A DNA stretch of 64,000 nt, from assembly GCA_020072815.1 (NCBI GenBank), contig JAIQGE010000005.1:248001-312000 (forward strand), written 5' to 3'. How positions within the stretch are numbered: position 1 is the first letter of the stretch; every line of letters starts with the position of its first letter. The translations under genes were made by a program, and so were the position numbers. Of the stretch, positions 1-64,000 are shown in pieces. The notes beneath the pieces were generated by a model, which had not been told where the DNA came from, searched no databases, and saw only the letters and a program-made list of their open reading frames with translations. This DNA is from Terriglobia bacterium. GTDB taxonomy: Bacteria > Acidobacteriota > Terriglobia > Terriglobales > Acidobacteriaceae.

Positions 1-66
1 CGAACACGCCGCCGCAGTGGCCAGGACCATCAGACAAGCGATCAGCCGTGGACGATTTGCCTTCAG
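1..66 (-). CDS. Possible exported lipoprotein, 5' end only (cut by left edge)
   Basis: Read on the minus strand, the left edge encodes a short basic N-terminus (KANRPR), a hydrophobic stretch and an Ala-Ala-Ala-Cys-Ser segment that looks like a lipoprotein signal and lipobox. A strong Shine-Dalgarno run (GGAGGGGAG) sits six bases upstream of a CTG codon at 66-64. No ATG, GTG or TTG is in frame at that spot, and the only in-frame ATG (30-28) would delete the basic N-terminus. The rest lies outside the window, so function is unknown. It follows the anti-sigma gene by about 140 bases on the same strand. Confidence 0.3.
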   Translation of the reverse strand, partial: MKANRPRLIACLMVLATAAACS

Positions 67-203
67 GACTCCCCTCCAGATGTGCGGGAAAATTCAAGTT
101 TAGGCCGGACAAGGCTTGGGGTCAATTCGGCGACTTCCAATCATGCGGCCCCGGTCGCTGCGGCAGAGCGTCGGCAATTTTTCGCGGCGAGGCGCGGGTA
201 TCG

Positions 204-860
204 CTATCCCTTCACGTTGATATGCGAGAAGGAGATGATGACCCTGCCGGCCACCGGACGTCCGAAGGACTGCGCGGGTGCGAAGACGGTGAACAACAGC
301 GCCCGGTTCAACTGCTGGTGCATTTGCTCATCGTCGCGCCCGGAGAGGATGCGGAAGTTCTCCACCCGGCCGTAGGCGTCCACATAAGTTTCCACCACCA
401 GCGGAGTATCCAGGACCAACTGGTTTTCCGCGTCTGACATCTCCAGTCGCGGCGGAGTGTACAGCAAGGTTGGGACGTCAGTTTCCGCAGCGACTTGCGA
501 CGGCACCAATGCGCCAAACAGCATGGCAAAGAAGATGATGGCCGTAAAAATACCGGCGGTTGCGGGAAACATAAAGGCGCTGAACAGGTTTTCCACGTGG
601 ACCCAGTATCCGCCCCATGGGCTGCTGTTGCGGCGCGAGCGTTCGCTGGCCGCAGCGATCTTGATCCTGCGCGCCAGGTCCGCCGGCGCCTGCTTGGGGC
701 CGAGAGAGGAAACCAGAGACCGCGTCTGCTCCAGCTTGGCGAATTCCTGCGAACACCCGGCGCACTCGCGCATGTGTCCCGACAGCTCTTGCATCTCCGC
801 GCCGCTCATGGCGCCATCCAGGTAGGGGGAGAACCGGGGGCGTGTTTCTGCGCATTTCAT
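204..860 (-). CDS. Zinc-finger anti-sigma factor with TonB-like C-terminal domain
   Basis: This 218-residue membrane protein probably holds the ECF sigma factor encoded just upstream inactive. The N-terminus has the anti-sigma zinc-finger signature His29-x3-Cys33-x2-Cys36, plus Cys3. One membrane segment lies at about residues 91-120 and puts the C-terminus in the periplasm. The C-terminal part (roughly 125-218) contains VVETYVDAYGRVENFRILSG-type sequence resembling TonB/energy-transducer C-terminal domains, an unusual sensor module for this family. The start is two bases after the sigma factor stop, so the pair is co-transcribed and probably translationally coupled. The signal sensed is unknown. 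The zinc-finger call is firm and the TonB-like call is by eye. Confidence 0.85.
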   Translation of the reverse strand: MKCAETRPRFSPYLDGAMSGAEMQELSGHMRECAGCSQEFAKLEQTRSLVSSLGPKQAPADLARRIKIAAASERSRRNSSPWGGYWVHVENLFSAFMFPATAGIFTAIIFFAMLFGALVPSQVAAETDVPTLLYTPPRLEMSDAENQLVLDTPLVVETYVDAYGRVENFRILSGRDDEQMHQQLNRALLFTVFAPAQSFGRPVAGRVIISFSHINVKG

Positions 861-862
861 AG

Positions 863-1591
863 TTACATCTCCACTTCCGGCTGGACTGTGAAACCGGCGG
901 AGGATTGTTTCTCCCGCGCGCGGCCGCTGCCAGCGTGTTCTGCGCCCAGTTCGCGAACAAAAGGTTCCAAACGCTTCTTCAGCGCGTCGCGCCCGCGAAT
1001 CAGACGCGACTTTACGGTTCCCAGGGAAATCTGCAGTACTTCAGCAATCTCTTCGTAGGCCAGGCCTTCGATATCGCGCAGCACCAGCGTGGTGCGATAC
1101 GGCTCCGGCACCTGCTTCAATTCCTGCTCCACGCGCAACTGGATTTCACGATGGGCCAGGTGTTCCAACGGAGATTCGCCGGGATCGGCCAGCACGTCGC
1201 CCAGGCCGAAGGAGTTGCCTTCGTCGTCCACGCGCGATTCCATGGAGGTTTCCTTGCTCTTGTGACGGAACCACCAGCGCCGCTTGTTGGACGCCTCATG
1301 AATGGCGATGCGGTACAGCCAGGTCTTCAGGCTGCAGGCACCGTTGAAATGACGGATGCCGCGAAAAACTTTCAGGAAAACTTCTTGCGTGGTGTCCGCG
1401 GCGTCCGCCGGGTCAGTGAGGATGCGATACACCAGGCTGTAGATGGGCTGGTGATAGTGGTTGACCAGCCAGTTGTATGCCTCCTCGGAACCCGCTTTGA
1501 GTTCCGCGACAATAGAAGCTTCTGCCGTTCGCACGGCAATCGCACTGGCCAGATCACCCACTGATGTTGCTGCTCCCGCCATTTTCCTCAT
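863..1591 (-). CDS. ECF-type RNA polymerase sigma factor (RpoE-like)
   Basis: A 242-residue sigma-70 family protein of the extracytoplasmic-function type. Region 2 is visible around residues 48-105 (YSLVYRILTDPADAADTTQE, then KTWLYRIAIHEASNKRR), and region 4 around 165-212 (VPEPYRTTLVLRDIEGLAYEE, then LGTVKSRLIRGRDALKKRL). The ATG at 1591 is preceded by GGGGTGACGCC. It is immediately followed by its anti-sigma factor. Such pairs usually autoregulate, but no promoter is confidently recognisable in the 170 bases upstream. The N-terminus is about 30 residues longer than minimal RpoE. Group assignment within the ECF classes was not attempted. Confidence 0.93.
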   Translation of the reverse strand: MRKMAGAATSVGDLASAIAVRTAEASIVAELKAGSEEAYNWLVNHYHQPIYSLVYRILTDPADAADTTQEVFLKVFRGIRHFNGACSLKTWLYRIAIHEASNKRRWWFRHKSKETSMESRVDDEGNSFGLGDVLADPGESPLEHLAHREIQLRVEQELKQVPEPYRTTLVLRDIEGLAYEEIAEVLQISLGTVKSRLIRGRDALKKRLEPFVRELGAEHAGSGRAREKQSSAGFTVQPEVEM

Positions 1592-1762
1592 GGCGTCACC
1601 CCAACGTTAACAGGATTAGGGTACCGCTACAACACTTTCGCAAAGTAACCGCCGTAACCCCAGTAACTTAACCTTCTGGAGATAGGGCAATCCTGTAAGA
1701 GATAGACCCCAATTTGAGGCAAAGGTTCCCGGAAAGCGGCATTGTTCGGATACCTGGGTACG

Positions 1763-2836
1763 CTATTTGGGCGCCGGCGTGGGAACCGCCGCCGAAGCCG
1801 TAGCCGCCGTTGTTTTGGTTGAAGCCGGCTTGACTGAAGCTGTCTTGGTTGATGCCGGTTTGGCTGATGCCGTTTTGGCCCCCGCCGCAGGCGGGCTTGC
1901 CTTAAGTGAAGCTGACGCCGGACTCGGCTTGCCTGACGCCGAAGCCGCGCTGGGCTTGCCCGTAGCCGAAGGCGGGTTTGCCTTGCCCGAAGCTGCCCCA
2001 TGCTTGCCCGGAGCGGGGGTCGCCGCGGGCTTGGCAGGCGACGTGGAAGTCTTTTTCTTTGTTGGTTTTGCGGGCTTGCCCGAGACTTCCTCTACGATGA
2101 TCTTGCGGCCTCCGCCGGCGGACTCGCCCTCGGCCGAGGAAACCGCGTTGGGCGACGGCTTGGGCGGCGTCTCCAGCACCAGCGCCGTCTGCTCAATGTA
2201 GCTGGAGAGGCCTTCGCGCGCCGAGTCCAGCGCCGCTGCGTCTTCGGCCAGCGGGTCATATTCTTCTTTGCGGCCCAGGCTGCCGGCGGCGTCGGCCAGG
2301 GAACTCAAGTATTCGTACACCACGTTCACGTCATGGTAGAGCTTGAACGCCGACGACACGCTGCCCCGGCTGTTCTGCACGTCACTGATCAAGCCGGGCA
2401 CCGCGTAGGTGACGTTGCGCTGCAAAGAGCTGGCCAGCTTCTGCAGCTGCTCTTTCTGGTCGGCGTCGGTGCGCCATTTTTCAATGCGCAGCCGGGCGAT
2501 GTTGGCGTTCATGGACAGCGTGGCTTTTTGGATCTGGCCGATCACCGTTTCCAGCTTGGGCGGCGCCTTGGCCGACGTCGCTGCCAGGGAGCCCGCGGGT
2601 TGAGACGGCGGTTGCGAAGACGCTGTTTGCGACGACGACGGCTGAGTTGACGGCGGCTGAGATGATGGCGGCTGAGTTGACGACGCCGCGCCGCGTGGCG
2701 ACGATCCCGGCTGCGCAGGCTGGGCCGCTGCGACCGGCTGCTGCCGGGCACTCTGCGGCTGGGCCGCAAGCCCGGTCACACTTACTGCCATAAAACCAGC
2801 GACCACAAAAGCGGCCACGGCAAGGGTCTTGGTCAT
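1763..2836 (-). CDS. Exported Ala/Pro/Lys-rich low-complexity protein
   Basis: A 357-residue protein with a clear signal peptide (residues 1-25, ending GLAAQ). A Gln/Pro/Ser-rich segment follows to about residue 85. The middle, at about 90-215, looks helical (IGQIQKATLSMNANIARLRI onward) and could be a coiled coil. The C-terminal third is a degenerate tandem repeat of Lys-Pro-Ala-Ser/Thr units (GKPSAASASGKPSPASAS and similar). Composition resembles cell-wall- or DNA-binding tails, but no family is recognised. It is a single-gene unit upstream of the sigma/anti-sigma pair on the same strand, with about 170 bases between them. The six-base-rich coding repeat produces long shadow reading frames on the opposite strand. 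Confidence 0.7.
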   Translation of the reverse strand: MTKTLAVAAFVVAGFMAVSVTGLAAQPQSARQQPVAAAQPAQPGSSPRGAASSTQPPSSQPPSTQPSSSQTASSQPPSQPAGSLAATSAKAPPKLETVIGQIQKATLSMNANIARLRIEKWRTDADQKEQLQKLASSLQRNVTYAVPGLISDVQNSRGSVSSAFKLYHDVNVVYEYLSSLADAAGSLGRKEEYDPLAEDAAALDSAREGLSSYIEQTALVLETPPKPSPNAVSSAEGESAGGGRKIIVEEVSGKPAKPTKKKTSTSPAKPAATPAPGKHGAASGKANPPSATGKPSAASASGKPSPASASLKASPPAAGAKTASAKPASTKTASVKPASTKTTAATASAAVPTPAPK

Positions 2837-3151
2837 TCGCTCTCCGTCACTGTCTTAATCTTACAGCCTGCAACTTAAGATGAAAGCCTCAGGCCGGGAG
2901 TTTCCTCTTATTCCGGCGTATTTCGGCCAGTTTTGGGCCCGTTTACGATTCATTCGGACCGGCTTTGCTGCCATCTCCGTCCGCCGACGCCGCCACAGAC
3001 ACTAACGATCCACCCCAGGAAATACTGTCCACTAGGATACACAAAAGCGACTGGTGATCGGTGCACTTCGCTCCTGCATTTTTCTTTGTCTCTCCCAATC
3101 CCGGCGATTTTGGCAATCATGGCAATTTTGGCAATCTTCTCCGATCCGTGT

Positions 3152-3242
3152 CATCAGCGTTCACCTGTCCCGGCGCTCGCCCCGGCTTGCCGTGGGTGCC
3201 GTGGATCAGCGGTAAGGTTTTTGCCCTTCCGATTCCGGCGAT
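3152..3242. repeat. Direct repeat copy 1 (91 bp, 171-bp offset)
   Basis: The segment beginning CATCAGCGTTCACCTGTCCC recurs 171 bases downstream at 3323-3413 with one internal mismatch (T/C in the AAGGT-TTT stretch). Both copies end in TTCCGATTCCGGCGAT. A looser relative of the tail occurs near 10780-10825. Confidence 0.9.
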
Positions 3243-3322
3243 ATCCCGCCGCCCCGTGGCTGGCCACGCCCGTGTGGCGCCGCCGCCCTCGGCGGTGAGG
3301 TTCTGTCTTTTCCGATCAGTGC

Positions 3323-3413
3323 CATCAGCGTTCACCTGTCCCGGCGCTCGCCCCGGCTTGCCGTGGGTGCCGTGGATCAGCGGTAAGGTCTTTGCCCTTC
3401 CGATTCCGGCGAT
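3323..3413. repeat. Direct repeat copy 2 (91 bp)
   Basis: Second copy of the 3152-3242 repeat. It is followed by further short units of the form GATTCCGGCGAT/GATGTCGGCGAT up to about 3441, as if it seeded a small expansion. Confidence 0.9.
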
Positions 3414-4013
3414 GTCGCGCGATGTCGGCGATTCCGGCGATCTATGAACTCTCTCGTTAACAACTAAATCGTCATCCCACCCCCACCCCTCCCCATACTC
3501 GTTTGTTGCAAACAAAGACAGTTCCGTCATTCGACCCAACGGTCACCCAAGTGTTAACTAACTGATAAATTCTCCTCTTAACCAACTGATTCTTTGCGTA
3601 CTTAGCGTCCTTTGCGGTAAACCTTCGGGTTTATGGTTTCTGCCCTTGGCTGATGGTTGACTCACCACCTGGGACTATCAATCGCTCACCGCCAGTAGCA
3701 CTTTAGATAAAACTACTATTATATAATTTGTTCGCCTATGAATCAATGGCGAAATAGGACGATGTACCGTTTTCGAGTCACCGAAACTCGTCTGGCGCAG
3801 CTCCCTTTCGGGTCACCGAAACTCGTGGAGCGCAGCCGCCCTCGGCTGCGGCTTTTTGTTTCATTGACTGTAAACGGCCATCTTCGCGCCTCGGCTGTTC
3901 ACAGTGGAAGAGTGGCTCATCGTACCCGCGGGACGAACACCAGTCCCGCCAGGACGCCCGATAGTCTAGAGAATCGACGAGAGAACAGCGATCAAAGGCG
4001 ACGCGGTGTGCCA

Positions 4014-4067
4014 GTCCCCAAAAGGGGACGATTGGTAGTAGCCCGCCGTTTCAACGGCGGGAAAGCT
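4014..4067. repeat. Intergenic hairpin repeat, copy at 4 kb
   Basis: Contains AGTCCCC-AAA-GGGGACG-ATTGGTAG followed by GCCGTTTCAACGGCGGGAAAGCT (4045-4067, partly self-complementary). The same two blocks recur at 19057-19142. It looks like a dispersed non-coding repeat of this genome. Confidence 0.7.
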
Positions 4068-4089
4068 AAGAAAAGACCTCTCCCTCTCT

Positions 4090-4122
4090 GCCGCAGGCCC
4101 GCGCGCAGCGAAGCGGAGCGCA
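4090..4122. repeat. Left arm of 33-bp inverted repeat around KAP gene
   Basis: GCCGCAGGCCCGCGCGCAGC plus GAAGCGGAGCGCA here is the reverse complement of 6923-6955 with a single mismatch. The two arms enclose the frameshifted KAP NTPase. Similar GCGCAGCGAAGCGGAGCG strings may be dispersed palindromic repeats, so a mobile origin is not proven. Confidence 0.75.
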
Positions 4123-4210
4123 CAGCGGATCATGGTGAATACGTATTGTGAAAGCGGCTGTTCTCGATATACTCATCGTGTGGGTGCGCGTCCTACCCGC
4201 CCAACAAGCA

Positions 4211-5785
4211 ATGACAGATCGTTGTGTCACCCATCTACTGCCGGACGACCCCACTACGCATGACGTGTTCGGTTCTCACCAGCGCGTTGCCTCCGCGATT
4301 GCGGAGTTGATCAAGTCTGAGAAAGTTGGGAAAACGGTAGCTATTACTGGCTCCTGGGGTTGCGGCAAATCCAGTGTGCTGCGTATGGTTCGACAGGATT
4401 TGAGCCAAGTTGCTGACGTCTTTATCTTTGACGCCTGGGCGCACGAAGGGGATCCTTTACGGCGAACGTTTCTGGAGCGGCTGATTGACTTTTTATGGCC
4501 CGATAAACCTGATCAAGAAGTTGAGCAACTTAAGAAAGATCTCCTGCTACGTAAGAAAACGAAGGATGATACGGCGACTCCCGTCCTGACAATGGAAGCT
4601 AAAGTCGTGGGTCTTTCATTGCTTATGGTACCGGCAGGGCTCGCGATGTTCGCGGCGATGGTTAGGATACAGAAGGTATCGTGGGATTACCTAAGCCTGG
4701 GCCTATTACTAGCCCTGCTGCCGATAGTCATATTAGTGCTATTGACTCTTGGGGCGGGTCTTCGCTCGGTTGTGCTGTCTCTAAAGGTACGAATCTCATG
4801 GCGGTTCCTGGTCCCGCTGACAAGTACGGCCGTTGCAATCCTCGGGGTGATTGCCTACCGGAATAGAGGTCCCCTGATTTCAGTCCTCAGGTTGCTTTTA
4901 TCGCACTGGGCAATCGGATTGATATGCATGTTGGCAGCTCTTGCGGTCATCATGTCCGCAATCTTACGGTCGACGGCCACTTTTGCAAATATATTTCCGC
5001 TTTTACTTAACCGAACTGTCACTACAAGTCGATCAGAATCAGTCGAATCCGTAGATCCTTCTTCTGTAGAGTTTCAGCGCTGGTTTGCTTCTATCGTGGA
5101 CATCTACAAACGCAGCAGCAAGACCAACCGGCTTGTGATAGCGATTGATAACTTGGATCGCGTAGATCCTGGCATGGCACTCCAGCTTTGGTCTACGATG
5201 CGAACATTTTTCGAGTTTGATTTCGATGACAACCCCTGGGCTAGGTGTATCTGGCTTCTAGCGGCTTTTGATGTAAATGCCCTCCGCCGACTTTGGCCAA
5301 GCTCTGACGGTTCAGCTGAAGCCTTCGTCAAAAAGACATTTCAAATCTCTTTTGCTGTGCCGCCTTTAGTGCTACTCAAACGAGATGACTTTCTTCTGAA
5401 ACAGCTCAGGGCAGCGTTTCCATTCCACAACGACCCGCAATTCCAGAAAGTGATTCTGTTGTACGGTCTGGAACACATTGGTGAAGTCTCAACTCCGAGA
5501 GAAATCACCAACTTCGTCAATTCTGTTGGCTCTATTCACCGGCAATGGTTCGACGATATCCCCTTGGTGCAACAAGCCCAATACGTCATAGCTGCCAGCG
5601 CCAGCGACGGTGCCGATGTCACAAATGTTCTCACCGCCGCTGCCGCACCTCCTGAGAGTCCCGAGGAAATTGTCGGGACTGACTGGCGCGACGCCCTCGC
5701 GGCAATCCACTTCAGCGTGCCTATAGCCGATGCCGCCCATGTGTTCATGTCAGGGCCACTGGTTAAGCAGCCTGACCACAGGTGA
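4211..5785 (+). CDS. KAP-family P-loop NTPase, N-terminal part (frameshifted)
   Basis: N-terminal 524 residues of a membrane-anchored KAP NTPase. Walker A is GSWGCGKSS at residues 47-55 and Walker B is LVIAIDNLDR near 305. About four membrane segments lie between (roughly 135-255), the classic KAP layout of transmembrane helices inserted in the P-loop domain. The reading frame ends at 5785 just after LVKQPDHR, but homologous-looking sequence continues in another frame. Skipping one C at 5771 or 5772 gives an uninterrupted product of about 893 residues ending at 6893. The ATG at 4211 has no clear ribosome site, and a GTG at 4148 is the alternative start. KAP NTPases include the phage-exclusion protein PifA, so a defence role is possible. 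Base composition is visibly more AT-rich than the neighbours, suggesting transfer. Confidence 0.8.
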   Translation: MTDRCVTHLLPDDPTTHDVFGSHQRVASAIAELIKSEKVGKTVAITGSWGCGKSSVLRMVRQDLSQVADVFIFDAWAHEGDPLRRTFLERLIDFLWPDKPDQEVEQLKKDLLLRKKTKDDTATPVLTMEAKVVGLSLLMVPAGLAMFAAMVRIQKVSWDYLSLGLLLALLPIVILVLLTLGAGLRSVVLSLKVRISWRFLVPLTSTAVAILGVIAYRNRGPLISVLRLLLSHWAIGLICMLAALAVIMSAILRSTATFANIFPLLLNRTVTTSRSESVESVDPSSVEFQRWFASIVDIYKRSSKTNRLVIAIDNLDRVDPGMALQLWSTMRTFFEFDFDDNPWARCIWLLAAFDVNALRRLWPSSDGSAEAFVKKTFQISFAVPPLVLLKRDDFLLKQLRAAFPFHNDPQFQKVILLYGLEHIGEVSTPREITNFVNSVGSIHRQWFDDIPLVQQAQYVIAASASDGADVTNVLTAAAAPPESPEEIVGTDWRDALAAIHFSVPIADAAHVFMSGPLVKQPDHR

Positions 5786-6893
5786 TGTTACGAAGCTTTC
5801 ACAACTAGCCAGCATTAGAGGATTCAGCCGCATTTTGTCGGATGTTGTCATCCGCAATTCAGCCCTTTGGCTCAACAGTGGGCAAACTCAGAATCTTACC
5901 AATGCTGTGCTGGCGCTCAACTCGGTGACAGTCGACGAAAACGACGAGGGCATCAAGACTGCGTGGCGATGGTGGACCGACGCGGCTTCTCGAATGGAAA
6001 AGTGGGCACCTGTGACTGCCCAAACTGGGAACGCTCTTTCAGTTCTTATCAAGAGATCAAAAGATACAGTCCAAATTGGAAATCTGCTGAAATCGGCAGG
6101 TAGGACTATTCCTCGCACATCAGAGGGCGCTGTTGATAACTCTGACTCGGCTCTCAGGAAGTATGTTTCGGACATGAAACCCATCCTCGAATTTCTGCCG
6201 CGTCTACCCGAGAATGCCGAATTAATTGTAGGCGGATCGGGACGCACGTATGTAAATCTGTTGATCGCAGGAAAAGCAGTCCTACGTGATCAGTTCTATA
6301 CCATTGCCCCACGAATAAGAGCGCAAAACCCTGATGAGATTACTGATGTATTGGGAGAGATGGTGCGCAGTATCCAAGTAACCAAAGACTTTCCTCAAAT
6401 GGTTGCGATCCTGTCCTCGCATTCCATGCATTTGTTGTGGCAACCAGTCATAGAGGCGATCGAGTCAATATTCAGCAATACAAATAACAATTTCCTCCAG
6501 GTCGGATACCAAGCTTCGCTCGAGGCCGCGCTGGTACTCACCAACTCGGATCCGGCAGCAATCAAAATGCTGCAGACGTTGGCAACAAAGGGGAGTCTGC
6601 ACCACAATCTGGCGCTAGCTGAATTTGTGAACACGCGCGCCGGGTCGGTCACCGCGCTGATTCTTCTGCTCTTCGGTTCTGCCGATCCAACGGAATGGCC
6701 CGGTCGTGCAAGGGAAGGCGCGCATTGGTTTTCAGAATGGCTAAATGCACCAGTGCGAAAGCCTGGCGAGACCAAAGCGGTTGCAGACTTGGCTATTGAA
6801 TTTTCGCAAGTGCAACGGTTGCAAGGAATAAGGGATCGTTCGAAGAAGGTATCGCCAGCAGTCTCGGCGATGTTGCACGTTTTGGAAAGATGA
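5730..6893 (+). CDS. KAP-family NTPase, C-terminal part (frameshifted continuation)
   Basis: This frame carries the rest of the KAP protein from about residue 520 on. The real continuation begins at LTTGDVTKLSQLASIRGF (near 5772); the ATG at 5730 is probably an artefact of the shift. The sequence is a long helical region (ALRKYVSDMKPILEFLPRL and similar) without recognised motifs, as in the helical tails of large KAP/YobI-like proteins. If the shift is real the gene is dead or needs +1 frameshifting. If it is a sequencing error the gene is intact. The stop at 6893 lies 30 bases before the right arm of the inverted repeat. Confidence 0.75.
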   Translation: MPPMCSCQGHWLSSLTTGDVTKLSQLASIRGFSRILSDVVIRNSALWLNSGQTQNLTNAVLALNSVTVDENDEGIKTAWRWWTDAASRMEKWAPVTAQTGNALSVLIKRSKDTVQIGNLLKSAGRTIPRTSEGAVDNSDSALRKYVSDMKPILEFLPRLPENAELIVGGSGRTYVNLLIAGKAVLRDQFYTIAPRIRAQNPDEITDVLGEMVRSIQVTKDFPQMVAILSSHSMHLLWQPVIEAIESIFSNTNNNFLQVGYQASLEAALVLTNSDPAAIKMLQTLATKGSLHHNLALAEFVNTRAGSVTALILLLFGSADPTEWPGRAREGAHWFSEWLNAPVRKPGETKAVADLAIEFSQVQRLQGIRDRSKKVSPAVSAMLHVLER

Positions 6894-6922
6894 GTCTAAC
6901 TTGAACTGAAGAGTTCTCTTCT

Positions 6923-6955
6923 TGCGCTCCGCTTCGCTGCGCGCAGGCCTGCGGC
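6923..6955. repeat. Right arm of 33-bp inverted repeat around KAP gene
   Basis: Reverse complement of 4090-4122 with one mismatch (T for C). No target-site duplication is obvious immediately outside either arm, and no transposase is present between the arms. Confidence 0.75.
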
Positions 6956-7017
6956 GCATGGAAACTTAATTCATTGATAAGGCGTATCTGATATGAAACC
7001 CAAGATGTAAGGAGATC

Positions 7018-7155
7018 CGATCAGAAAAGAGCAGCGGAAATGTCTTTGCCGACTTGGGACTCCCACATCCAGAGCAGGAGCTGCTAAAGGCCAAGCTGCT
7101 GTTGCAGACTCGCCGCCTGCTCAAGAAACGCGGGATCAAGAAACCTCCGCGCTGA
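7018..7155 (+). pseudogene. Remnant of HigA-like/XRE antitoxin
   Basis: An open stretch without a start codon encodes SSGNVFADLGLPHPEQELLK and continues AKLLLQTRRLLKKRGIKKPPR to a stop. This matches the N-terminal signature of HigA-type XRE antitoxins (SGNVFADLGLPxPEExLxKA). The DNA-binding helix-turn-helix half is missing. The frame is closed upstream by a TGA near 6994. Its position next to the KAP element fits a decayed accessory patch. Confidence 0.6.
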
Positions 7156-7210
7156 ACCCCTGCCGTCCGTGCTCCTCTGTGCCCTCCGTGGTTATCTCTC
7201 CCGACGCATG

Positions 7211-7224
7211 TGCAACCCTTTGCA
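7211..7224. promoter_or_regulatory. EPS-regulon palindrome, site 1
   Basis: TGCAACCCTTTGCA lies 115 bases before the start of the secreted propeller gene. It matches the 14-bp pattern TGCAA-N4-TTGCA found in other gaps of the exosortase/EPS region. Confidence 0.5.
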
Positions 7225-7338
7225 CACCGCAAAACTTTTTCAGCGCGTTCCAACAACCTGACAGCATCCCAAGCTATGATGAATCCACGCCGCTCGGGTT
7301 TTGACGGATCTTTCACGTCCAGTTGGAGTACTCACAGC

Positions 7339-9165
7339 ATGTTGCGTTCGCGGAGCTTGAGTTTTGTCTCAGCCGTCGTCCTCTCACTCAGTTGTATTTC
7401 GCTCGGTCTCGCTCCGCAGCTTCTCGCCCAAGCCACATGGAGCCCCATCGTCACTGTGGGTCCGGGCTACGTGGACAGCTCCACCCGCCAGGTCGTCCGC
7501 ACGGCGGGCGACGTAGTCTACGTGGTCACCAACGCCAGCGGATTTGATGGTGGCACGGCGCTGTCGTCCGTCCGCGTATATAAAGGTTCGCCCGCGGGCG
7601 TGTCGACGAGCTTCACCGAGATGGACGCGGCGCATCGTCCCAACAACGGAACCAGAATCGGCGGGGTGGAAGCCAAGCTTGTCGGCGCTGACCACTTCAT
7701 ACAGATCGTTTATGAAGACATCAGCGCGTCGCAGACCAAGTACGTGAAGTTTGATACCACCACGGACCTGTGGGGGACTCCGGAAGTTGTGGGCCCGCTG
7801 AACGGGCAGAACACGCTGAATCGCTACCACGAAAAGACCGGGCTGGCGCTGGACGCCGCCGGCCTGCCGCACGTGATCACCGGCGGCACCAATGAAGCCG
7901 TGTATTACACCAACCGGACGAGCGGCGCGTGGTCAGCGCCGCTGGTGGTGGGCGGCAGCAGCGCGTGGGAGCATCCTTCCATGGCGTTCGACACCGCGGG
8001 CGTGCTGCATGTCGCGTTCTATGACTTTGCCTCCAGCATGTTCTACCGCAACCGCTCGGCCGCCGGAACGTGGAGCGCCACGGAGACGATCACCGCCACC
8101 GCTTCCAACAGCCAGTCGGACGAATCGCCTTCGCTGGCGATAGATTCCACGGGAAGGATTGTGGTCGCGTACATCAACGGCGATTTCACCTTCCACTATC
8201 AACTGGCGCGACGCACCGCGGCCAACACTTGGACCGACATCAGTCCCACGGCGGCGGTGGCCGGGCACTCTCCCGGCGTTTACATTGACGTGGCCGACAA
8301 TCTTTACGCCATGGAAGGCCACGACCTCACGGCCATTCAACCTTCCGTGGAGATACGGTCCGCCGCGGGCGCGTGGGGCGCGTACTCCATTCTGGCCACC
8401 AGTCCGCCCACGCGCGATGGCAGCGCGTCCGTCCGCTGGGACATGTTGTGGCCGGGAAACACCGCGCATGTGGATTGGGTGAACATGGATGAATCCGGCG
8501 TGGATGCGTCCGGCAACCACTACGGCGTGACTTATTACTTGCACGGCGCGGTGAGCGGAACTGCGCCTCCGCCGCCAACGCCAACTCCAACGCCTACACC
8601 CACTCCCACGCCGACACCGACTCCGCCTCCGGGTTCGACGTTTGCTTTGACTCTGCTCTCGGGTTCCGTCTCCATCACCGCGGGACAGGGCGCGAACATG
8701 ACGCTGACCATCGGCGCCAGCGGAGGCTTCAATCAGACGGTCGCGCTGAGTTGTACCGGCGCGCCCGCCGGAGCCACGTGCGGAGTCTCGCCGGCTTCGG
8801 TGAACCCCAACGGCGGCAGCGCCACAGCGCAGGTTTCGATTACGTCTACGGCACGCACCGCGTCGGTTTGGCTGCCGCCGGCTCCGCGGAACTTGTGGCC
8901 GACGGTCGTCGTTGTGCTGGCCGGCATTGGCTTGCTGGGTCTGGGCTTTGCGTTGAAGTTCACGCGGATTCGCCGGCCGCGACTCGCGCTGGCTTCTCTC
9001 GGGCTGGCTGCTTTGTGCCTGATGCTGGGTTGTGGAGGCGGCAGCAGCAATACGGTTACGTCGGGCGGCGGAGGCGGCACACCTCCCGGGACGTTCAGCC
9101 TGATCGTTACTGGCACTTCAGGAACGCAAAGCAAGTCCACCACGCTGACGTTGGTCGTAAAGTGA
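7339..9165 (+). CDS. Secreted beta-propeller protein with Ig-like, membrane-hairpin C-terminus
   Basis: A 608-residue exported protein. The ATG at 7339 gives a standard signal peptide (cleavage near QLLAQA); upstream in-frame ATGs would place junk before it. Residues about 30-405 are repeated propeller blades with motifs such as LALDAAGLPHVITGG and MAFDTAGVLHVAFYD, related to the propeller at 47065-48243. A Pro-Thr linker (about 408-432) follows. An Ig-like domain (about 435-510) is then interrupted by two membrane helices (about 518-540 and 549-565) around a basic loop (KFTRIRRPR). The second helix ends GCGGGSSN, and the last strands (GTFSLIVTGTSG to LTLVVK) follow it. The same C-terminal plan occurs in the beta-helix protein at 33737-35773. 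Enzymatic activity is not evident. Confidence 0.75.
   Translation: MLRSRSLSFVSAVVLSLSCISLGLAPQLLAQATWSPIVTVGPGYVDSSTRQVVRTAGDVVYVVTNASGFDGGTALSSVRVYKGSPAGVSTSFTEMDAAHRPNNGTRIGGVEAKLVGADHFIQIVYEDISASQTKYVKFDTTTDLWGTPEVVGPLNGQNTLNRYHEKTGLALDAAGLPHVITGGTNEAVYYTNRTSGAWSAPLVVGGSSAWEHPSMAFDTAGVLHVAFYDFASSMFYRNRSAAGTWSATETITATASNSQSDESPSLAIDSTGRIVVAYINGDFTFHYQLARRTAANTWTDISPTAAVAGHSPGVYIDVADNLYAMEGHDLTAIQPSVEIRSAAGAWGAYSILATSPPTRDGSASVRWDMLWPGNTAHVDWVNMDESGVDASGNHYGVTYYLHGAVSGTAPPPPTPTPTPTPTPTPTPTPPPGSTFALTLLSGSVSITAGQGANMTLTIGASGGFNQTVALSCTGAPAGATCGVSPASVNPNGGSATAQVSITSTARTASVWLPPAPRNLWPTVVVVLAGIGLLGLGFALKFTRIRRPRLALASLGLAALCLMLGCGGGSSNTVTSGGGGGTPPGTFSLIVTGTSGTQSKSTTLTLVVK
8564..8630 (+). repeat. 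Pro-Thr codon repeat (linker)
   Basis: In-frame alternation of CCN-ACN codons encodes the PTPTPT linker between propeller and Ig-like domain. Such tracts are prone to length variation. Confidence 0.85.
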
Positions 9166-9295
9166 AGACCAAAGCGAAATGAGGCTGTGCGGACAAATGT
9201 CGTGAAGCGATAAAAGACCACCTACGCGGTTCGAGCATGCAAAAGTGAGAGATCGCTAATTGGGCAAAAAGCTGGCAAAGGCGCTCCATGGCATA

Positions 9296-9309
9296 TGCAA
9301 AACCTTGCA
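9296..9309. promoter_or_regulatory. EPS-regulon palindrome, site 2
   Basis: TGCAAAACCTTGCA lies 151 bases before the 59-residue exosortase partner gene. Its right half (TTGCAT, 9305-9310) could serve as a -35 for a TATTAA at 9330-9335, though the 19-base spacing is long. Confidence 0.55.
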
Positions 9310-9460
9310 TCATCGGGACCTGGAACCTTTATTAATCACTAAACCAATGCCGCGTTTAACAGACTGAAAAGGCTGCATTAAGTTGCAATTGTCACAGCCG
9401 TGCGGTGACTCCGGGGTTTGGATGCTCAATTGCCCCTAGTTCTAGCTCAGGAGCACCACC

Positions 9461-9640
9461 ATGAAAAGGTTTGGATTCCTCTTGCTACTGGCATTTATGG
9501 TTTGCCTGGCTACGCCCAGGGTGTGGGCGGACGACGATAGTCATCACAGAACCAATGCTCTGGAAATGGGCGCGATAGGGCTGGTTGCCGCCTCGGTGAC
9601 GGGCGCGGGCGTGTACCTGCTGCGTCGTCGTCGCCAGTAA
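9461..9640 (+). CDS. Small TM-motif-TM protein, putative dedicated exosortase substrate
   Basis: A 59-residue protein. It has a signal-peptide-like helix (MKRFGFLLLLAFMVCLA), a short polar stretch (DDDSHHRTNALEMG, about 24-37), a second hydrophobic helix (about 38-54) and a terminal RRRRQ cluster. A motif, a transmembrane helix and a basic tail are the tripartite plan of exosortase sorting signals. CAGGAG eight bases upstream is a good ribosome site. It precedes the exosortase gene by only 30 bases on the same strand. The layout resembles the small TM-motif-TM proteins described next to exosortase J in Acidobacteriota; that match is from memory. The mature chain between cleavage points would be tiny, so it may be a regulatory or adaptor peptide rather than a surface protein. 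Confidence 0.7.
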   Translation: MKRFGFLLLLAFMVCLATPRVWADDDSHHRTNALEMGAIGLVAASVTGAGVYLLRRRRQ

Positions 9641-9670
9641 TTTGCCTGGGCTGAGAACAAGAACGCTCTG

Positions 9671-10708
9671 ATGCATCCGTACTCTCCACCCTCGGGGCCG
9701 GGAGCTCCACGGGACTCGAGGGAGCGCCCGGCTGCTTCGCTCGTGGCGCGGCTCCGGGCCGAGCCGTTTCTGCTCGCGATGGCCCTTACCCTGGCTGCGC
9801 TGAGCATCGCTTACCTGATTGTCCCCGGATTGAGCAACCTAACGCCTCTGCTGGCCTGCGCATTTCTGCTGACGCTTCTTGTCCAGCGGCTGCGCAGTGC
9901 TCCTATCCCAGAGCCCGTAGGTGTTGCACCCGTCGAAGACGCGCCTGCTCTTCTGCCGGCTTCCATCATCAGCCGCTGGCGGGTTTTTCTTTTCTTGTTT
10001 CTCGAAGCCGCCGTCTTCCTGGGGATATGGTTCCTGCCCAGCTCGTCTGCCGCACATGAGCCGGGATTTGTTTCTGCCGCGGCCCGCTATGCCGTCCTGC
10101 TGCCTCCGCTGGTCTTGCTGCCGTGGCCTGCATGGTTGCGCTCGGTGCGCGCGTATCGCGCTGAATGTCTGGCGGCGTTGCTGGCGTTGCTCACGTTCTT
10201 CCCGCATCGCGCCTTCATGGCCGCATGGCCGCAGTATTCCCAGGCGCTGGGACACGCGGTGTATTTTCTCTCGCGCCCGTTCGTCGCCTTCCTGCAATAC
10301 GTGCCGGGCGCAACGCCCACTCTGGCTGGCCCCAGCCTGGACGTAACGATTCTATTCGGCTGCAGCGGCCTGCAAGCCATCAAGCTGTTTCAGATCCTGT
10401 TTGCGCTGGTGCTGATCGTGGACTGGACAAGGCTCAACCGCCGCCGTGCTCTCGTTGGCTACGCGGCGGGTTGGGCGATCGCGCTCTCTGCGAACTTGGT
10501 CCGGATCGTGCTGCTGGTGGTCCTCGGCAACCGGCTCTCGCCTGATCTGGTCATCCGTCTTCACTTCGGCGCCGGATGGGTGTTCTTCGCCGCGGTCTTC
10601 TCTGCTTGTCTGTGGCTGTCTTATGACTGGCTGTGCGGACGCGGCAGCCCACTCAGCGCGTCCCAAGAACACAGCCGCTTGCAGGTCGCACCTGGCGCGG
10701 TCGAGTAG
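9671..10708 (+). CDS. Exosortase/archaeosortase family transpeptidase (XrtJ-like?)
   Basis: A 345-residue integral membrane protein with about eight hydrophobic segments. The exosortase triad is complete: Cys231 in FGCSGLQA, Arg278 in ANLVRIVLL and His298 in LHFGAGWVFF. Exosortases cleave and transfer proteins bearing a C-terminal motif-TM-basic signal on the outer face of the cytoplasmic membrane. The N-terminus before the first helix is Pro/Arg-rich. The gene stands directly behind a 59-residue candidate substrate and is not next to the XrtA-type EPS operon at 47-64 kb, so it is probably a separate class. Subtype J is suggested only by the neighbour. No other protein in the window shows a PEP-CTERM-like tail. 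Confidence 0.88.
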   Translation: MHPYSPPSGPGAPRDSRERPAASLVARLRAEPFLLAMALTLAALSIAYLIVPGLSNLTPLLACAFLLTLLVQRLRSAPIPEPVGVAPVEDAPALLPASIISRWRVFLFLFLEAAVFLGIWFLPSSSAAHEPGFVSAAARYAVLLPPLVLLPWPAWLRSVRAYRAECLAALLALLTFFPHRAFMAAWPQYSQALGHAVYFLSRPFVAFLQYVPGATPTLAGPSLDVTILFGCSGLQAIKLFQILFALVLIVDWTRLNRRRALVGYAAGWAIALSANLVRIVLLVVLGNRLSPDLVIRLHFGAGWVFFAAVFSACLWLSYDWLCGRGSPLSASQEHSRLQVAPGAVE

Positions 10709-10825
10709 GCATGCGAAGCTCCTGGCATCGAAGAGCTTTGTGGTTCGCCTCCCCGATACGCTGTTACGGTTTTTCTTTCCGATCGCGGCGATGTCGCGCG
10801 ATTTCGAGCGATCCCGGCGATCTCC

Positions 10826-11314
10826 TTAGTCCATCACCGGGCTGATGATGATGTCCTGCGGCTTTTCCGTGGGGAATCCGGCCTGGCGAACTTCCATGGC
10901 CACCTGCGCCCAGTGGTGGACGCTGTGCAACATCGCCTGCGCCAACAGCTTGCGGTTTGACGCCGACACCGGCCCAAACGCCTGCTTCTGGCGCAGACTT
11001 TCGTCGGTGGCCGATGCGATGTACTTCGCCAATTTCTGCTGGGCGTCATGATGGAGGCCGCGCAGCATTTCCAGCGGCGGGGCTTGCGGCTTCTCCTTCG
11101 GTGGCGGCGTAGGATCACCCAACACTCGGTTCGCAAAAAACTGCTCGACCAGGAACACATGCGCCACCAGATCGCGCAGCGTCCCGGTCTTCCCGCCCAC
11201 GTCCACATCCAAAGCCTTGGGGTTTTGCTCAAAATAGTTGAGCCAGCGCTGCGCCAGGTAATCGGTGTAGGCCAGCAATTCGCGGAAAGTGATGGCAGGT
11301 TCTTGGGAGCTCAT
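10826..11314 (-). CDS. DinB-family protein
   Basis: A 162-residue four-helix protein of the DinB/YfiT type, metal-dependent enzymes often active on small thiols or of unknown substrate. His residues at the expected places are visible in LVAHVFLVEQFF (about residues 50-61) and LHSVHHWAQVAM (about 129-140). It starts TTTRELLAY-like (ITFRELLAYTDY) with the ATG at 11314. It is a lone gene, downstream of and convergent with the exosortase. Nothing ties it to EPS synthesis. Confidence 0.8.
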   Translation of the reverse strand: MSSQEPAITFRELLAYTDYLAQRWLNYFEQNPKALDVDVGGKTGTLRDLVAHVFLVEQFFANRVLGDPTPPPKEKPQAPPLEMLRGLHHDAQQKLAKYIASATDESLRQKQAFGPVSASNRKLLAQAMLHSVHHWAQVAMEVRQAGFPTEKPQDIIISPVMD

Positions 11315-11345
11315 GGCATGAGTGTAATGCCATCGTTGGATCGGT

Positions 11346-11408
11346 AGTGGGTCAGTTTATTGAAAACTGACCCACTCGCCTGTATCAGCGTCTAGCGATT
11401 CGCTCGCG
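11346..11408. repeat. Hairpin repeat element, copy 1
   Basis: AGTGGGTCAGTTT and AAACTGACCCACT (11346-11358 and 11364-11376) form a perfect 13-bp stem. TATCAGCGTCTAGCGATTCGC follows. The same stem core and trailer recur at 33664-33715. No T-tract follows, so it is not a simple terminator. Confidence 0.75.
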
Positions 11409-11502
11409 AATCGCGGGCCTTTAGGCAGACGTTCATCGCGCCAGCGATGAACCCTTATCCAACTGACCCACACGGCCTTTCGATGTTACGCTCATTTTCT
11501 AT

Positions 11503-11544
11503 CCGGCCCGTGGTCGCAGGAGACCGGCCCGTGGTCGCAGGAGA
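11503..11544 (+). repeat. 21-bp perfect tandem duplication
   Basis: CCGGCCCGTGGTCGCAGGAGA occurs twice in direct succession upstream of the DUF1330 gene. It sits in non-coding leader DNA if the ATG at 11612 is the start. Confidence 0.9.
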
Positions 11545-11611
11545 TCATGGCTTGCTTCTTTTCACCGTTCACGCCATCTTGATAGTTCACGCCGCCATGA
11601 GGAGAGCGCAC

Positions 11612-11911
11612 ATGCCCGTCTACGCCATCGCCCAGTTGACCATCACTGACCGCGCCGTCTACGACCGCTACCAGTCGCGCTTCATGGGCGTGATGAGCCG
11701 CTACCAAGGACGCGTGCTCGCCGCCGACGAGCATCCTCAAGTCATTGAAGGCACGTGGGACCGCGAGAAGGTCGTGCTGCTCTCGTTCCCCGATGAAGCA
11801 GCGTTTCGCGAGTGGGCGGAATCGCCTGATTATCAGGAAATCTCCAAAGACCGCAAAGGCGGTTCAACAGCAGTGGTGCTGCTGGTAAAGGGATTCGGTG
11901 GCGGCGGTTAG
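11612..11911 (+). CDS. DUF1330 domain protein
   Basis: A 99-residue protein starting MPVYAIAQLTITD and containing YDRYQSRFMGVMSRYQGRVL, EGTWDREKVVLLSFPDE and FREWAESPDYQEI. These are hallmarks of DUF1330, a small dimeric alpha/beta-barrel family of unknown activity. GAGGAG eight to ten bases upstream favours 11612 over longer in-frame starts, which would translate the 21-bp tandem repeat. It is monocistronic and ends in a Gly-rich tail. No functional link to neighbours is seen. Confidence 0.85.
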   Translation: MPVYAIAQLTITDRAVYDRYQSRFMGVMSRYQGRVLAADEHPQVIEGTWDREKVVLLSFPDEAAFREWAESPDYQEISKDRKGGSTAVVLLVKGFGGGG

Positions 11912-12252
11912 AAGAAAGCGGAGATCACCGGCGTACATTCGAACTCATGGATGGGCGGTTCCGAGGGTTCAACCACGCACTTAAGTATGTCGTCCTGAGC
12001 ATAGCGACGCTGCGCAGCATGGCGTCGCGAAGTCGAAGTTGAGCCGTTTTGCGGGCGTTGGTCGGGGCCCCCAGCGCGTGCCGTTCTTGCACGTGATGGG
12101 TTGATCGTTTGAGCCCGCAGGCGAAATCCCGAGCGCAGCCGAGGGAGCTCCGAAGGACCCCGAGAATCTGTCCCTTACCATGCCGCGACGGTGAGTTATC
12201 ACCGACAGCTCTGTTCTCCAACAAAAACCAGAGTGCATTGCTGGCGTCCGCG
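11912..12252. other. Intergenic, no feature recognised
   Basis: The stretch contains a CGTCCTGAGC...GCGACGCTGCGC segment of the sort found as dispersed low-value repeats. No gene, RNA or terminator is evident. Confidence 0.5.
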
Positions 12253-12465
12253 TTACACCGGTCCGGCGAACGGCTTGCCGCACTCCAGGCACCTGCTCTT
12301 TGACTTGGATGTAATCAGCCCGCAAGACGGGCACATTCTTTGTGATCCGTAGCTGGCGATCTGTGGCCTGAGCCCGCGCGACCGATTGTAGAGCATCAGC
12401 GCGGCCAGCACGAACATGATGAACAGACCGGCATACAACATCGAAGAGTTGATAATTGCGTTCAT
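12253..12465 (-). CDS. Small membrane protein with zinc ribbon
   Basis: A 70-residue protein: one N-terminal membrane helix (about residues 7-25, SSMLYAGLFIMFVLAALML) and a cytoplasmic rubredoxin-like ribbon, CPSCG at about 45-49 and CLECG at about 59-63. The ATG at 12465 follows AGGAAGGCGAG by about eight bases; the longer frame upstream lacks coding character. Function is unknown. It may be a membrane-tethered metal-binding adaptor. No operon partner is present. Confidence 0.65.
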   Translation of the reverse strand: MNAIINSSMLYAGLFIMFVLAALMLYNRSRGLRPQIASYGSQRMCPSCGLITSKSKSRCLECGKPFAGPV

Positions 12466-12996
12466 AAACGGCTCGCCTTCCTGGTCCTGCCCGGCGCCCG
12501 TGCGCCCGGCTTGCCGTGTGCACGCTTGCAGCACGCACACCAATGCAGAGAAGTATTCGATGGGCTCATTCGAATGGACCCTTCAAATTTCTATCGGTTT
12601 CGCAGGGACCATCGCGTGAAGAGGGGTCGGCAACGCGACAGAGAGATGCGGAAGAGACTCTTTAAGCCTAGTCTTCTGGACGGGCGATAGCAATAAGATT
12701 CGATGGGAAGGACGCGTTGCGTGAGGGGCGCGGTGCCCCATCTTGTTGCAAAGAAGCGATTTTCAGCTTCAGAGCGAAAAGGTGGAAAGCGCAGCCGCGT
12801 TAGTCCGAACACTGTTCGAACCGGCCCCAACTTGGTATTCCTGTTCCTCTTTTCTTGGTCTGCTAGGATCGCAACCCGCTATGACCTTAGTCATCTTGGT
12901 TGAGTAGTTACCTTGACTCAAACCTTCATCACTTTTTCTATAATTGGTGGAAAATTCCCTCTTCCCTCGAGAATGCAAACTTGCTCACGGAGCAGC
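12466..12996. other. Intergenic, no feature recognised
   Basis: About 530 bases between divergent small genes. Open frames are short and Arg-rich on both strands. A TGCAAACTTGC string at 12974 superficially resembles the EPS palindrome but is three bases short. Confidence 0.5.
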
Positions 12997-13374
12997 ATGA
13001 ACGTGGAGATAGACAGCGTGTGTGAGGCCCAGATAGAGGGCATTCCCTTTGCCAGGAATGTATATCCCATGTGGGTTTTCGACAAGGAAACCCTTGCCTT
13101 TCTTGAAGTAAATGATGCTGCAGTCCTGCAGTATGGCTATTCCCGCAGCGAATTCCTGACCATGAAGATCATCGAGATCCGTCCGCCGGAAGATGTACCG
13201 GAGTTACTTCGGCGAACCCGCGTTCTGCGAAACACCGGCCCAACCACAGGAGCGCAATGGCGCCACAGGAGCAAGCGCGGAGCGGTCTTTCCGGTAGCGA
13301 TCACCAGTTGGGACCTGACTTTTCGGGGACGCCCCGCCGAACTCGTCCTGGCTCGAAGAGAAAGATCCGAGTAG
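12997..13374 (+). CDS. Stand-alone PAS-domain protein
   Basis: About 125 residues forming essentially one PAS domain: IPFARNVYPMWVFDKETLAF, then LEVNDAAVLQYGYSRSEFL, MKIIEIRPPEDVPELL and the beta strands WRHRSKRGAVFPVAITSWDL. No kinase, GGDEF or DNA-binding domain follows before the stop at 13374, so it is either a single-domain sensor or the surviving piece of a larger signalling protein. The ATG at 12997 has GGAG five bases upstream. Bound cofactor and partner are unknown. A strong terminator lies 30 bases downstream. Confidence 0.75.
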   Translation: MNVEIDSVCEAQIEGIPFARNVYPMWVFDKETLAFLEVNDAAVLQYGYSRSEFLTMKIIEIRPPEDVPELLRRTRVLRNTGPTTGAQWRHRSKRGAVFPVAITSWDLTFRGRPAELVLARRERSE

Positions 13375-13404
13375 TTTCTGCAGCACGATTGTGGTAAACA
13401 CCAC

Positions 13405-13450
13405 GCCGGCCATCCTCGTGTGGTTGCGCGAGTGATGGCCGGCTTTTGTT
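13405..13450 (+). terminator. Rho-independent terminator of the PAS gene
   Basis: GCCGGCCATC (13405-13414) pairs perfectly with GATGGCCGGC (13434-13443) over a 19-base loop, followed by TTTTGTTT. Confidence 0.85.
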
Positions 13451-13519
13451 TCAGAGCCCTGGGCAGTTTCGCTGGGGGCCTTGAAAAACGAAACCTTGAA
13501 AAATCAGCAGCTGTGAACA

Positions 13520-14896
13520 TCAGCAGCGGACGATGTTCTCCGCCTCAATTCCTTTCGTCGCGTTGCGCGTGTCCACCACCAGGCTGGCTTCGCGGACGAT
13601 CTTCGCGTAGTCGTAGTCCGAGTGGTCGGTCACGATCAGCACCGCGGCATACTGCGCCAGGTTATCGAGCGGCGTGTTGTGCATCTGCAGATCGTATTTG
13701 CGGCCGCGTCCCACATATTCGAAGTAAGGATCGTTGTAGAAAACTTCCGCACCTTCTTTTTGCAGCAGCTCAATCACGGTGAGCGAAGGTGATTCGCGCA
13801 GATCGTCAATGTCTTTTTTATATGACACGCCCAGCACCAGCACCTTGGAGCCGTTGAGCGTCTTCTTCTGCTTGTTCAGGGCTTCCAGCGTGGTGCTCAC
13901 CACGTGGTAGGGCATACTCAGGTTGATTTCGCCCGCCAGTTCGATGAAGCGCGTGCGGAAGTCGTACTCCTTGGCTTTCCATGAGAGATAGAACGGGTCG
14001 AGCGGAATGCAGTGCCCGCCGATGCCCGGCCCGGGATAGAACGGCTGGAAGCCGAACGGCTTGGTGGAAGCCGCGGCGATCACGTCCCAGATGTTGATGT
14101 CCATGCGCATGCACAGCAGCTTGAGTTCGTTCACCAGCGCAATGTTCACGCAGCGATAGATGTTTTCCAGCAGCTTGGTCATCTCCGCCACTGCCGGTTT
14201 GGACACCGGCACGGTCTTGTTGAAGATAGTCCCGTACACGCCGCACGCAATCTCCGTGGCTGTGGCGCCGAACCCGCCCACAACCTTCGGAATATCGCGG
14301 CGCGCTACCGTGTCGTTGCCCGGATCTTCGCGCTCCGGCGAGAACGCCACATAGAATTCTTTGTCGGACGCATGGCCGTTGCGGCAAGCCTTCAGGCCGC
14401 TGGGATTCTTCTCCAGGATCGGGATCAGCAGTTCTTCCGTCGTCCCGGGATACGTGGTGCTTTCCAGGATGATCATCTGCCCGGCATGGATATAAGGAGC
14501 AATGTTCTCCGCCGTTTTGATGATGTAGCTCAGGTCCGGCTCATGATGGTCATTGAGCGGCGTGGGCACGGCGATGATGACAACGTCCATCTGCGCGATG
14601 CCGGCGAAATCGGCCGTAGCTTTGTAACCGTTGGCTTGCGCGGCCTGGATCTCCGTGGCCGGAATGCGGACGATGTAGCTTCCGCCGCTGTTCAGGGTCT
14701 TGACCTTTTCCTGGTCCACGTCAAACCCGGTGATGGCGAACTTCTGCTCGCTGAACAACAACGCCAGCGGCAGACCCACGTAGCCCTGTCCAATGATCCC
14801 GATCTTCGCGCTGCGGTTTTCGACTTTGCTCTTAAGCAGCGCCGCACTGCCTTGAAACGACGTGCCCTGTAACGATGAATGAGTAGTAGTAGTCAT
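13520..14896 (-). CDS. UDP-N-acetylglucosamine 6-dehydrogenase-type nucleotide-sugar dehydrogenase (WbpA-like)
   Basis: A 458-residue member of the UDP-glucose/GDP-mannose dehydrogenase family. The NAD site is GQGYVG at residues 36-41 and the catalytic cysteine is Cys296 in GIGGHCIPLD. The PFYPGPGIGGHCIPLDP signature and the AFSPERE block are typical of the WbpA/WecC branch, which oxidises UDP-HexNAc to the uronic acid, rather than of Ugd. A separate Ugd lies at 22668. It is divergent from the aminotransferase at 15304, which could act on its product after an NAD-dependent 3-oxidation (WbpB-type, not present here). The exact substrate is inferred. Confidence 0.88.
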   Translation of the reverse strand: MTTTTHSSLQGTSFQGSAALLKSKVENRSAKIGIIGQGYVGLPLALLFSEQKFAITGFDVDQEKVKTLNSGGSYIVRIPATEIQAAQANGYKATADFAGIAQMDVVIIAVPTPLNDHHEPDLSYIIKTAENIAPYIHAGQMIILESTTYPGTTEELLIPILEKNPSGLKACRNGHASDKEFYVAFSPEREDPGNDTVARRDIPKVVGGFGATATEIACGVYGTIFNKTVPVSKPAVAEMTKLLENIYRCVNIALVNELKLLCMRMDINIWDVIAAASTKPFGFQPFYPGPGIGGHCIPLDPFYLSWKAKEYDFRTRFIELAGEINLSMPYHVVSTTLEALNKQKKTLNGSKVLVLGVSYKKDIDDLRESPSLTVIELLQKEGAEVFYNDPYFEYVGRGRKYDLQMHNTPLDNLAQYAAVLIVTDHSDYDYAKIVREASLVVDTRNATKGIEAENIVRC

Positions 14897-15303
14897 AGCA
14901 GCCTTTAGGAGTGCATTTTAGGTGCCAGCGCCGGGGGCCTCAAAGATGCGCAGATAACCATCCTGAAGCCCAGTGCTTTCAATAGTATACAGCTTGCCAT
15001 CACGAGGCATCTGGGCCAGCGACATACGGCCCTCAAGTGGCCACAGCGTCGCGATGTGCAACTGTTTGCGGCTTTGGGGACCATCTGGCCCTCCTCGCAT
15101 CCCCGTGAGTTCCTGCGACTTCCCCGCATAGTGAAAGTGTTTTCACCTATCGTCATGCGGCGCCTTGCCCCAACTTGCCGTATCGCTTGAAACCACAGCA
15201 CTTAGCTCAGTTCCGGACATCGGCCCCCAATGATGTTTGGAGAGCAGAATGCTTATCAGAGAGGTGGATACAAAACTAATCGAGGGGAAGGTTCTCATAA
15301 ATC
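14897..15303. other. Divergent intergenic region between dehydrogenase and aminotransferase
   Basis: Control region for two EPS precursor genes. It contains an EPS palindrome at 15057-15070 and a GTGAAAGTGTTTTCACC near-palindrome at about 15131. No gene is credible in it. Confidence 0.6.
15057..15070. promoter_or_regulatory. EPS-regulon palindrome, site 3
   Basis: TGCAACTGTTTGCG deviates from the consensus only in the last base. It lies 160 bases before the dehydrogenase and 233 bases before the aminotransferase, in a divergent gap. Confidence 0.4.
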
Positions 15304-16434
15304 ATGGCTACGGCAGCAGTTGCTCAGATGACAGTGCCCATCCTGGACCTGAAGGCGCAATACGCCACCATTAAGGATGAAATCCAGGCTGCGATCAACA
15401 GCGTCCTTGAAAACCAGCATTTCATCCTGGGCCCGGAAGTAAAGGCCCTGGAAAAAGAGATTGCCGAGTATTGCGGCGCCAAGTATGCCGTGGGTGTGGC
15501 CTCAGGGACTGACGCCCTCATCCTCGGTCTGCGCGCTTGCGGCGTGGGCCCCGGCGATGAAGTCATTGTTCCATCGTTTACTTTCATCGCCACCGCCGAT
15601 GCAGTCAGCCTGCTGGGCGGCGAGCCGGTCTTTGCCGATATTGATCCCGACACCTACAATCTTGATCCCAAGGCCGTGGAGCGGCGCATCACCCGCAGGA
15701 CCAAAGCCATTGTCCCCGTCCATCTTTACGGCCAGTCGGCGGACATGGACCCCATCCTGGACCTAGCCAAAGCCCATCACCTGAAAGTGGTGGAAGATAC
15801 CGCGCAGGCCATCGGCGCCACCTATAAAGGACGCAAGACCGCCTCCATGGGCGACGTAGGCTGCATCAGCTTCTTCCCCAGCAAGAACCTGGGTGGTTAC
15901 GGCGACGGCGGCATGGTCGTCACCAACTCTGAGGAAGTTGCCCGGCATCTGGCTTCGCTGCGCGCGCACGGCAGCACCAAAAAATATCTCAGTGACGAAC
16001 AGGGTTGGAACAGCCGTCTGGACGAACTGCAAGCCGCCATTCTGCGCGTGAAACTCCGCCATCTTGACCAGTGGAGCATTCAGCGCCGCGAAGCCGCCCG
16101 CCGCTATGACGCGCTGCTGCAAGGGCTGCCCAGTGTCGTCACGCCCAAGCGCAACGGCTTCGGCGACCACGTTTTCCATCAGTACACCGTGCAGGTTCCG
16201 CAGCGTGACCAGATGCAGAAACGCCTGGCGGAAGCCGGCGTCACTACCATGGTCTATTACCCGCATGCAATTCACCTGCAGCCGATCTACGCGTCCCTGG
16301 GCTATCGCGAAGGCGACCTTCCGGTGACCGAAGCGGTCTGCAAAAAGGTATTTTCGCTGCCCATGTTCCCTGAACTCACGCCGGAGCAGAGCGAATACGT
16401 GAGCAACGCCTTGGCGCGCGCGCTTGAAGGATAA
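15304..16434 (+). CDS. DegT/DnrJ/EryC1/StrS sugar aminotransferase (WbpE-like)
   Basis: A 376-residue PLP-dependent aminotransferase of nucleotide sugars. The PLP lysine is Lys194 in FFPSKNLGGYGDGG. SGTDALILGLRACGVGPGDE and PVHLYGQSADMDPI are typical family blocks. It probably aminates a keto-sugar nucleotide made from the WbpA-like product, giving a 3-amino uronic acid, as in the Wbp pathway of Pseudomonas. An oxidase and an acetyltransferase for that route are missing here, so the substrate remains inferred. The start at 15304 lacks a close ribosome site, and ATG 15328 is an alternative. The stop is just before the sugar transferase on the same strand. Confidence 0.9.
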   Translation: MATAAVAQMTVPILDLKAQYATIKDEIQAAINSVLENQHFILGPEVKALEKEIAEYCGAKYAVGVASGTDALILGLRACGVGPGDEVIVPSFTFIATADAVSLLGGEPVFADIDPDTYNLDPKAVERRITRRTKAIVPVHLYGQSADMDPILDLAKAHHLKVVEDTAQAIGATYKGRKTASMGDVGCISFFPSKNLGGYGDGGMVVTNSEEVARHLASLRAHGSTKKYLSDEQGWNSRLDELQAAILRVKLRHLDQWSIQRREAARRYDALLQGLPSVVTPKRNGFGDHVFHQYTVQVPQRDQMQKRLAEAGVTTMVYYPHAIHLQPIYASLGYREGDLPVTEAVCKKVFSLPMFPELTPEQSEYVSNALARALEG

Positions 16435-16456
16435 ACGACAAGAGACGAGAAACTCT

Positions 16457-17962
16457 GTGGCTGAAACTGGACTCAACCTGGGCGGTGAAATGAATCAAGG
16501 AACAACTGCGGCTCCGTACGTGCGGGAAAAATTCAAGTTGCTCAACCGCAGCTACGGCAGCACCCTGGTGCGCATCGGCGCGCATCACGTGCCGCGGCGC
16601 AGCCTGATCCTGGCGGCCAGTGAAAGTTTCCTGATCATGTTCGCCCTGGCCGCAGCCACCGCCTTGCGGTTCGTCAACCTGCGCACCGCTCTCGAGTACC
16701 TTTCCCAGCCGGAGAACTGGCTGCGCTTTGCCCTGGTCACCGTGGTCTGCCAGCTCTCGCTCTACTACAACGACCTCTATGAGACCCGCGCGGTCAGCAC
16801 GCGCGGCCTGCGGCTGGTGCGGGCCTTTGCCGCCATGGGCATCGCGCTCCTGGTGCTGTCATTCCTCTATTACCTGATTCCCGCCGTCCGGCTGGAGCGC
16901 GGAATCGCCATGCTGGCTGCGGCCGTCGCACTGCCGTTGCTGGTGGTTTGGCGACTGAGCCTGGACAAGAGCAAGGTCTTCACCCGTCCGCTGGAACGCA
17001 TCCTGGTCCTGGGCACGGGACGCAGCGGAATCAATCTGGCCGCTGAGATCCTGCGCCGTCCCGAGTTGCAATACAAAGTTGTGGGGTTTCTCGACGAGCG
17101 CGCCACCGGCGAAAGCCGGATCTTTGTCACCCCGGGCATTCTCGGCACGGTGAATGACGTGGAAGAAGTTGTTGCCCGCGAAGACGTGGACCGCGTCGTC
17201 ATCTCGCTGGGCGAGCGCCGCGGCGTCATGCCCTTCCGCCAACTGGCCACGCTCAAGCTGCAAGGCCTGCCCATTGAAGATTGCCTGTCGCTTTACGAGC
17301 GTCTCACCGGACGCATCTCGCTGGAGCAGCTCCAACCCAGCTGGCTGATCATGGGCGATGGCTTCCGCAAGTCGCGCATAGTCCGCGCCGCCAAACGCAT
17401 CTCCGACATTGTGGTTTCGTTGCTGGCCATTTTGCTGACGTTTCCCCTCATGGTAGCCGTGGCGCTGGCCATCGCCATCGAAGACGGCTGGCCGGTAGTC
17501 TTCAAGCAGGACCGCGTGGGCCTGGGCGGACACAGCTTCAAAGTCTTCAAGTTCCGCTCCATGCGCAAAGGCTCGGAGAAAGCCGCGCCCAGTTGGACCG
17601 CCGACGGCGATCCCCGCATCACCCGCGTGGGCAATTTCATCCGCAAGTTCCGCCTGGACGAACTGCCGCAGCTCTTCAACATCCTGCGCGGCGAAATGAG
17701 CGTGGTCGGCCCGCGTCCGGAGGTCCCGTTTTTCTGCGAACTGCTGGAGCGCGAGATCCCGTTCTTCAACCAGCGCCACAGCGTGCGTCCCGGACTCACC
17801 GGCTGGGCCCAGGTGAAGTACCAGTATGGCGCCAGCCTGGAACAGGCCAAGACCAAGTTCGAATATGACCTCTTCTACATCAAGCACCTGTCGTTCATGT
17901 TCGACCTCACCATCATCCTGGAGACGGTGAAAGTGGTGCTGACCGGCAAAGGCGGGAAGTAG
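16457..17962 (+). CDS. EPS-initiating polyprenyl glycosylphosphotransferase (EpsB/WcaJ-like)
   Basis: About 500 residues. It has four N-terminal membrane helices, a central nucleotide-binding fold (ILVLGTGRSGINLAAEIL), and a C-terminal bacterial sugar transferase domain after a fifth helix (KRISDIVVSLLAILLTFPLM). The catalytic block has FKVFKFRSM, DPRITRVGNFIRK, LDELPQLFNILRGE and SVVGPRPE. It transfers a sugar phosphate to undecaprenyl phosphate to start the repeat unit, in the cytoplasmic membrane. It matches the XrtA-associated EpsB-type architecture. GTG at 16457 has GAGACGAG upstream; ATG 16490 or a TTG at 16424 overlapping the previous gene are alternatives. It is coupled to the aminotransferase. 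Confidence 0.92.
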   Translation: MAETGLNLGGEMNQGTTAAPYVREKFKLLNRSYGSTLVRIGAHHVPRRSLILAASESFLIMFALAAATALRFVNLRTALEYLSQPENWLRFALVTVVCQLSLYYNDLYETRAVSTRGLRLVRAFAAMGIALLVLSFLYYLIPAVRLERGIAMLAAAVALPLLVVWRLSLDKSKVFTRPLERILVLGTGRSGINLAAEILRRPELQYKVVGFLDERATGESRIFVTPGILGTVNDVEEVVAREDVDRVVISLGERRGVMPFRQLATLKLQGLPIEDCLSLYERLTGRISLEQLQPSWLIMGDGFRKSRIVRAAKRISDIVVSLLAILLTFPLMVAVALAIAIEDGWPVVFKQDRVGLGGHSFKVFKFRSMRKGSEKAAPSWTADGDPRITRVGNFIRKFRLDELPQLFNILRGEMSVVGPRPEVPFFCELLEREIPFFNQRHSVRPGLTGWAQVKYQYGASLEQAKTKFEYDLFYIKHLSFMFDLTIILETVKVVLTGKGGK

Positions 17963-17968
17963 GAACCC

Positions 17969-18781
17969 TTATTGCTGCCTGGGTGGTTTTGCCCTCACTT
18001 TTGGCGTGCCTTCGTCGCTCGATCCCTTTTCCCTCAGGTTTGCATCCCACTTGCCGCCGCAGATTTGATCGACAGCATAAGAATAGTTTGTGAAGCATTT
18101 CTGTCTATGTCTGAATGGCACAAGGCTAAAGGGCAGGAGGTCTCCCTTCACATCGGCACGCAGCACAACAATGGCCTTTTCCCGACGCCTAAAAAAATAG
18201 GTACTGGAGGCGGTGGTTTTCGCTCCTGGTGGGAAATGGTCAATCAAATCATCGCGAATAGAGTTGTCGTCCCCCGTATCAAACGGAGCAATTCTGGCAT
18301 CTTTTGGCGGCAGGTCGTTACACTTTCCGTCCCAAAGTCTGTTGCCCCCAATTGCCAAGACTGCAGGATTAAAAAAAGTGGGGCTGGACGCGCTGTCTTC
18401 CGGTAGGTTCTCCTCTTCTAAGTCAACTATCCAGCCGTTGACTCTGACGTCATTAATGTCGAAAGGAACTTGACCTTCGTTCGTGATTTTAATTTCAAAC
18501 CTTACTTGGCAAACATTCGAGTTCGGAATACTTGCCCAATGGAGCTCCGTGTCAACAGGAGACTTAGCCTCAAGGCCGGGCCGCACAGTCTGTTGGAAAA
18601 CGCTCCACGCCCATATGCCCGCAATCGCTAGCGCAAAGATTTGAGCCAGTTTGTTTATCGTGTCCACCTTGTCCTTAAACCCATTGGGCTCTGACGGAGT
18701 TTGAGGAGTATTAGGCATCGAAGTAGCCTGTTCTGACGCCGGTGACATTTTCTGATTTGTCGGCGGTTGTGTCGCACTCAT
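17969..18781 (-). CDS. Hypothetical single-pass membrane protein
   Basis: A 270-residue protein with a Pro/Ser/Thr-rich cytoplasmic tail (1-35), one membrane helix (about residues 47-65, AQIFALAIAGIWAWSVFQQ) and an external domain. The external domain contains VCQVRFEIKITNEGQVPFDI, an immunoglobulin-like strand pattern, plus four to five cysteines. No family is recognised. Codon use is less GC-rich than the EPS genes around it, and it sits convergent to the glycosylphosphotransferase with a six-base gap. It looks like an insertion into the EPS region rather than a pathway member. Confidence 0.6.
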   Translation of the reverse strand: MSATQPPTNQKMSPASEQATSMPNTPQTPSEPNGFKDKVDTINKLAQIFALAIAGIWAWSVFQQTVRPGLEAKSPVDTELHWASIPNSNVCQVRFEIKITNEGQVPFDINDVRVNGWIVDLEEENLPEDSASSPTFFNPAVLAIGGNRLWDGKCNDLPPKDARIAPFDTGDDNSIRDDLIDHFPPGAKTTASSTYFFRRREKAIVVLRADVKGDLLPFSLVPFRHRQKCFTNYSYAVDQICGGKWDANLREKGSSDEGTPKVRAKPPRQQ

Positions 18782-19056
18782 TGTGGTTCCTTGGAGCTTT
18801 TAAGAAAGACGAAGAACTATATCCTCCAAGAAAGCTCTAATCAACAGTGAAAGTTTCTTTGCGAAGGTGCTGCTCGACTGCCCGCTTATCGCGCACATAA
18901 CCGCGAATGCCCGCCGGCTACTGAAACAAAAGGATAATCTGGAGTACAAGCGCGGATGAACGAGGATCAAACGAAAATCTGTGCGTAGAGACGTAGCACC
19001 GCTACGTCTCAAACTCCAGGAATACGTTGCGCATAAGGGGAAGGCATGCCCGTCTA

Positions 19057-19173
19057 GTCCCCGCAGGGGACGGTTGGTAGGGCAGGCTTTTAAGCCTGCC
19101 TGAGCCGAAGGCGAAACGAGCCGTTTCAACGGCGGGAAAGCTGGGAGAAATAAGGCGAGTCCCCGCAGGGGAC
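19057..19173. repeat. Intergenic hairpin repeat block, copy at 19 kb
   Basis: GTCCCCGCAGGGGAC occurs at 19057-19071 and again at 19159-19173. Between them lies GCAGGCTTTTAAGCCTGC and GCCGTTTCAACGGCGGGAAAGCT (19120-19142). The latter, and the TTGGTAG following the first hairpin, are shared with 4014-4067. Confidence 0.75.
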
Positions 19174-19193
19174 GGCTGAGTCTGATCAAGAAC

Positions 19194-19217
19194 AGGGGCC
19201 GCCTCTCCGCGGCCCCT
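19194..19217 (-). terminator. Hairpin downstream of alpha/beta hydrolase
   Basis: AGGGGCCGC and GCGGCCCCT form a perfect 9-bp GC-rich stem with a six-base loop, 28 bases past the stop. On the minus strand it is followed by GTTCTTG, a weak T-tract. Confidence 0.5.
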
Positions 19218-19244
19218 CTCGTTCATTAATTCTCAGTTACCCGC

Positions 19245-20102
19245 TTACGCCACCTGTCCCTTGCTGGCTTTTTGCCCGATGAACTCCAGCAACGCGGCGT
19301 TCACTTCATCCGCATGGGTCCACGTCAGGCCGTGCGGGCCGCCTTCGATCACCACCAGCTTGCTGCCTTTCACCAGTTCGGCGGTGCGTTTGCCCGTGGC
19401 CGCGAGCGGCAGAATCCGGTCTGAGTCGCCGTGAATGACCAGCGTTGGAATCTCGATGCGCTTGAGATCGTTGCGGAAGTCGGTCAGCCACGCGGAAACG
19501 CATTCCAGGGTGCCGATAGGGGAAGCGCCGGCGGCGACGTTCCAACTCATCTGCACCACCTGGTCGCTGATGCGCTTGCCGCCCAACACGTCCACGTTGT
19601 AGAAGTTTGCCAGGAACTGAGAGAGGAACGCCGGACGGTCGGCGATGATCCCTTTCCTGATTCCCTCGAACACGCTGCCGTCCACGCCTTCAGGGTTGTC
19701 CGGCGTCTTGAGCAGGAATGGCGGAATGGACGCGATGAAAACCGCTTTGCTTACGCGCACGCTTCCGTAATTGCCGAGAAAGCGCGCCACTTCGCCGCCG
19801 CCCATGGAAAAGCCGACCAGCGTTACGTCATGCAGGTTGATCTTGTCCAGCAGCTTGTCCAGGTCCTCGGCGAAAGTGTCATAGTCGTAGCCCGAAGCCG
19901 GCCTGCTCGAGTAGCCGAATCCCCGGCGGTCATAGGCGATCACCCGATAACCCGCATCCAGCAGCGCCGCTGTCTGCTTTTCCCAGGAGCGTCCGCTCAG
20001 CGGCCAGCCGTGAACCAGCACCACCGGCTTACCTTTGCCCTGGTCCTCATAGTAGATATCAATGGTGCCCGAGTTTTCTTTGCCGACTTCAATATATGGC
20101 AT
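19245..20102 (-). CDS. Alpha/beta hydrolase, non-heme chloroperoxidase/arylesterase-like
   Basis: A 285-residue cytoplasmic alpha/beta-hydrolase. The nucleophile is Ser99 in VGFSMGGGE, the oxyanion motif is HGWPLSGRSW, the acid is Asp226 or Asp228 in HGDSDRILP, and the base is His257 in GGPHGLTW. The GFSMGG elbow and DRRGFGYSSRP block are typical of cofactor-free haloperoxidase-like esterases. The physiological substrate is unknown. It is monocistronic, has its own terminator and has no EPS palindrome upstream, which supports its independence from the surrounding EPS genes. Confidence 0.88.
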   Translation of the reverse strand: MPYIEVGKENSGTIDIYYEDQGKGKPVVLVHGWPLSGRSWEKQTAALLDAGYRVIAYDRRGFGYSSRPASGYDYDTFAEDLDKLLDKINLHDVTLVGFSMGGGEVARFLGNYGSVRVSKAVFIASIPPFLLKTPDNPEGVDGSVFEGIRKGIIADRPAFLSQFLANFYNVDVLGGKRISDQVVQMSWNVAAGASPIGTLECVSAWLTDFRNDLKRIEIPTLVIHGDSDRILPLAATGKRTAELVKGSKLVVIEGGPHGLTWTHADEVNAALLEFIGQKASKGQVA

Positions 20103-20466
20103 GGAATTTCCTTCCTTTCTTGTGTGCGTTGCAGTTGAAGGTTGCCGGTTGGATTCTGGGCTGCGTGTTTCCGCTCGCCCGGGCGAAGGCGCGCGATGTC
20201 TGCGATTGAAAAACGGTTTGAGTTTCTGCGTTGGTTCGAGTGAGTGCCCGGCGTGTCAGCGCCATTTACATCAGAATAGGAGTACCCGTGTATGATATGC
20301 GCCCGGACGGGCGGCGGGGACGGAATTATTCGGGCATTGTCCTTTTTCGCGACGTTCGCCGGATGGACGCCGGAACGTTCCCGCTGTGGCGATCACTCCA
20401 CGCGCATTCGCGCGCGACTGGGTCCTGATTGTCTGCTGCAAACCGAGTGTCTAGGTCGTTCGATCG
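20103..20466. other. Intergenic, no feature recognised
   Basis: The gap lies between the hydrolase start and the BY-kinase end. It probably contains the hydrolase promoter, but no clear -35/-10 was found. Confidence 0.4.
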
Positions 20467-21432
20467 CTAGATCGGCGTTTCCACCGTGTCCTTGGCCCCG
20501 TATCCCTCGCCATAGCCATAGCCGTAACGGTTGTATCGCTTGTTGCTGGGGTCGGTGGAGCAGTTCAGCACCACGCCCACCAATTTCTGCGGGTCCAGCT
20601 GCGGACGTATCTTGGCCAGGGCCTCGCGGTTGCTCTTGCGCGAGCGGACCACCAGCAGCACGCTTTCGCACGGCGCGGAGATCACTTCGAAATCGGTCAG
20701 GCCCAGCACCGGCGGCGCATCAATAATGACCAAGCGGAAAGACTCAGCGCACCAGCCCACGAATTCCTTCCAGCGGTCCTGGGAGAACAACTCCGGCGCC
20801 GGCGTGACCGCCGTGCCGGCGGGCAAGAAGAACAGGTTCGGCGAATCTGTGGCCAGGATCGCCGAGGAGTTCGCAATTCCATGCTCCAGTATCTTGGCCA
20901 GGCCCGGCGATGCGGGGTCCCCCAGCAAGCGCGAGAGTCCGCGGGTGCGCAGATCAGTATCTACGAGCAGGACCGGCCAGTTCTGTATGTTGGCATAGCA
21001 CAGCGCCAGATTCAGCGACGTGAGCGTCTTGCCTTCGCCTTGTTCGGCGCTGCTGATCACCATGGAGCGCGTTCCCAGCTCGGTTTGCCGCTTCACCAGG
21101 CGCGTGCGCAGCATGCGGTAGCCTTCCACCGCCAGTTGCATGGCGGGATTGTATTGCGCCGCCAGGAATGATTTCTCATTGTCGCGACGCAAGGAAATCT
21201 TCCGGCAGTTTTCCAGCCGGCCCGCAGCCACCTGCGAGACAATTTCATCCGAAAGCGGCAGCGTGCCGAACAGCGGCTCCACATCTTTGCCGTTCGCCGG
21301 GCCCGCGCCGTTGGTAACGTGAATGCCTTTCTTGATCGCGTCCACAGCGTCCTGGACGTCTACTGCGGTATAGGCTGGCGTGCTGCTTCCCACGTTGGCA
21401 GGTTTGCGAGTTTCGTTGAAAAATCTGCTCAT
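20467..21432 (-). CDS. Bacterial tyrosine kinase (CpsD/EpsG-like BY-kinase)
   Basis: A 321-residue autokinase of the polysaccharide co-polymerase system. Walker A is AEQGEGKT (129-136), Walker A' is VLLVDTDLR (154-162) and Walker B is LVIIDAP (234-240). The C-terminus carries a tyrosine cluster, Tyr300, 303, 305, 307 and 311, the usual autophosphorylation tail. It lacks the membrane chain-length domain, so it should partner with a separate Wzz-type protein, such as the one at the right edge. It follows the ExeA-like ATPase by 54 bases, a pairing seen in XrtA-type EPS loci. Confidence 0.9.
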   Translation of the reverse strand: MSRFFNETRKPANVGSSTPAYTAVDVQDAVDAIKKGIHVTNGAGPANGKDVEPLFGTLPLSDEIVSQVAAGRLENCRKISLRRDNEKSFLAAQYNPAMQLAVEGYRMLRTRLVKRQTELGTRSMVISSAEQGEGKTLTSLNLALCYANIQNWPVLLVDTDLRTRGLSRLLGDPASPGLAKILEHGIANSSAILATDSPNLFFLPAGTAVTPAPELFSQDRWKEFVGWCAESFRLVIIDAPPVLGLTDFEVISAPCESVLLVVRSRKSNREALAKIRPQLDPQKLVGVVLNCSTDPSNKRYNRYGYGYGEGYGAKDTVETPI

Positions 21433-21486
21433 AATCTCTTCGTTCTTCGCTCTTTCTGGCCCACAACAAGGTCCAGGCCCCGGTTC

Positions 21487-22380
21487 TTATTTGGCCGTCG
21501 CTGCGGAAGGTTCCGGCGCCGCGCGTGGCGGAGTTTCAGGAACTTCCAGCAGGTCATCGGTAAGGGTGAGATCATCCACCGCTTCCATGACCAGATCAGG
21601 CGTAATCCTGCGCTCTTGCCGGCGGAACCCGGCCGCCAGCGCACGGTCGCACAGCAGGTTGATCAGGCGCGGCGTGCCCCGGGCCCGCCGATAGATGTCT
21701 TCCAGCGCCGGCGGAGTGAACGGGTTCTCTTTGGAAAGTCCGGCCACGTGCAGGCGTTCCGCGATATAGGCACGTGTCTCCGGCAGCGTCAGCGTGCGCA
21801 GCTTGGAGACCACGGCCACGCGTCCGCGCAGCGCCGCGAATTGCGGTTTCATCAGCAGCGGCACCAGCTCCGGCTGCCCGCAGAGGATCACTTGCAGGAC
21901 CGGCACAGGATAGTTGTCGGTGTTCAGCAGCAACCGCACCTCTTCCAACAGTTCCGGCGAGAGTAGATGGGCTTCATCAATGATGATCAGCACCACACCG
22001 CTTTGGCGCTGGCAGGAGAGCAACAGCTCATGTAAGGCCCGCAGTCGCGCCGGCTTGGTTGCCGAAGCAGCGCTGATCTCCAGTTCGTCCAGCAGTGATT
22101 CCAAAAGCTCGTCCGGGCTAAGAGTCGGGTTCACCACGAACGCCGAACGGATCGGCACCTTGGACGACGATTCATGCATGAGAATGTGCTGCAGGCAGTA
22201 GAGCAACGTCGTCTTGCCGGTGCCGATGGGACCCACGGAAACCTGGAGGCCTTTGCGCAGCGAAACACCTTCCAGCAGGGCCCGCAACGTGTTGCGATGG
22301 GGCTCTGCCAGATGAAGAAACCGGGGATCGGGAGTAAGCCGAAACGGTTCCTGCGTTAAACCATAAAAGGCTGAATACAT
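21487..22380 (-). CDS. ExeA-like AAA ATPase of XrtA-type EPS systems
   Basis: A 297-residue AAA ATPase beginning MYSAFYGLTQEPFRLTPDPR, the signature start of the XrtA-system/ExeA ATPases. Walker A is GPIGTGKTT from residue 50 and Walker B is LIIIDEAH. The sensor region includes VILCGQPELVPLL. Unlike ExeA it has no peptidoglycan-binding tail; it ends in a Pro/Ala-rich stretch. Its role in EPS secretion is not settled, but it is consistently found beside the BY-kinase. It is the first gene of a two-gene unit, with an EPS palindrome 170 bases upstream. Confidence 0.88.
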   Translation of the reverse strand: MYSAFYGLTQEPFRLTPDPRFLHLAEPHRNTLRALLEGVSLRKGLQVSVGPIGTGKTTLLYCLQHILMHESSSKVPIRSAFVVNPTLSPDELLESLLDELEISAASATKPARLRALHELLLSCQRQSGVVLIIIDEAHLLSPELLEEVRLLLNTDNYPVPVLQVILCGQPELVPLLMKPQFAALRGRVAVVSKLRTLTLPETRAYIAERLHVAGLSKENPFTPPALEDIYRRARGTPRLINLLCDRALAAGFRRQERRITPDLVMEAVDDLTLTDDLLEVPETPPRAAPEPSAATAK

Positions 22381-22550
22381 TTCTTCTCTGCCTTGCTGTT
22401 ACCCGGCGCCACGGCATCTCCCTGCAGGGGGGCGGGGTAGAAGTTGCTTTCGTCAGGGTGAAAGTGCAACTTCCGGGCCAAACTGCTGGCTAGTAAGCAT
22501 GTTTAGAATCAAATAGATAGAGATAATCAAGGATAAGCGAGGTGCAGAAG

Positions 22551-22564
22551 TGCAAACCTCTGCA
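22551..22564. promoter_or_regulatory. EPS-regulon palindrome, site 4
   Basis: TGCAAACCTCTGCA lies 170 bases upstream of the ATPase/BY-kinase unit and downstream of the Ugd stop. Confidence 0.5.
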
Positions 22565-22667
22565 CATTTGATTACTTTCCCTTCAATGCCCTCAAGCTGG
22601 TAGACGTTCCTCGCGGTAGCGATGAATACGCGCTCGTCTAAGCTGCCAGATGCGGCAGTCCGCAGTT

Positions 22668-24062
22668 TTAGCTGACCTTCGCCATCTGTTTCAGCGTAGA
22701 TGGCCTTCTTCCCACGCTCACGTACAACAGCCCGTGGGCCTCCATTTCCTCCAGGGAGTAGAGGTTGCGGCCATCCAGAACAATGGGATAGGTCAATTGC
22801 TGGCGAATACGCTTCAAATCCAGGGCAGAGAACTCGTCCCAATCGGTGAGGATCAACAGGGCGTCGGCGCCCGCGGCGGCCTGGTAAGGCCCTTCGGCAA
22901 AGGTGATCCGGTCCTGGAAGACTTCTTTCGAGCGTGGCATGGCCGCCGGATCGTAGGCGGTAATGCGTGCTCCTTCGGCCAGCAGATCTTCCACCAGCGC
23001 GATGGCTGGAGACTCGCGAATATCGTCAGTGCGGCCCTTGAAGGCCAGACCCAGCACCGCCAGCTTCTTGCCCTTGAGCGTCCACAGGGCCGTGCGGATT
23101 TTCTTCATGAAGCGGTGCCGCTGGTCTTCGTTGATCTGCATGACTTCATTCAGAAGCCCGAAGTCATATCCGCATTCCCGGGCCACAGCGCAGAAAGCGG
23201 CTACATCTTTGGGGAAGCAAGACCCGCCGTAGCCGATGCCGGCGCGCAGAAAGCGCGGTCCGATGCGGGAATCGCTGCCCACGCCCAGCGCCACCTGTTC
23301 AATGTCGGCGTCAACCTCTTCGCAGATATTGGCCACTGCATTGATAAACGAGATCTTCATCGCCAGGAATGCATTGGAAGCATGTTTAATCAGCTCCGCG
23401 CTCTTGGCCGTGGTCACAATGATGGGCGGCGGAATGGTGACTCCGTCCGGCTCCGGTATTTTGTTCAGCGATTCGTAGTAACGGCCGCTGGTCAGCGGCG
23501 AATAGACGTCACACAGAATGGCGGCTGCACGCGGAGTGTCTGCGCCCACCACAATGCGGTCGGGGTACAGGAAATCGGTCACCGCCGTGCCTTCCCGCAG
23601 GAATTCCGGGTTGGACACCACGTCAAACTCGCATTCTGCTCCGGTGGTCAACTGCATCACCCGCCGGATCCAATCACTGGTATAAACAGGGACAGTGCTT
23701 TTTTCGATGATGACTTTATATCCATCAATATTGTGGGCGATTTCCCGCGCCACCGACTCCACGTAAGAAAGGTCAGCCTCGCCGTTGTCTTTGGGCGGCG
23801 TTCCCACAGCGATAAAAATGACCGAACATGACTTGATTGCTTCCGCCAACGAACTGGAAAACTTCAGGCCAACGTTGCGGTGGCGTTCCAGTAACTCGGG
23901 CAGGAACTGCTCATGAATCGGGACTTCCCCGCGGTTCAGCGCAGCCACTCTTTCCAGGTCGTTGTCCACGCAGACCACTTGATAACCGAGCTCGGCGAAG
24001 CACGCTGCCGCTACCAACCCGACGTAGCCGGAACCAACAACTGCAATTCTGTTCACTTTCAT
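22668..24062 (-). CDS. ugd: UDP-glucose 6-dehydrogenase
   Basis: A 464-residue NAD-dependent dehydrogenase converting UDP-glucose to UDP-glucuronate. The NAD site is GSGYVGL (10-16) and the catalytic Cys282 lies in GIGYGGSCFPKD, the Ugd rather than the WbpA form. EKSTVPVYTSD and SNPEFLREGTA are classic. It feeds the UDP-glucuronate decarboxylase and the 4-epimerase encoded next door, so this part of the locus makes UDP-xylose and UDP-galacturonate. The ATG at 24062 is divergent from the decarboxylase gene across a gap carrying the EPS palindrome. Confidence 0.92.
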   Translation of the reverse strand: MKVNRIAVVGSGYVGLVAAACFAELGYQVVCVDNDLERVAALNRGEVPIHEQFLPELLERHRNVGLKFSSSLAEAIKSCSVIFIAVGTPPKDNGEADLSYVESVAREIAHNIDGYKVIIEKSTVPVYTSDWIRRVMQLTTGAECEFDVVSNPEFLREGTAVTDFLYPDRIVVGADTPRAAAILCDVYSPLTSGRYYESLNKIPEPDGVTIPPPIIVTTAKSAELIKHASNAFLAMKISFINAVANICEEVDADIEQVALGVGSDSRIGPRFLRAGIGYGGSCFPKDVAAFCAVARECGYDFGLLNEVMQINEDQRHRFMKKIRTALWTLKGKKLAVLGLAFKGRTDDIRESPAIALVEDLLAEGARITAYDPAAMPRSKEVFQDRITFAEGPYQAAAGADALLILTDWDEFSALDLKRIRQQLTYPIVLDGRNLYSLEEMEAHGLLYVSVGRRPSTLKQMAKVS

Positions 24063-24414
24063 CCTCCGTAGGCCCGTTTGCGATCCTGGTTCCTACTTCA
24101 AATCTTCTCTCCCGCTGAACGCAGGAGTCCGATTTAGGATATGCACGTTGACTACCAATATTGCCCTTGCTTAACTACTATAAATAAAAGGCTTAACCAT
24201 TGTAACTGTCTCCAAAGAACACAACAGTGAGGAAACCCGATACACATGTGCAAACGATTGCAGCAGATGTGCCAACGCCTGTCCCTGGGCTGGCCCTGCA
24301 ACTGCTAAAAATGATCAGAGGGCGGCGCGAGTCGCGATTTGGCTCGTGCAAGCAAGCCATCGTGTATTCTCGAATATGGCGCCGGAGGCGCACTGATTGG
24401 GGCTGACAGGAAAA
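24063..24414. other. Divergent control region of ugd and the decarboxylase
   Basis: About 350 bases containing EPS palindrome site 5. AT-rich sequence near 24170-24200 (ACTACTATAAATAAAAGG) could hold a promoter. No gene is present. Confidence 0.5.
24249..24262. promoter_or_regulatory. EPS-regulon palindrome, site 5
   Basis: TGCAAACGATTGCA, a near-perfect match to the consensus, lies 186 bases from ugd and 152 from the decarboxylase start. A partial copy (TGTGCCAACG) follows 20 bases on. Confidence 0.55.
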
Positions 24415-25368
24415 ATGCGAGCACTTGTAACCGGAGGCGCCGGGTTCCTCGGCTCCCACTTATGCGACGCGCTGATCGCGGGCGGCTGGTCCGTGGTCTG
24501 CGTGGACAACCTTCTCACCGGACGCACTTCCAATTTGTCCCAACTAAAGAATGACCCGCGTTTCGAATTCGTTGAGCAAGATGTCTCGGAGCCGTTTGAC
24601 GTTGGTGCGGTAGATTTTGTATTCGACTTCGCCTCGCCGGCCAGCCCGGTGGATTACATGCTGCACGGCATCGCCACCCTGAAAGCCGGCAGCTACGGAA
24701 CTGTGAATGCCCTGGAAGTCGCGCGCAAGCATCGCGCCGGCTTTCTCCTGGCTTCCACCAGCGAGTGTTACGGCGATCCCTTGGAGCATCCGCAGACGGA
24801 AACTTACTGGGGTCACGTCAATCCCATCGGGCCGCGTTCGGTTTATGACGAGGCCAAGCGCTTCGCTGAAGCCATGACCATGGCCTATCACCGCTATCAC
24901 CAGGTGAACACGCGGATTGTTCGCATCTTCAATACCTACGGTCCACGGCTGCAGTTGAACGATGGGCGGGTCATCTCCAACTTCATGAAGCAGGCCCTGC
25001 GCGGCGAGGACCTTACCGTTTACGGCGACGGCCGCCAGACCCGCAGCTTTTGCTACGTGAGCGACGAAATTGAAGGCATTTTGCGATTGTCCCGGTCGGA
25101 AGAGCATTTGCCGGTGAACATCGGCAACCCGGATGAATTCACCATGCTGGAGTGCGCCGCCGAGGTGCTGGCGGTGACTGGATCAAAGAGCAAGATCACT
25201 TTCGCTCCGCTGCCGCAAGACGATCCCAAGCAGCGCTGCCCGGACATCAGCAAAGCGAAAAAATTGCTTGGCTGGTCGCCCGTCGTCAGCCTGCGTGAAG
25301 GGCTAAAGCTTTCCCTGAGTTATTTTGAGAAAGCGGTGGCTGAAGAACGCGCCGCCGCCGCCAAGTAG
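24415..25368 (+). CDS. UDP-glucuronate decarboxylase (UDP-xylose synthase)
   Basis: A 317-residue short-chain dehydrogenase-type enzyme: GGAGFLG at 7-13 binds NAD and Tyr144-x3-Lys148 (SVYDEAKR) is the catalytic pair. The [24 protein letters not shown] and [12 protein letters not shown] blocks identify UDP-xylose synthase rather than a 4-epimerase. ATG 24415 has ACAGG five bases upstream; an in-frame TTG at 24397 would add MGLTGK and is less likely. It uses the product of ugd. The stop faces the 4-epimerase stop across 45 bases. Confidence 0.9.
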
Positions 25369-25413
25369 CGCCACGTCGCGGGCCGTTGCTTGGCGTGCGC
25401 TCCCGTTGCGTGC

Positions 25414-26448
25414 TCACACTTTGTAGTATTGCCGGTACCAATCCACAAAGCGGCCCACGCCCAGTTCAATCGGAGTGTGCGGGCGGTAGCCGGTGGCCCG
25501 CGAGAGCTCGTCGATATCGGCATACGTGGTGGGCACGTCTCCCGGCTGCATGGGCAGCGAGTTGATCACCGCCTTCTTGCCGATCTTCTCTTCCAGGACC
25601 TCAATCAGCCGCGTCAGCTCCACCGGCTGGTTGTTGCCGATGTTGTAAATGCGATAACGCGGTGAAACTTCGTCGTTCGCTGTGTGCGACGCGTCCGGCC
25701 CCGGCGGCTTGGCCATGGTGCGGACCACGCCTTCTACTACGTCGTCAACGTAGGTGAAATCGCGCAGCATCTTGCCGTGATTGAACACGTCAATCGGCTT
25801 GCCCTCGATGATGGCTTTGCAGAACTTGAACAGCGCCATGTCCGGCCTGCCCCACGGCCCGTACACTGTGAAAAACCGCAGGCCGGTCAGGGGCAAGCCG
25901 TAAAGATGCGCGTAAACGTGCGCGATCAGTTCATCGCTCTTCTTGGTGGCGGCATACAGGCTCACCGGATGGTCAACGTTGTCCCGTTCGGAAAAAGGGA
26001 TCTTCTTGTTGGCCCCGTAGACCGAACTCGAGGAAGCAAAAACAAAATGCGGAACATGCTTCTTGTAGGCCTCCTCCAGCAGGTTCACGAATCCCACAAC
26101 GTTGCTCTGCACATAGAGGTGCGGATTTTCCAGAGAGTAGCGCACGCCCGCCTGCGCTGCCAGGTGCACTACCGGACCAAAATCCTGGCGGAACAGTTGC
26201 TGGACCCAGCCCAGATCGCTGATGTCGCCCCGCACAAATTGAAAATTCTGGTGCTGCCCAAGAATCGCTACGCGGGCGTCCTTCAGGCCTTCGTTGTAGA
26301 AGGAATTGAGATTATCAATTCCCAGTACCGGTTGGCCCATCTGCAGAAGGCGCTGGCAGACGTGGAAACCAATGAAGCCTGCTGCTCCAGTGACCAGGAC
26401 TCTGCTCATCGCGATTTGTTTTTCAGTTGGCATCTTGTTCATGGGCAT
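25414..26448 (-). CDS. UDP-glucuronate 4-epimerase
   Basis: A 344-residue NAD-dependent epimerase giving UDP-galacturonate. TGAAGFIG starts at residue 20 and Tyr165-x3-Lys169 (SLYAATKKSDE) is catalytic. AAQAGVRYSLENPH and FTVYGPWGRPDMA are diagnostic of the UDP-GlcA 4-epimerase (GAE/CapI) group. ATG 26448 has GGAG ten bases upstream; ATG 26409 (MSRVLVTG) is an alternative that would trim 13 residues. It is divergent from the large secreted protein gene. A galacturonate product would fit the rhamnogalacturonan-lyase-like enzyme encoded at 39-43 kb. Confidence 0.9.
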   Translation of the reverse strand: MPMNKMPTEKQIAMSRVLVTGAAGFIGFHVCQRLLQMGQPVLGIDNLNSFYNEGLKDARVAILGQHQNFQFVRGDISDLGWVQQLFRQDFGPVVHLAAQAGVRYSLENPHLYVQSNVVGFVNLLEEAYKKHVPHFVFASSSSVYGANKKIPFSERDNVDHPVSLYAATKKSDELIAHVYAHLYGLPLTGLRFFTVYGPWGRPDMALFKFCKAIIEGKPIDVFNHGKMLRDFTYVDDVVEGVVRTMAKPPGPDASHTANDEVSPRYRIYNIGNNQPVELTRLIEVLEEKIGKKAVINSLPMQPGDVPTTYADIDELSRATGYRPHTPIELGVGRFVDWYRQYYKV

Positions 26449-26972
26449 CGCGGAATCTCTCCAGCATGGTATCAGGAACCCTCGGAGGTGCCGGACTCAG
26501 GGTGTCGAGTGCGCTAACAACTCGCATTCGCGCTCCATCCCAATCACGCGACGCGAATTCGAATGAAAATCCCTGCGTTCGTGGCCGTAGGCGCCAGTCG
26601 TTCGCTGCCTTGGCTGGTTCAGCGTCTGGCAATTTGTTGGCAGGATATGAAAATCGCCCACTCGAATATGCAATCGCTTTCACCGTGGCTTTCAGGTACT
26701 GCAAGGCAGTGCTCCATAGCGTTGTGCAACAGCAGCCATTTCCATCTCCAAGTCGTTTATTGACAAAAAGATAGCAGCGTGCTGGTTGCCTGCCCAACCG
26801 GCGATTCCGTAGCCCGGCGTTCGGCATCTCGCTTGCACCTACAGCATCAACACAGCCCCAGGAAGTAGTGTGGGTTGGAGCGGTAGCCGGAGGATGGATC
26901 GCAAGCATGAAGACAACCCAGGTTTCGTATCGTGCCGGCCAGTTGAGGTCAACCCCGGAGGAGGAAAATAAA
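26449..26972. other. Divergent control region of epimerase and large secreted protein
   Basis: About 520 bases with a weak EPS palindrome (26669-26682). Several open frames cross it on both strands but are Arg/Ser-rich and lack ribosome sites, so no gene is called. Confidence 0.5.
26669..26682. promoter_or_regulatory. EPS-regulon palindrome, weak candidate
   Basis: TGCAATCGCTTTCA matches TGCAA-N4-TTGCA in nine of ten fixed positions. It lies in the divergent gap between the epimerase and the secreted deacetylase-like gene. Confidence 0.25.
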
Positions 26973-29900
26973 ATGCGTTCGCGAATGATCTGTCTGACTA
27001 TCTTGATGTGCCTGCTGATTGCCGTTGCCGCCCCCGCTGTGGCCCAAAACCGCAATCTGACGGTTGCTGTGCTGGTCAATTCCACCAATACAACTGCTTA
27101 CAACACCAGCCAAACCACTCCCGGGGAATATCAGCGCTACGCGGAACGCTACCTGCAGAATTTTCAGGTGCCCTATCAGGTGTTTGATGTCTCCTCGGCA
27201 AATCCTCTGGCTGATCTGAACAGCCGCCAGTTGATCATTGCAGGCCACCGCGGGCTCTCACTGTCCGCCACCTGGCAGAATGCCATCGTTACCGCCGTGC
27301 AGGGCGGGACCGGCTTCGTTAACTTGGACTCAGCTTCAACCATCGGCGCCAACACCCATATCCAGACGATTTTTGGCGCCACCGGTTCCACGCTGGGCGC
27401 CGCCAGCACTTCCATCACCGTGCCTGCCGCTCTGGCGCCGGGCGGAGCGACGCCCCACTACATCGCTGGATTGCAGTGGAAGTCCCCGCTGGAATTTGCC
27501 GGCGACTTTGTTTACAGCTTTCATGTTGATCAAAACGGCGCGCAACAAACTGCTACCGCAACCGTCCTGCAGAACGCCGGTGGAACGGTCATCGCCAAAA
27601 TCGGCACAGATCCTCTTGTCCTGGCCACCACTTTCGGTTCTGGACGCGCCGTGAACTTCGGTACCCTGGATTATCTTCAGGCCGACCGTTTCGGCTTCAT
27701 GATGGGTGTGGACGATATTTTTTGGCGCAGCCTGGTGTGGGCCGCGCGCAAACCGTTTGCCCTTCGCGGCTATCCCCGCTTCTGGGCCCTGCGCATGGAC
27801 CACAACGTGGACACTGACTGGCCCACGCGCATCAAGGAAATGTACAATCCCACGCTCACCGGCAACGTCGCTGCTGACGGCACCGGCGGCCCCTGGAAAG
27901 TGACCGGCTCTGTCTATCTGAACTTCTTGCCGCCGGGCGATCCCGGCCGCGCTGCCATCATCCAGGACATGAAGGCGGGCAAGATTCAGCTCAGCCCCCA
28001 CGGGTTCCAGAGCGAGACTTACGGCGATCTGTTTTTCGGCGGTCCCAACACGCCGCCTGGGCCCTTGACGGACTCCCAGTGGCAGGCCAACGTCACTGCA
28101 ATCCAGCAGTGGGTGCAGGGCAACGGAGGGAATGACACCATTCCTTCTCTCTCCAAGTGGGTCCTGGGCCACTTCTATGACATCTCCAACAACGTGGGCT
28201 ACGATTTCTGGAACACCTTCGGGTTCCGCTACGTCGGCACCACCGACCTCCCGGGTTTTGTGTACACCACAGACCCCACGCAGGCCGGCTATCAGACCGA
28301 GCGACTCAAAGTATTCCCCTACTGGAAATACCAGCTGCCGCCCAAGCCGGCCAATGATTTTGCGTCCGACGAATCGTACTCATTCTTGTTCGCCGACGAT
28401 TTGACCATCGGCAGCCGCGCGGGCCTGCCATCACAGAACTTCTTTCTGGTGGGCTCACGAGCGCTCGATCACAACCTTGCCGGCGTTGATCCTGACATCG
28501 GCTGGTGTGACGGCGTGGGCAACGGCGCCGGGTTCAGCACCGGCAAATATGAATGGTATACATGGCGGCTTTTCACCAGCCTGGCGCCGGTGGAAGTGTT
28601 TACCCATGACGACGCCTACTCCAATTGCCAGGATACGGCGCGCAAGCAAATCATCACTGACGTTTCTGCGTGGCTGAACCAGCAGAAAGCCCGCCAGGTT
28701 TTCATGCAGGACATGTCGCAGTATATGTACGCGCGCACCAAGTCCACGCTGACGCAGGCCAGCTTTGACGGGACGAACATTACTTACACCTTCACCGGAA
28801 AAGCCGCCGATCCAGACGGCGTTCTGGTTCCCACACAGGTTCTGGTGTTCAGCGGTGATAACGAAGGAGCGTGGCAAACCGTAGCCGGTTTCACCAACGG
28901 CCTGGTCGCCACACTGGCGCCGCCTCCCGCTCCACCCACCGTGGTTGCCATCACGCCTAACGCCGGCAGCATCGCGGGTGGGACCAGCGTCACCATCTCC
29001 GGAGCGAGTTTCACGGCTGGATCAACGGTGACCATCGGCGGGGCCAACGCCACCGCCGTCAGCTTCGTCAACAGTTCAACTCTCATCGCCAACACTCCCG
29101 CGGGCGCGCAAGGCACGGTTGATGTAACCGTGACTACGGCCAACGGCTCAGGCACGCTGAAGTCAAGCTTTACGTTTATTGGTCCGCCGGCGATCAGCCG
29201 GGTCAGCCCGTCGTCCGGTCCCAGCACCGGTGGCAACATCATCAACATTCACGGAACATCGTTCACCACCGGTACTCAAGTCACCATTGGTGGCGTAACG
29301 GCCGGCAACATTACTTTGATTGACAGCACCCGGCTCTCGGCAACGGTGCCGCCAGGAGCCATCGGCACGAACGCGACCGTAGCCGTCACCAGCTCGTTTG
29401 GTTCGGCTTCATCGGCTGGCGCTTACAGCTATCTTGATCCGGCATCCATTCTGCTGCAGGACAGCTTCAATGGAGACAGCAGCGCCACCTGGACGGCTTC
29501 GCCTCTGGGGCTGGCCAGCGGCTGGACGCGCGTGGGCGGGGCCTTTGACTTCTCCGGCATCGGCCACACCCAGCAGTATTCCGGCAGCACCAACTGGAAC
29601 AATTACGTTTTTGAAGCCAAAGTCCGCTTGTTCAGCCTGCAGAATTTCCCCGGCGGCATCCGCGGACGCATCAACCCCGCGAACGGAGTTGGATACGCCA
29701 TCTGGTTGTATCCCGGAACCAATGCCATCCGCCTGTTCCGCACCGGCGGATGGAACATTGATTCGTCTGGTCTAACCACCTTGGCCTCAGCTTCACTCAC
29801 CTACGACGCCACGTCGTTCCATACTCTGCGGCTCGGCTTCCAGGGAAGCACCATTCAGGTTTTCTGGGATGGGACGCTGGTTATGAGCGCCGTGGATTCC

Positions 29901-31064
29901 ACCAACCTGACCGGCGTGGTGGCTTTTGACGTATCCAACCAGCACATTCAGTTCGAAGACGCGCTGGTCACCGGGACCATCGCTTCCGGACCATTCCCCA
30001 CCAGCGTGAGCGTATCGCCCACCAGTATTGCTTTGACATCCGCCGGCGCCACGCAACAGCTCACTCTCACCGCCAACATGTCTGACGGGTCCACGCAGAA
30101 CGTCACCAGCAGCCCGGGATCAACTTACACCTCAAGCAACACCGCGGCAGCCACGGTGAGTTCCACTGGACTGGTAACAGCCGTGGCCAGCGGCAACGCC
30201 ACCATCACCGCGTCAAACAGCGGGTTGAGCGCGACGTCCAGCGTGAACGTTGCGATCACCGCACCCACCATCACGCGCGTGAGCCCCACTCACGGCAGCA
30301 CCGCGGGCGGCGACCGCATGGATATTTACGGCGCCAGTCTGAGCGTAAATACCAGCGTAACCATTCAGGGCCATGCTGCTTCCGTTCTGTCTGGCTTGGC
30401 GGACGGCAGCATGATCACCGTCACCGTTCCAGCGGGCGCCGCTGGCAGCGCGGACGTGGTTGTCTCCAACCCGGCCACCGGCAGCACAACCATGGCGGGG
30501 GGATACACTTACGTGAATCCGTCTTCGATTCTGTTCCAGGATTCATTCAACCTCGCGTCCCTGAACAATTGGTCCATCTCTCCGCTCGGCCTGCTTGGTA
30601 ACTGGACGGCGGCCACGGACATTGCCGACTACAATGGCGGCGGCCACACCCAGCTCTATGCTGGCAGCAACGCCTGGACCGACTACACCGTGGAGGCGCG
30701 ATTCAACGTGTTCTCCATCAATAACTATCCGGGCGGCCTGCGCGGGCGCGTGAACACCGCCACCGGCGCCGGTTACGAAGCGTGGATCCTGCCGGGCTCC
30801 AAGACCATCGTCCTGTATCGCACTGGCGGATGGTCCATTGACTCGCCCGGTCTGACCGCGCTCGGATCATTTACCGTGGCCAACATGGATCCCAATGTGT
30901 TCCACAGCCTGAAGTTGAGCTTCAGCGGATCGTCCATTTCGGTGATCTACGATGGTCTCACCATCATCCAGGCCACCGACTCAAACCTGACCAGCGGCGC
31001 CGTCGCTCTGGATGTGAGCAACCAGCACATGCAATTCGACGACATCTTTGTTGTTACACCCTGA
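26973..31064 (+). CDS. Large secreted multidomain protein, deacetylase-like catalytic region with TIG and laminin-G-like domains
   Basis: A 1363-residue exported protein. The ATG at 26973 follows GGAGGAGG and starts a clear signal peptide (to AVAQ, about 25). Residues about 26-250 look like a class-I GATase/flavodoxin-like fold (NSRQLIIAGHRGLS). About 260-620 carries RMDHNVDTD (273), SPHGF (340) and THDD (543), reminiscent of the metal site of NodB-type polysaccharide deacetylases. Two IPT/TIG domains (653-820), a laminin-G/DUF1080-like domain (822-1004), a BIG2 domain (1008-1094), a third TIG (1094-1180) and a second laminin-G-like domain (1182-1363) follow. It probably modifies or binds the exported polysaccharide. 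The catalytic call is tentative. No anchor or sorting tail is present, so it is likely released. Confidence 0.65.
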   Translation: MRSRMICLTILMCLLIAVAAPAVAQNRNLTVAVLVNSTNTTAYNTSQTTPGEYQRYAERYLQNFQVPYQVFDVSSANPLADLNSRQLIIAGHRGLSLSATWQNAIVTAVQGGTGFVNLDSASTIGANTHIQTIFGATGSTLGAASTSITVPAALAPGGATPHYIAGLQWKSPLEFAGDFVYSFHVDQNGAQQTATATVLQNAGGTVIAKIGTDPLVLATTFGSGRAVNFGTLDYLQADRFGFMMGVDDIFWRSLVWAARKPFALRGYPRFWALRMDHNVDTDWPTRIKEMYNPTLTGNVAADGTGGPWKVTGSVYLNFLPPGDPGRAAIIQDMKAGKIQLSPHGFQSETYGDLFFGGPNTPPGPLTDSQWQANVTAIQQWVQGNGGNDTIPSLSKWVLGHFYDISNNVGYDFWNTFGFRYVGTTDLPGFVYTTDPTQAGYQTERLKVFPYWKYQLPPKPANDFASDESYSFLFADDLTIGSRAGLPSQNFFLVGSRALDHNLAGVDPDIGWCDGVGNGAGFSTGKYEWYTWRLFTSLAPVEVFTHDDAYSNCQDTARKQIITDVSAWLNQQKARQVFMQDMSQYMYARTKSTLTQASFDGTNITYTFTGKAADPDGVLVPTQVLVFSGDNEGAWQTVAGFTNGLVATLAPPPAPPTVVAITPNAGSIAGGTSVTISGASFTAGSTVTIGGANATAVSFVNSSTLIANTPAGAQGTVDVTVTTANGSGTLKSSFTFIGPPAISRVSPSSGPSTGGNIINIHGTSFTTGTQVTIGGVTAGNITLIDSTRLSATVPPGAIGTNATVAVTSSFGSASSAGAYSYLDPASILLQDSFNGDSSATWTASPLGLASGWTRVGGAFDFSGIGHTQQYSGSTNWNNYVFEAKVRLFSLQNFPGGIRGRINPANGVGYAIWLYPGTNAIRLFRTGGWNIDSSGLTTLASASLTYDATSFHTLRLGFQGSTIQVFWDGTLVMSAVDSTNLTGVVAFDVSNQHIQFEDALVTGTIASGPFPTSVSVSPTSIALTSAGATQQLTLTANMSDGSTQNVTSSPGSTYTSSNTAAATVSSTGLVTAVASGNATITASNSGLSATSSVNVAITAPTITRVSPTHGSTAGGDRMDIYGASLSVNTSVTIQGHAASVLSGLADGSMITVTVPAGAAGSADVVVSNPATGSTTMAGGYTYVNPSSILFQDSFNLASLNNWSISPLGLLGNWTAATDIADYNGGGHTQLYAGSNAWTDYTVEARFNVFSINNYPGGLRGRVNTATGAGYEAWILPGSKTIVLYRTGGWSIDSPGLTALGSFTVANMDPNVFHSLKLSFSGSSISVIYDGLTIIQATDSNLTSGAVALDVSNQHMQFDDIFVVTP

Positions 31065-31117
31065 TTGTCGGTTACGTGATTGTTAGTAACGACTGTACGA
31101 GTTAGTTTGTTCTGAGC

Positions 31118-31159
31118 GCCTTGCCATTGTCATGAGGGGATGCAATGGCAAGGCCTTTT
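31118..31159 (+). terminator. Rho-independent terminator after the 1363-residue protein
   Basis: GCCTTGCCATTG (31118-31129) pairs with CAATGGCAAGGC (31143-31154) and is followed by CTTTTC, 54 bases past the stop. Confidence 0.8.
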
Positions 31160-31226
31160 CATGAAGGTTGTGGCTGGAGAAAGGCAGTCCTGTCCAGGCC
31201 AGTGTCTTGGTCTACGCCCTCCCGCT

Positions 31227-31874
31227 TCAGTAGAGTAGGTGGTATCCTGCCAGCTTGACGTATTCTTGCGCCACATAAGACCAGTGGCCTTTCCGTTTCC
31301 ACCAAGTGTCACGCTGAAACGAGCTGGCCTCTTCCGGGACAGCCAAAAAGAAAACGGTCCTCTCTTGGAAGAACGGAATTCGCCGGCAGCAGAATCGTAT
31401 GCGGCGAAGATGGATTGAAGTGCTCACCAGCGCAATGCTGCGCGGCGGCTCCGGAGCCAGATAGCCGGCAAGGGCGGACAACTCCCAGAATGTGTTGTGC
31501 CGCTTGAGCCCTGCCAGACGGACCTGGCGGCTTCCCTTGGTGAAATCCATCCAGAAATGCCGCTGGAAGGGCTGCGTTTTGTCCCGCATGCTGATCAATT
31601 CAGGAAGTTCGAAGGCTGCGGCCGTCTGGCGAACTTCAAACCGGCCCACGCTGAGAATCAATCGCGGCGCAAGCCCGCGTTGGAAGAGTTCCAGTCCGTA
31701 ATCTTTTCTCTCCGGCCTGCCGGCCAGCACAAAGATCAGATCACACGGGCCCGGCACCTCATTGGCAATCAGAACATTGGAGACTGCATCAAGAATGCTC
31801 ACTTGGGCTGCCTTCTGTCTTCCCAAGCATACAGGCGGCGGGGGTGAAAGGCTGAAAAAGTAAGAGCAGCTCAA
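31227..31874 (-). CDS. DUF218 (YdcF/ElyC-like) protein
   Basis: About 215 residues with the DUF218 core: CDLIFVLAGRPERKDYGLEL, then GLAPRLILSVGRFEVR and IALVSTSIHLRR. DUF218 proteins such as YdcF and ElyC act in envelope or polysaccharide metabolism, with unknown chemistry. The only plausible starts are TTG at 31874 or an internal GTG near 31754; no ATG is in frame, so the N-terminus is uncertain. It follows the propeller gene at 31938 by 63 bases and is probably in its operon. The usual N-terminal membrane helix of ElyC is absent. Confidence 0.7.
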   Translation of the reverse strand: MSCSYFFSLSPPPPVCLGRQKAAQVSILDAVSNVLIANEVPGPCDLIFVLAGRPERKDYGLELFQRGLAPRLILSVGRFEVRQTAAAFELPELISMRDKTQPFQRHFWMDFTKGSRQVRLAGLKRHNTFWELSALAGYLAPEPPRSIALVSTSIHLRRIRFCCRRIPFFQERTVFFLAVPEEASSFQRDTWWKRKGHWSYVAQEYVKLAGYHLLY

Positions 31875-31937
31875 GGATTGCGCTCTCGATCTGCTCGGCT
31901 GTGAGTCCGCGACTCGCTTCCAAGATTCAGATTCGCA

Positions 31938-33059
31938 TCATTGGCCGCCCGTGTTGGGAGGATGGCCAAAGTTAATGCCGTAGGTCAAAGGCGGCCCGCC
32001 ACCCACCCCGGGGTAGGAAAACAGAACAAGCCAATCATTGTCGTAATCGTAGCCGCAGAAGGTGTCAACGCTCCCACCTGGGCTGGGAGCTGGATTCGGG
32101 CCTCCCGTGATGCCCAGGTCTGTCCAGGCGTTTGACGCAACCGTGTATGCGTACACGTGGCCTCGCGCTGGGTAAATCAGAATGCGGTTACGCTGCTTAT
32201 CGTAGGCATGGCAGGTGTAAGCTGACGCGGGCGCCTCCGGATGGGGATTCGCGGCGGTCCACCGGCTGGCAACCGGCTGGGTTGGGTCATAGAGATATGT
32301 TTGGGCAATGTCTGCACCGTTGTAACTGCGTTCTCCGCCGTACAGGACTACCTTGCCGCTGGCATAGTCATAGACCATGATGTGGGCGTGACGCGCTCCG
32401 GGAGCACAAGTGCTGCACACTCGTGTCCAGGTATTGTTGGCCGGGCTATATTCCCACGCTTCCGCCGAGGTGACTCCGGCGACTCCCTTATATCCCCCAT
32501 AAAGCAGAACGCGATCCACGTTGGGCATATAGACCATGGCCGATTCTTGCCGGATGTTGGGGTTAGGAACTGCTGTAGTTGACTGGAACCAGCTTCCGGA
32601 ACCCATAATCCCGTTGTGGGTAAACGAATACCAGTCATACTCGAGTCCTCCATCGCAAGAGCCCGAAGTTATGTATGTCTTGTTTCGAAGTGTGTCGTAG
32701 GTGATCTGATTGTAGGTTTCACGATGATTAGGCCGCACAACCGTGTTCCCAGGGCACATCTGGTTGGGTACATCACTGACCCATAGTTGGGTCCACAGAC
32801 CATTGGTGGGATTGAAGCTGAACATTGCGTCCGCCCAAATCCAGGAGCCGGCTGCTGAATCATCTTGAGTGAGTAGAAGAGTCTTGTTTTGATAGTCGTA
32901 AACGGTGTTTGTCCAGATAGTATAGGAAGGCTTGGGAAACCCTGTCTGGCTTATCGTTTGCCACGATTGGCCCAAAACAGCGGTGGCAGCGAACATGATC
33001 GCCAACGCCGCCATCAAATATTTACATATCGGTTGTAGTCTTGAAGTGGATACCAGCAT
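31938..33059 (-). CDS. Secreted kelch-like beta-propeller protein
   Basis: A 373-residue protein with a signal peptide (about 1-30, ending AVLGQ). Kelch-type blades follow: VYMPNVDRVLLYGGYKGV, TSAEAWEYSPANNTWTRVCS, VYDYASGKVVLYGGERSY. It is closely similar over its full length to the N-terminal half of the protein at 35826-37937 (shared WYSFTH, CAPGARHAHI and APASAYTCH), so the two are paralogs. Here the Ig-like and DUF5666 C-terminal modules are missing. AAGGAAAG precedes the ATG at 33059. Four conserved cysteines may form disulfides. Function is unknown; carbohydrate or protein binding on the cell surface is inferred. Confidence 0.75.
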   Translation of the reverse strand: MLVSTSRLQPICKYLMAALAIMFAATAVLGQSWQTISQTGFPKPSYTIWTNTVYDYQNKTLLLTQDDSAAGSWIWADAMFSFNPTNGLWTQLWVSDVPNQMCPGNTVVRPNHRETYNQITYDTLRNKTYITSGSCDGGLEYDWYSFTHNGIMGSGSWFQSTTAVPNPNIRQESAMVYMPNVDRVLLYGGYKGVAGVTSAEAWEYSPANNTWTRVCSTCAPGARHAHIMVYDYASGKVVLYGGERSYNGADIAQTYLYDPTQPVASRWTAANPHPEAPASAYTCHAYDKQRNRILIYPARGHVYAYTVASNAWTDLGITGGPNPAPSPGGSVDTFCGYDYDNDWLVLFSYPGVGGGPPLTYGINFGHPPNTGGQ

Positions 33060-33537
33060 GGCACTTTCCTTTCTTTACGAGTTTTCAAGCAGCGTGACGA
33101 TTCGCTGCAATATGAGCAACGGAAAGCTGGTAATGCGGAGCCGTGCTGCACGAACCGTGGGAGTGTGAGGTTGCCCGTGCTAACTGGGCAAGGCGCATCT
33201 GATTCAGCTACCACACCTTCATTATGTTAGATAGGCAAGATGTGACAAGTGTGCCTGCCGAGAAAGTAAATGAAGCCTTGCCTGCACAAGTTGTGGGGCA
33301 AAATATTCAAAAAACCGTTCTATCTAGAAGTTCATCTCATAGATTAACTAACTCTAATCTCTGCGGTGTAGGTGCAATTGAGTTTCATAAGGGCTTAGTG
33401 AGCCGTAAGGTCTCGCAAAAAGAGTAATGAGGTAGCGTCTAGTTGTAAGAGAAGTAAATGTTTAGTATTCGATAAATGTGTACTCTTTGTCAGATACAGC
33501 GCCGGGCAAATGAAGCAATGAGGTTAGCACGTGAAAG

Positions 33538-33551
33538 TGCAAATCGCTGCA
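33538..33551. promoter_or_regulatory. EPS-regulon palindrome, site 6
   Basis: TGCAAATCGCTGCA lies 478 bases from the propeller gene at 33059, further than the other sites. Confidence 0.4.
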
Positions 33552-33663
33552 GTGGGAGCGGAGGTAAAGTAGGCCTTCTCTGATGGTTTCCGCAGAAGTG
33601 AGATTTGGCCAAATACTTGCGACTGGAGTGCATCGCGGGGAAAGGAAAGCTCCGTGTCCAGAT

Positions 33664-33715
33664 AGTGGGTCAGTTGGACTGACCCACTACCCGCATCAGC
33701 GTCTAGCGATTCGCG
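33664..33715. repeat. Hairpin repeat element, copy 2
   Basis: AGTGGGTCAGT and ACTGACCCACT (33664-33674, 33678-33688) form an 11-bp stem, followed by CATCAGCGTCTAGCGATTCGC as at 11346-11408. Here it lies just past the stop of the beta-helix gene. Confidence 0.75.
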
Positions 33716-33736
33716 TGTCCATGCGTGTTGTGGGTG

Positions 33737-35773
33737 TTACTTCACTACCATGGTCACCGTCATGCTGTGGCTCTGGGCCCCGGCCGTGCCGGTGATGGTG
33801 AGCGTGTAAGTGCCCGCCGGCGTGCCCTGCGCGCCAGCTGAAACTGTGTTGCTGGAAGTTGATCCGCAACCTACGGTGAATAAGAAGAGGGCAAAAGCAG
33901 GCGCCGCGAAAACAAACCGGCGTTTGCTTTTTCCCGCAAAGGCAAGAATCGCAACGAGTCCCAGCAACGCGGGCAGCCACAAAGGCGACGCAGGCAAGTT
34001 GCCGGGAAAATCTTGGATGCGGAACGCCGTAGCGGCCCGCGCCGTAGTGGTCACGGTAACGTTCACCGTCGCCGTTGCGCCATTGGGATTGACGGACGTT
34101 GGCGACAGGCTGCAATTGCTTCCGGTGGGAGCGCCCGAGCATGAGAGCGCGATTGCTTGATTGAACCCGCCGCTGGCGGAAATCGTCAGGCTGTAGGTGG
34201 CCGGCTGCCCGGCCGTGACGGTGCTTGAGGCTGATGGGGCCGAAAGGGAGAAGTCCGGAGGCGGAGCCGTGGTAGTGCCTGTGCCGGAGAGACTCACCGA
34301 ATGCGGGCTTCCAGCGGCGTTGTCGGTGATGGTCACCGACCCGGTGCGCGTCCCCGCCGCAGTCGGCTTGAACGTGACGTTCACTGTGCAGCTCGATCCC
34401 GCCGCCACTGAAACACAATTATTGGTTTGTGAGAAATCGCCGGAGGCGGCGACGCTCGAGATGCTCAGCGGCGCATTTCCGCTATTGGTGATGGAGAAGC
34501 TTTTGGCTGCGCTCGAAGTATTCAGAAGCTGGGCGGAAAAAATCAGGCTTGCCGCGGACAATGACACCAGCGGCCCCGTGGCCGTGCTGCAAGTTCCGTT
34601 GGGCGGCGCAATGCCTGTGCCGCCGCCAAATTCATACGCGCCAATATCAATCGTGCTCTGGGCTACACGCCCTTCGGCGCACGCCGGATGGACATACTGA
34701 AACACCGGAACCAGCGAGTTTGCGCCGTCCGCTCCGGGGTCTACGCCGGCGTTGATTGCCGGCGACCCTGTCAGCAGGTGGTAATCAAACCCGGCGGCAT
34801 TCACAAAGTTTGGGTTTCCCACAAAATTGTTGGCTTTGATCGCTGACGCTTGATTGGTCAGCGTCCCCGGGCCGAAGAAAATATTGTTCTTGATCACCAC
34901 CGGGGCAGCCGCCAGGGCGGGTGAAATGAATGTCCCGCTGGCTGCGTCATTGGCGAAGGTATTGTTGATCACGAACATCTGATTGCTGGGGTTGCCTGGG
35001 TTGGTGCCTTCTTCCAGATACGCCACCAGCGTGGAGTTGTCGTTCAGCGGACCTTGCTCAATAACGTTGCCGATGATGTAGGACAGTCCGCCGTTCGGAA
35101 TATCAATCTGGTAGCTGGACGTGCCGGTGGCTTCGTCACTGAGACGGTTGTAGAGCACAAAATTCTGCGCCGCGCGGGTCTTCAGCAGATGCCCAATCTT
35201 GGCGTGGTGCGAATAGTTGTAGCGAAAGATCAGCGTTCCTATGTTGCCGATGTAGACGTTGTGGCTCTGCCCATCGCCAAAACCGTTGAACGCGAACTCT
35301 GAAAACTCAATGATGATGGTGCTGGTGAGTGAGGAGTCCGTGAGGATGCCTTCTTCGTTGTCGTGAAAATAGCAGTTGCGGACCGTCAGGTTATCAGCCT
35401 GCTGGCGGATGCCGGCGCCGTTCTGGTCCACCACGGTGGCGCCGCTGAACTCGATGTTCTCCACTGTGGTATTGGCGCCGGAAATCACCCAGATTCCTTT
35501 GCCCTGGGAGTTTTGCCCGCCGGCGTCAATGTGCGCGCGCTGTCCGCCCACGCCGCGGATGGTGAGATTGGGCGTGCTCCAGGCGCATACGTCTCCCACA
35601 TACGTCACGCTGGAATCAATCTCAATGATGTCGCCCGCCACGGCGGCGGCAATCGCGGCGCACGGCGTGGCAAAGGTCTTTCCTGGACCCACCTGGCGCG
35701 TGGCCGCACTAGCGGTTTGAGAGAGAATTGTCAGCGCGAGGATGACAAGGGAACCAAGCAGATTTCTTTTCAT
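33737..35773 (-). CDS. Secreted right-handed beta-helix protein with Ig-like, membrane-hairpin C-terminus
   Basis: A 678-residue protein. The ATG at 35773 starts the signal peptide MKRNLLGSLVILALTILSQT; sequence upstream in frame is not protein-like. Residues about 30-390 form a parallel beta-helix (NLTIRGVGGQ, TTVENIEFSG, NLTVRNCYFHDNEEGI) ending in a LLTGSPAINAG choice-of-anchor motif, typical of polysaccharide lyase-like folds. An ASPM/Hydin-like domain follows (about 400-510). Next is an Ig-like domain interrupted by two helices (LWLPALLGLVAILAFAG, then a KSKRR loop, then a helix ending TVGCGSTSSN), and then the closing strands GTYTLTITGTAG to MTVTMVVK. This tail matches the protein at 7339-9165. 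It sits 52 bases behind the kelch/Ig gene and is likely in its operon. Confidence 0.78.
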   Translation of the reverse strand: MKRNLLGSLVILALTILSQTASAATRQVGPGKTFATPCAAIAAAVAGDIIEIDSSVTYVGDVCAWSTPNLTIRGVGGQRAHIDAGGQNSQGKGIWVISGANTTVENIEFSGATVVDQNGAGIRQQADNLTVRNCYFHDNEEGILTDSSLTSTIIIEFSEFAFNGFGDGQSHNVYIGNIGTLIFRYNYSHHAKIGHLLKTRAAQNFVLYNRLSDEATGTSSYQIDIPNGGLSYIIGNVIEQGPLNDNSTLVAYLEEGTNPGNPSNQMFVINNTFANDAASGTFISPALAAAPVVIKNNIFFGPGTLTNQASAIKANNFVGNPNFVNAAGFDYHLLTGSPAINAGVDPGADGANSLVPVFQYVHPACAEGRVAQSTIDIGAYEFGGGTGIAPPNGTCSTATGPLVSLSAASLIFSAQLLNTSSAAKSFSITNSGNAPLSISSVAASGDFSQTNNCVSVAAGSSCTVNVTFKPTAAGTRTGSVTITDNAAGSPHSVSLSGTGTTTAPPPDFSLSAPSASSTVTAGQPATYSLTISASGGFNQAIALSCSGAPTGSNCSLSPTSVNPNGATATVNVTVTTTARAATAFRIQDFPGNLPASPLWLPALLGLVAILAFAGKSKRRFVFAAPAFALFLFTVGCGSTSSNTVSAGAQGTPAGTYTLTITGTAGAQSHSMTVTMVVK

Positions 35774-35825
35774 GGACAACTTCAACTCCAAAATGCATGC
35801 CGCTGTTGACTCGCGCAGAGGGTGA

Positions 35826-36550
35826 CTATGGCCGCAGCTCCACGCCGCTGGCGACAAGCTGAACTCCGCTGGGCGTGGACTTGAACAGCAGTCCCCGGAC
35901 AGAAACCTTCTGTCCGGCCTGCACCGGACCCGTGGGCCCGGCAAATCCGCTGAAGATGGTCACCGACCCGGTGGTTACCGTCACCGTCGCGGGCCACAGA
36001 TTTCCCGCAGCCGGCGCTATAACGAACTGGTTTGCGCCGACGCTGCTTACCGTGCCATCCAGCGTGCCTTGTTTGAGAATGACCTGGTCTGCGACGGCCG
36101 GATTGGTCGCAGGACGCACGCGAATTTCCAGCGTCTGTCCTGCTATCAAATCGTTCGCCGTGGCGAACCAGCAACTCGCGCACGCCACCAGCGGCGCTAG
36201 TTCCTTGAGTTCCACCACGTACTTGGTGTTCACGTCCACACCCACTCCGGCGGCTGAGCCCGGAGGTGTTGTGGTGTTGGCCACCGTGATCGTGACCGAT
36301 GAAGTCGTTTTGTTCCCCGCAGCATCGCGTGCCACAGCGCTCACCGTGTGCGTGCCGTTCGCTGTTTTCGTTGTGTCCCAAGCAACGCTGTAAGGCGACG
36401 TTAGATCTTCCGCGCCCAGAGCAACGCCATCAAGTTGGAACTGGACTCCCACCACGCCCACGTTGTCAGACGCGGTCGCGGAAACTGTTACCGATCCGGA
36501 CACCGTAGCGGCATTGGACGGAGCCGTCACGGAAACGGTAGGCGGCGTGG
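35826..36550 (-). repeat. Duplicated Ig plus C-terminal module, copy 1
   Basis: This coding segment encodes the second Ig domain and the VGVDVNTKY-VELRP domain. It is near-identical in protein sequence to 38968-39700, with long DNA identity visible by eye. Confidence 0.7.
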
Positions 36551-37937
36551 TGTCCGGCGGAGGCGCCACGTTGTTTACCGTGACTGAAACCGCTGCAGAA
36601 GTCGTCTTGTTGCCCGCTGCATCCCGCGCAATTGCCGTGAGGGTGTGCGGCCCGTTGGTGGCGCTGGTGGTGTTCCACGTAATGCTGTACGGTGACGCCG
36701 GATCCTCCGCGCCCAGGTTGACTCCATCCAACTGGAACTGCACGCCCGCCACGCCCACGTTGTCGGCCGCGGTCGCTGAAACCGTCACCGATCCAGACAC
36801 GCTGGCTCCGCTGGCCGGCGCGGTCATGGAGACCGTAGGCGGAGTCGTGTCCGGCGGAGAGTTCGTGGGATGTCCAAAGTTGATGCCCGAAGTCAGCAGC
36901 GGACCGCCCCCGGGTCCTGGATAAGAGAAGAACACGAAGTAGTCGTGATCAAAATCGTAGCCGCAGAATGTATCTGCCGTGCCGTCGCCGGCGCCGGGAT
37001 CGGGATTGGGCCCGCCCACGATGCCCAGGTCAACCCAGGTGTTGGAAGCAATGGTGTATGAGTAAACGTGGCCCTGCGTCGGGTAGATCAGGACGCGGCC
37101 GCGCTGCTTGTCATACCCATGGCAGGTGTAAGCGGAGGCAGGCGCTTCCACCGTTGGGCTGGCGGCCGTCCACCGGCTGGCTGCGGGCTTGGTTGGATCG
37201 TAAATGAAGGTTGCGGCAATGTTCGCGCCGCCGGAACTGCGCTGTCCGCCGTAAAGGATGGCTTTACCCGTAGTGTCGTCATACACCAGGATGTGAGCAT
37301 GGCGCGCGCCGGGCGCGCAGCCTGTGCAGATCTGCGTCCAGGTATTGGTGGCCGGATTGTATTCCCACGTGTCGTCAGACGTGGTGGCGTTAGCGCCCGC
37401 GAATCCTCCATAAAGCAGCACTCGATCGACATTTGCCATGTAGACCATCGCTGCTTCCTGCCGGTTCGTGGGATTAGGAGTAGTCCCAGCTGCTGCCGTC
37501 CAGGAGCCGGAATTCGCAGTTCCGCTATGCGTGAATGAATACCAGTCATAGCCCAATGCGCCCTGGCAGGAGCCCGACGAGACGTTCAACTGGTTGCGCA
37601 AGGTGTCCCAGGTGAGTTGGTTGTAGGTGTGCCGGTGATTCGGACGCGTGGCTGTGTCTCCGGGGCAGAGCTGCGTGGGGGCATCGCTCACCCACAATTG
37701 CGTCCATGCGCCATTGGTGGGATTAAAACCCCACACCGAATCAGCGTAGATTCCTGAGCCGTGCCCGTTATCGCCCTGCGTGAGCAAGAGCGTTTTGTGC
37801 TGGTAATCGTAAACTGATCTGGTCCACAAGGTGTAGAAAGGCAGCGGGTTGCCGGTGGGAGGGATGGACTGCCAGCTCTGGCCGTTGGCCGCCAACGCGG
37901 CCACTAGAATTGCGAGTGTTACTGCTATGCGCTTCAT
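35826..37937 (-). CDS. Secreted kelch-like propeller with two Ig-like domains and DUF5666-like C-terminus
   Basis: About 703 residues. A signal peptide (ending AANGQ) and a kelch-like propeller (to about 370) are paralogous to the protein at 31938-33059. Two tandem Big-type Ig domains follow (DTTPPTVSMTAPASG and DTTPPTVSVTAPSNA, about 373-565). A 139-residue C-terminal domain runs from VGVDVNTKY to VASGVELRP, with a conserved CxxCW (CASCW) and a DUF5666-like half (LDGTVSSVGANQF). This Ig-Ig-C-terminal block is nearly duplicated in the lyase-like protein at 38968-42966. ATG 37937 is preferred, with GGTGA upstream; GTG codons at 37946 and 37943 overlap the upstream stop, showing tight coupling to the lipoprotein gene. 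Confidence 0.78.
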   Translation of the reverse strand: MKRIAVTLAILVAALAANGQSWQSIPPTGNPLPFYTLWTRSVYDYQHKTLLLTQGDNGHGSGIYADSVWGFNPTNGAWTQLWVSDAPTQLCPGDTATRPNHRHTYNQLTWDTLRNQLNVSSGSCQGALGYDWYSFTHSGTANSGSWTAAAGTTPNPTNRQEAAMVYMANVDRVLLYGGFAGANATTSDDTWEYNPATNTWTQICTGCAPGARHAHILVYDDTTGKAILYGGQRSSGGANIAATFIYDPTKPAASRWTAASPTVEAPASAYTCHGYDKQRGRVLIYPTQGHVYSYTIASNTWVDLGIVGGPNPDPGAGDGTADTFCGYDFDHDYFVFFSYPGPGGGPLLTSGINFGHPTNSPPDTTPPTVSMTAPASGASVSGSVTVSATAADNVGVAGVQFQLDGVNLGAEDPASPYSITWNTTSATNGPHTLTAIARDAAGNKTTSAAVSVTVNNVAPPPDTTPPTVSVTAPSNAATVSGSVTVSATASDNVGVVGVQFQLDGVALGAEDLTSPYSVAWDTTKTANGTHTVSAVARDAAGNKTTSSVTITVANTTTPPGSAAGVGVDVNTKYVVELKELAPLVACASCWFATANDLIAGQTLEIRVRPATNPAVADQVILKQGTLDGTVSSVGANQFVIAPAAGNLWPATVTVTTGSVTIFSGFAGPTGPVQAGQKVSVRGLLFKSTPSGVQLVASGVELRP

Positions 37938-37945
37938 GTTCACCA

Positions 37946-38857
37946 CTAGTTCTGTACCACCAGGTTGATGGAAGTTGGATTGCCAGCCGCGTCTTTCTGC
38001 ACCGCGGAGACAACCCCGCCCAGCCTGAGCAACTGATTGGGTGCGCTCAGCTCAATGTATTTTGCCAGGAAAGTGCCATCGTTTTGCAGCACTCCCTCAA
38101 CTTCCACAAACTCCCCGGTCGTCAAAGCTGAGAACTTGCCGATGGTGGCGTCGAACACTGTGCTGGCATCCGTCATAATGCGCACGCTGCCGGAGCCATT
38201 GGTCGCCTGGAAATCGAACGAATTGGCGGGGCTTCCCGGCAGCGCGGAGATCTTTCCGACCGTATCCACCATTTGCAAGCCGGAGGAACCGGGGGACACG
38301 GCGGCCCCGGTGATGCTCGGCGTGATTACCCAGCCTCCAGCAGCATTCTGGGTGATGGATTTTTGCAGGCTGAAGTCCAGCGCCAGCCCCTGCGTTCCGC
38401 CCGAGGGCAGAGAAACATTACTCAATGGGATGGAAACCGAAGTACTGGTCATTTGCGGATTGCTCACCTGCGTGGGCGTGCCGGCGGAATTCACCACCAG
38501 TCCAGGGTTGGCCAGCGTGAGATTTACGCTGCTGTAGGCGCCCGGCGCCAGGTTTCCGGTTTCCACCATCAGCGTTGGCGCCAGCTCCAGGTGGCGCAGT
38601 TCAAAGGTCATGGGGGTTGTGGAAAGCGTGGTGCTTTTTCCCGTGGAATCCGTAACGCTGACCGAGGTCACGTCAACTTTGAACGCCAGGACGTTGTCCG
38701 CGGCTGCGTCTTTCATGAAAACGGTCAGGTTGGAGGCGCCGGGGGTAGGCGTCGGCGGCGGTGTCGAAGAATTGGAGCCCGTTGAACCGCACCCGCCGAG
38801 AATAAGCGCCATCCCCAGTAAACTTGCGCCTGAAATCCACTTTGCAAAGCTTCCCAT
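37946..38857 (-). CDS. DUF4382/DUF5666 lipoprotein
   Basis: A 303-residue lipoprotein with a lipobox LILGGC at about residues 18-23 and a Ser/Pro/Thr linker. A DUF4382 domain follows (NLTVFMKDAAADNVLAFKVD, about 43-170), then a DUF5666 domain (VGKISALPGSPANSFDF to GTFLAKYIELSAP). The protein stops in what looks like the opening strands of another DUF5666 unit (LGGVVSAVQKDAAGNPTSI). Families of this type are common in Acidobacteriota and have no assigned function. It is first in, or early in, a unit with the kelch/Ig and beta-helix genes. The stop overlaps potential GTG starts of the next gene. Confidence 0.8.
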   Translation of the reverse strand: MGSFAKWISGASLLGMALILGGCGSTGSNSSTPPPTPTPGASNLTVFMKDAAADNVLAFKVDVTSVSVTDSTGKSTTLSTTPMTFELRHLELAPTLMVETGNLAPGAYSSVNLTLANPGLVVNSAGTPTQVSNPQMTSTSVSIPLSNVSLPSGGTQGLALDFSLQKSITQNAAGGWVITPSITGAAVSPGSSGLQMVDTVGKISALPGSPANSFDFQATNGSGSVRIMTDASTVFDATIGKFSALTTGEFVEVEGVLQNDGTFLAKYIELSAPNQLLRLGGVVSAVQKDAAGNPTSINLVVQN

Positions 38858-38967
38858 CTGTACACCCCTTATGACTTGTTCTGCAAGTTGACGATCTCTA
38901 ATTCAACGATCTTTGGTTCAACGCTCAGCAGTCCAACGCTGTGCGATGCACCGACCCACAATTTGTT

Positions 38968-39700
38968 TTACGGCCTCAGTTCCACCGCGCTCGCGATCAG
39001 CTGCACACCCGTGGGAGTGGACTTGAACAACAATCCGCGCACGGAAACTTTTTGGCCCGCCGTGATAGGTCCGTTGGAAGAGGCAAAGCCCACGAACTGA
39101 GTCACCGTGCTGCTGGTAACCACCGCTACCGACGCCGGCCACAGGTTTCCTGCCGCCGGCGTTAGCACGAATTGGTTGGTGCCCACGCTGGCTACCGTCC
39201 CATCCACCGTGCCTTGCTTCAGGATTACCTGGTCCGCTACTTGCGGGTTGGTTGCCGGACGCACGCGGATTTCCAGCGTTTGACCGGCCATCAAATCATT
39301 GGCGGTTGCAAACCAGCAGGTCGCACAGGACACCAGCGGAGCCAGTTCTTTCAACTCCACCGAATATTTGGTGTTCACGTCCACACCCACTCCTCCGGCG
39401 GTCCCCGGCGGAGTCAGGCTGTTGGCGACTGTCACGCTAAGTGTGGCCGTGGTCTTGTTGCCGGCTGCATCCCGGGCGATGGCGCCCAGCGTGTGCGTGC
39501 CATTCGTAGTTTTGGTGGTGTCCCAGACTGTGCTGTACGGTCCAGCCGTATCTTCCGCGCCCAGGTTCACGCTATCCAACTGGAACTGCACGCCAGCCAC
39601 GCCTACGTTGTCCGACGCGCTGGCGGAGATGGTTACCGACCCCGAAACCGTGGCGCCGCTGGCCGGACCTGAGATGGATACCGTCGGCGGCGTGGTGTCT
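38968..39700 (-). repeat. Duplicated Ig plus C-terminal module, copy 2
   Basis: Encodes the last Ig domain and the VGVDVNTKY-VELRP domain. It is the partner of 35826-36550, about 3.1 kb away in the same orientation. Confidence 0.7.
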
Positions 39701-42700
39701 GGGTTGTTTACGGTGACCGTCACCGACGATGATCCGGTGTTTCCCGCGGCGTCGCGGGCCCTCGCCGTCAGCGTGTGTGCGCCGGGTGTGGCGGTGGTGG
39801 TATTCCAGGTCACGCTGTAAGGCGAGGTGGTGTCTTCCACGCCCAGGTTTGCGCCGTCCAAAAGGAACTGAACACCTAGCACGCCCACGTTGTCCGCCGC
39901 TGTCGCTGATACCGTTACCGTCCCCGATACGGTGGCCGCATTCACCGGCGCCGTAATGGAAATTGTTGGCGGCGTGGTATCAGCCGTGCCTGAAGTCGTT
40001 ACCGCTTTGAGTGCAAAGTTTTCGCCCGTCGCGCTAAGGGCTGCGCCGGTGAGATCGTCCAGCGTTACTGTGATGCTGCTGGCTCCCGCCGCCGGTTGCT
40101 GGCGCGTCGCCGGGGACGACCAGAACGGATTGAAGCTGGTCTGCGCGAAGGTTGAAGTCTGCGTCTGCGCGTTCCAGCCCAGGTCGTCAACAATCTGTTT
40201 TCCGTTGAAATGTTTCAGCCGGTATTTCGTGACGCCAGCCGGCGGCGTCCAACTGATCGTGTAAGATCCTCCGCCGTTGTTGGCGACCGTAATGGCCACA
40301 TCCAGCATGACCGCCGTGCCGGGATGCAGAGCGGAGAAGATGGCCTGGTTTACGGTGTAATTCGCATTTTCGTCCCAGGTGCCGCCGGAGTTTGCCTGAT
40401 CAACCTGCTTGAGCTGGACATTCAGCTTGCGCTGCCAGAAACCTACGTCGCCTTTGTACAGCTGCTGAATGAAGAACGGATACCAGATCGTCTCCTGGCC
40501 AATCTGCGGACCCAGAGTTTGCGGATAATCCGGCGTCAACGCATAGATGAAGCCGCATTGCTGCACCGGAACGCAGGTCCCGTTGTCGCTGAATCCTTCC
40601 GTCAGTTCCCAATGGGCCAGTCCGTAAGCGTAATCAAGCGCGCGGTTGTACTGGTCGTTTCCTGCAGTGCCGGTCCAGGTTGTTCCCCGCGCGATTGCCA
40701 GTTCGTACACGCCCTGCACCAGAATGCTGGTCATGAACACGTGATTGGTGCGCGCGGATCCCGCTCCCGCCGGGCCGCTGGTCGCCGGCGGATTGGGCCA
40801 CGTATCGGAAGCGCAGCAGCCGTAATGGAAGCCCCGGTTCATCGCCGTGCCCTGGGCGTTCTGTGCGGCTCCGGGCGCGGCCGGATTGGGCAGGTCGGGC
40901 CACACTTGCGTGTTCATCACTTTGTCCGCGACCGTGAGAAAGCCCGGAGCGTCAGGATCATTGGTGCCTCTTGCCAGCTGATACATGCGGGAGATGGCGA
41001 TCAGCTCGTTTCCGATCGCGCGCTCATTCCACAGCCCCCCGGTATTCAGCCCGGCTGTAGTGTTCAGGTAGCGGTCTTTGGGACCATCGTTGATGGCGTC
41101 ATGAATGGTTTCGTCGCCGCTGGCCAGGTAGTAGTCCACCATGCCGTACCAGTGCGCGTGCTCCTGGTCAACCCACGCGCGGTTGGCATTGCCGCCGTTG
41201 GTGGAACCCGCCGTCGGGAAGCCCCAGGAATCCAAAGAGCTCCCGCTCGTCCGCCAGGAGAACCCGTCGGAACGCGGGAAAGCCTGCTCCGCATCGAAGC
41301 GGTAACGATTCACCGCGTACATGTAGCGTCCGGTGTAGCCGCGTTCCATGAAGTTGCGCATGTAAGCCAGCGCGAAGTCCGCCTGATTGCTGCCGCTGGT
41401 GGCCGGCCATACGTAAAAGCGAAAAACACTTGGAGTAAAGTCCGCGATGCAGCAGGACATTGTCAGATTGCGGTAATAAGCGTCTTCTTCCGTGGGGTTG
41501 ATCAGCGCGTTGAACATCGCGTTGGTGCCGTTGTAGTAGTCAACAGAAGCGCGCGCCACCAGATAAAACTGCTGTTTCAGGAATTCGTTCTGCGGGCTGG
41601 CCAGCGCCGCGCTGTGAAAATTCAAATACACGTCATGGATGCTGTGCTGCGGCCATGCCTGGTAGTAAGGACTGGCGCACGGCGTCAGCGAGCAGGTCCC
41701 GGTGTAGAGAGTCTGGTCGGGCCAGATGCCAACGCGCACTTCATTGCCGCCACTCTGCAACTGCACGGACTTGGGCCAGACCTCGCCTCCCAGATAAACG
41801 CCCGCCAGGACTCCCGTTCCCGTGGAGTCGGCAACATCGCCAAACATCTTGGAGGCCGCCGAGACCGCGGTGCCGCGCAGAAGGTTGGCGCCGCCTTGCG
41901 TGATCTCGTATCCGTTTTGCGCGTAGGTCGCGCCAGAACGAGTAATAAAGGATGCCGTGGATGAAGCCCAGTCGATGTGCTCCATGTGGCTGGTGTAGGC
42001 CTGGTAGAGGTATGCGTTTTCTGAGCCGGTGAATGTGCCAGCGGTTGGCGTTGCCGTGCCATTGCCAAAGGTGAAGCCGCGGCCCGTTCCCAGCGTGGGC
42101 GTCACGCGAAGCTCGTAGGCAGAGAATCCTTTGTACGCTGTATTCGCCGCGGTGGAAGCGTTGTCAGCGTTGCGCAGGCTCACATTCGCGCGGACATAAC
42201 TCTTGCCCTGATAAAAATAGAGCCGCACCGCATAGCGCATGTAGACGTTGCCGGCCGCGTCTTTGTGTGCTCCGTCAGCTTTTACCACCGTGCGCACCGG
42301 GCCATTTTCTTCAATGATTGCCGTGGAGGTCGCATCGTTCGCGGAAGTGTAGGTGGTGGTGCAGGTGCCGCAGGAGGTCCCGCCGGGGGCCGGACCCACG
42401 ATCGCCAATCCTGTGCTGGCGCCGCTGGCGACAATCGTCTTGCCGCCGGCTACGACAATATCCAGCCCGTTGAAGTTGGCTTTCTTGATGGTGAACTGCG
42501 CTGCTCCGGTGTTTACCGTGATGGTGGTGCCGTTGTCCGTGGCCAGATTGGCGCCGCCGAAGTTTCCGGCGCCGGCATTGGTCAGGGCGATCGCGGTATT
42601 CACGCCGCCGGCCGTCAGGGTCGCTTGTGTATCAACCAGCACCCACTTGCAGGATTGATCTTCCCATTCCACCAGGCAGCGGAACTGTCCCATGGTGGCC

Positions 42701-42966
42701 CCCGTCAGCCCCAGTGACGACAACCCTGCGCAACTCGCCGGGTTGGCATTGGCGCACGGCACCAGTCCTTTCGCCAAAGGCACGCCCACGCTCAGAGGTT
42801 CGCTGGTGCGCGCCACCCCGGTGGCGCCGGGATAGGTCATTTCCTGGATCGTCAACGGGACGTTCAGTTGCGCGAACGCGCCGGACGCGAGCAGAACAAA
42901 AAGAATTGGCGCAAGGGAAAGCAACCGGGTGAGGAAAGCTCTACGACGGGGGACTGCGATATTCAT
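38968..42966 (-). CDS. Secreted exo-rhamnogalacturonan-lyase-like (PcRGLX/YetA-type) protein with Ig and DUF5666-like modules
   Basis: About 1332 residues. A signal peptide (about 1-33, ASGAFAQ) precedes a RIFT-barrel-type N-terminal domain (LTIQEMTYPGATGVARTSEP, GVPLAKGLVP) and a long helical-toroid catalytic region (to about 830, e.g. YMYAVNRYRFDAEQAFPRSD). This is the layout of PcRGLX/YetA-like polysaccharide lyases. A fibronectin-like stretch, two Big-type Ig domains (about 994-1185) and the C-terminal VGVDVNTKY-VELRP domain with CATCW follow. It probably cleaves an acidic polysaccharide outside the cell, possibly the locus's own uronate-containing EPS. ATG 42966 with AAGGAAGAAG upstream is preferred over TTG 42969. 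An EPS palindrome lies 318 bases upstream. Confidence 0.75.
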   Translation of the reverse strand: MNIAVPRRRAFLTRLLSLAPILFVLLASGAFAQLNVPLTIQEMTYPGATGVARTSEPLSVGVPLAKGLVPCANANPASCAGLSSLGLTGATMGQFRCLVEWEDQSCKWVLVDTQATLTAGGVNTAIALTNAGAGNFGGANLATDNGTTITVNTGAAQFTIKKANFNGLDIVVAGGKTIVASGASTGLAIVGPAPGGTSCGTCTTTYTSANDATSTAIIEENGPVRTVVKADGAHKDAAGNVYMRYAVRLYFYQGKSYVRANVSLRNADNASTAANTAYKGFSAYELRVTPTLGTGRGFTFGNGTATPTAGTFTGSENAYLYQAYTSHMEHIDWASSTASFITRSGATYAQNGYEITQGGANLLRGTAVSAASKMFGDVADSTGTGVLAGVYLGGEVWPKSVQLQSGGNEVRVGIWPDQTLYTGTCSLTPCASPYYQAWPQHSIHDVYLNFHSAALASPQNEFLKQQFYLVARASVDYYNGTNAMFNALINPTEEDAYYRNLTMSCCIADFTPSVFRFYVWPATSGSNQADFALAYMRNFMERGYTGRYMYAVNRYRFDAEQAFPRSDGFSWRTSGSSLDSWGFPTAGSTNGGNANRAWVDQEHAHWYGMVDYYLASGDETIHDAINDGPKDRYLNTTAGLNTGGLWNERAIGNELIAISRMYQLARGTNDPDAPGFLTVADKVMNTQVWPDLPNPAAPGAAQNAQGTAMNRGFHYGCCASDTWPNPPATSGPAGAGSARTNHVFMTSILVQGVYELAIARGTTWTGTAGNDQYNRALDYAYGLAHWELTEGFSDNGTCVPVQQCGFIYALTPDYPQTLGPQIGQETIWYPFFIQQLYKGDVGFWQRKLNVQLKQVDQANSGGTWDENANYTVNQAIFSALHPGTAVMLDVAITVANNGGGSYTISWTPPAGVTKYRLKHFNGKQIVDDLGWNAQTQTSTFAQTSFNPFWSSPATRQQPAAGASSITVTLDDLTGAALSATGENFALKAVTTSGTADTTPPTISITAPVNAATVSGTVTVSATAADNVGVLGVQFLLDGANLGVEDTTSPYSVTWNTTTATPGAHTLTARARDAAGNTGSSSVTVTVNNPDTTPPTVSISGPASGATVSGSVTISASASDNVGVAGVQFQLDSVNLGAEDTAGPYSTVWDTTKTTNGTHTLGAIARDAAGNKTTATLSVTVANSLTPPGTAGGVGVDVNTKYSVELKELAPLVSCATCWFATANDLMAGQTLEIRVRPATNPQVADQVILKQGTVDGTVASVGTNQFVLTPAAGNLWPASVAVVTSSTVTQFVGFASSNGPITAGQKVSVRGLLFKSTPTGVQLIASAVELRP

Positions 42967-43500
42967 CAACTTCTTCCTTGGCGCTCAGGCCACGCATGCC
43001 CAGCAGAAAAACTCGAAGAAACTGGGCCGGTTATCGGGTACGAAAGTCAGTTGCACATCGTGAACGATACAAGACAGTTATTGCTGCTACGAGATGCCGA
43101 CAGTTCACAGCAATCCAGTCCGAACGATCACCAAAAAGCTAGTCAGGGTCTTGAGACAAAAGTAATTCGAATGATTAGGGGTCTTCCTAAGCCACTTGCA
43201 CTACGAAATCACCGCTATAAATCTTTGTTTCCCAGATACAGAAGGGCTGTAACGCTGATAGCAGCACACCTGCGCTTGCAAGAGTGCAAAACTTTGCATG
43301 TTTTGAACTTTACCGGAAGCGGGCTCACTACAGAAAAACGAGTGTTAAATAACTACAGGCATTGCTTCAGAGGCAAGGAGGTGGCCAAAGTTTTTGCAGA
43401 AGAAATTACGTTGGATTAAAAGCAACTTAGTTGTGGAGTTGAAAACTATTTCAGCGTGGTTCGTTCGCGCACAAACTACACACGCGAGAAAAAAATGCAT
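42967..43500. other. Intergenic region upstream of the lyase-like gene
   Basis: Contains EPS palindrome site 7. AT-rich relative to the genes; no credible gene on either strand. Confidence 0.5.
43285..43298. promoter_or_regulatory. EPS-regulon palindrome, site 7
   Basis: TGCAAAACTTTGCA lies 318 bases upstream of the lyase-like gene. TTGCAAGAG just before it adds a partial third half-site. Confidence 0.5.
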
Positions 43501-44766
43501 TCACTGTTCAATATTAGATAGCTTCGCAGGTGCTTCTTCGGAGTGGTTCCGGCTTTGGGCATCGGCAATATCATTGCGATTTTCACTACGGCTTTCCGCT
43601 GAGATTCGCACTAAGTAACTCTCTACTTCCGCTGCGACAGTCTCCCAGGTGCGCGTGCGCGCGTAGCGAACGATGGCGTCGCGATTCCACTTGCGCTCCA
43701 GCGCCGCGCCGATCCCGTCAGCGATCGCCGCCGCGTCCTGCGCGACCATGATTCCCAACTCCGGAGAAACCAGGATCTCCGGGACGCCCCAAAGCCCGGT
43801 CGCCACCACAGGCGTTCCGCAGGCCAGCGACTCCAGCACCACGTTGGGCCAGCCTTCGCGCGAACTGACCAGACAGCTCAAGTCGGCCGCGCTGTACCAC
43901 AGCCGAAGCTCTTCGTTGGGCCGCGCTCCGGCAAAGATCACGCGATCTGCCACGTTGCAGGTCCGCGCCAGCGCCAGCAATTCCGCAGTATCGCCCTTGC
44001 CCACGATGTACACCACGAGTTTGGGAAATCTCTCTGCCAGCCTGGCCATTGCCGGAATCAGAAACTGGAAACCTTTCCTGGGTATCAAGGCGCCAACGGC
44101 AACAACGATTTGGTCTTCCACCGGCAGGCCAAGTTCCTGCCGCGCTTGCTTCTGCTCCACTGGATTGAATCGGCCCAGGTCAACGCCGTTCCCGATCACG
44201 GTGGCCCGCTCCGGCGGCACGCCCAGCTTCACCATCTCGTCGGTCAAAGCTTTGCAGACTCCGATGTTGCCGGCCGTATTTCTCAGCGTCCAGCGGATCA
44301 TGGGCCGCAAGAGGCGGAACGAAGGAAACAGATTGATGTCCGTGCCGCGCGCCGACGCCGCCACCGGCAGGCCGAGCAGCTTGCCGATCAGGACCGCCGC
44401 GAAACAGTCGGGGTAGATGTAGTGTCCGTCTATGCAATCAAAGCGAAGCTGCTTGTGCAGCTTGCGCGCCAGCAGGTAGCTGCCAAGAAACATCAACAGT
44501 CCGTGCAAGGGCATGGAAATTTTCGGCAGCAGCAGATAGCGCGGATGGTAAACGGTAAGCTCTCCGATTTGCTCTACCCGGGGAATGCGCGCTGTCGCGC
44601 CCCACGTCGAAGACTTGATCCACGCGGGAAAATACGGCACTGGTGCAACCACCGTAACCTTGTTTCCGGGGCGCCGGCTGACGTGCGCCATCCGCTGGTA
44701 AATGAATACACCCAGCGTGTCATCGCTCGAGTTGGGGAAAAGGCTGGTGAAAGTCAGGATGTGCAT
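43501..44766 (-). CDS. GT4-family glycosyltransferase
   Basis: A 421-residue GT-B fold transferase. The N-terminal domain begins MHILTFTSLFPNSSDD and the C-terminal donor domain contains GALIPRKGFQFLIPAM. The family Glu-x7-Glu motif is REGWPNVVLE at about residues 307-316. It resembles TuaC-like and XrtA-associated EPS glycosyltransferases. It should add one sugar to the lipid-linked repeat on the cytoplasmic face. It is divergent from the amidotransferase at 45150, across a gap with an EPS palindrome. The donor is not predictable from sequence. Confidence 0.88.
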   Translation of the reverse strand: MHILTFTSLFPNSSDDTLGVFIYQRMAHVSRRPGNKVTVVAPVPYFPAWIKSSTWGATARIPRVEQIGELTVYHPRYLLLPKISMPLHGLLMFLGSYLLARKLHKQLRFDCIDGHYIYPDCFAAVLIGKLLGLPVAASARGTDINLFPSFRLLRPMIRWTLRNTAGNIGVCKALTDEMVKLGVPPERATVIGNGVDLGRFNPVEQKQARQELGLPVEDQIVVAVGALIPRKGFQFLIPAMARLAERFPKLVVYIVGKGDTAELLALARTCNVADRVIFAGARPNEELRLWYSAADLSCLVSSREGWPNVVLESLACGTPVVATGLWGVPEILVSPELGIMVAQDAAAIADGIGAALERKWNRDAIVRYARTRTWETVAAEVESYLVRISAESRSENRNDIADAQSRNHSEEAPAKLSNIEQ

Positions 44767-44923
44767 TGGCTCGCCACGGTGATTGCTTCTCTAAACCCTT
44801 GACAGCAAACAAGTAACTATGAGCAACTGGCCTGCCACGTTCTCACATCGCGTGGCAAGTTAAGTCACCTTTTGTGAACAGCATAGCGGCCTGGAAACTC
44901 AGCCTGGTGAGTACCCAACGTTC

Positions 44924-44952
44924 TTGATGTGAAAATCTTTGCATACTATATA
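44924..44952 (+). promoter_or_regulatory. Putative sigma-70 promoter of the amidotransferase gene
   Basis: TTGATG (44924-44929) and TATATA (44947-44952) are separated by 17 bases, and the palindrome fills positions 44930-44943 of that spacer. The start codon is about 200 bases downstream. This is predicted by eye only. Confidence 0.45.
44930..44943. promoter_or_regulatory. EPS-regulon palindrome, site 8 (within promoter spacer)
   Basis: TGAAAATCTTTGCA has one deviation in the left half (A for C). It lies exactly between the -35 and -10 of a candidate promoter, 163 bases from the GT4 gene and 206 from the amidotransferase. Confidence 0.45.
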
Positions 44953-45149
44953 AAGGATGCGCCGCCGACAAACCTGCTCGTGTGCGATGGGTCGCGCTAA
45001 TTGGTTGAATCCAAGACAGATATTCATTCATTAAGCGCCCATCACGCGAGTGTTTGGCCATTCACTTGCCTTTTAACTGAGGTTCGCCGAATTGTGTCCA
45101 TTGCAAGCTTACTTGGGGCCACTTCGGTACCGGAAGAAGGAAAAGCTGA

Positions 45150-47027
45150 ATGTGCGGAATCTGCGGAATTTTTGAGTTCGACCAGTCCCGGCCCGTGGCT
45201 CGCGCGGACGTCCATGCCATGAACCAAACCCTGCGCCACCGTGGCCCGGACGACGACGGAGTTTACGTGGCTCCCGGCATTGGACTGGGACATCGCCGCC
45301 TGAGCATCATTGACGTCGCCGGCGGGCACCAGCCCATCTCCAACGAAGACGGCAGCATTTGGGTCCTTCTGAACGGCGAGATCTACAACTACCCCGAGCT
45401 CCGCCAGGAACTGCTGGGCCGCGGACACCGCCTGGCCACGCGTTCTGACACGGAGGCCATCGTCCACCTCTACGAAGATTACGGCGAAGGCTGCTTTACC
45501 CATTTGCGCGGAATGTTTGCTATCGCGTTGTGGGACTCGCGCACTCGCAAGCTGATTCTGGCGCGTGATCGCGCCGGCGAAAAGCCGCTGTTCTACTATC
45601 GTGACGCCAACCGCCTGCTCTTCGGCTCCGAATTGAAAGCCATTCTCGCCGGGCCCGATGTCTCGGTCCACACCGACAATGAAGCGCTGTTCGACTACTT
45701 CAGTTTTGGCTACGTCCCGGCGCCGAAAAGCATTTATCGCGAAGTCCGCAAAGTCCTGCCCGGTCATTACGTGGTCGTTTCCGGCGGCTCCCTCCGCGAC
45801 GAGTGTTATTGGGACTTGAGTTTCCATCCTCGCGAAGACCGCAGCGAAGCCGAGTGGTGTGAAATCCTGCGCCACCAGCTATGCGAGTCCACCCGCATCC
45901 AGCTCATGAGCGACGTGCCCTTGGGGGCCTTCCTGAGCGGCGGCGTTGATTCCTCCACCGTGGTGGCGATGATGCGCCACATTCAGAAGAAAGGCTCAGT
46001 CACCACCTGCTCCATCGCGTTTGAGGAGGAGGAGTACAACGAAGCGCCGTTTGCCCGCAAGATCGCCGACCAGTTTGCCACCGATCACCACGAGAAGACC
46101 GTTCATCCGCAGGCCACGGAGGTCATTGACAAGCTGGCGTGGCACTACGATGAGCCGTTTGCTGATTCGTCCGCCATACCCACGTACTACGTGTCCGCGG
46201 TGGCCCGGGAAAAAGTCACCGTGGCCCTGGGCGGCGATGGCGGCGATGAGAACTTTGCCGGGTATCGCCGCTACTACTTTGACCAGTTTGAGAACCGTCT
46301 GCGCGGCATCGCCCCGCTCTCCATCCGGCGCGCCATCTTTGGGCCGCTGGGCCGGATCTATCCTCCGCTCTCCTGGGCGCCGCGCGTGTTTCGCGGCCGC
46401 GCCACTTTTCAAAGCTTGTCGCGCTCGCCGCTGGAAGGCTACTTCAACTCGCTTTCCATCTTTCGTCCGGATGAAAAGCCCAGCCTGTTCAGTTCTGATT
46501 TCCTGAGGCAGGTGGCCGGCTACGATTCCATCAGCGTCTTCCAGAAACACTACGACAACGCCGGAACGGACGATCCGCTGACCCGCATCCAGTACGTTGA
46601 TATCAAGACCTATTTGCCCGATGACATTCTGACCAAAGTAGACCGCGCCAGCATGGCGGTTTCCTTGGAAGTGAGGGCTCCGTTCCTGGACCATCATTTG
46701 ATGGAAATGGCCGCTACCATTCCTTCCAGCCTGAAGCTGCGCGGCACCAACGGAAAATATATTCTGAAGAAAACCATGTCGCCCACCTTGCCGGACGACG
46801 TGCTGTATCGCCGCAAGCAGGGGTTCGCCATCCCGCTCGACCACTGGTTCCGCAAAGAGATCAAAGAGATGGCCTACGACAACATCATCGGCCAGGACGA
46901 CGGCATTCTTGATCCCAAGCAGTTGGGGAAAATCTGGAAGCAGCATCAATCGGGCCAGGCTGACCGTTCGCCGCAGCTCTGGACGGTGCTCATGTATCGC
47001 AAGTGGCGGAGTGCTTTTCCGGCGTAG
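45150..47027 (+). CDS. Asparagine synthase-type amidotransferase of XrtA-type EPS systems
   Basis: A 625-residue protein with an N-terminal class-II glutaminase (catalytic Cys2 in MCGICGIFEFD, then RHRGPDDDG and LNGEIYNY) and a C-terminal ATP-pyrophosphatase domain (LSGGVDSST, near residue 263). AGGEN-like and ALGGDGGDENFAGYRR blocks are standard. It matches the exosortase-A-associated amidotransferase group, thought to amidate uronic acids or related sugars in the EPS. AAGGAA precedes the ATG at 45150. It converges on the propeller gene at 47065 and has its own promoter with palindrome. A second, degenerate paralog is at 54306. Confidence 0.9.
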   Translation: MCGICGIFEFDQSRPVARADVHAMNQTLRHRGPDDDGVYVAPGIGLGHRRLSIIDVAGGHQPISNEDGSIWVLLNGEIYNYPELRQELLGRGHRLATRSDTEAIVHLYEDYGEGCFTHLRGMFAIALWDSRTRKLILARDRAGEKPLFYYRDANRLLFGSELKAILAGPDVSVHTDNEALFDYFSFGYVPAPKSIYREVRKVLPGHYVVVSGGSLRDECYWDLSFHPREDRSEAEWCEILRHQLCESTRIQLMSDVPLGAFLSGGVDSSTVVAMMRHIQKKGSVTTCSIAFEEEEYNEAPFARKIADQFATDHHEKTVHPQATEVIDKLAWHYDEPFADSSAIPTYYVSAVAREKVTVALGGDGGDENFAGYRRYYFDQFENRLRGIAPLSIRRAIFGPLGRIYPPLSWAPRVFRGRATFQSLSRSPLEGYFNSLSIFRPDEKPSLFSSDFLRQVAGYDSISVFQKHYDNAGTDDPLTRIQYVDIKTYLPDDILTKVDRASMAVSLEVRAPFLDHHLMEMAATIPSSLKLRGTNGKYILKKTMSPTLPDDVLYRRKQGFAIPLDHWFRKEIKEMAYDNIIGQDDGILDPKQLGKIWKQHQSGQADRSPQLWTVLMYRKWRSAFPA

Positions 47028-47064
47028 AAGCCGTCACTGAAGCGCCAAGAAAATCTTTGAACTC

Positions 47065-48243
47065 CTAAGGCTGCGGCTTGACCGTCTCGGCCCGAGTCTG
47101 CGGCGCCGCCACGGCAGCGCGCTTGTGCGCCAGCCGCAGTGCGGTGTGGGCCATATCGTAGTAGCTGATGTAGATGTCGTCGTGGCTGTCAATCGCCAGC
47201 GAAGGATCAAGGCCCACGTTGTTGCCGTTGTCAACGGTTTCGGCTTTCCAGCCCTTGGGTGTAATCGTGGCATATCGCAAGACGCCCATGCCGCTGTCCC
47301 AGTAAGCCACATGCGGGCGTTGTTTGCTGTCAAACTTCAACGAGACGCGTTCAATGTTGTCCGCCCGGCCGGTAATGTTGTCCACCACCTCTGACTTCCA
47401 TCCGCCCTGCGCCGTCCAACTGGCGTACTTGACCATGCGGTGGGCAACGTCAAAGTAAGCGATGTGCGGATTGCCTGCCTGATCGATCTCAATGCTGCCG
47501 CCCAGTCCCGTCCAGCCGCCTGACATCTGATGCGTGTCGGGAGCGCCGAAGTGCCACTCCGAGCCGTCCCAACTGGCATAGCGCAGGTCCCCGGCATCCA
47601 CGTCGGAATAAGCGATGTGCGGCAGACCCTTGCTGTCCAGCGCCAGTGAATTGAATTTGCCGGTGGCCGATCGTGAATCCACTGTTTCCGTATACCACGT
47701 CCCGCCGTCAAGAAACGCGTATTTCAAGTGCAAGGCATACGTGCCGTCTTTATACAGGCGATGGTAGTAGCTGATCCGCGGCTGGCCGTTGGGCGCGATG
47801 CGGATGAAGTTGAAGAAATTGATGTGCTCGTAGTCCAGCGTTTGCTTGGTCCACTTCTTTCCGTCCCAGAAGGCGTAACGCAGGCCGGACTCATTCGGGC
47901 CCGCGTAGGCGAAGTGCGGGTGGCCGTTGTTGTCCACCGCCAGTGATTCAAATCCGCCGCTGGCGTCAACTTCCATGATGTCCCAGCGCTTGACGGACGC
48001 GGAGCGGAACGCGTAGCGCAAGGCCTGGCGGGTCTCATCGTAGTAGCCGATGTGGAGGTTGTCATGACTGTCAATGGACAGCGAACTGAACTTGCCTAGG
48101 TTTCGCCCGTCGCCGCCTTCCACCACTTCCACCTGCCAGGGCGATTGGGCACGCGCGGCTTGCGCCAGGCCTAGCAACGCCAGAACGGACATCAGCAATA
48201 GCCGGTTTTTGTTTTTCACAAATTGATGTATGAAACTGATCAT
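47065..48243 (-). CDS. Secreted beta-propeller of repeated LxxDSxGxPHIAYxD units
   Basis: A 392-residue protein with a signal peptide (about 12-33, ARAQ). About seven repeats of roughly 50 residues follow, each with a version of SLALDSKGLPHIAYSDVD and LRYASWDGSEW...ETVD. This is a BNR/sialidase-like propeller, related to that in the protein at 7339-9165. No catalytic residues are evident. It is the last gene of the large minus-strand EPS operon, five bases after the GT2-ATP-grasp gene. That position suggests a carbohydrate-binding or assembly role for the exported polymer. Confidence 0.75.
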   Translation of the reverse strand: MISFIHQFVKNKNRLLLMSVLALLGLAQAARAQSPWQVEVVEGGDGRNLGKFSSLSIDSHDNLHIGYYDETRQALRYAFRSASVKRWDIMEVDASGGFESLAVDNNGHPHFAYAGPNESGLRYAFWDGKKWTKQTLDYEHINFFNFIRIAPNGQPRISYYHRLYKDGTYALHLKYAFLDGGTWYTETVDSRSATGKFNSLALDSKGLPHIAYSDVDAGDLRYASWDGSEWHFGAPDTHQMSGGWTGLGGSIEIDQAGNPHIAYFDVAHRMVKYASWTAQGGWKSEVVDNITGRADNIERVSLKFDSKQRPHVAYWDSGMGVLRYATITPKGWKAETVDNGNNVGLDPSLAIDSHDDIYISYYDMAHTALRLAHKRAAVAAPQTRAETVKPQP

Positions 48244-48247
48244 AAAC

Positions 48248-50488
48248 TTAGCCCTTACTCCTGATCTTCCGCAGCGCCATCCTGCTCATGGTGGGAAACA
48301 TGGAACCCCACGCGTAGCGCAGGAAAGGCATGGGATCGCCCCACTTGAAGATGCCAAACATCTTCGGCCCTGACAACTGGCCGAAAAGTGTCTTCAGTTT
48401 GACGCGCTTGTTATAGATTCCTGACGCCGAATACATGAGCCACGCGTCCTCTGCCACCCATTTGCCGCCCGGATGTTGCGAGGTGTGCGCGTCCAGGCTG
48501 TGCCCGGTAAGGTCGCTGTAGGCGACGCGCGTCAGGTTGGTGCCGCTCATGTGCGCCAGCTGGTGCCAGTCCCAATGGCGAGTGTTGATCTCAATCAGCT
48601 TGTACTCGCCGGTGTTGGCGTCGCGTTTGTATTCAATCTCCGCCATGCCGCGATACGCCAGGCTCTTGCACAGCCGCGCCGAGGGCTCCACAATCTCCTG
48701 CAGGCTGACGTTTTGCACCACGCATCCGGTGCCGAAGTCGTCCGGTTCCTGCACCAGTTTGCGCGCACAGAAATAACCCAGCGGCTCGGACCCGTTCCCG
48801 AAGTACCCGCCCATGATGGCGATGTCCCCGGTGGCCCCGGGTATCCACTCCTGCACCAGCACTTCCGGATTCACCTGGGCGACGCGATCATATTCTTCTT
48901 TCAGTTCGCTCGCGCTATCGGCGCGAAAGGCTTTGCGGCAACCCACAGCCTGCCAGTTTCCCTCGCCGCGCCACTGGTAGGAGCTTACCGGCTTTACCAC
49001 GCACGGGAAGCCGACATCCGCTGGGACCCGCTCCAGATCACTCGCGTTGTGCACCACCAGCGTTCTGGGCACTGGCACCCCGGCGGCCTTGGCCGCCTCC
49101 ACCAACTGGCCTTTGTCCAGGACCCGCCGCAGAGATTCCTGGCCGGGAATGGACAGGCGGTAGTCTTTCAGGTCTTCGCGATGACGGTCGAGAAAAACTA
49201 CGTCAGCATCGCGCGTTGGGAAAATTACGGCGCCACCAAGCTCCACCGCAGCGTTCTTGAGATACGCGGCAAGCTTTTCCGGCTCGCTCTGCGAATCCGG
49301 AGCAAAGCGTACGTCGCAAAAACGCGTGAAGTTGCCATAGGCTTTGCGGTCAGCGGAAAGGCCAATCACTTTGAGTCCGGTGCCGGCCAGATCGCGGGCA
49401 ATCGCCAACCCGGAATAAAACATGTTCATGATGATGACCGGCGGCAGCTTCGTGCTCTTCACAGTCGCGGGCGACGGCGCGTGCCTGGCGGCCGAACCGC
49501 CATCACCTGAAGAATCGTGTGGCACAGGCGTTCCTGCTTGTGCTTTTGGCTTTTCCGCCGCAGTGTCTGGCGACTCGCTGTTTCGCCGCAGTTTGCTCTT
49601 CGCCCATTCGCGCGCGCCTCTCGGTACCAGCGAATAAGCCGCTTGACGATAGCCGGTGAGCGAACCTGGCTGTGCGGCAATGGCCTTAACGGCATGGCGC
49701 ATGGCGCCGGCATTGGTCCCTTGCAGCAGGTCGGTTGCCGCCCATTGGGTCTCAATTTCAAATCGCGCACGGCGCTGGGCCTTCGGGCTGACGCTCCTCA
49801 GCTTCATCGCGCGCTCACTGATGGTTTTCATCTCCAGCAGCCGGTCCTCGGCTTTCATGTCACGGGTGAGGCAGCCTGAAGCTGACTGGCGATACAGCAC
49901 CAGCGGTTCGGCGACAAGATCGGCCTCGCTACCGGCAAGGATTTTGAGCCACAGGTCCCAGTCCTGGGCGAACTTGAATTCCAGGTCCATGTAGCCGGCT
50001 TTTTCCACGGCGTCGCGCCGGGCAATCACGCAGGAAGTGAAGATGAAGTTCTTGATCAGCAGGCGGTCAAAGACGTCGCCGCGGTTCTCCGCTGCGGCGT
50101 TGCGCGCGTACAGAATGCGGAGCTGCTCGTCCACGGCGTAATCGCTGCAGTACACCAGCCCCAGCTTGGGGTTCTGCGCGGCCAGTTCCATCTGCTTTTC
50201 AATCTTGTTGGGCAGCCAGACATCGTCATCATCCAGAAACGCGAGCCACTCGCCGGTTGCATTGCGCATGGCCAGGTTCCGAGCCGCGGACGCGCCTCCG
50301 TTGGCCTGGAAGAATGGCCGCACGCGGTCGCCGTAAGCCAGAAGCTGCTCGCGCGTGTTGTCCTTGGAGCCGTCGTCCACAACAATGATCTCGCGCACCG
50401 GAACCGTTTGCGCCAGCACGCTGTCAATCGCTTCCCGCACTTGCTGTGCGCGATTGTAAGTTGCCATTACTACGGAAACATCAGCCAT
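48248..50488 (-). CDS. Fusion of GT2 glycosyltransferase and ATP-grasp ligase
   Basis: A 746-residue two-domain enzyme. Residues 1 to about 290 are a GT-A family 2 transferase (VVMATYNRAQQVREAIDSVL, VVDDGSKDNT, FLDDDDVWLP as the DxD site). After a Pro/Ser-rich linker, residues about 345-700 form an ATP-grasp ligase (FPCVVKPVSSYQWRGEGNWQ, VLVQEWIPGATGD, and EIEYKRD...LIEINTRHWDW as the metal-binding strand). ATP-grasp enzymes make carboxylate-amine bonds, so the enzyme may add a sugar and then ligate an amino acid or amine to it. Start and stop abut the neighbours (3-5 bases). The fusion is unusual. Confidence 0.85.
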   Translation of the reverse strand: MADVSVVMATYNRAQQVREAIDSVLAQTVPVREIIVVDDGSKDNTREQLLAYGDRVRPFFQANGGASAARNLAMRNATGEWLAFLDDDDVWLPNKIEKQMELAAQNPKLGLVYCSDYAVDEQLRILYARNAAAENRGDVFDRLLIKNFIFTSCVIARRDAVEKAGYMDLEFKFAQDWDLWLKILAGSEADLVAEPLVLYRQSASGCLTRDMKAEDRLLEMKTISERAMKLRSVSPKAQRRARFEIETQWAATDLLQGTNAGAMRHAVKAIAAQPGSLTGYRQAAYSLVPRGAREWAKSKLRRNSESPDTAAEKPKAQAGTPVPHDSSGDGGSAARHAPSPATVKSTKLPPVIIMNMFYSGLAIARDLAGTGLKVIGLSADRKAYGNFTRFCDVRFAPDSQSEPEKLAAYLKNAAVELGGAVIFPTRDADVVFLDRHREDLKDYRLSIPGQESLRRVLDKGQLVEAAKAAGVPVPRTLVVHNASDLERVPADVGFPCVVKPVSSYQWRGEGNWQAVGCRKAFRADSASELKEEYDRVAQVNPEVLVQEWIPGATGDIAIMGGYFGNGSEPLGYFCARKLVQEPDDFGTGCVVQNVSLQEIVEPSARLCKSLAYRGMAEIEYKRDANTGEYKLIEINTRHWDWHQLAHMSGTNLTRVAYSDLTGHSLDAHTSQHPGGKWVAEDAWLMYSASGIYNKRVKLKTLFGQLSGPKMFGIFKWGDPMPFLRYAWGSMFPTMSRMALRKIRSKG

Positions 50489-50491
50489 AAC

Positions 50492-52015
50492 TTAGTTCAC
50501 TCCTTTGGCCTGGCTCGCCACGCGGCCGGTCTCGCTTGACAAACGGCGCGACGACAAACGCGCACGCATCCAGGCCGCAGAATCAGCACGCAGAGACCGC
50601 AACAATCCCGGCGGCAGCAGCCGCAGCCGCGTCAGCATGAAGAGAAAGATCGTCGCCAAAACTGACTTGACCGCCACTCTCACGATGAACGACTCCGCGG
50701 GCAACAGATAGGCAATCGCCAACAGCGCCGCGCAGCATCCCAGCACCTGCAAGATGACTTTGAAGTTGCACCGCACCGGGTAAGCGGCCACGCTGAACCA
50801 GTAGCTGGCGACGGAAAGAAACGCGAAGCTGAAAAACGTTGCCCACACCGCGCCCCACGCGCCCCACCTAAGGATCAGTCCGAAATTCAGCGCCAGGCAA
50901 AACACCGTGGACGCAATCCCGATGATGGAAAGCGTGACGTTCTTCTTGCGGACCAGCAATCCGGCCTCAAAGAACAGCCCCATGCCCTGCACCACGTAGG
51001 CGAATGCCAGGAGCGGCACAAAGCGATAGGCGTCCGTGAACCTTGCTCCCACCATCACTTCAAAGACTTCGCGGATGCTGATGCTCACCAGGAACGCCAC
51101 CGTAATCAGCGCGACTGAATACAGCGTAAAGACCTGCGAGAAAAGCGCGGGCGCATCTTCGCGCTTGGCGATCTCATACGACTGCGGCTCCCACATGAGC
51201 TGGAATGGCTGGATGGCCATCAGGCTCAGGACGTAAGCGAACTTGTAGCCCACGGCGTACACGCCCACGGTGTCAATGCCGTGAAAGCGCTGCAGGAAGA
51301 AGCGGTCAGAGAAATTCAATACGAACGCCGCTACCCACACGGTAAACAGCGGTGCGCCAAACTTAAGGAGCTTGAACAGCTTGGTCCCGGAGATCCGCAA
51401 GCCGGTTTCGCGAAGGGTGAGAAACATGAGCACCACCCACACGGCGCCGGCGGCGGCGAGATTGGCCCAGAACGATCCTGCAATCCCCAGCTTGAGTCCG
51501 GCGACAAAGTAAATGTTGAGCCCCACGGAGAGTAGGAGAAATCCCTGGGTGAGGAAGGTGTACAGGCCGGAACGCTGTTTGCCGCGCAGGTAAACCCAGC
51601 CGATGTCGGCGGAAAAGGTAAAGAAGAACCCGAAAGCCATCAACTGCACCAGGGTTCGGTACTTTGCGCTGCCCAGCAAGGCTTGCGATACGGCGTTCGG
51701 GAACAGAAGCGCAACCACCACTGCCGCGCCGCCTACCAGCAGAGTAGTAATCATTCCGGTGCTGACCACCAGCTTCTTTTCCTTGTCGTCGTCGGTGTCG
51801 TAGTAAAAGCGCATGACAGCCGTGGACAGGCCGGGCGCCAGCAACACTGTGGCAATCATCGCCGTGAGATTCAGGATCTCCATCACGCCGTATTCGCCCG
51901 CGGAAAAATAATGGGTGTAGAAGGGAATCAGCAGGAAGCTGATGACCTTCCCCAGGATGCGGCCGAAGCCGTACACCGCGGCGTTGCGAAACAATTTGGC
52001 GAGTTGCTCGTTCAC
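50492..52015 (-). CDS. Wzx-type oligosaccharide flippase
   Basis: A 507-residue MATE-like polysaccharide transporter with about 12-14 membrane helices. The N-terminus, AAVYGFGRILGKVISFLLIP and YTHYFSAGEYGVMEI, is typical of Wzx/RfbX proteins. It should flip the undecaprenyl-linked repeat to the periplasmic face. The start is GTG at 52015, inside a GTGA overlap with the stop of the upstream FemAB-deacetylase gene. It is followed three bases later by the GT2-ATP-grasp gene. Confidence 0.92.
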   Translation of the reverse strand: MNEQLAKLFRNAAVYGFGRILGKVISFLLIPFYTHYFSAGEYGVMEILNLTAMIATVLLAPGLSTAVMRFYYDTDDDKEKKLVVSTGMITTLLVGGAAVVVALLFPNAVSQALLGSAKYRTLVQLMAFGFFFTFSADIGWVYLRGKQRSGLYTFLTQGFLLLSVGLNIYFVAGLKLGIAGSFWANLAAAGAVWVVLMFLTLRETGLRISGTKLFKLLKFGAPLFTVWVAAFVLNFSDRFFLQRFHGIDTVGVYAVGYKFAYVLSLMAIQPFQLMWEPQSYEIAKREDAPALFSQVFTLYSVALITVAFLVSISIREVFEVMVGARFTDAYRFVPLLAFAYVVQGMGLFFEAGLLVRKKNVTLSIIGIASTVFCLALNFGLILRWGAWGAVWATFFSFAFLSVASYWFSVAAYPVRCNFKVILQVLGCCAALLAIAYLLPAESFIVRVAVKSVLATIFLFMLTRLRLLPPGLLRSLRADSAAWMRARLSSRRLSSETGRVASQAKGVN

Positions 52016-54309
52016 AGCTTTACGTCCCTCAAATTCGCTTGCGCCGCCGCAACCGGCAGCTTTGGCAATTCAGCTGGTGGCTTGGGCTTAGGTCCGAATC
52101 CGACAAACCGGTACCAATCGAATTGCAAAATAAATGTTGCGCGATCGCGGCCCCAGGGAGTGAATCGCTTCAACTCCAGCGGATCGTCTCCGGGCTGGTT
52201 GAATCCGAATTCCGTGGTGACGGCCGTGCTGAAGCCGTTTTGCTGCAAGCACTGCTTGGCTTCCTGCGTGAAGTGGAACGATCTCCCAAAAGGATAAGCA
52301 AAGTGCCGGACTGGAGTCTGCAACTTTTGCTCAACCGTTTTCTTAGACACCGCAATCTCCTGCTGCACCTGCGCGTTGCTGATCCGGGACAGCACAGGGT
52401 GGCTCACGGTGTGCGCCCCAAACGTGATCTGGTGCGCTTTCATCTGGCGGACCTCCTCCCAGCTCAGCATGTAGTTGGGCAGGGTCAGCGAAGCCGGCAC
52501 GCCCAGCGCGGCAAACAAGCTGGGGATGGCCTTTCGGCGGCAGTCGTCATCAAGACCTTGCAGCCATGCGAGCACTCGGTCGAGCAACGCCAGGCGATCA
52601 CTTTGCGACGCGAGCGAACCCGCAGGAGCGCCGTCCATTTCCAGATCCAAAGCTGGCCGCGTCGTCAGCTTGAACGCCAGACACACCTGGTCGTACCACG
52701 GAATCTGGCTGGTCCCAACGTAACCGGTAGCTAGGTAAATGGTGGCCGGGATGCCGAGTTCCTTCAAGATCGGAAACGCCGACGTGAAATTGTCGCGATA
52801 GCCGTCATCAAAGGTGATGGCGACGCAATGTTTCGACGACGACGAGTCGCGGGCGATCCGGCCGTCAGCGATGTCGTCCAGAGTCACGACGTTGCAATTG
52901 CGAGCAACGTATGCCATCTGGCTGCGGAATTCGTCCACCGGGAGCGATGGCAAGTAGGGATCAAGATCATCGTTGACCCGGTGATAAAGAAGAATCTGGC
53001 ATGAGGGTGTCTCGCGCTTCTGCAAAGAAAGAGAATGGAGCCCGCGCTGATAGTGGTCCGCCACCCATGCGCCCAGCCGCCGCAGCGGAGTAGTCGCATA
53101 CGCTCTGGCGATTGCGCCTTTGAGCGATGCACGTGCTGCGGTGTCAGACGCGTGCGCCGGCGATTCCGCCTGCGCTTTCGCCCGGCGACGCATGGCCAGC
53201 AGCGGCTCAGGCACAAGCTTCCGCAAACCCTCTTTGAATTGCTTTCGCGTCGCGGGCATTTTCGCAAATGCCAGCGCTGCTTGCCGCGACCATGCCACGC
53301 CGATCTTCAGGGCGCGCTTGTCGCCGGCTCCCCAGTCGCGTTTGTGCTGTGCCACGCCGCCCAGGAAGTCGTATTCCTCAACGCCGCGGGCGATCATCTC
53401 GCGCAAACGGAATCCGCGCAGCGCCACGCCCGGACGCAGGCTTTCAAAATCTGGGTCGTATCCTTCCTGCAGCAACAGGAAGCGGTTGTTGTAAAGGAAA
53501 CCGTATTGGAATGCCAGCGTGCGCTCGCCCCAGTCCAGACGGTGGAATTGCAGCACGCCGGACTTGAGCGCGGCCCGCGACAGGTCAAAATAAAAAGCGC
53601 GCTTGGCGTCGCCCTGGAAAACTCCGCTGCGGCCTTTGCTCTGCCACCGTTTGCCATGCAGATCAAAAAATGCCGGCAACCACTGTTGGAGCTGGTCTTC
53701 GCCGGTGCATTCCACCGGTGCAAGCTTGAGTTGCTGTTCAAAAAAGCTGAGGCAAGAACGCAACTTGCTGCGGAAGCGCGGTTTCAACGACTGCACATAC
53801 GCATCCCAGGTGTTGGGCAGCTTGAGGGTGAGGCAGGGCACATCTTCCGTGGCCACGGTCCAGCCAAGGCCCTGCACTTGAGCGGACATGGCAGCGACAA
53901 ATGGCGACGATTCCACCGGCCCGTGCAGTTCCAGGTAGTCCCATGACTCGCGATGCGAGTTTAGATATTCGGCCACGGCTTGGGCAAAGCCGGCTTCCAG
54001 TCCGCGCTCGGCGAAGCAGTCAAGATAGTCAGAGTCTTGCGAGCCGTCACCGATAAACTTCAGATATTTCCATGTCCAGCCCATGCGGCGAACGTTCTCC
54101 ACGCACAACGGCGCAACCCCAACGAGCCTTCCGTCTTGCCATGCGCCCAGAACGAATGGCTGCAGGTTGCCGCCGTAAGCTTTCCACCAACTTGCGCACC
54201 ATTCCCATGAGAGAAAGAACGTATCGGCGGCGCTTTGCTTCAGCAGCGCGTTCCAACGCGTCTGGATCTGTTCCACGTCCTGCCAGCGCGCATAAAGAAT
54301 GATCTTCAC
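52012..54309 (-). CDS. Fusion of FemAB/GNAT-like acyltransferase and NodB-type polysaccharide deacetylase
   Basis: About 765 residues. The N-terminal half (to about 330) is a FemAB/CelD-like acetyltransferase (FFLSWEWCASWWKAYGGNLQ, LHGKRWQSKG, VEEYDFLGGVAQHKRDWG). The C-terminal half is a polysaccharide deacetylase: AITFDDGYRDN near residue 495 supplies the catalytic and metal Asp pair, and GAHTVSHPVLS near 628 the metal His pair. XrtA-type loci usually encode these as separate genes. The start is GTG 54309 with AGGAGGTGG just upstream, overlapping the previous stop as GTGA. A longer frame to 54519 would overlap the previous gene by over 200 bases and is rejected. It may swap N-acetyl for another acyl or aminoacyl group. 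Confidence 0.85.
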   Translation of the reverse strand: MKIILYARWQDVEQIQTRWNALLKQSAADTFFLSWEWCASWWKAYGGNLQPFVLGAWQDGRLVGVAPLCVENVRRMGWTWKYLKFIGDGSQDSDYLDCFAERGLEAGFAQAVAEYLNSHRESWDYLELHGPVESSPFVAAMSAQVQGLGWTVATEDVPCLTLKLPNTWDAYVQSLKPRFRSKLRSCLSFFEQQLKLAPVECTGEDQLQQWLPAFFDLHGKRWQSKGRSGVFQGDAKRAFYFDLSRAALKSGVLQFHRLDWGERTLAFQYGFLYNNRFLLLQEGYDPDFESLRPGVALRGFRLREMIARGVEEYDFLGGVAQHKRDWGAGDKRALKIGVAWSRQAALAFAKMPATRKQFKEGLRKLVPEPLLAMRRRAKAQAESPAHASDTAARASLKGAIARAYATTPLRRLGAWVADHYQRGLHSLSLQKRETPSCQILLYHRVNDDLDPYLPSLPVDEFRSQMAYVARNCNVVTLDDIADGRIARDSSSSKHCVAITFDDGYRDNFTSAFPILKELGIPATIYLATGYVGTSQIPWYDQVCLAFKLTTRPALDLEMDGAPAGSLASQSDRLALLDRVLAWLQGLDDDCRRKAIPSLFAALGVPASLTLPNYMLSWEEVRQMKAHQITFGAHTVSHPVLSRISNAQVQQEIAVSKKTVEQKLQTPVRHFAYPFGRSFHFTQEAKQCLQQNGFSTAVTTEFGFNQPGDDPLELKRFTPWGRDRATFILQFDWYRFVGFGPKPKPPAELPKLPVAAAQANLRDVKL

Positions 54310-56171
54310 GCCGCCACCTCCTGCATCTGGTGGCGGTGCCACAGCTCGGTCATCAGGAACAGCCAGATCAGGTCGCCATAATAGGTGGAGTTGTCCGCGT
54401 CCATCATGCGGAAGAGTTCTTCCACAAAAGTGCGCTGGAAGTAGCCGCGCTGGTACGTTTCGGGGTCCAGCAGAACATCCTGCGCCAAGTTGCGCCACAG
54501 CGGATGGCTCTTGATCCACATGCCGATCGGCAATCCGAAGCCGTGCTTCTTCTTGGCAAGAATGGCTGCCGGGAGCAGCTTGGCGGTTGCCTTCTTGAAC
54601 AGGTAGCGCTTTTCCATGCCGCGTACTTTCAGGTTGGTCGGCAGCCTTCCGGAAAAGTCGGCGAGTGGATGATCAAGAAACGGAAAGCGCACATTCACGC
54701 CGGCCAACTCCGCCGCGCGAACGACTTTCGGCAGGTCGTTATCGCCCAGCGTCATTTTGATGTCAATGTAAAGCAGGCGGTTGAGCTCGCTGTGCGCCGG
54801 AGCTTCGTTGTAGTGCTGCCGGGCAATCGCCAGCAGATCGCGATGCCCATTCGCAAGGGGCACTCCGGGACCAAGGACACTCTCCGGAGCAAATCTCTGG
54901 AGCAGCAGCCACTGGAAGTAGCGATCGGGATTTCCCGCCTTGCAACGATCAATGTAGCGGCGTGCTTTGCCCACCGGCCCGACGCCGGGCAGCCCGAAGG
55001 CCAGCGGCTCAACCAAATAGCGGCGCAGCGCTTGCGGAATCTTTTGGTAGTAGCCGTAGATCTGTTCGGTCGCATAGCGTTCATTGCCGCCGAACAACTC
55101 GTCGCCGCCATCGCCGGCCAGCATGACTTCAACGCCGTGCTCACGCGCCAGCTTCAGGCACGCGTAAGTCGGCAGCACGGACGCGTTGCCGAAAGGCTCA
55201 TCGTAAGCCGCCGCGATGGTTGCGATATCCTGGAAAGTCTCTTCCGGCGTGAGCACAGCGATGGAGTGCTCTGCCTGGAAAACCCGCGCAGCCAGGTGGG
55301 CGTACTCCAGTTCGTTGAACCGCTCTTCAGAAAAGCCAATGGAAAAAGCCTTCGTCGCTTTGCCTTTGTGCTGGGTCAGCAAGCCGAGGATGGAACTGCT
55401 ATCGGTGCCGCCGCTGAGAAAACATCCCAACTGCGCGCTGGCAACGTCGGCGGAGTAAACTCGGACGGCCTCTGACATGGATGACAGCAACTCTTCCGCA
55501 AGCTTGTTCGGCGACGAATGGTCTGCTTCTGAATATTCCAGGTCCCAGTACCGGCCCAGATGAGTCTCGCCGTCCTTCCAAGTCAGGTAGCAGCCGCCTG
55601 GAAGTTTGGCCAGCGATTGAAATGCGGACTGTGGCGCCGGCACCACGCTGAAATTCAAGAAGGTGGCGATGGCGTGTGGATTGATTTCCTTATTGATTCG
55701 GTCGCTGGCGAAGATGCCGCGCGGGTGTGACGCAAAGACCAGCTGCGTGCTGCCGGCAGAGTAGCTCAGCGGCTTGGCGGCGAAGCGGTCCAACGCGATC
55801 AGCATGGTTTCCGTGCGGCTGTCCCAGATCGCCAGCGCGAAGGAGCCGCGCAGGCTCTTGAAGAACTCGATTCCATCACGCAAGTACAGTTCGCCAATGA
55901 TCCGTGCCGCGGCGGCATCCTGCGGAAGCCCAAGTTCGGCCGCGTGGTTCTGCGTGGCCACCAGTTCGGCATCGCAAGCTACCAGGATTTCCGAATTCGA
56001 CCAAACCGACGCTGAGCCTGTGCTGGAAACAGCGCCGACCTGCGCTAGTGCCGTGGTTCTCGACTCACACCGTGAGCTACCGCCCAAGGTGAGCGCCGCG
56101 AGCATGCGTCCGATCTGGCCAGAGCCCAGAGGCTCGGCGGCTCGCGTAACTGTGATCCCCGCTACTGCCAT
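54306..56171 (-). CDS. Asparagine synthase-like protein lacking the glutaminase cysteine
   Basis: A 621-residue paralog of the protein at 45150. The ATP-pyrophosphatase domain is intact (CFLSGGTDSSSILG near residue 250, LAGDGGDELFGGNERYA). The N-terminus reads MAVAGITV instead of MCGI, so the catalytic Cys2 needed to release ammonia from glutamine is absent, and the glutaminase domain is shortened and degenerate (SLRGSFALAIWDSRTE is preserved). It may use free ammonia or another amine, or depend on the intact paralog. It starts inside the 3' end of the GT4 gene (10-base overlap) and couples to the FemAB-deacetylase by GTGA. Its substrate is presumably an EPS sugar carboxylate. Confidence 0.85.
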   Translation of the reverse strand: MAVAGITVTRAAEPLGSGQIGRMLAALTLGGSSRCESRTTALAQVGAVSSTGSASVWSNSEILVACDAELVATQNHAAELGLPQDAAAARIIGELYLRDGIEFFKSLRGSFALAIWDSRTETMLIALDRFAAKPLSYSAGSTQLVFASHPRGIFASDRINKEINPHAIATFLNFSVVPAPQSAFQSLAKLPGGCYLTWKDGETHLGRYWDLEYSEADHSSPNKLAEELLSSMSEAVRVYSADVASAQLGCFLSGGTDSSSILGLLTQHKGKATKAFSIGFSEERFNELEYAHLAARVFQAEHSIAVLTPEETFQDIATIAAAYDEPFGNASVLPTYACLKLAREHGVEVMLAGDGGDELFGGNERYATEQIYGYYQKIPQALRRYLVEPLAFGLPGVGPVGKARRYIDRCKAGNPDRYFQWLLLQRFAPESVLGPGVPLANGHRDLLAIARQHYNEAPAHSELNRLLYIDIKMTLGDNDLPKVVRAAELAGVNVRFPFLDHPLADFSGRLPTNLKVRGMEKRYLFKKATAKLLPAAILAKKKHGFGLPIGMWIKSHPLWRNLAQDVLLDPETYQRGYFQRTFVEELFRMMDADNSTYYGDLIWLFLMTELWHRHQMQEVAA

Positions 56172-57331
56172 TGGTGGCCCCTTGCCCGGGTGAGAGAGGC
56201 GCGTCCAGCGCGCCGCTGCGTTGCATTGGCCATGTACAGACGTGTGTAGTTGGCTATCATGCGCGGCAGGCTGAACTGCGTCTCAACTTTCAAACGTCCG
56301 CGCCTGCCAAAGGTTGATCGCAGCTGGGGATCGGCGGCCAACTCAAGCATGCGGTCGGCCAGGGTGTCGGCGTCGCGTGCTTCCACCAGAAAACCTGTAT
56401 GACCGTCCTCCACCAGGTCAGGATTCGCTCCCACGGCCGTCACCACGCAAGGCAGCGCGGTGGCCATGGCTTCCAAGACCGTGTTGGACATGCCTTCGGA
56501 AAGCGACGGCAACACAAAAATGTCGAATGCATTGAGCCAGTCTTCTGGCCGCTCAGCTTCGCCGGCCAGGATGAATCGCTTGCGCAGCGCTGGGCTGGAG
56601 TCAATGCGGCTACGCAAAGCGTCATGCTCCGGGCCTCCGCCCACAATCACAAAGTGGAGCCGCGCGCCTGAGGTTACCAATTGCTCCGCTGCTTCCACGA
56701 AAGTGGCATGGTCTTTGACTGGGTCGAGGCGTCCCACAGTCCCGGCTACCATCATGTCGTTGGCGATCTTCAGCCGCTCGCGCAGGCTGGTGCGGACTTC
56801 TGGATTCGGCTGAAACCTGCCGGTATCCACGCCGTTGGGAATCAGTCCAAATTTGCTTACCGGCACGCCGACCTGAGCCGCATAGTGTTCGCGCAGCTCG
56901 CGCGAAACAGCAAAGACCTCATCGGCCAGCGTGTAGCAAAAACGCCGGAACATGCGCCGCCGCAAAGGATCGCCATTCATGGTGTTGATGTCGCGGCCAT
57001 GTTCGCTGTGGATGATGCGCGGCACCCGCGCCAGCTTAGCGGCGACTACGGCCTCAATCGCGCCCCAGTTTCTGGAATGCACCACGTCCGGCCGCTCCCG
57101 CAGGAAGACACGGGCCAAGTCGGCGACCAGCGACCCGGTCTTGCGGCCGCTGCGTTCCAGGCTGATATAGCGCCCGCCCGCCGTGCGCTCTGCTTCTGGA
57201 ATTGGTGCGACGGTGCAGATGATGTTTTCAAAGCTCTCCGGGTCCAATCCGGCCACCACGCGACGCAACGCCAACTCGGTCCCGCCGGCGCCCATGCGGT
57301 GAAGCACGTGAATGATGCGCAAACGTTTCAT
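56162..57331 (-). CDS. GT4-family glycosyltransferase (XrtA-system TIGR03088-like)
   Basis: A 389-residue GT-B transferase starting MKRLRIIHVLHRMGAGGTEL, the usual opening of XrtA/PEP-CTERM-associated GT4 enzymes. The retaining-GT motif is SEGMSNTVLEAM at about residues 283-294. GTVGRLDPVKDHATFVEA is the nucleotide-binding strand-helix. It acts on the cytoplasmic face of the membrane. The ATG at 57331 overlaps the stop of the preceding glycosyltransferase as ATGA. Donor and linkage are unknown. Confidence 0.87.
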   Translation of the reverse strand: MKRLRIIHVLHRMGAGGTELALRRVVAGLDPESFENIICTVAPIPEAERTAGGRYISLERSGRKTGSLVADLARVFLRERPDVVHSRNWGAIEAVVAAKLARVPRIIHSEHGRDINTMNGDPLRRRMFRRFCYTLADEVFAVSRELREHYAAQVGVPVSKFGLIPNGVDTGRFQPNPEVRTSLRERLKIANDMMVAGTVGRLDPVKDHATFVEAAEQLVTSGARLHFVIVGGGPEHDALRSRIDSSPALRKRFILAGEAERPEDWLNAFDIFVLPSLSEGMSNTVLEAMATALPCVVTAVGANPDLVEDGHTGFLVEARDADTLADRMLELAADPQLRSTFGRRGRLKVETQFSLPRMIANYTRLYMANATQRRAGRASLTRARGHQWQ

Positions 57332-58554
57332 CGCGCGGCCACCTCGTGGACTTGCGGGCGCTCATCGGCCATTTGCCGGGGAATGAGTTCGCCGTAAGCC
57401 GCAAGCAGCACCTGCCGCGCGCGGTCCCAGTTGTATTCCTGCTGGCCGGCCCGGGCGGCACGCGCTTTCATACTTTCCATCAGGGCGGCGTCCTGGCAGC
57501 GATCCAGGCCGCGCAGAATCTCTGCCACGGAGTAGTCGCGCAGAATCACGCCGCAACCAGCTTCGCTCACGATGCGTCCAATTTCTCCGAACTGCGCTGT
57601 CAACAGCGGCCGCCCGGCCGCCAGCGCTTCAAACAGTTTGTTGGGAGCGCTGTACTGCGCGTTCGGGCTGGTAACGTCAAAGCCGTAGTAAACGACGTCG
57701 CACGCCGCGGTGTAACGAGGAACGTCACGCTGCTGGACAAATCCCAGGTAGCGAATGTTGCTGTGTTGCGCGGCATATTGCTGGGCCGTCGTTGCTCCGG
57801 GCCCGCTGCCACCGACGACCACGTGCACGTTCGGCCGCTGGCTGGCCGCTTCCAGGAGTTCCTCAACGTGGCGCTCTTTTCCCAGGTTCGAAATGTAGAG
57901 CACCAGCAGCGAACCCGGTGGTACGCCGAGTTCCGCGCGCACCTGCGATTGCACGGTGTGAGGAAATTTGAATTCTTCCACCGGTTTCCAGTTGCCCAGG
58001 ATTTGCGCGTTGCGGCAGCCGCGCATTTCGAATTGCTTGCGCAGAGTCTCGCCCACGGTCAAGAGCAGGTCAACGCGTCGAATCAATCTAGTCTCCGTCC
58101 AGCGGATGAGCTTTTCCAGCCAGCCCGGCAGGGAACCATGTAGCATGCCGGCGTAGTCTTCGTGGGAGTCATACACCACGGGCTTGCGCTTGAACCACCC
58201 CAGCAGCAGCCCCGCCGGCAAGGTGTCAAAATCGTGGGCGTGGACCGCGTCAAAATCCAGAGAGAGGGCTTTCTTGATCATCAAGAAGAAGACCCTGGGC
58301 ATGACGAACATCTGCATGAAGCCGCGCCCGTGGGTGGAGCGGGCAAAGACCCGCTCAACCTGGATTCCATCTATGGTTTCGCTGGCCGGGCAGATACGTT
58401 CGCGGTCCCAGGCGACGATGGTCACGCGATAGCCCATCTCCACCAGGGTCCGCGCTTCATTGTGTACGCGCGGATCAGGATCAAAGCAGTTGCTGAGCAG
58501 CATGACAACATGCGGGGCGGTCTTGCCGTTGCGGAGTTTTGCGGTCACGGTCAT
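57328..58554 (-). CDS. GT4-family glycosyltransferase (exosortase-A-associated type)
   Basis: About 408 residues. VVMLLSNCFDPDPRVHNEAR at the N-terminus and DFDAVHAHDFDTLPAGLLL are typical of exosortase-A-associated glycosyltransferases. The donor-site helix is SAPNKLFEALAAGRPLLT. ATG 58554 is chosen because GAGGAGGGC lies immediately upstream and it overlaps the O-ligase stop as ATGA. The longer frame from 58572 adds only MGRGGQ. It forms part of the assembly-line block with the next two transferases. Confidence 0.87.
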   Translation of the reverse strand: MTVTAKLRNGKTAPHVVMLLSNCFDPDPRVHNEARTLVEMGYRVTIVAWDRERICPASETIDGIQVERVFARSTHGRGFMQMFVMPRVFFLMIKKALSLDFDAVHAHDFDTLPAGLLLGWFKRKPVVYDSHEDYAGMLHGSLPGWLEKLIRWTETRLIRRVDLLLTVGETLRKQFEMRGCRNAQILGNWKPVEEFKFPHTVQSQVRAELGVPPGSLLVLYISNLGKERHVEELLEAASQRPNVHVVVGGSGPGATTAQQYAAQHSNIRYLGFVQQRDVPRYTAACDVVYYGFDVTSPNAQYSAPNKLFEALAAGRPLLTAQFGEIGRIVSEAGCGVILRDYSVAEILRGLDRCQDAALMESMKARAARAGQQEYNWDRARQVLLAAYGELIPRQMADERPQVHEVAAR

Positions 58555-59870
58555 TTGCCCTCCTCGGCCCATTGCTGGCCCAACACGCCGGCGAAAGAAT
58601 CAGGCTGAGCTTCCGGCGCCACGGCGAGTTGCGCTTGTCGTTCTGCGATCCAGCGCAATACCACCACGTTCATCCCCGCCGACAGGCCGACCAGGTGGTA
58701 CATAAGATCAAAGTCCTGGCGGTTGATGAAGAAGTTCGGGACCATGTAAACCAGCAGAGTCACGTGGACGATCAGACAGTACGTTGCCAGTGCTCGACTT
58801 TCCGGATCATGGCGCAGCCGCCGCCAGCCCAGCCAACTGGTGCAACTGGCGCTCAGAACCAGAGCGATGAACAGCAAAGATGAAGGAATGCCGGACTCGG
58901 CAGCGAGCGCCAAAATCGCATTGTGCGGCGCCCGCGGCTCGTATTGGGAATACTCTGAAAAAGTCAATTCAAAATTGCGCAAGCCCACGCCGAACCAGGG
59001 GTGGACCTTGGCCATTTGCACGGCGGCCTCCCAGACTTGTATCCGGGCCATCGCTGAAGGATCGTTTTGCGCCGCCGTGGGAATGGACTTGTAGCGCTCA
59101 ATGGCGGCCGGCGGAGCCACCATCAGGAAAACGAGAACTGCAGTCGCCACGCCAACGGGCAACAGCAACTTGTGCCTGGAATAAATGGCGAGCAAGAGGC
59201 AAACCATAATCAAGCCAAGAAGTCCGGAGCGCGAGTAAGTGAACACCACGGTGACCGCGCACCCTACGGCCGCGAGCTTGAAGGCTTTGCGCAACCATCC
59301 CCGATCTTCCACGGACGCCATCCAGAAGAGAATCGGGATGGCCATGTTCATGCCCAGCGCGTACTCATTCTCTTCTGACATCAATCCACCGGGACCCTGC
59401 ATGCGGCTGCGTCCCGCGGTCAGGATGATGTCCAGCAACCCTTTCAATCCGAGCAATCCCAGAGACACGGCGATGACCCGCAGGATGGTGCCAATCCGTT
59501 CCGTGGAATTGGCCAGCGTGGCCACCAGGAAAGCGATGACGAACATTTTGCTGAACCGGGTCAGCATGTCCAGGGCCGGCTGCGAGTCGTGCGCCATGAG
59601 TGCTGCGGCGGTCAGCCACGCCCAGAAAACCAGCAACAACGCCATGCCGCGAAAACGCAGAGGTGATTTGCGCATTTCAAACAGCAGGTAGCCAACCACC
59701 AGGCATGGAACCAGCACCAGACCATAGTTGAAGACATAGCCGGGCCAGACGAAGTCCGCGGGATGAGCGTGGGCGAAGAACAAATAGAGCAGCAGCCCGT
59801 AAAAAGGCTCAAAGATGGAGAGCGGCACTCCCATCGTCACCATCGCGTAAAATACAAATGCTCTTAACAT
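58551..59870 (-). CDS. O-antigen-ligase-type polymerase/ligase (XrtA-associated putative O-glycosylation ligase)
   Basis: A 439-residue membrane protein with about eleven helices and a large periplasmic loop before the last helices (HPWFGVGLRNFELTFSEYSQ and APHNAILALAAESG, the Wzy_C signature). The start MLRAFVFYAMVTMGVPLSIF and MSEENEYALGMNMAIPILF agree with the exosortase-A-associated putative O-glycosylation ligase family. It may polymerise EPS repeats or transfer glycan to proteins. It begins three bases after the stop of the upstream glycosyltransferase. Confidence 0.88.
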   Translation of the reverse strand: MLRAFVFYAMVTMGVPLSIFEPFYGLLLYLFFAHAHPADFVWPGYVFNYGLVLVPCLVVGYLLFEMRKSPLRFRGMALLLVFWAWLTAAALMAHDSQPALDMLTRFSKMFVIAFLVATLANSTERIGTILRVIAVSLGLLGLKGLLDIILTAGRSRMQGPGGLMSEENEYALGMNMAIPILFWMASVEDRGWLRKAFKLAAVGCAVTVVFTYSRSGLLGLIMVCLLLAIYSRHKLLLPVGVATAVLVFLMVAPPAAIERYKSIPTAAQNDPSAMARIQVWEAAVQMAKVHPWFGVGLRNFELTFSEYSQYEPRAPHNAILALAAESGIPSSLLFIALVLSASCTSWLGWRRLRHDPESRALATYCLIVHVTLLVYMVPNFFINRQDFDLMYHLVGLSAGMNVVVLRWIAERQAQLAVAPEAQPDSFAGVLGQQWAEEGK

Positions 59871-59873
59871 CGT

Positions 59874-61154
59874 TTACCGTTGCCCTGCGGTCTTCGAACG
59901 CCAATCGGATTTGAATCGTTCTGAAATGTCGGTTATGCGTTCTGTACGCTTCTGCATCTCTTTGCTGGTCGCCTGCGCCAGAATGTCTTCCAGTTGGTTC
60001 TTCAGGCTGCTGGCGCCGTAGACTCTCTGCAAGCCTTCGCGAATACGCGCCACGGGCGGCCGCGGGCCGGCTTGAATCATGACTGCAAGTTTGTCCGCCA
60101 GCGCCGCGGCGTTGTCTTCCACCACAATCAACCCGGCCACTTCCTGCGGGAAAGCCACCGCAGCCTTGGACGACGCCGCCACGGGAAGCCCCATGGCCAT
60201 GGATTCAAGGATTTTGTTCTGAACTCCGCGCGCCAATTGCATCGGCGCCACGGCCACGGCGGCTCCGCGCAAATAGGGACGCACGTCGGGCACCGATCCG
60301 GTCACCAGGACGGCTGGGTCCTTGCCCAACTCCATGACGGCCTTGGCCGGATTACGGCCGGCGATGACAAACTTGATCTCCGGAATGCGAGCGCGCAACA
60401 GAGGCAGCGTGTTGCGATAGAACCATTCCACGGCTTCCACGTTGGGGGCGTAGTCCATGGAACCGGAAAAAATAACGTATGGCTGCCACTTGGCGAGGTC
60501 TTCAGACACAGTGGACTTTGCAGGATCGAAATAATCCGTATCCACCATGTGCCGAAGCACGCTGATGGGCGCACGCGGCGCGCGGCGCTGCAACAATGCA
60601 GCTTCCGCGTCGGTGCACAACAGAGTTTGGGTAAAGCTGTTGGCGATGCGGTATTCGTATTCCGCCAGGACCCGGCCCTCTTGCCGCCACAACCAGCGCA
60701 GCAAGGCCGGTGCGCTCTTGGCGTAGTCACTCCACTTGGCGGAGTCTACGTCCACCATGTCCAGCACCCGCGGGACCGTGGTCTCCGTTTCCACGTATTG
60801 CGCCATGGAAGAGCTGAAGACCAGCACAGTGTCGTAATGGCGCGTGGCCATGGCCTGCTTTACCCGGCGGGCCATGCGAGTGGAATAAAAATATCCCAGG
60901 CTGAAAGGCCGTCTCCGCGCTGCCGCCAGCAGCGCGCGCCAGCGGCTGCTCCACCAGGAAAGAGGTTCGGCGTAACAGTCATGGCAGTACGGACGCAAGG
61001 CCTCAATGGAATCCCGGTCCTCTTCGTGATCGTAAAAACAGAACAGATCAATCTCATGTTCGCCGGCCAGCGACTTGAGTTCCCAGAGCGCACGAATTTT
61101 GTCGCCCTTGTTGGGCGGGTAGGGAACGCGATGGACCAGAAACAGGATTCTCAT
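59874..61154 (-). CDS. XrtA-system glycosyltransferase (TIGR03087-like)
   Basis: About 426 residues. MRILFLVHRVPYPPNKGDKI and RALWELKSLAGEHEIDLFCF are the classic start of the TIGR03087 exosortase-A-associated transferases. The GT-B donor domain includes VIFSGSMDYAPNVEAVEWF and LESMAMGLPVAAS. ATG 61154 is preferred over GTG 61160. Operon neighbours on both sides are XrtA-type genes. The sugar transferred is unknown. Confidence 0.88.
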   Translation of the reverse strand: MRILFLVHRVPYPPNKGDKIRALWELKSLAGEHEIDLFCFYDHEEDRDSIEALRPYCHDCYAEPLSWWSSRWRALLAAARRRPFSLGYFYSTRMARRVKQAMATRHYDTVLVFSSSMAQYVETETTVPRVLDMVDVDSAKWSDYAKSAPALLRWLWRQEGRVLAEYEYRIANSFTQTLLCTDAEAALLQRRAPRAPISVLRHMVDTDYFDPAKSTVSEDLAKWQPYVIFSGSMDYAPNVEAVEWFYRNTLPLLRARIPEIKFVIAGRNPAKAVMELGKDPAVLVTGSVPDVRPYLRGAAVAVAPMQLARGVQNKILESMAMGLPVAASSKAAVAFPQEVAGLIVVEDNAAALADKLAVMIQAGPRPPVARIREGLQRVYGASSLKNQLEDILAQATSKEMQKRTERITDISERFKSDWRSKTAGQR

Positions 61155-61167
61155 AGTCACTCAATCT

Positions 61168-62196
61168 CTAAGGGAACAACTTCACCAGCGCCGGCCCAAG
61201 CAGTTTGGTCAGCGGGAAGGGCATGCGCTTCCACAGCTCAATCGCGCGCTGAAACCTGGGGTTCGCCGGAGAAAAATTCGGCATGTCCTGGCGTTTGACC
61301 AGGTGGAACTGGTAGGGCAACGCCCGCTCCCGCATATTCCATTGCGACTTGAATGCGTGCGCACCGGTGCCCAACTTGCTTCGTCCGAAATCAAAAAACT
61401 TGATGCCGCGCTGCCGCGCATCCTCCAGCAGGTCCCAGTACATGAAGTTATTGGCCGCATATTGCCGGGCTTCTAATGTGGACCCACCGTAGTAGGGCAG
61501 AATCCAGTCGCGAAAGCGGAAACTCATCACTCCGGCCAAGGCCTTCTGGTCCTTCCAGACCATCCTGATCTCGGCGGTCTCGCCAAATTCCTCCAGCAGA
61601 ACCTTGAAAAACTTTTTGGAAAACACGGGCGTTCCCAGGTTGCGGACGCTCTCCGCGTAGATTTCGTAGAACTCATCAACCTGGTGATTGCCCTTGGTGG
61701 ACCGCAGCCCGGCCTTCTGCGCCTTACGGATCATGTACCGCGTGTCTTTAGGAAGCTGTTTGAGAAGACGTTCAGGATCAGGCTCGATGGGACAGTCAAA
61801 CGTCACATAGAGGTTCTTGGTCTGGAAGCCCAGGTCCGAATTCGCTTCCTGGGTGCGGAGTTCCAGATATTCCACGCGGCTTGTCTCCGCCAGCCCGGTG
61901 GCGGCATCCATCAGCGCGACGCGCGCTTCTTCACTGGCCGCGCACACGCCACCGTAGACCGCGAAAGGCGTGGAGATCAGCGTCCGTCCGGTCAAAGGGT
62001 TGGAAGTCACGAACAGCGGCAACACGCCTGCGATGTTCCCGTCCTCTTCGGCCGCCAGGTAATGCGGTTTGTAGCCAAACGCTCGGGTGATCGCCCTCAT
62101 CCACGCCGTAGTGTGGAAGATGGTTCCGCCCGGCTGCTGGAGCACAAAGGAATCCCATCGTGATTGCTGCTCGTTGCTGTATTCGATAATTCTCAT
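61168..62196 (-). CDS. FemAB-family protein of XrtA-type EPS systems
   Basis: A 342-residue GNAT-fold FemAB protein. TIFHTTAWMRAITRAFGYKP, PLTGRTLISTPFAVYGG and AIGFDFGRSK-like (FFDFGRSKLGTGAHAFKSQW) blocks match the FemAB XrtA-associated family. True FemA/B enzymes transfer aminoacyl groups from tRNA to peptidoglycan precursors; the substrate here is unknown but probably an EPS amino group. It ends 13 bases before the next glycosyltransferase and follows the XRE-type gene. The FemAB half of the 52012-54309 fusion is a distant relative. Confidence 0.88.
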   Translation of the reverse strand: MRIIEYSNEQQSRWDSFVLQQPGGTIFHTTAWMRAITRAFGYKPHYLAAEEDGNIAGVLPLFVTSNPLTGRTLISTPFAVYGGVCAASEEARVALMDAATGLAETSRVEYLELRTQEANSDLGFQTKNLYVTFDCPIEPDPERLLKQLPKDTRYMIRKAQKAGLRSTKGNHQVDEFYEIYAESVRNLGTPVFSKKFFKVLLEEFGETAEIRMVWKDQKALAGVMSFRFRDWILPYYGGSTLEARQYAANNFMYWDLLEDARQRGIKFFDFGRSKLGTGAHAFKSQWNMRERALPYQFHLVKRQDMPNFSPANPRFQRAIELWKRMPFPLTKLLGPALVKLFP

Positions 62197-62208
62197 CGCA
62201 ATCGCTGC

Positions 62209-62505
62209 CTAGTCCTTGTGCTCGGTTGGGTGAGGGCTTCCGGCGCCGTTGTTCCCCTTGGTCAAGATTCTGTTCGGCTGGGTTGGCTCGGTCTGGAAAA
62301 GCCAGCGTTCGTTCTTGTTGAAATACTGGGCAAGCAGGGCGCGCATTTTCTCTGAAGGCTGCCGGTAACCGTTGATGACCTTGCTCAAGACGGTCTCGTC
62401 AAGGTTGAGTTCGCGGGCCAGGCGGTTCTGCCGGATGCCGGAAAGCCAAATTTCCATTTTCAAGTTCGGGTACACGCCTATTTCTCCAAGTTGTGTTTCA
62501 AGCAT
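62209..62505 (-). CDS. XRE-type helix-turn-helix protein inside the EPS operon
   Basis: About 98 residues from ATG 62505 (GTG 62514 is an alternative). The DNA-binding fold is IRQNRLARELNLDETVLSKV followed by INGYRQPSEKMRALLAQYF, an XRE/lambda-repressor-like helix-turn-helix. A charged, Pro-rich tail follows. It sits between the chain-length gene (75 bases upstream) and the FemAB gene (12 bases downstream) on the same strand. Regulators are unusual inside this operon type, so it is a candidate for EPS autoregulation and conceivably for the TGCAAA palindrome. That link is untested. Confidence 0.7.
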   Translation of the reverse strand: MLETQLGEIGVYPNLKMEIWLSGIRQNRLARELNLDETVLSKVINGYRQPSEKMRALLAQYFNKNERWLFQTEPTQPNRILTKGNNGAGSPHPTEHKD

Positions 62506-62579
62506 CGCTTCCACGCTCTTACGCTGCGGGTCGCGACATTCGGGGAGCCAGTGGTTGTCTTCTGTAACATGGCCACGCG

Positions 62580-64000
62580 TCAAGCCGGAGGATTGATGGC
62601 AATGACCACGAACGCCACAGCAAACACCAGGGTCGCGGTGGCGCTTACCCAATTGCGGAAGCGCTGCTGGCGCTCATCGCCGAGCGTCACCAGGGTGGGG
62701 ATTTCAGCCAAAACCGGCATACCCAGAAGCTCTTTGACTTCGCGCGTCGTCTTTACACTGGGGTCCATCATTTCGCGCGCCAGTGCCAGCACTAATCCCA
62801 GCGCCAGCCCCAGCGCCAGGCTGGCTGCATTCATCAGCGGCCGGTTCGGGCTGTACGGCTTGGAAGGCGGCAACGCGGAATCCAGCACAATGAAGCGTTC
62901 GCTCTTCTGGAAATTTTCCAGGCTCGTGGACATGTCCGCGGAAAATTTGCGGTCCATCAGCAGCTTGTAATGGTCCCGCGCATTTTCGTAATCCCGGTTT
63001 ACGGAAGCCAATTGCTGTTCCAGTACCGGGATGCGCTCGAGTTTCGATTGGTGATAGGCGATCTGTCCTTGGATGTCTGCCTGGCGCTTGGTCCGCGATT
63101 TGATTTCTTCATCAATGGCGGCGATCTGGCTCTCCAGCACCGGGTTGCCTGACTTGACGACCGGCTTGTTAGACCGCCGATCGGCGCCTTCGTCCTTGGT
63201 TTCGCGAATCCGCCGTTGCAGGTCTTTTACTTCCGTGGTCTTCTTGACCACGTCTGGATGGTCCTGCCCGTAGCGCGTTTTCAAGTTGTCCAACTGGCTC
63301 TGTGCCTTGGCCAGTTCAATCTGCAGAGGAACAATCTCTGACGCTTCACCGTTGCGGTCCAAGTCCACCACCGGGGGCGCGGTCAGCAGTTGGCTCTGGT
63401 AAAAAAGCTTTTGCTGTTGGGCGCGCGAAATCGCGTCGCCTTCATTGCGCAAGTCCAATTGCAGGGAATTCAAGGCTTGGACGTGCAGGGTTTGTGATTC
63501 CGGCAAGTCAGCGATATACCGGCTCTTGATTTCGCGGATTTTGTCTTCTTTGGCCTGCAGATCTTTTTTCGCGTCTTCCAGTTCGCGGTCAATGAACTCG
63601 GCGGTGCCGGTGACTTCTTTTTGCCGCGCCTTCACGTTGTTGTTGATGAACCGCGACGCCAGTCGGTTCGCGACTGTCGCCGCCTCATTGGCGCTGCCGC
63701 TCTGGAAAGAAATCTTGAACGTGCCTTCACCGCGCTCACTGGGCGGGGCAACGATGATCTCGATGTTCTTGGTCATCAGTTGCACCAACTCCTCCGGCGT
63801 CTTGCTGGCGCGCAACGAAGGGTAGAGCTTCATTTCATCCATCACTTCCGTCAAGTTGGTGGACGAGAAGATTTGTTGCTTCAGCGTGGCAAACCGGTCA
63901 GCGACGCTGGCCGAGACGGTGGGCGCCACAATGTTGTCCGGAACCTTTCGCGGATCAACCATGATTACCGTAGTGGCCCGGTACGCATTGGGCAGGGAGC
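62580..64000 (-). CDS. XrtA-type polysaccharide chain-length determinant (Wzz/co-polymerase), 5' end outside window
   Basis: At least 472 residues are visible; the frame stays open to the right edge (LPNAYRATTVIMVDPRKVP), so the ATG at 63962 is internal. A first membrane helix must lie outside the window. The middle is a long coiled coil (EFIDRELEDAKKDLQAKEDK onward). A second helix (MNAASLALGLALGLVLALAR) follows the PNRP motif, and a third ends the protein (NWVSATATLVFAVAFVVIAI). No kinase domain is fused, so it should pair with the BY-kinase at 20467. It is the first gene in the window of the twelve-gene operon. Confidence 0.88.
   Translation of the reverse strand, partial: SLPNAYRATTVIMVDPRKVPDNIVAPTVSASVADRFATLKQQIFSSTNLTEVMDEMKLYPSLRASKTPEELVQLMTKNIEIIVAPPSERGEGTFKISFQSGSANEAATVANRLASRFINNNVKARQKEVTGTAEFIDRELEDAKKDLQAKEDKIREIKSRYIADLPESQTLHVQALNSLQLDLRNEGDAISRAQQQKLFYQSQLLTAPPVVDLDRNGEASEIVPLQIELAKAQSQLDNLKTRYGQDHPDVVKKTTEVKDLQRRIRETKDEGADRRSNKPVVKSGNPVLESQIAAIDEEIKSRTKRQADIQGQIAYHQSKLERIPVLEQQLASVNRDYENARDHYKLLMDRKFSADMSTSLENFQKSERFIVLDSALPPSKPYSPNRPLMNAASLALGLALGLVLALAREMMDPSVKTTREVKELLGMPVLAEIPTLVTLGDERQQRFRNWVSATATLVFAVAFVVIAINPPA

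Follow-up and report, generated by a model that had tools for sequence, protein, structure and literature searches.

Exosortases are usually viewed as enzymes that sort many large surface proteins. The locus described here, in a stretch of 64,000 nucleotides of acidobacterial DNA (the window), raises the question of what an exosortase does when its apparent partner is a protein of 59 residues encoded just upstream. A sequence-only reading of the locus had proposed that such an enzyme would release or transfer nothing larger than a short peptide, had likened the pair to exosortase J systems and had tied it to the control of exopolysaccharide (EPS) production.

The small open reading frame extends from 9461 to 9640 on the forward strand, with AGGAG preceding its ATG, and ends 30 bases before the ATG of the exosortase gene at 9671. 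Its product, called here the AxEM protein or simply the partner, has the layout MKRFGFLLLLAFMVCLATPRVWA-DDDSHHRTNALEM-GAIGLVAASVTGAGVYLL-RRRRQ, in agreement with the signal helix, motif, helix and RRRRQ tail first read from the sequence. It is regarded as a putative exosortase target on the basis of its conserved pairing with the enzyme, its purifying selection and its presence as one copy per genome. The ortholog from G584, a second genome of the host genus, was 59% identical to it, and the two genes differed at 16, 14 and 30 first, second and third codon positions, respectively. In this comparison, dN was 0.27 and dS 1.69 for the partner (dN/dS ~0.16), and 0.42 and 2.04 for the exosortase (dN/dS ~0.21), ratios that are rough because dS is near saturation. 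As judged from these alignments, both genes of the pair are under purifying selection. A Shine-Dalgarno-like GGAG was also found ahead of the start codon in 6/6 partners. A chance reading frame was ruled out by the ortholog in G584, the codon-position pattern and dN/dS. It is very improbable that the small frame is spurious next to an ordinary exosortase, or that it is the remnant of a decaying PEP-CTERM system: its shortness and the lack of exosortase and targets in most close relatives could be read in that way, but both genes are under purifying selection, the start site and the ribosome-binding site are conserved, and the conservation spans two families, so that dN/dS and conservation refute this explanation.

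The signal peptide MKRFGFLLLLAFMVCLATPRVWA was predicted at 9461-9529 (+), with a V-W-A cleavage site according to the -3,-1 rule; signal peptides and cleavage sites were assigned by eye, and in the aligned relatives the predicted ends were SWA, AKA, LLA or AAA. The alignment of the partners places next the exposed segment DDDSHHRTNALEM at 9530-9568 (+), with A-x-E-M at its end (codons 9557-9568; A33, E35 and M36 invariant), followed at 9569-9637 (+) by a C-terminal transmembrane helix and the RRRRQ tail, in which G48, Y52 and R56-R58 are invariant. The part predicted to remain exposed after signal peptidase action is D24-M36, 13 residues, and amounts to ~13-25 residues in the relatives, which fits the peptide of about 10-20 residues anticipated by the sequence-only reading. 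All six aligned partners begin with M-K and a signal-peptide-like N-terminus and continue with a His-containing hydrophilic stretch that leads to A-x-E-M, after which come a hydrophobic helix, in which a Gly and a Tyr are conserved, and an Arg-Arg-Arg near the C-terminus. Together with the signal peptide, this is the general layout of an exosortase-target sorting signal (motif, helix and terminal basic cluster), with A-x-E-M in the position that PEP occupies in PEP-CTERM tails.

The exosortase, of 345 residues, is encoded at 9671-10708 (+). It scored above the cut-offs of the TIGR04178 superfamily signature (42.1 bits vs 23) and of PF09721 (30.0 bits vs 25.7), and the triad alignment located Cys231 (10361-10363, +), Arg278 (10502-10504, +) and His298 (10562-10564, +), confirming that a complete Cys/Arg/His exosortase is present. 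All seven exosortases of the set, made up of this one and the six relatives described below, reached the TIGR04178 cut-off, and the three residues were invariant in 7/7. No named NCBIfam exosortase model (XrtA, XrtE, XrtJ or others) was passed by the enzyme, which met the superfamily signature only and was the sole TIGR04178 match in the host genome (5.29 Mb). Its AlphaFold2 model (mean pLDDT 76, pTM 0.63) consisted almost entirely of helices, several of them long, and agrees with the multi-helix membrane protein predicted for an exosortase; a search of PDB folds with this model gave no match better than chance. In a maximum-likelihood tree that included the seven exosortases, XrtJ and EpsH-type exosortases from the same family and one XrtE, the seven plus the long-branched XrtE made up one side of a 100/99 branch, and when XrtE was left out the seven grouped at 91/97. 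On this phylogenetic evidence, the enzyme, a superfamily member by its signature, forms its own clade apart from XrtJ.

Six relatives were found: that of G584, 51% identical to the enzyme of the window, and five from one other Acidobacteriota family (G705, G800, G842, G695 and G869), which were detected when a profile built from two exosortases (window and G584) was searched against 399 genomes of the class. Besides the host, only G584 carries the exosortase among nine genomes of the host genus, and 89 genomes of the other family again yielded only the same five; the distribution is patchy. The pair is absent from most of the host's relatives and is therefore dispensable. In G584, the pair is found in the same order, with a lipo-invert gene upstream and genes for an NDP-sugar dehydrogenase and an aminotransferase downstream, whereas in G705, G800, G842 and G695 a protein of 64-72 residues is encoded immediately upstream of the exosortase. 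A partner of 59-72 residues is therefore found directly upstream of 6/7 exosortases in two families, and the concern that the small gene might not be conserved beside orthologous exosortases was not borne out. G869, a genome 65% complete, carries an exosortase of the same clade (L083/L094) with no recognisable partner found; its partner was either lost, has diverged or lies on a missing contig.

When a profile of the six partners was run over the seven genomes, one strong match was obtained in six of them (E 2.8e-27 to 3.3e-31), each adjoining the exosortase; the next-best match had an E of 8.5e-4, and those inspected were not C-terminal tags. The partner was likewise not found in seven genomes of the host genus without exosortase. 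Among open reading frames of at least 90 residues, the exosortase was the only one common to both groups of loci, and therefore the pair travels as a unit. The loci outside the host genus had no neighbours in common with the EPS stretch of the window except the pair, apart from one weak epimerase similarity. A tblastn search of plasmids gave no match, and a scan of contigs returned nothing with a single-protein query and only the G584 contig with an alignment of the pair. The term dedicated system has been applied to a sorting enzyme that has a single target in its genome, and in one-target genomes of rhombosortase the enzyme and target are usually adjacent (Haft and Varghese, PMC3237569). One enzyme and one target per genome, encoded by adjacent genes, were found here, with the exception of G869.

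The number of targets was followed in the host genome at two levels. When the reading frames of the 367-kb contig were scanned, no other A-x-E-M tail was detected, and a profile search of the host genome detected no second one. The sequence-only reading had named many genomic proteins with the motif as a finding that would speak against a private partner; no other tagged protein was found in the genomes that have the partner beside an orthologous exosortase. Weak profile matches elsewhere (L002, L065-L076 and L104-L118) were rejected, as those inspected were not C-terminal AxEM tails, and a 388-residue protein ending in NDEM-helix-RRR (L081, C19) was set aside as an ordinary membrane protein, since its match to the profile was at chance level (E 0.88) and the remaining motif was absent. 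No PEP-CTERM (TIGR02595) match over the cut-off was obtained in the host genome. Separately, a 256-residue protein of this genome (L002:1489-2259, C12) was seen to end in ENLPATGS-helix-SRK, an LPXTG-like tail in Acidobacteriota.

These searches bear on the proposal that the exosortase has a number of surface proteins as substrates, for example lipo-invert or divergent-motif membrane proteins, the 59-residue protein being just one of them. A surface protein with a 'lipo-invert' C-terminal anchoring domain (NF058595) is indeed encoded directly upstream of the pair, at 7210-9165 (+), and shares with it the synteny in G584 and a palindrome. However, the lipo-invert proteins are devoid of A-x-E-M and one of them is encoded away from the exosortase, which, along with the lack of another A-x-E-M tail by genome profile or contig scan, makes this proposal improbable. 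This second lipo-invert protein (NF058595) is found at 33740-35944, and the tails of both contain hydrophobic helices and a Cys-containing lipobox-like site close to the C-terminal end.

The most likely course of events is cleavage of the partner by the exosortase near A-x-E-M, with transfer or release of a peptide of ~13 residues. The partner would be exported by Sec and would then lose its signal peptide, after which the C-terminal helix and the Arg cluster would hold it in the inner membrane with only ~13 residues (DDDSHHRTNALEM) outside. At the surface of the membrane, A-x-E-M would be recognised by the exosortase, whose Cys231 would attack near this motif with the help of Arg278 and His298, as suggested by the conserved triad and the archaeosortase/exosortase mechanism. 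By analogy with archaeosortase A, Cys231 would be expected to form a thioester with the C terminus newly made on the exposed peptide, and an amine, a hydroxyl group or water would then resolve it. The short hydrophilic peptide, for which DDDSHHRTNALE is the candidate product, could in this manner be passed to an acceptor (a lipid amine or an EPS intermediate) or freed by water. To our knowledge, exosortase chemistry is unproven in bacteria.

The partner could also be a small membrane subunit, an inhibitor or a chaperone rather than a substrate, with A-x-E-M docking uncut and the true substrates being tagless. Adjacency and one-to-one pairing would fit a subunit equally well, but the partner shows the full tripartite layout of a sorting signal, with the motif directly before the helix, and the XrtJ partner, named as a target by NCBIfam, has the same layout; a non-substrate role is thus considered unlikely. 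If the partner is cut as proposed, a broader possibility, which we put forward only tentatively, is that a separate exosortase lineage has as its only task the production of a short peptide, in many cases rich in His (~13, up to ~25 residues), from a tiny membrane precursor, and that this peptide acts as a signal, primer or tag in EPS production that is under the same palindromic operator.

The palindrome concerned, TGCAAAACCTTGCA, is located at 9296-9309 and precedes the start of the partner by 165 bp, compared with 164 bp in G584. It is followed by a degenerate second copy, TGCATTAAGTTGCA, at 9374-9387 (+), and by a block near the start codon, CAATTGCCCCTA, at 9427-9438 (+), which is a possible promoter element; both are identical in G584. 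Control of the pair by sigma-54 was discarded, as no GG-N10-GC was seen by eye at the conserved TTGCA block. The pattern TGCAA-N4-TTGCA had three more exact copies in the window: at 7211-7224, at the start of the lipo-invert gene; at 24249-24262, between the genes for UDP-glucose 6-dehydrogenase (-) and a sugar epimerase/dehydratase (+); and at 43285-43298, upstream of a 1333-residue Ig-domain open reading frame (-) in the EPS stretch. A copy with one mismatch was found at 15057-15070, in the interval that separates the gene for the NDP-sugar dehydrogenase from that for the aminotransferase. The 12.5-kb contig of G584 contains three exact palindromes (L077:5325, 7611 and 11538), located before the lipo-invert gene, before the partner and in the same dehydrogenase-aminotransferase interval as the one-mismatch copy of the window, respectively.

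The four exact copies in the window compare with 0.15 expected, and 0/100 shuffles reached four; the rest of the 367-kb contig had no further exact copy. As the pattern was picked after viewing the 9296 site and its ortholog, the chance figure for the other three sites is the fairer one, and these are still far above expectation. The palindrome was not found at the loci outside the host genus. One copy was seen near an exosortase of another genus (L037:787). From the site statistics and the conserved position, we read the palindrome as a putative operator common to EPS, surface-protein and exosortase genes, through which the operon of the pair would be co-controlled with the EPS locus. The earlier link between palindrome and EPS control was thus supported, with copies confined to the EPS stretch of the contig and the orthologous position kept.

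The EPS genes at 13520-24062 code for the NDP-sugar dehydrogenase, the aminotransferase, a TIGR03013 glycosyltransferase, a tyrosine kinase, a TIGR03015-like ATPase and the UDP-glucose dehydrogenase. EPS genes of XrtA/PEP-CTERM type, with TIGR03013 and TIGR03108 over the cut-off, were observed at 15304-24062 and 45150-47027, although neither XrtA nor any PEP-CTERM protein over the cut-off is present in the host genome. Two other features of the window were recorded: a 1398-residue open reading frame with choice-of-anchor Z repeats (NF058597) at 26868-31064, within the EPS stretch, and an imperfect intergenic repeat at 3060-3540, with ~30-40 codons nearly duplicated in the reverse-strand frame 3117-3539.

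Among known systems, archaeosortase A with PGF-CTERM of Haloferax volcanii is a distant homolog that has the catalytic Cys in common with the exosortase and provides the chemistry model, but it differs in its large S-layer targets, its archaeal lipid and its motif. For this enzyme, catalysis by a Cys and the coupling of C-terminal cleavage to lipid attachment have been reported or modelled (PMC7157517).

The XrtA/PEP-CTERM/EpsH system (TIGR02602, TIGR03109, TIGR02595) resembles the pair in its C/R/H exosortase, its tripartite target and an EPS locus, of which TIGR03013 and TIGR03108 members are present near the pair. In contrast, XrtA has many targets and the window exosortase one, and the palindrome upstream of the pair is not a sigma-54 site. 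Membership was rejected: the enzyme scored 21.5 bits with TIGR02602 (cut-off 105.55) and gave no TIGR03109 match. XrtE/VPEID-CTERM (TIGR04162/TIGR04161) is the nearest branch of the tree, a placement that involves long branches. XrtE is a fusion with a CPBP intramembrane protease, whereas the 345-residue exosortase has no protease domain, and the best of its relatives reached only 39 bits with TIGR04162 (cut-off 150). An XrtE/CPBP-protease fusion was detected in another genome (G888, L088:868-2677; TIGR04162, 207.6 bits). Directly after it is encoded a 54-residue protein, MKKFLGFTMVLLSVCGSASAGSVNAPEISASTG...RSRRKQK, with APEI before the helix, a VPEID-like candidate target that falls below the TIGR04161 cut-off; this would be another dedicated pair.

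The likeness to XrtJ/PExPT-CTERM (TIGR04199/TIGR04200) is one of architecture. This system is also found in Acidobacteriota, and a protein of ~60 residues precedes the exosortase, with a signal peptide, a very short exposed segment, a motif, a helix and a basic tail. True XrtJ is present in several genomes of the host family (one example scored 632 bits with TIGR04199, cut-off 200), and most of the XrtJ genes checked there have a PExPT-type protein of 57-68 residues encoded 35-134 bp upstream, one of which was scored and passes TIGR04200. The resemblance to exosortase J that had been suggested therefore held for the architecture but not for membership, as the exosortase had no TIGR04199 match at E 1, the partner had no TIGR04200 match and the exosortase falls in a separate clade of the tree. 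XrtJ is also longer (~540-590 vs 345 residues), has C(N/D)G instead of CSG at the active site, and has PExPT instead of A-x-E-M as target motif. Judged from these sequence differences, the pair lies outside the XrtJ/PExPT-CTERM families and is likely to represent a dedicated exosortase-target cassette of its own, whose recognition motif is new.

A two-gene cassette with one target of 59 residues approaches a minimal system, with substrate and product small enough for direct mass spectrometry. With the present clade, XrtJ and the XrtE example of L088, the separate exosortase branches of Acidobacteriota that have tiny putative private targets number at least three; the peptide itself, rather than any large protein, may therefore be what matters in these systems.
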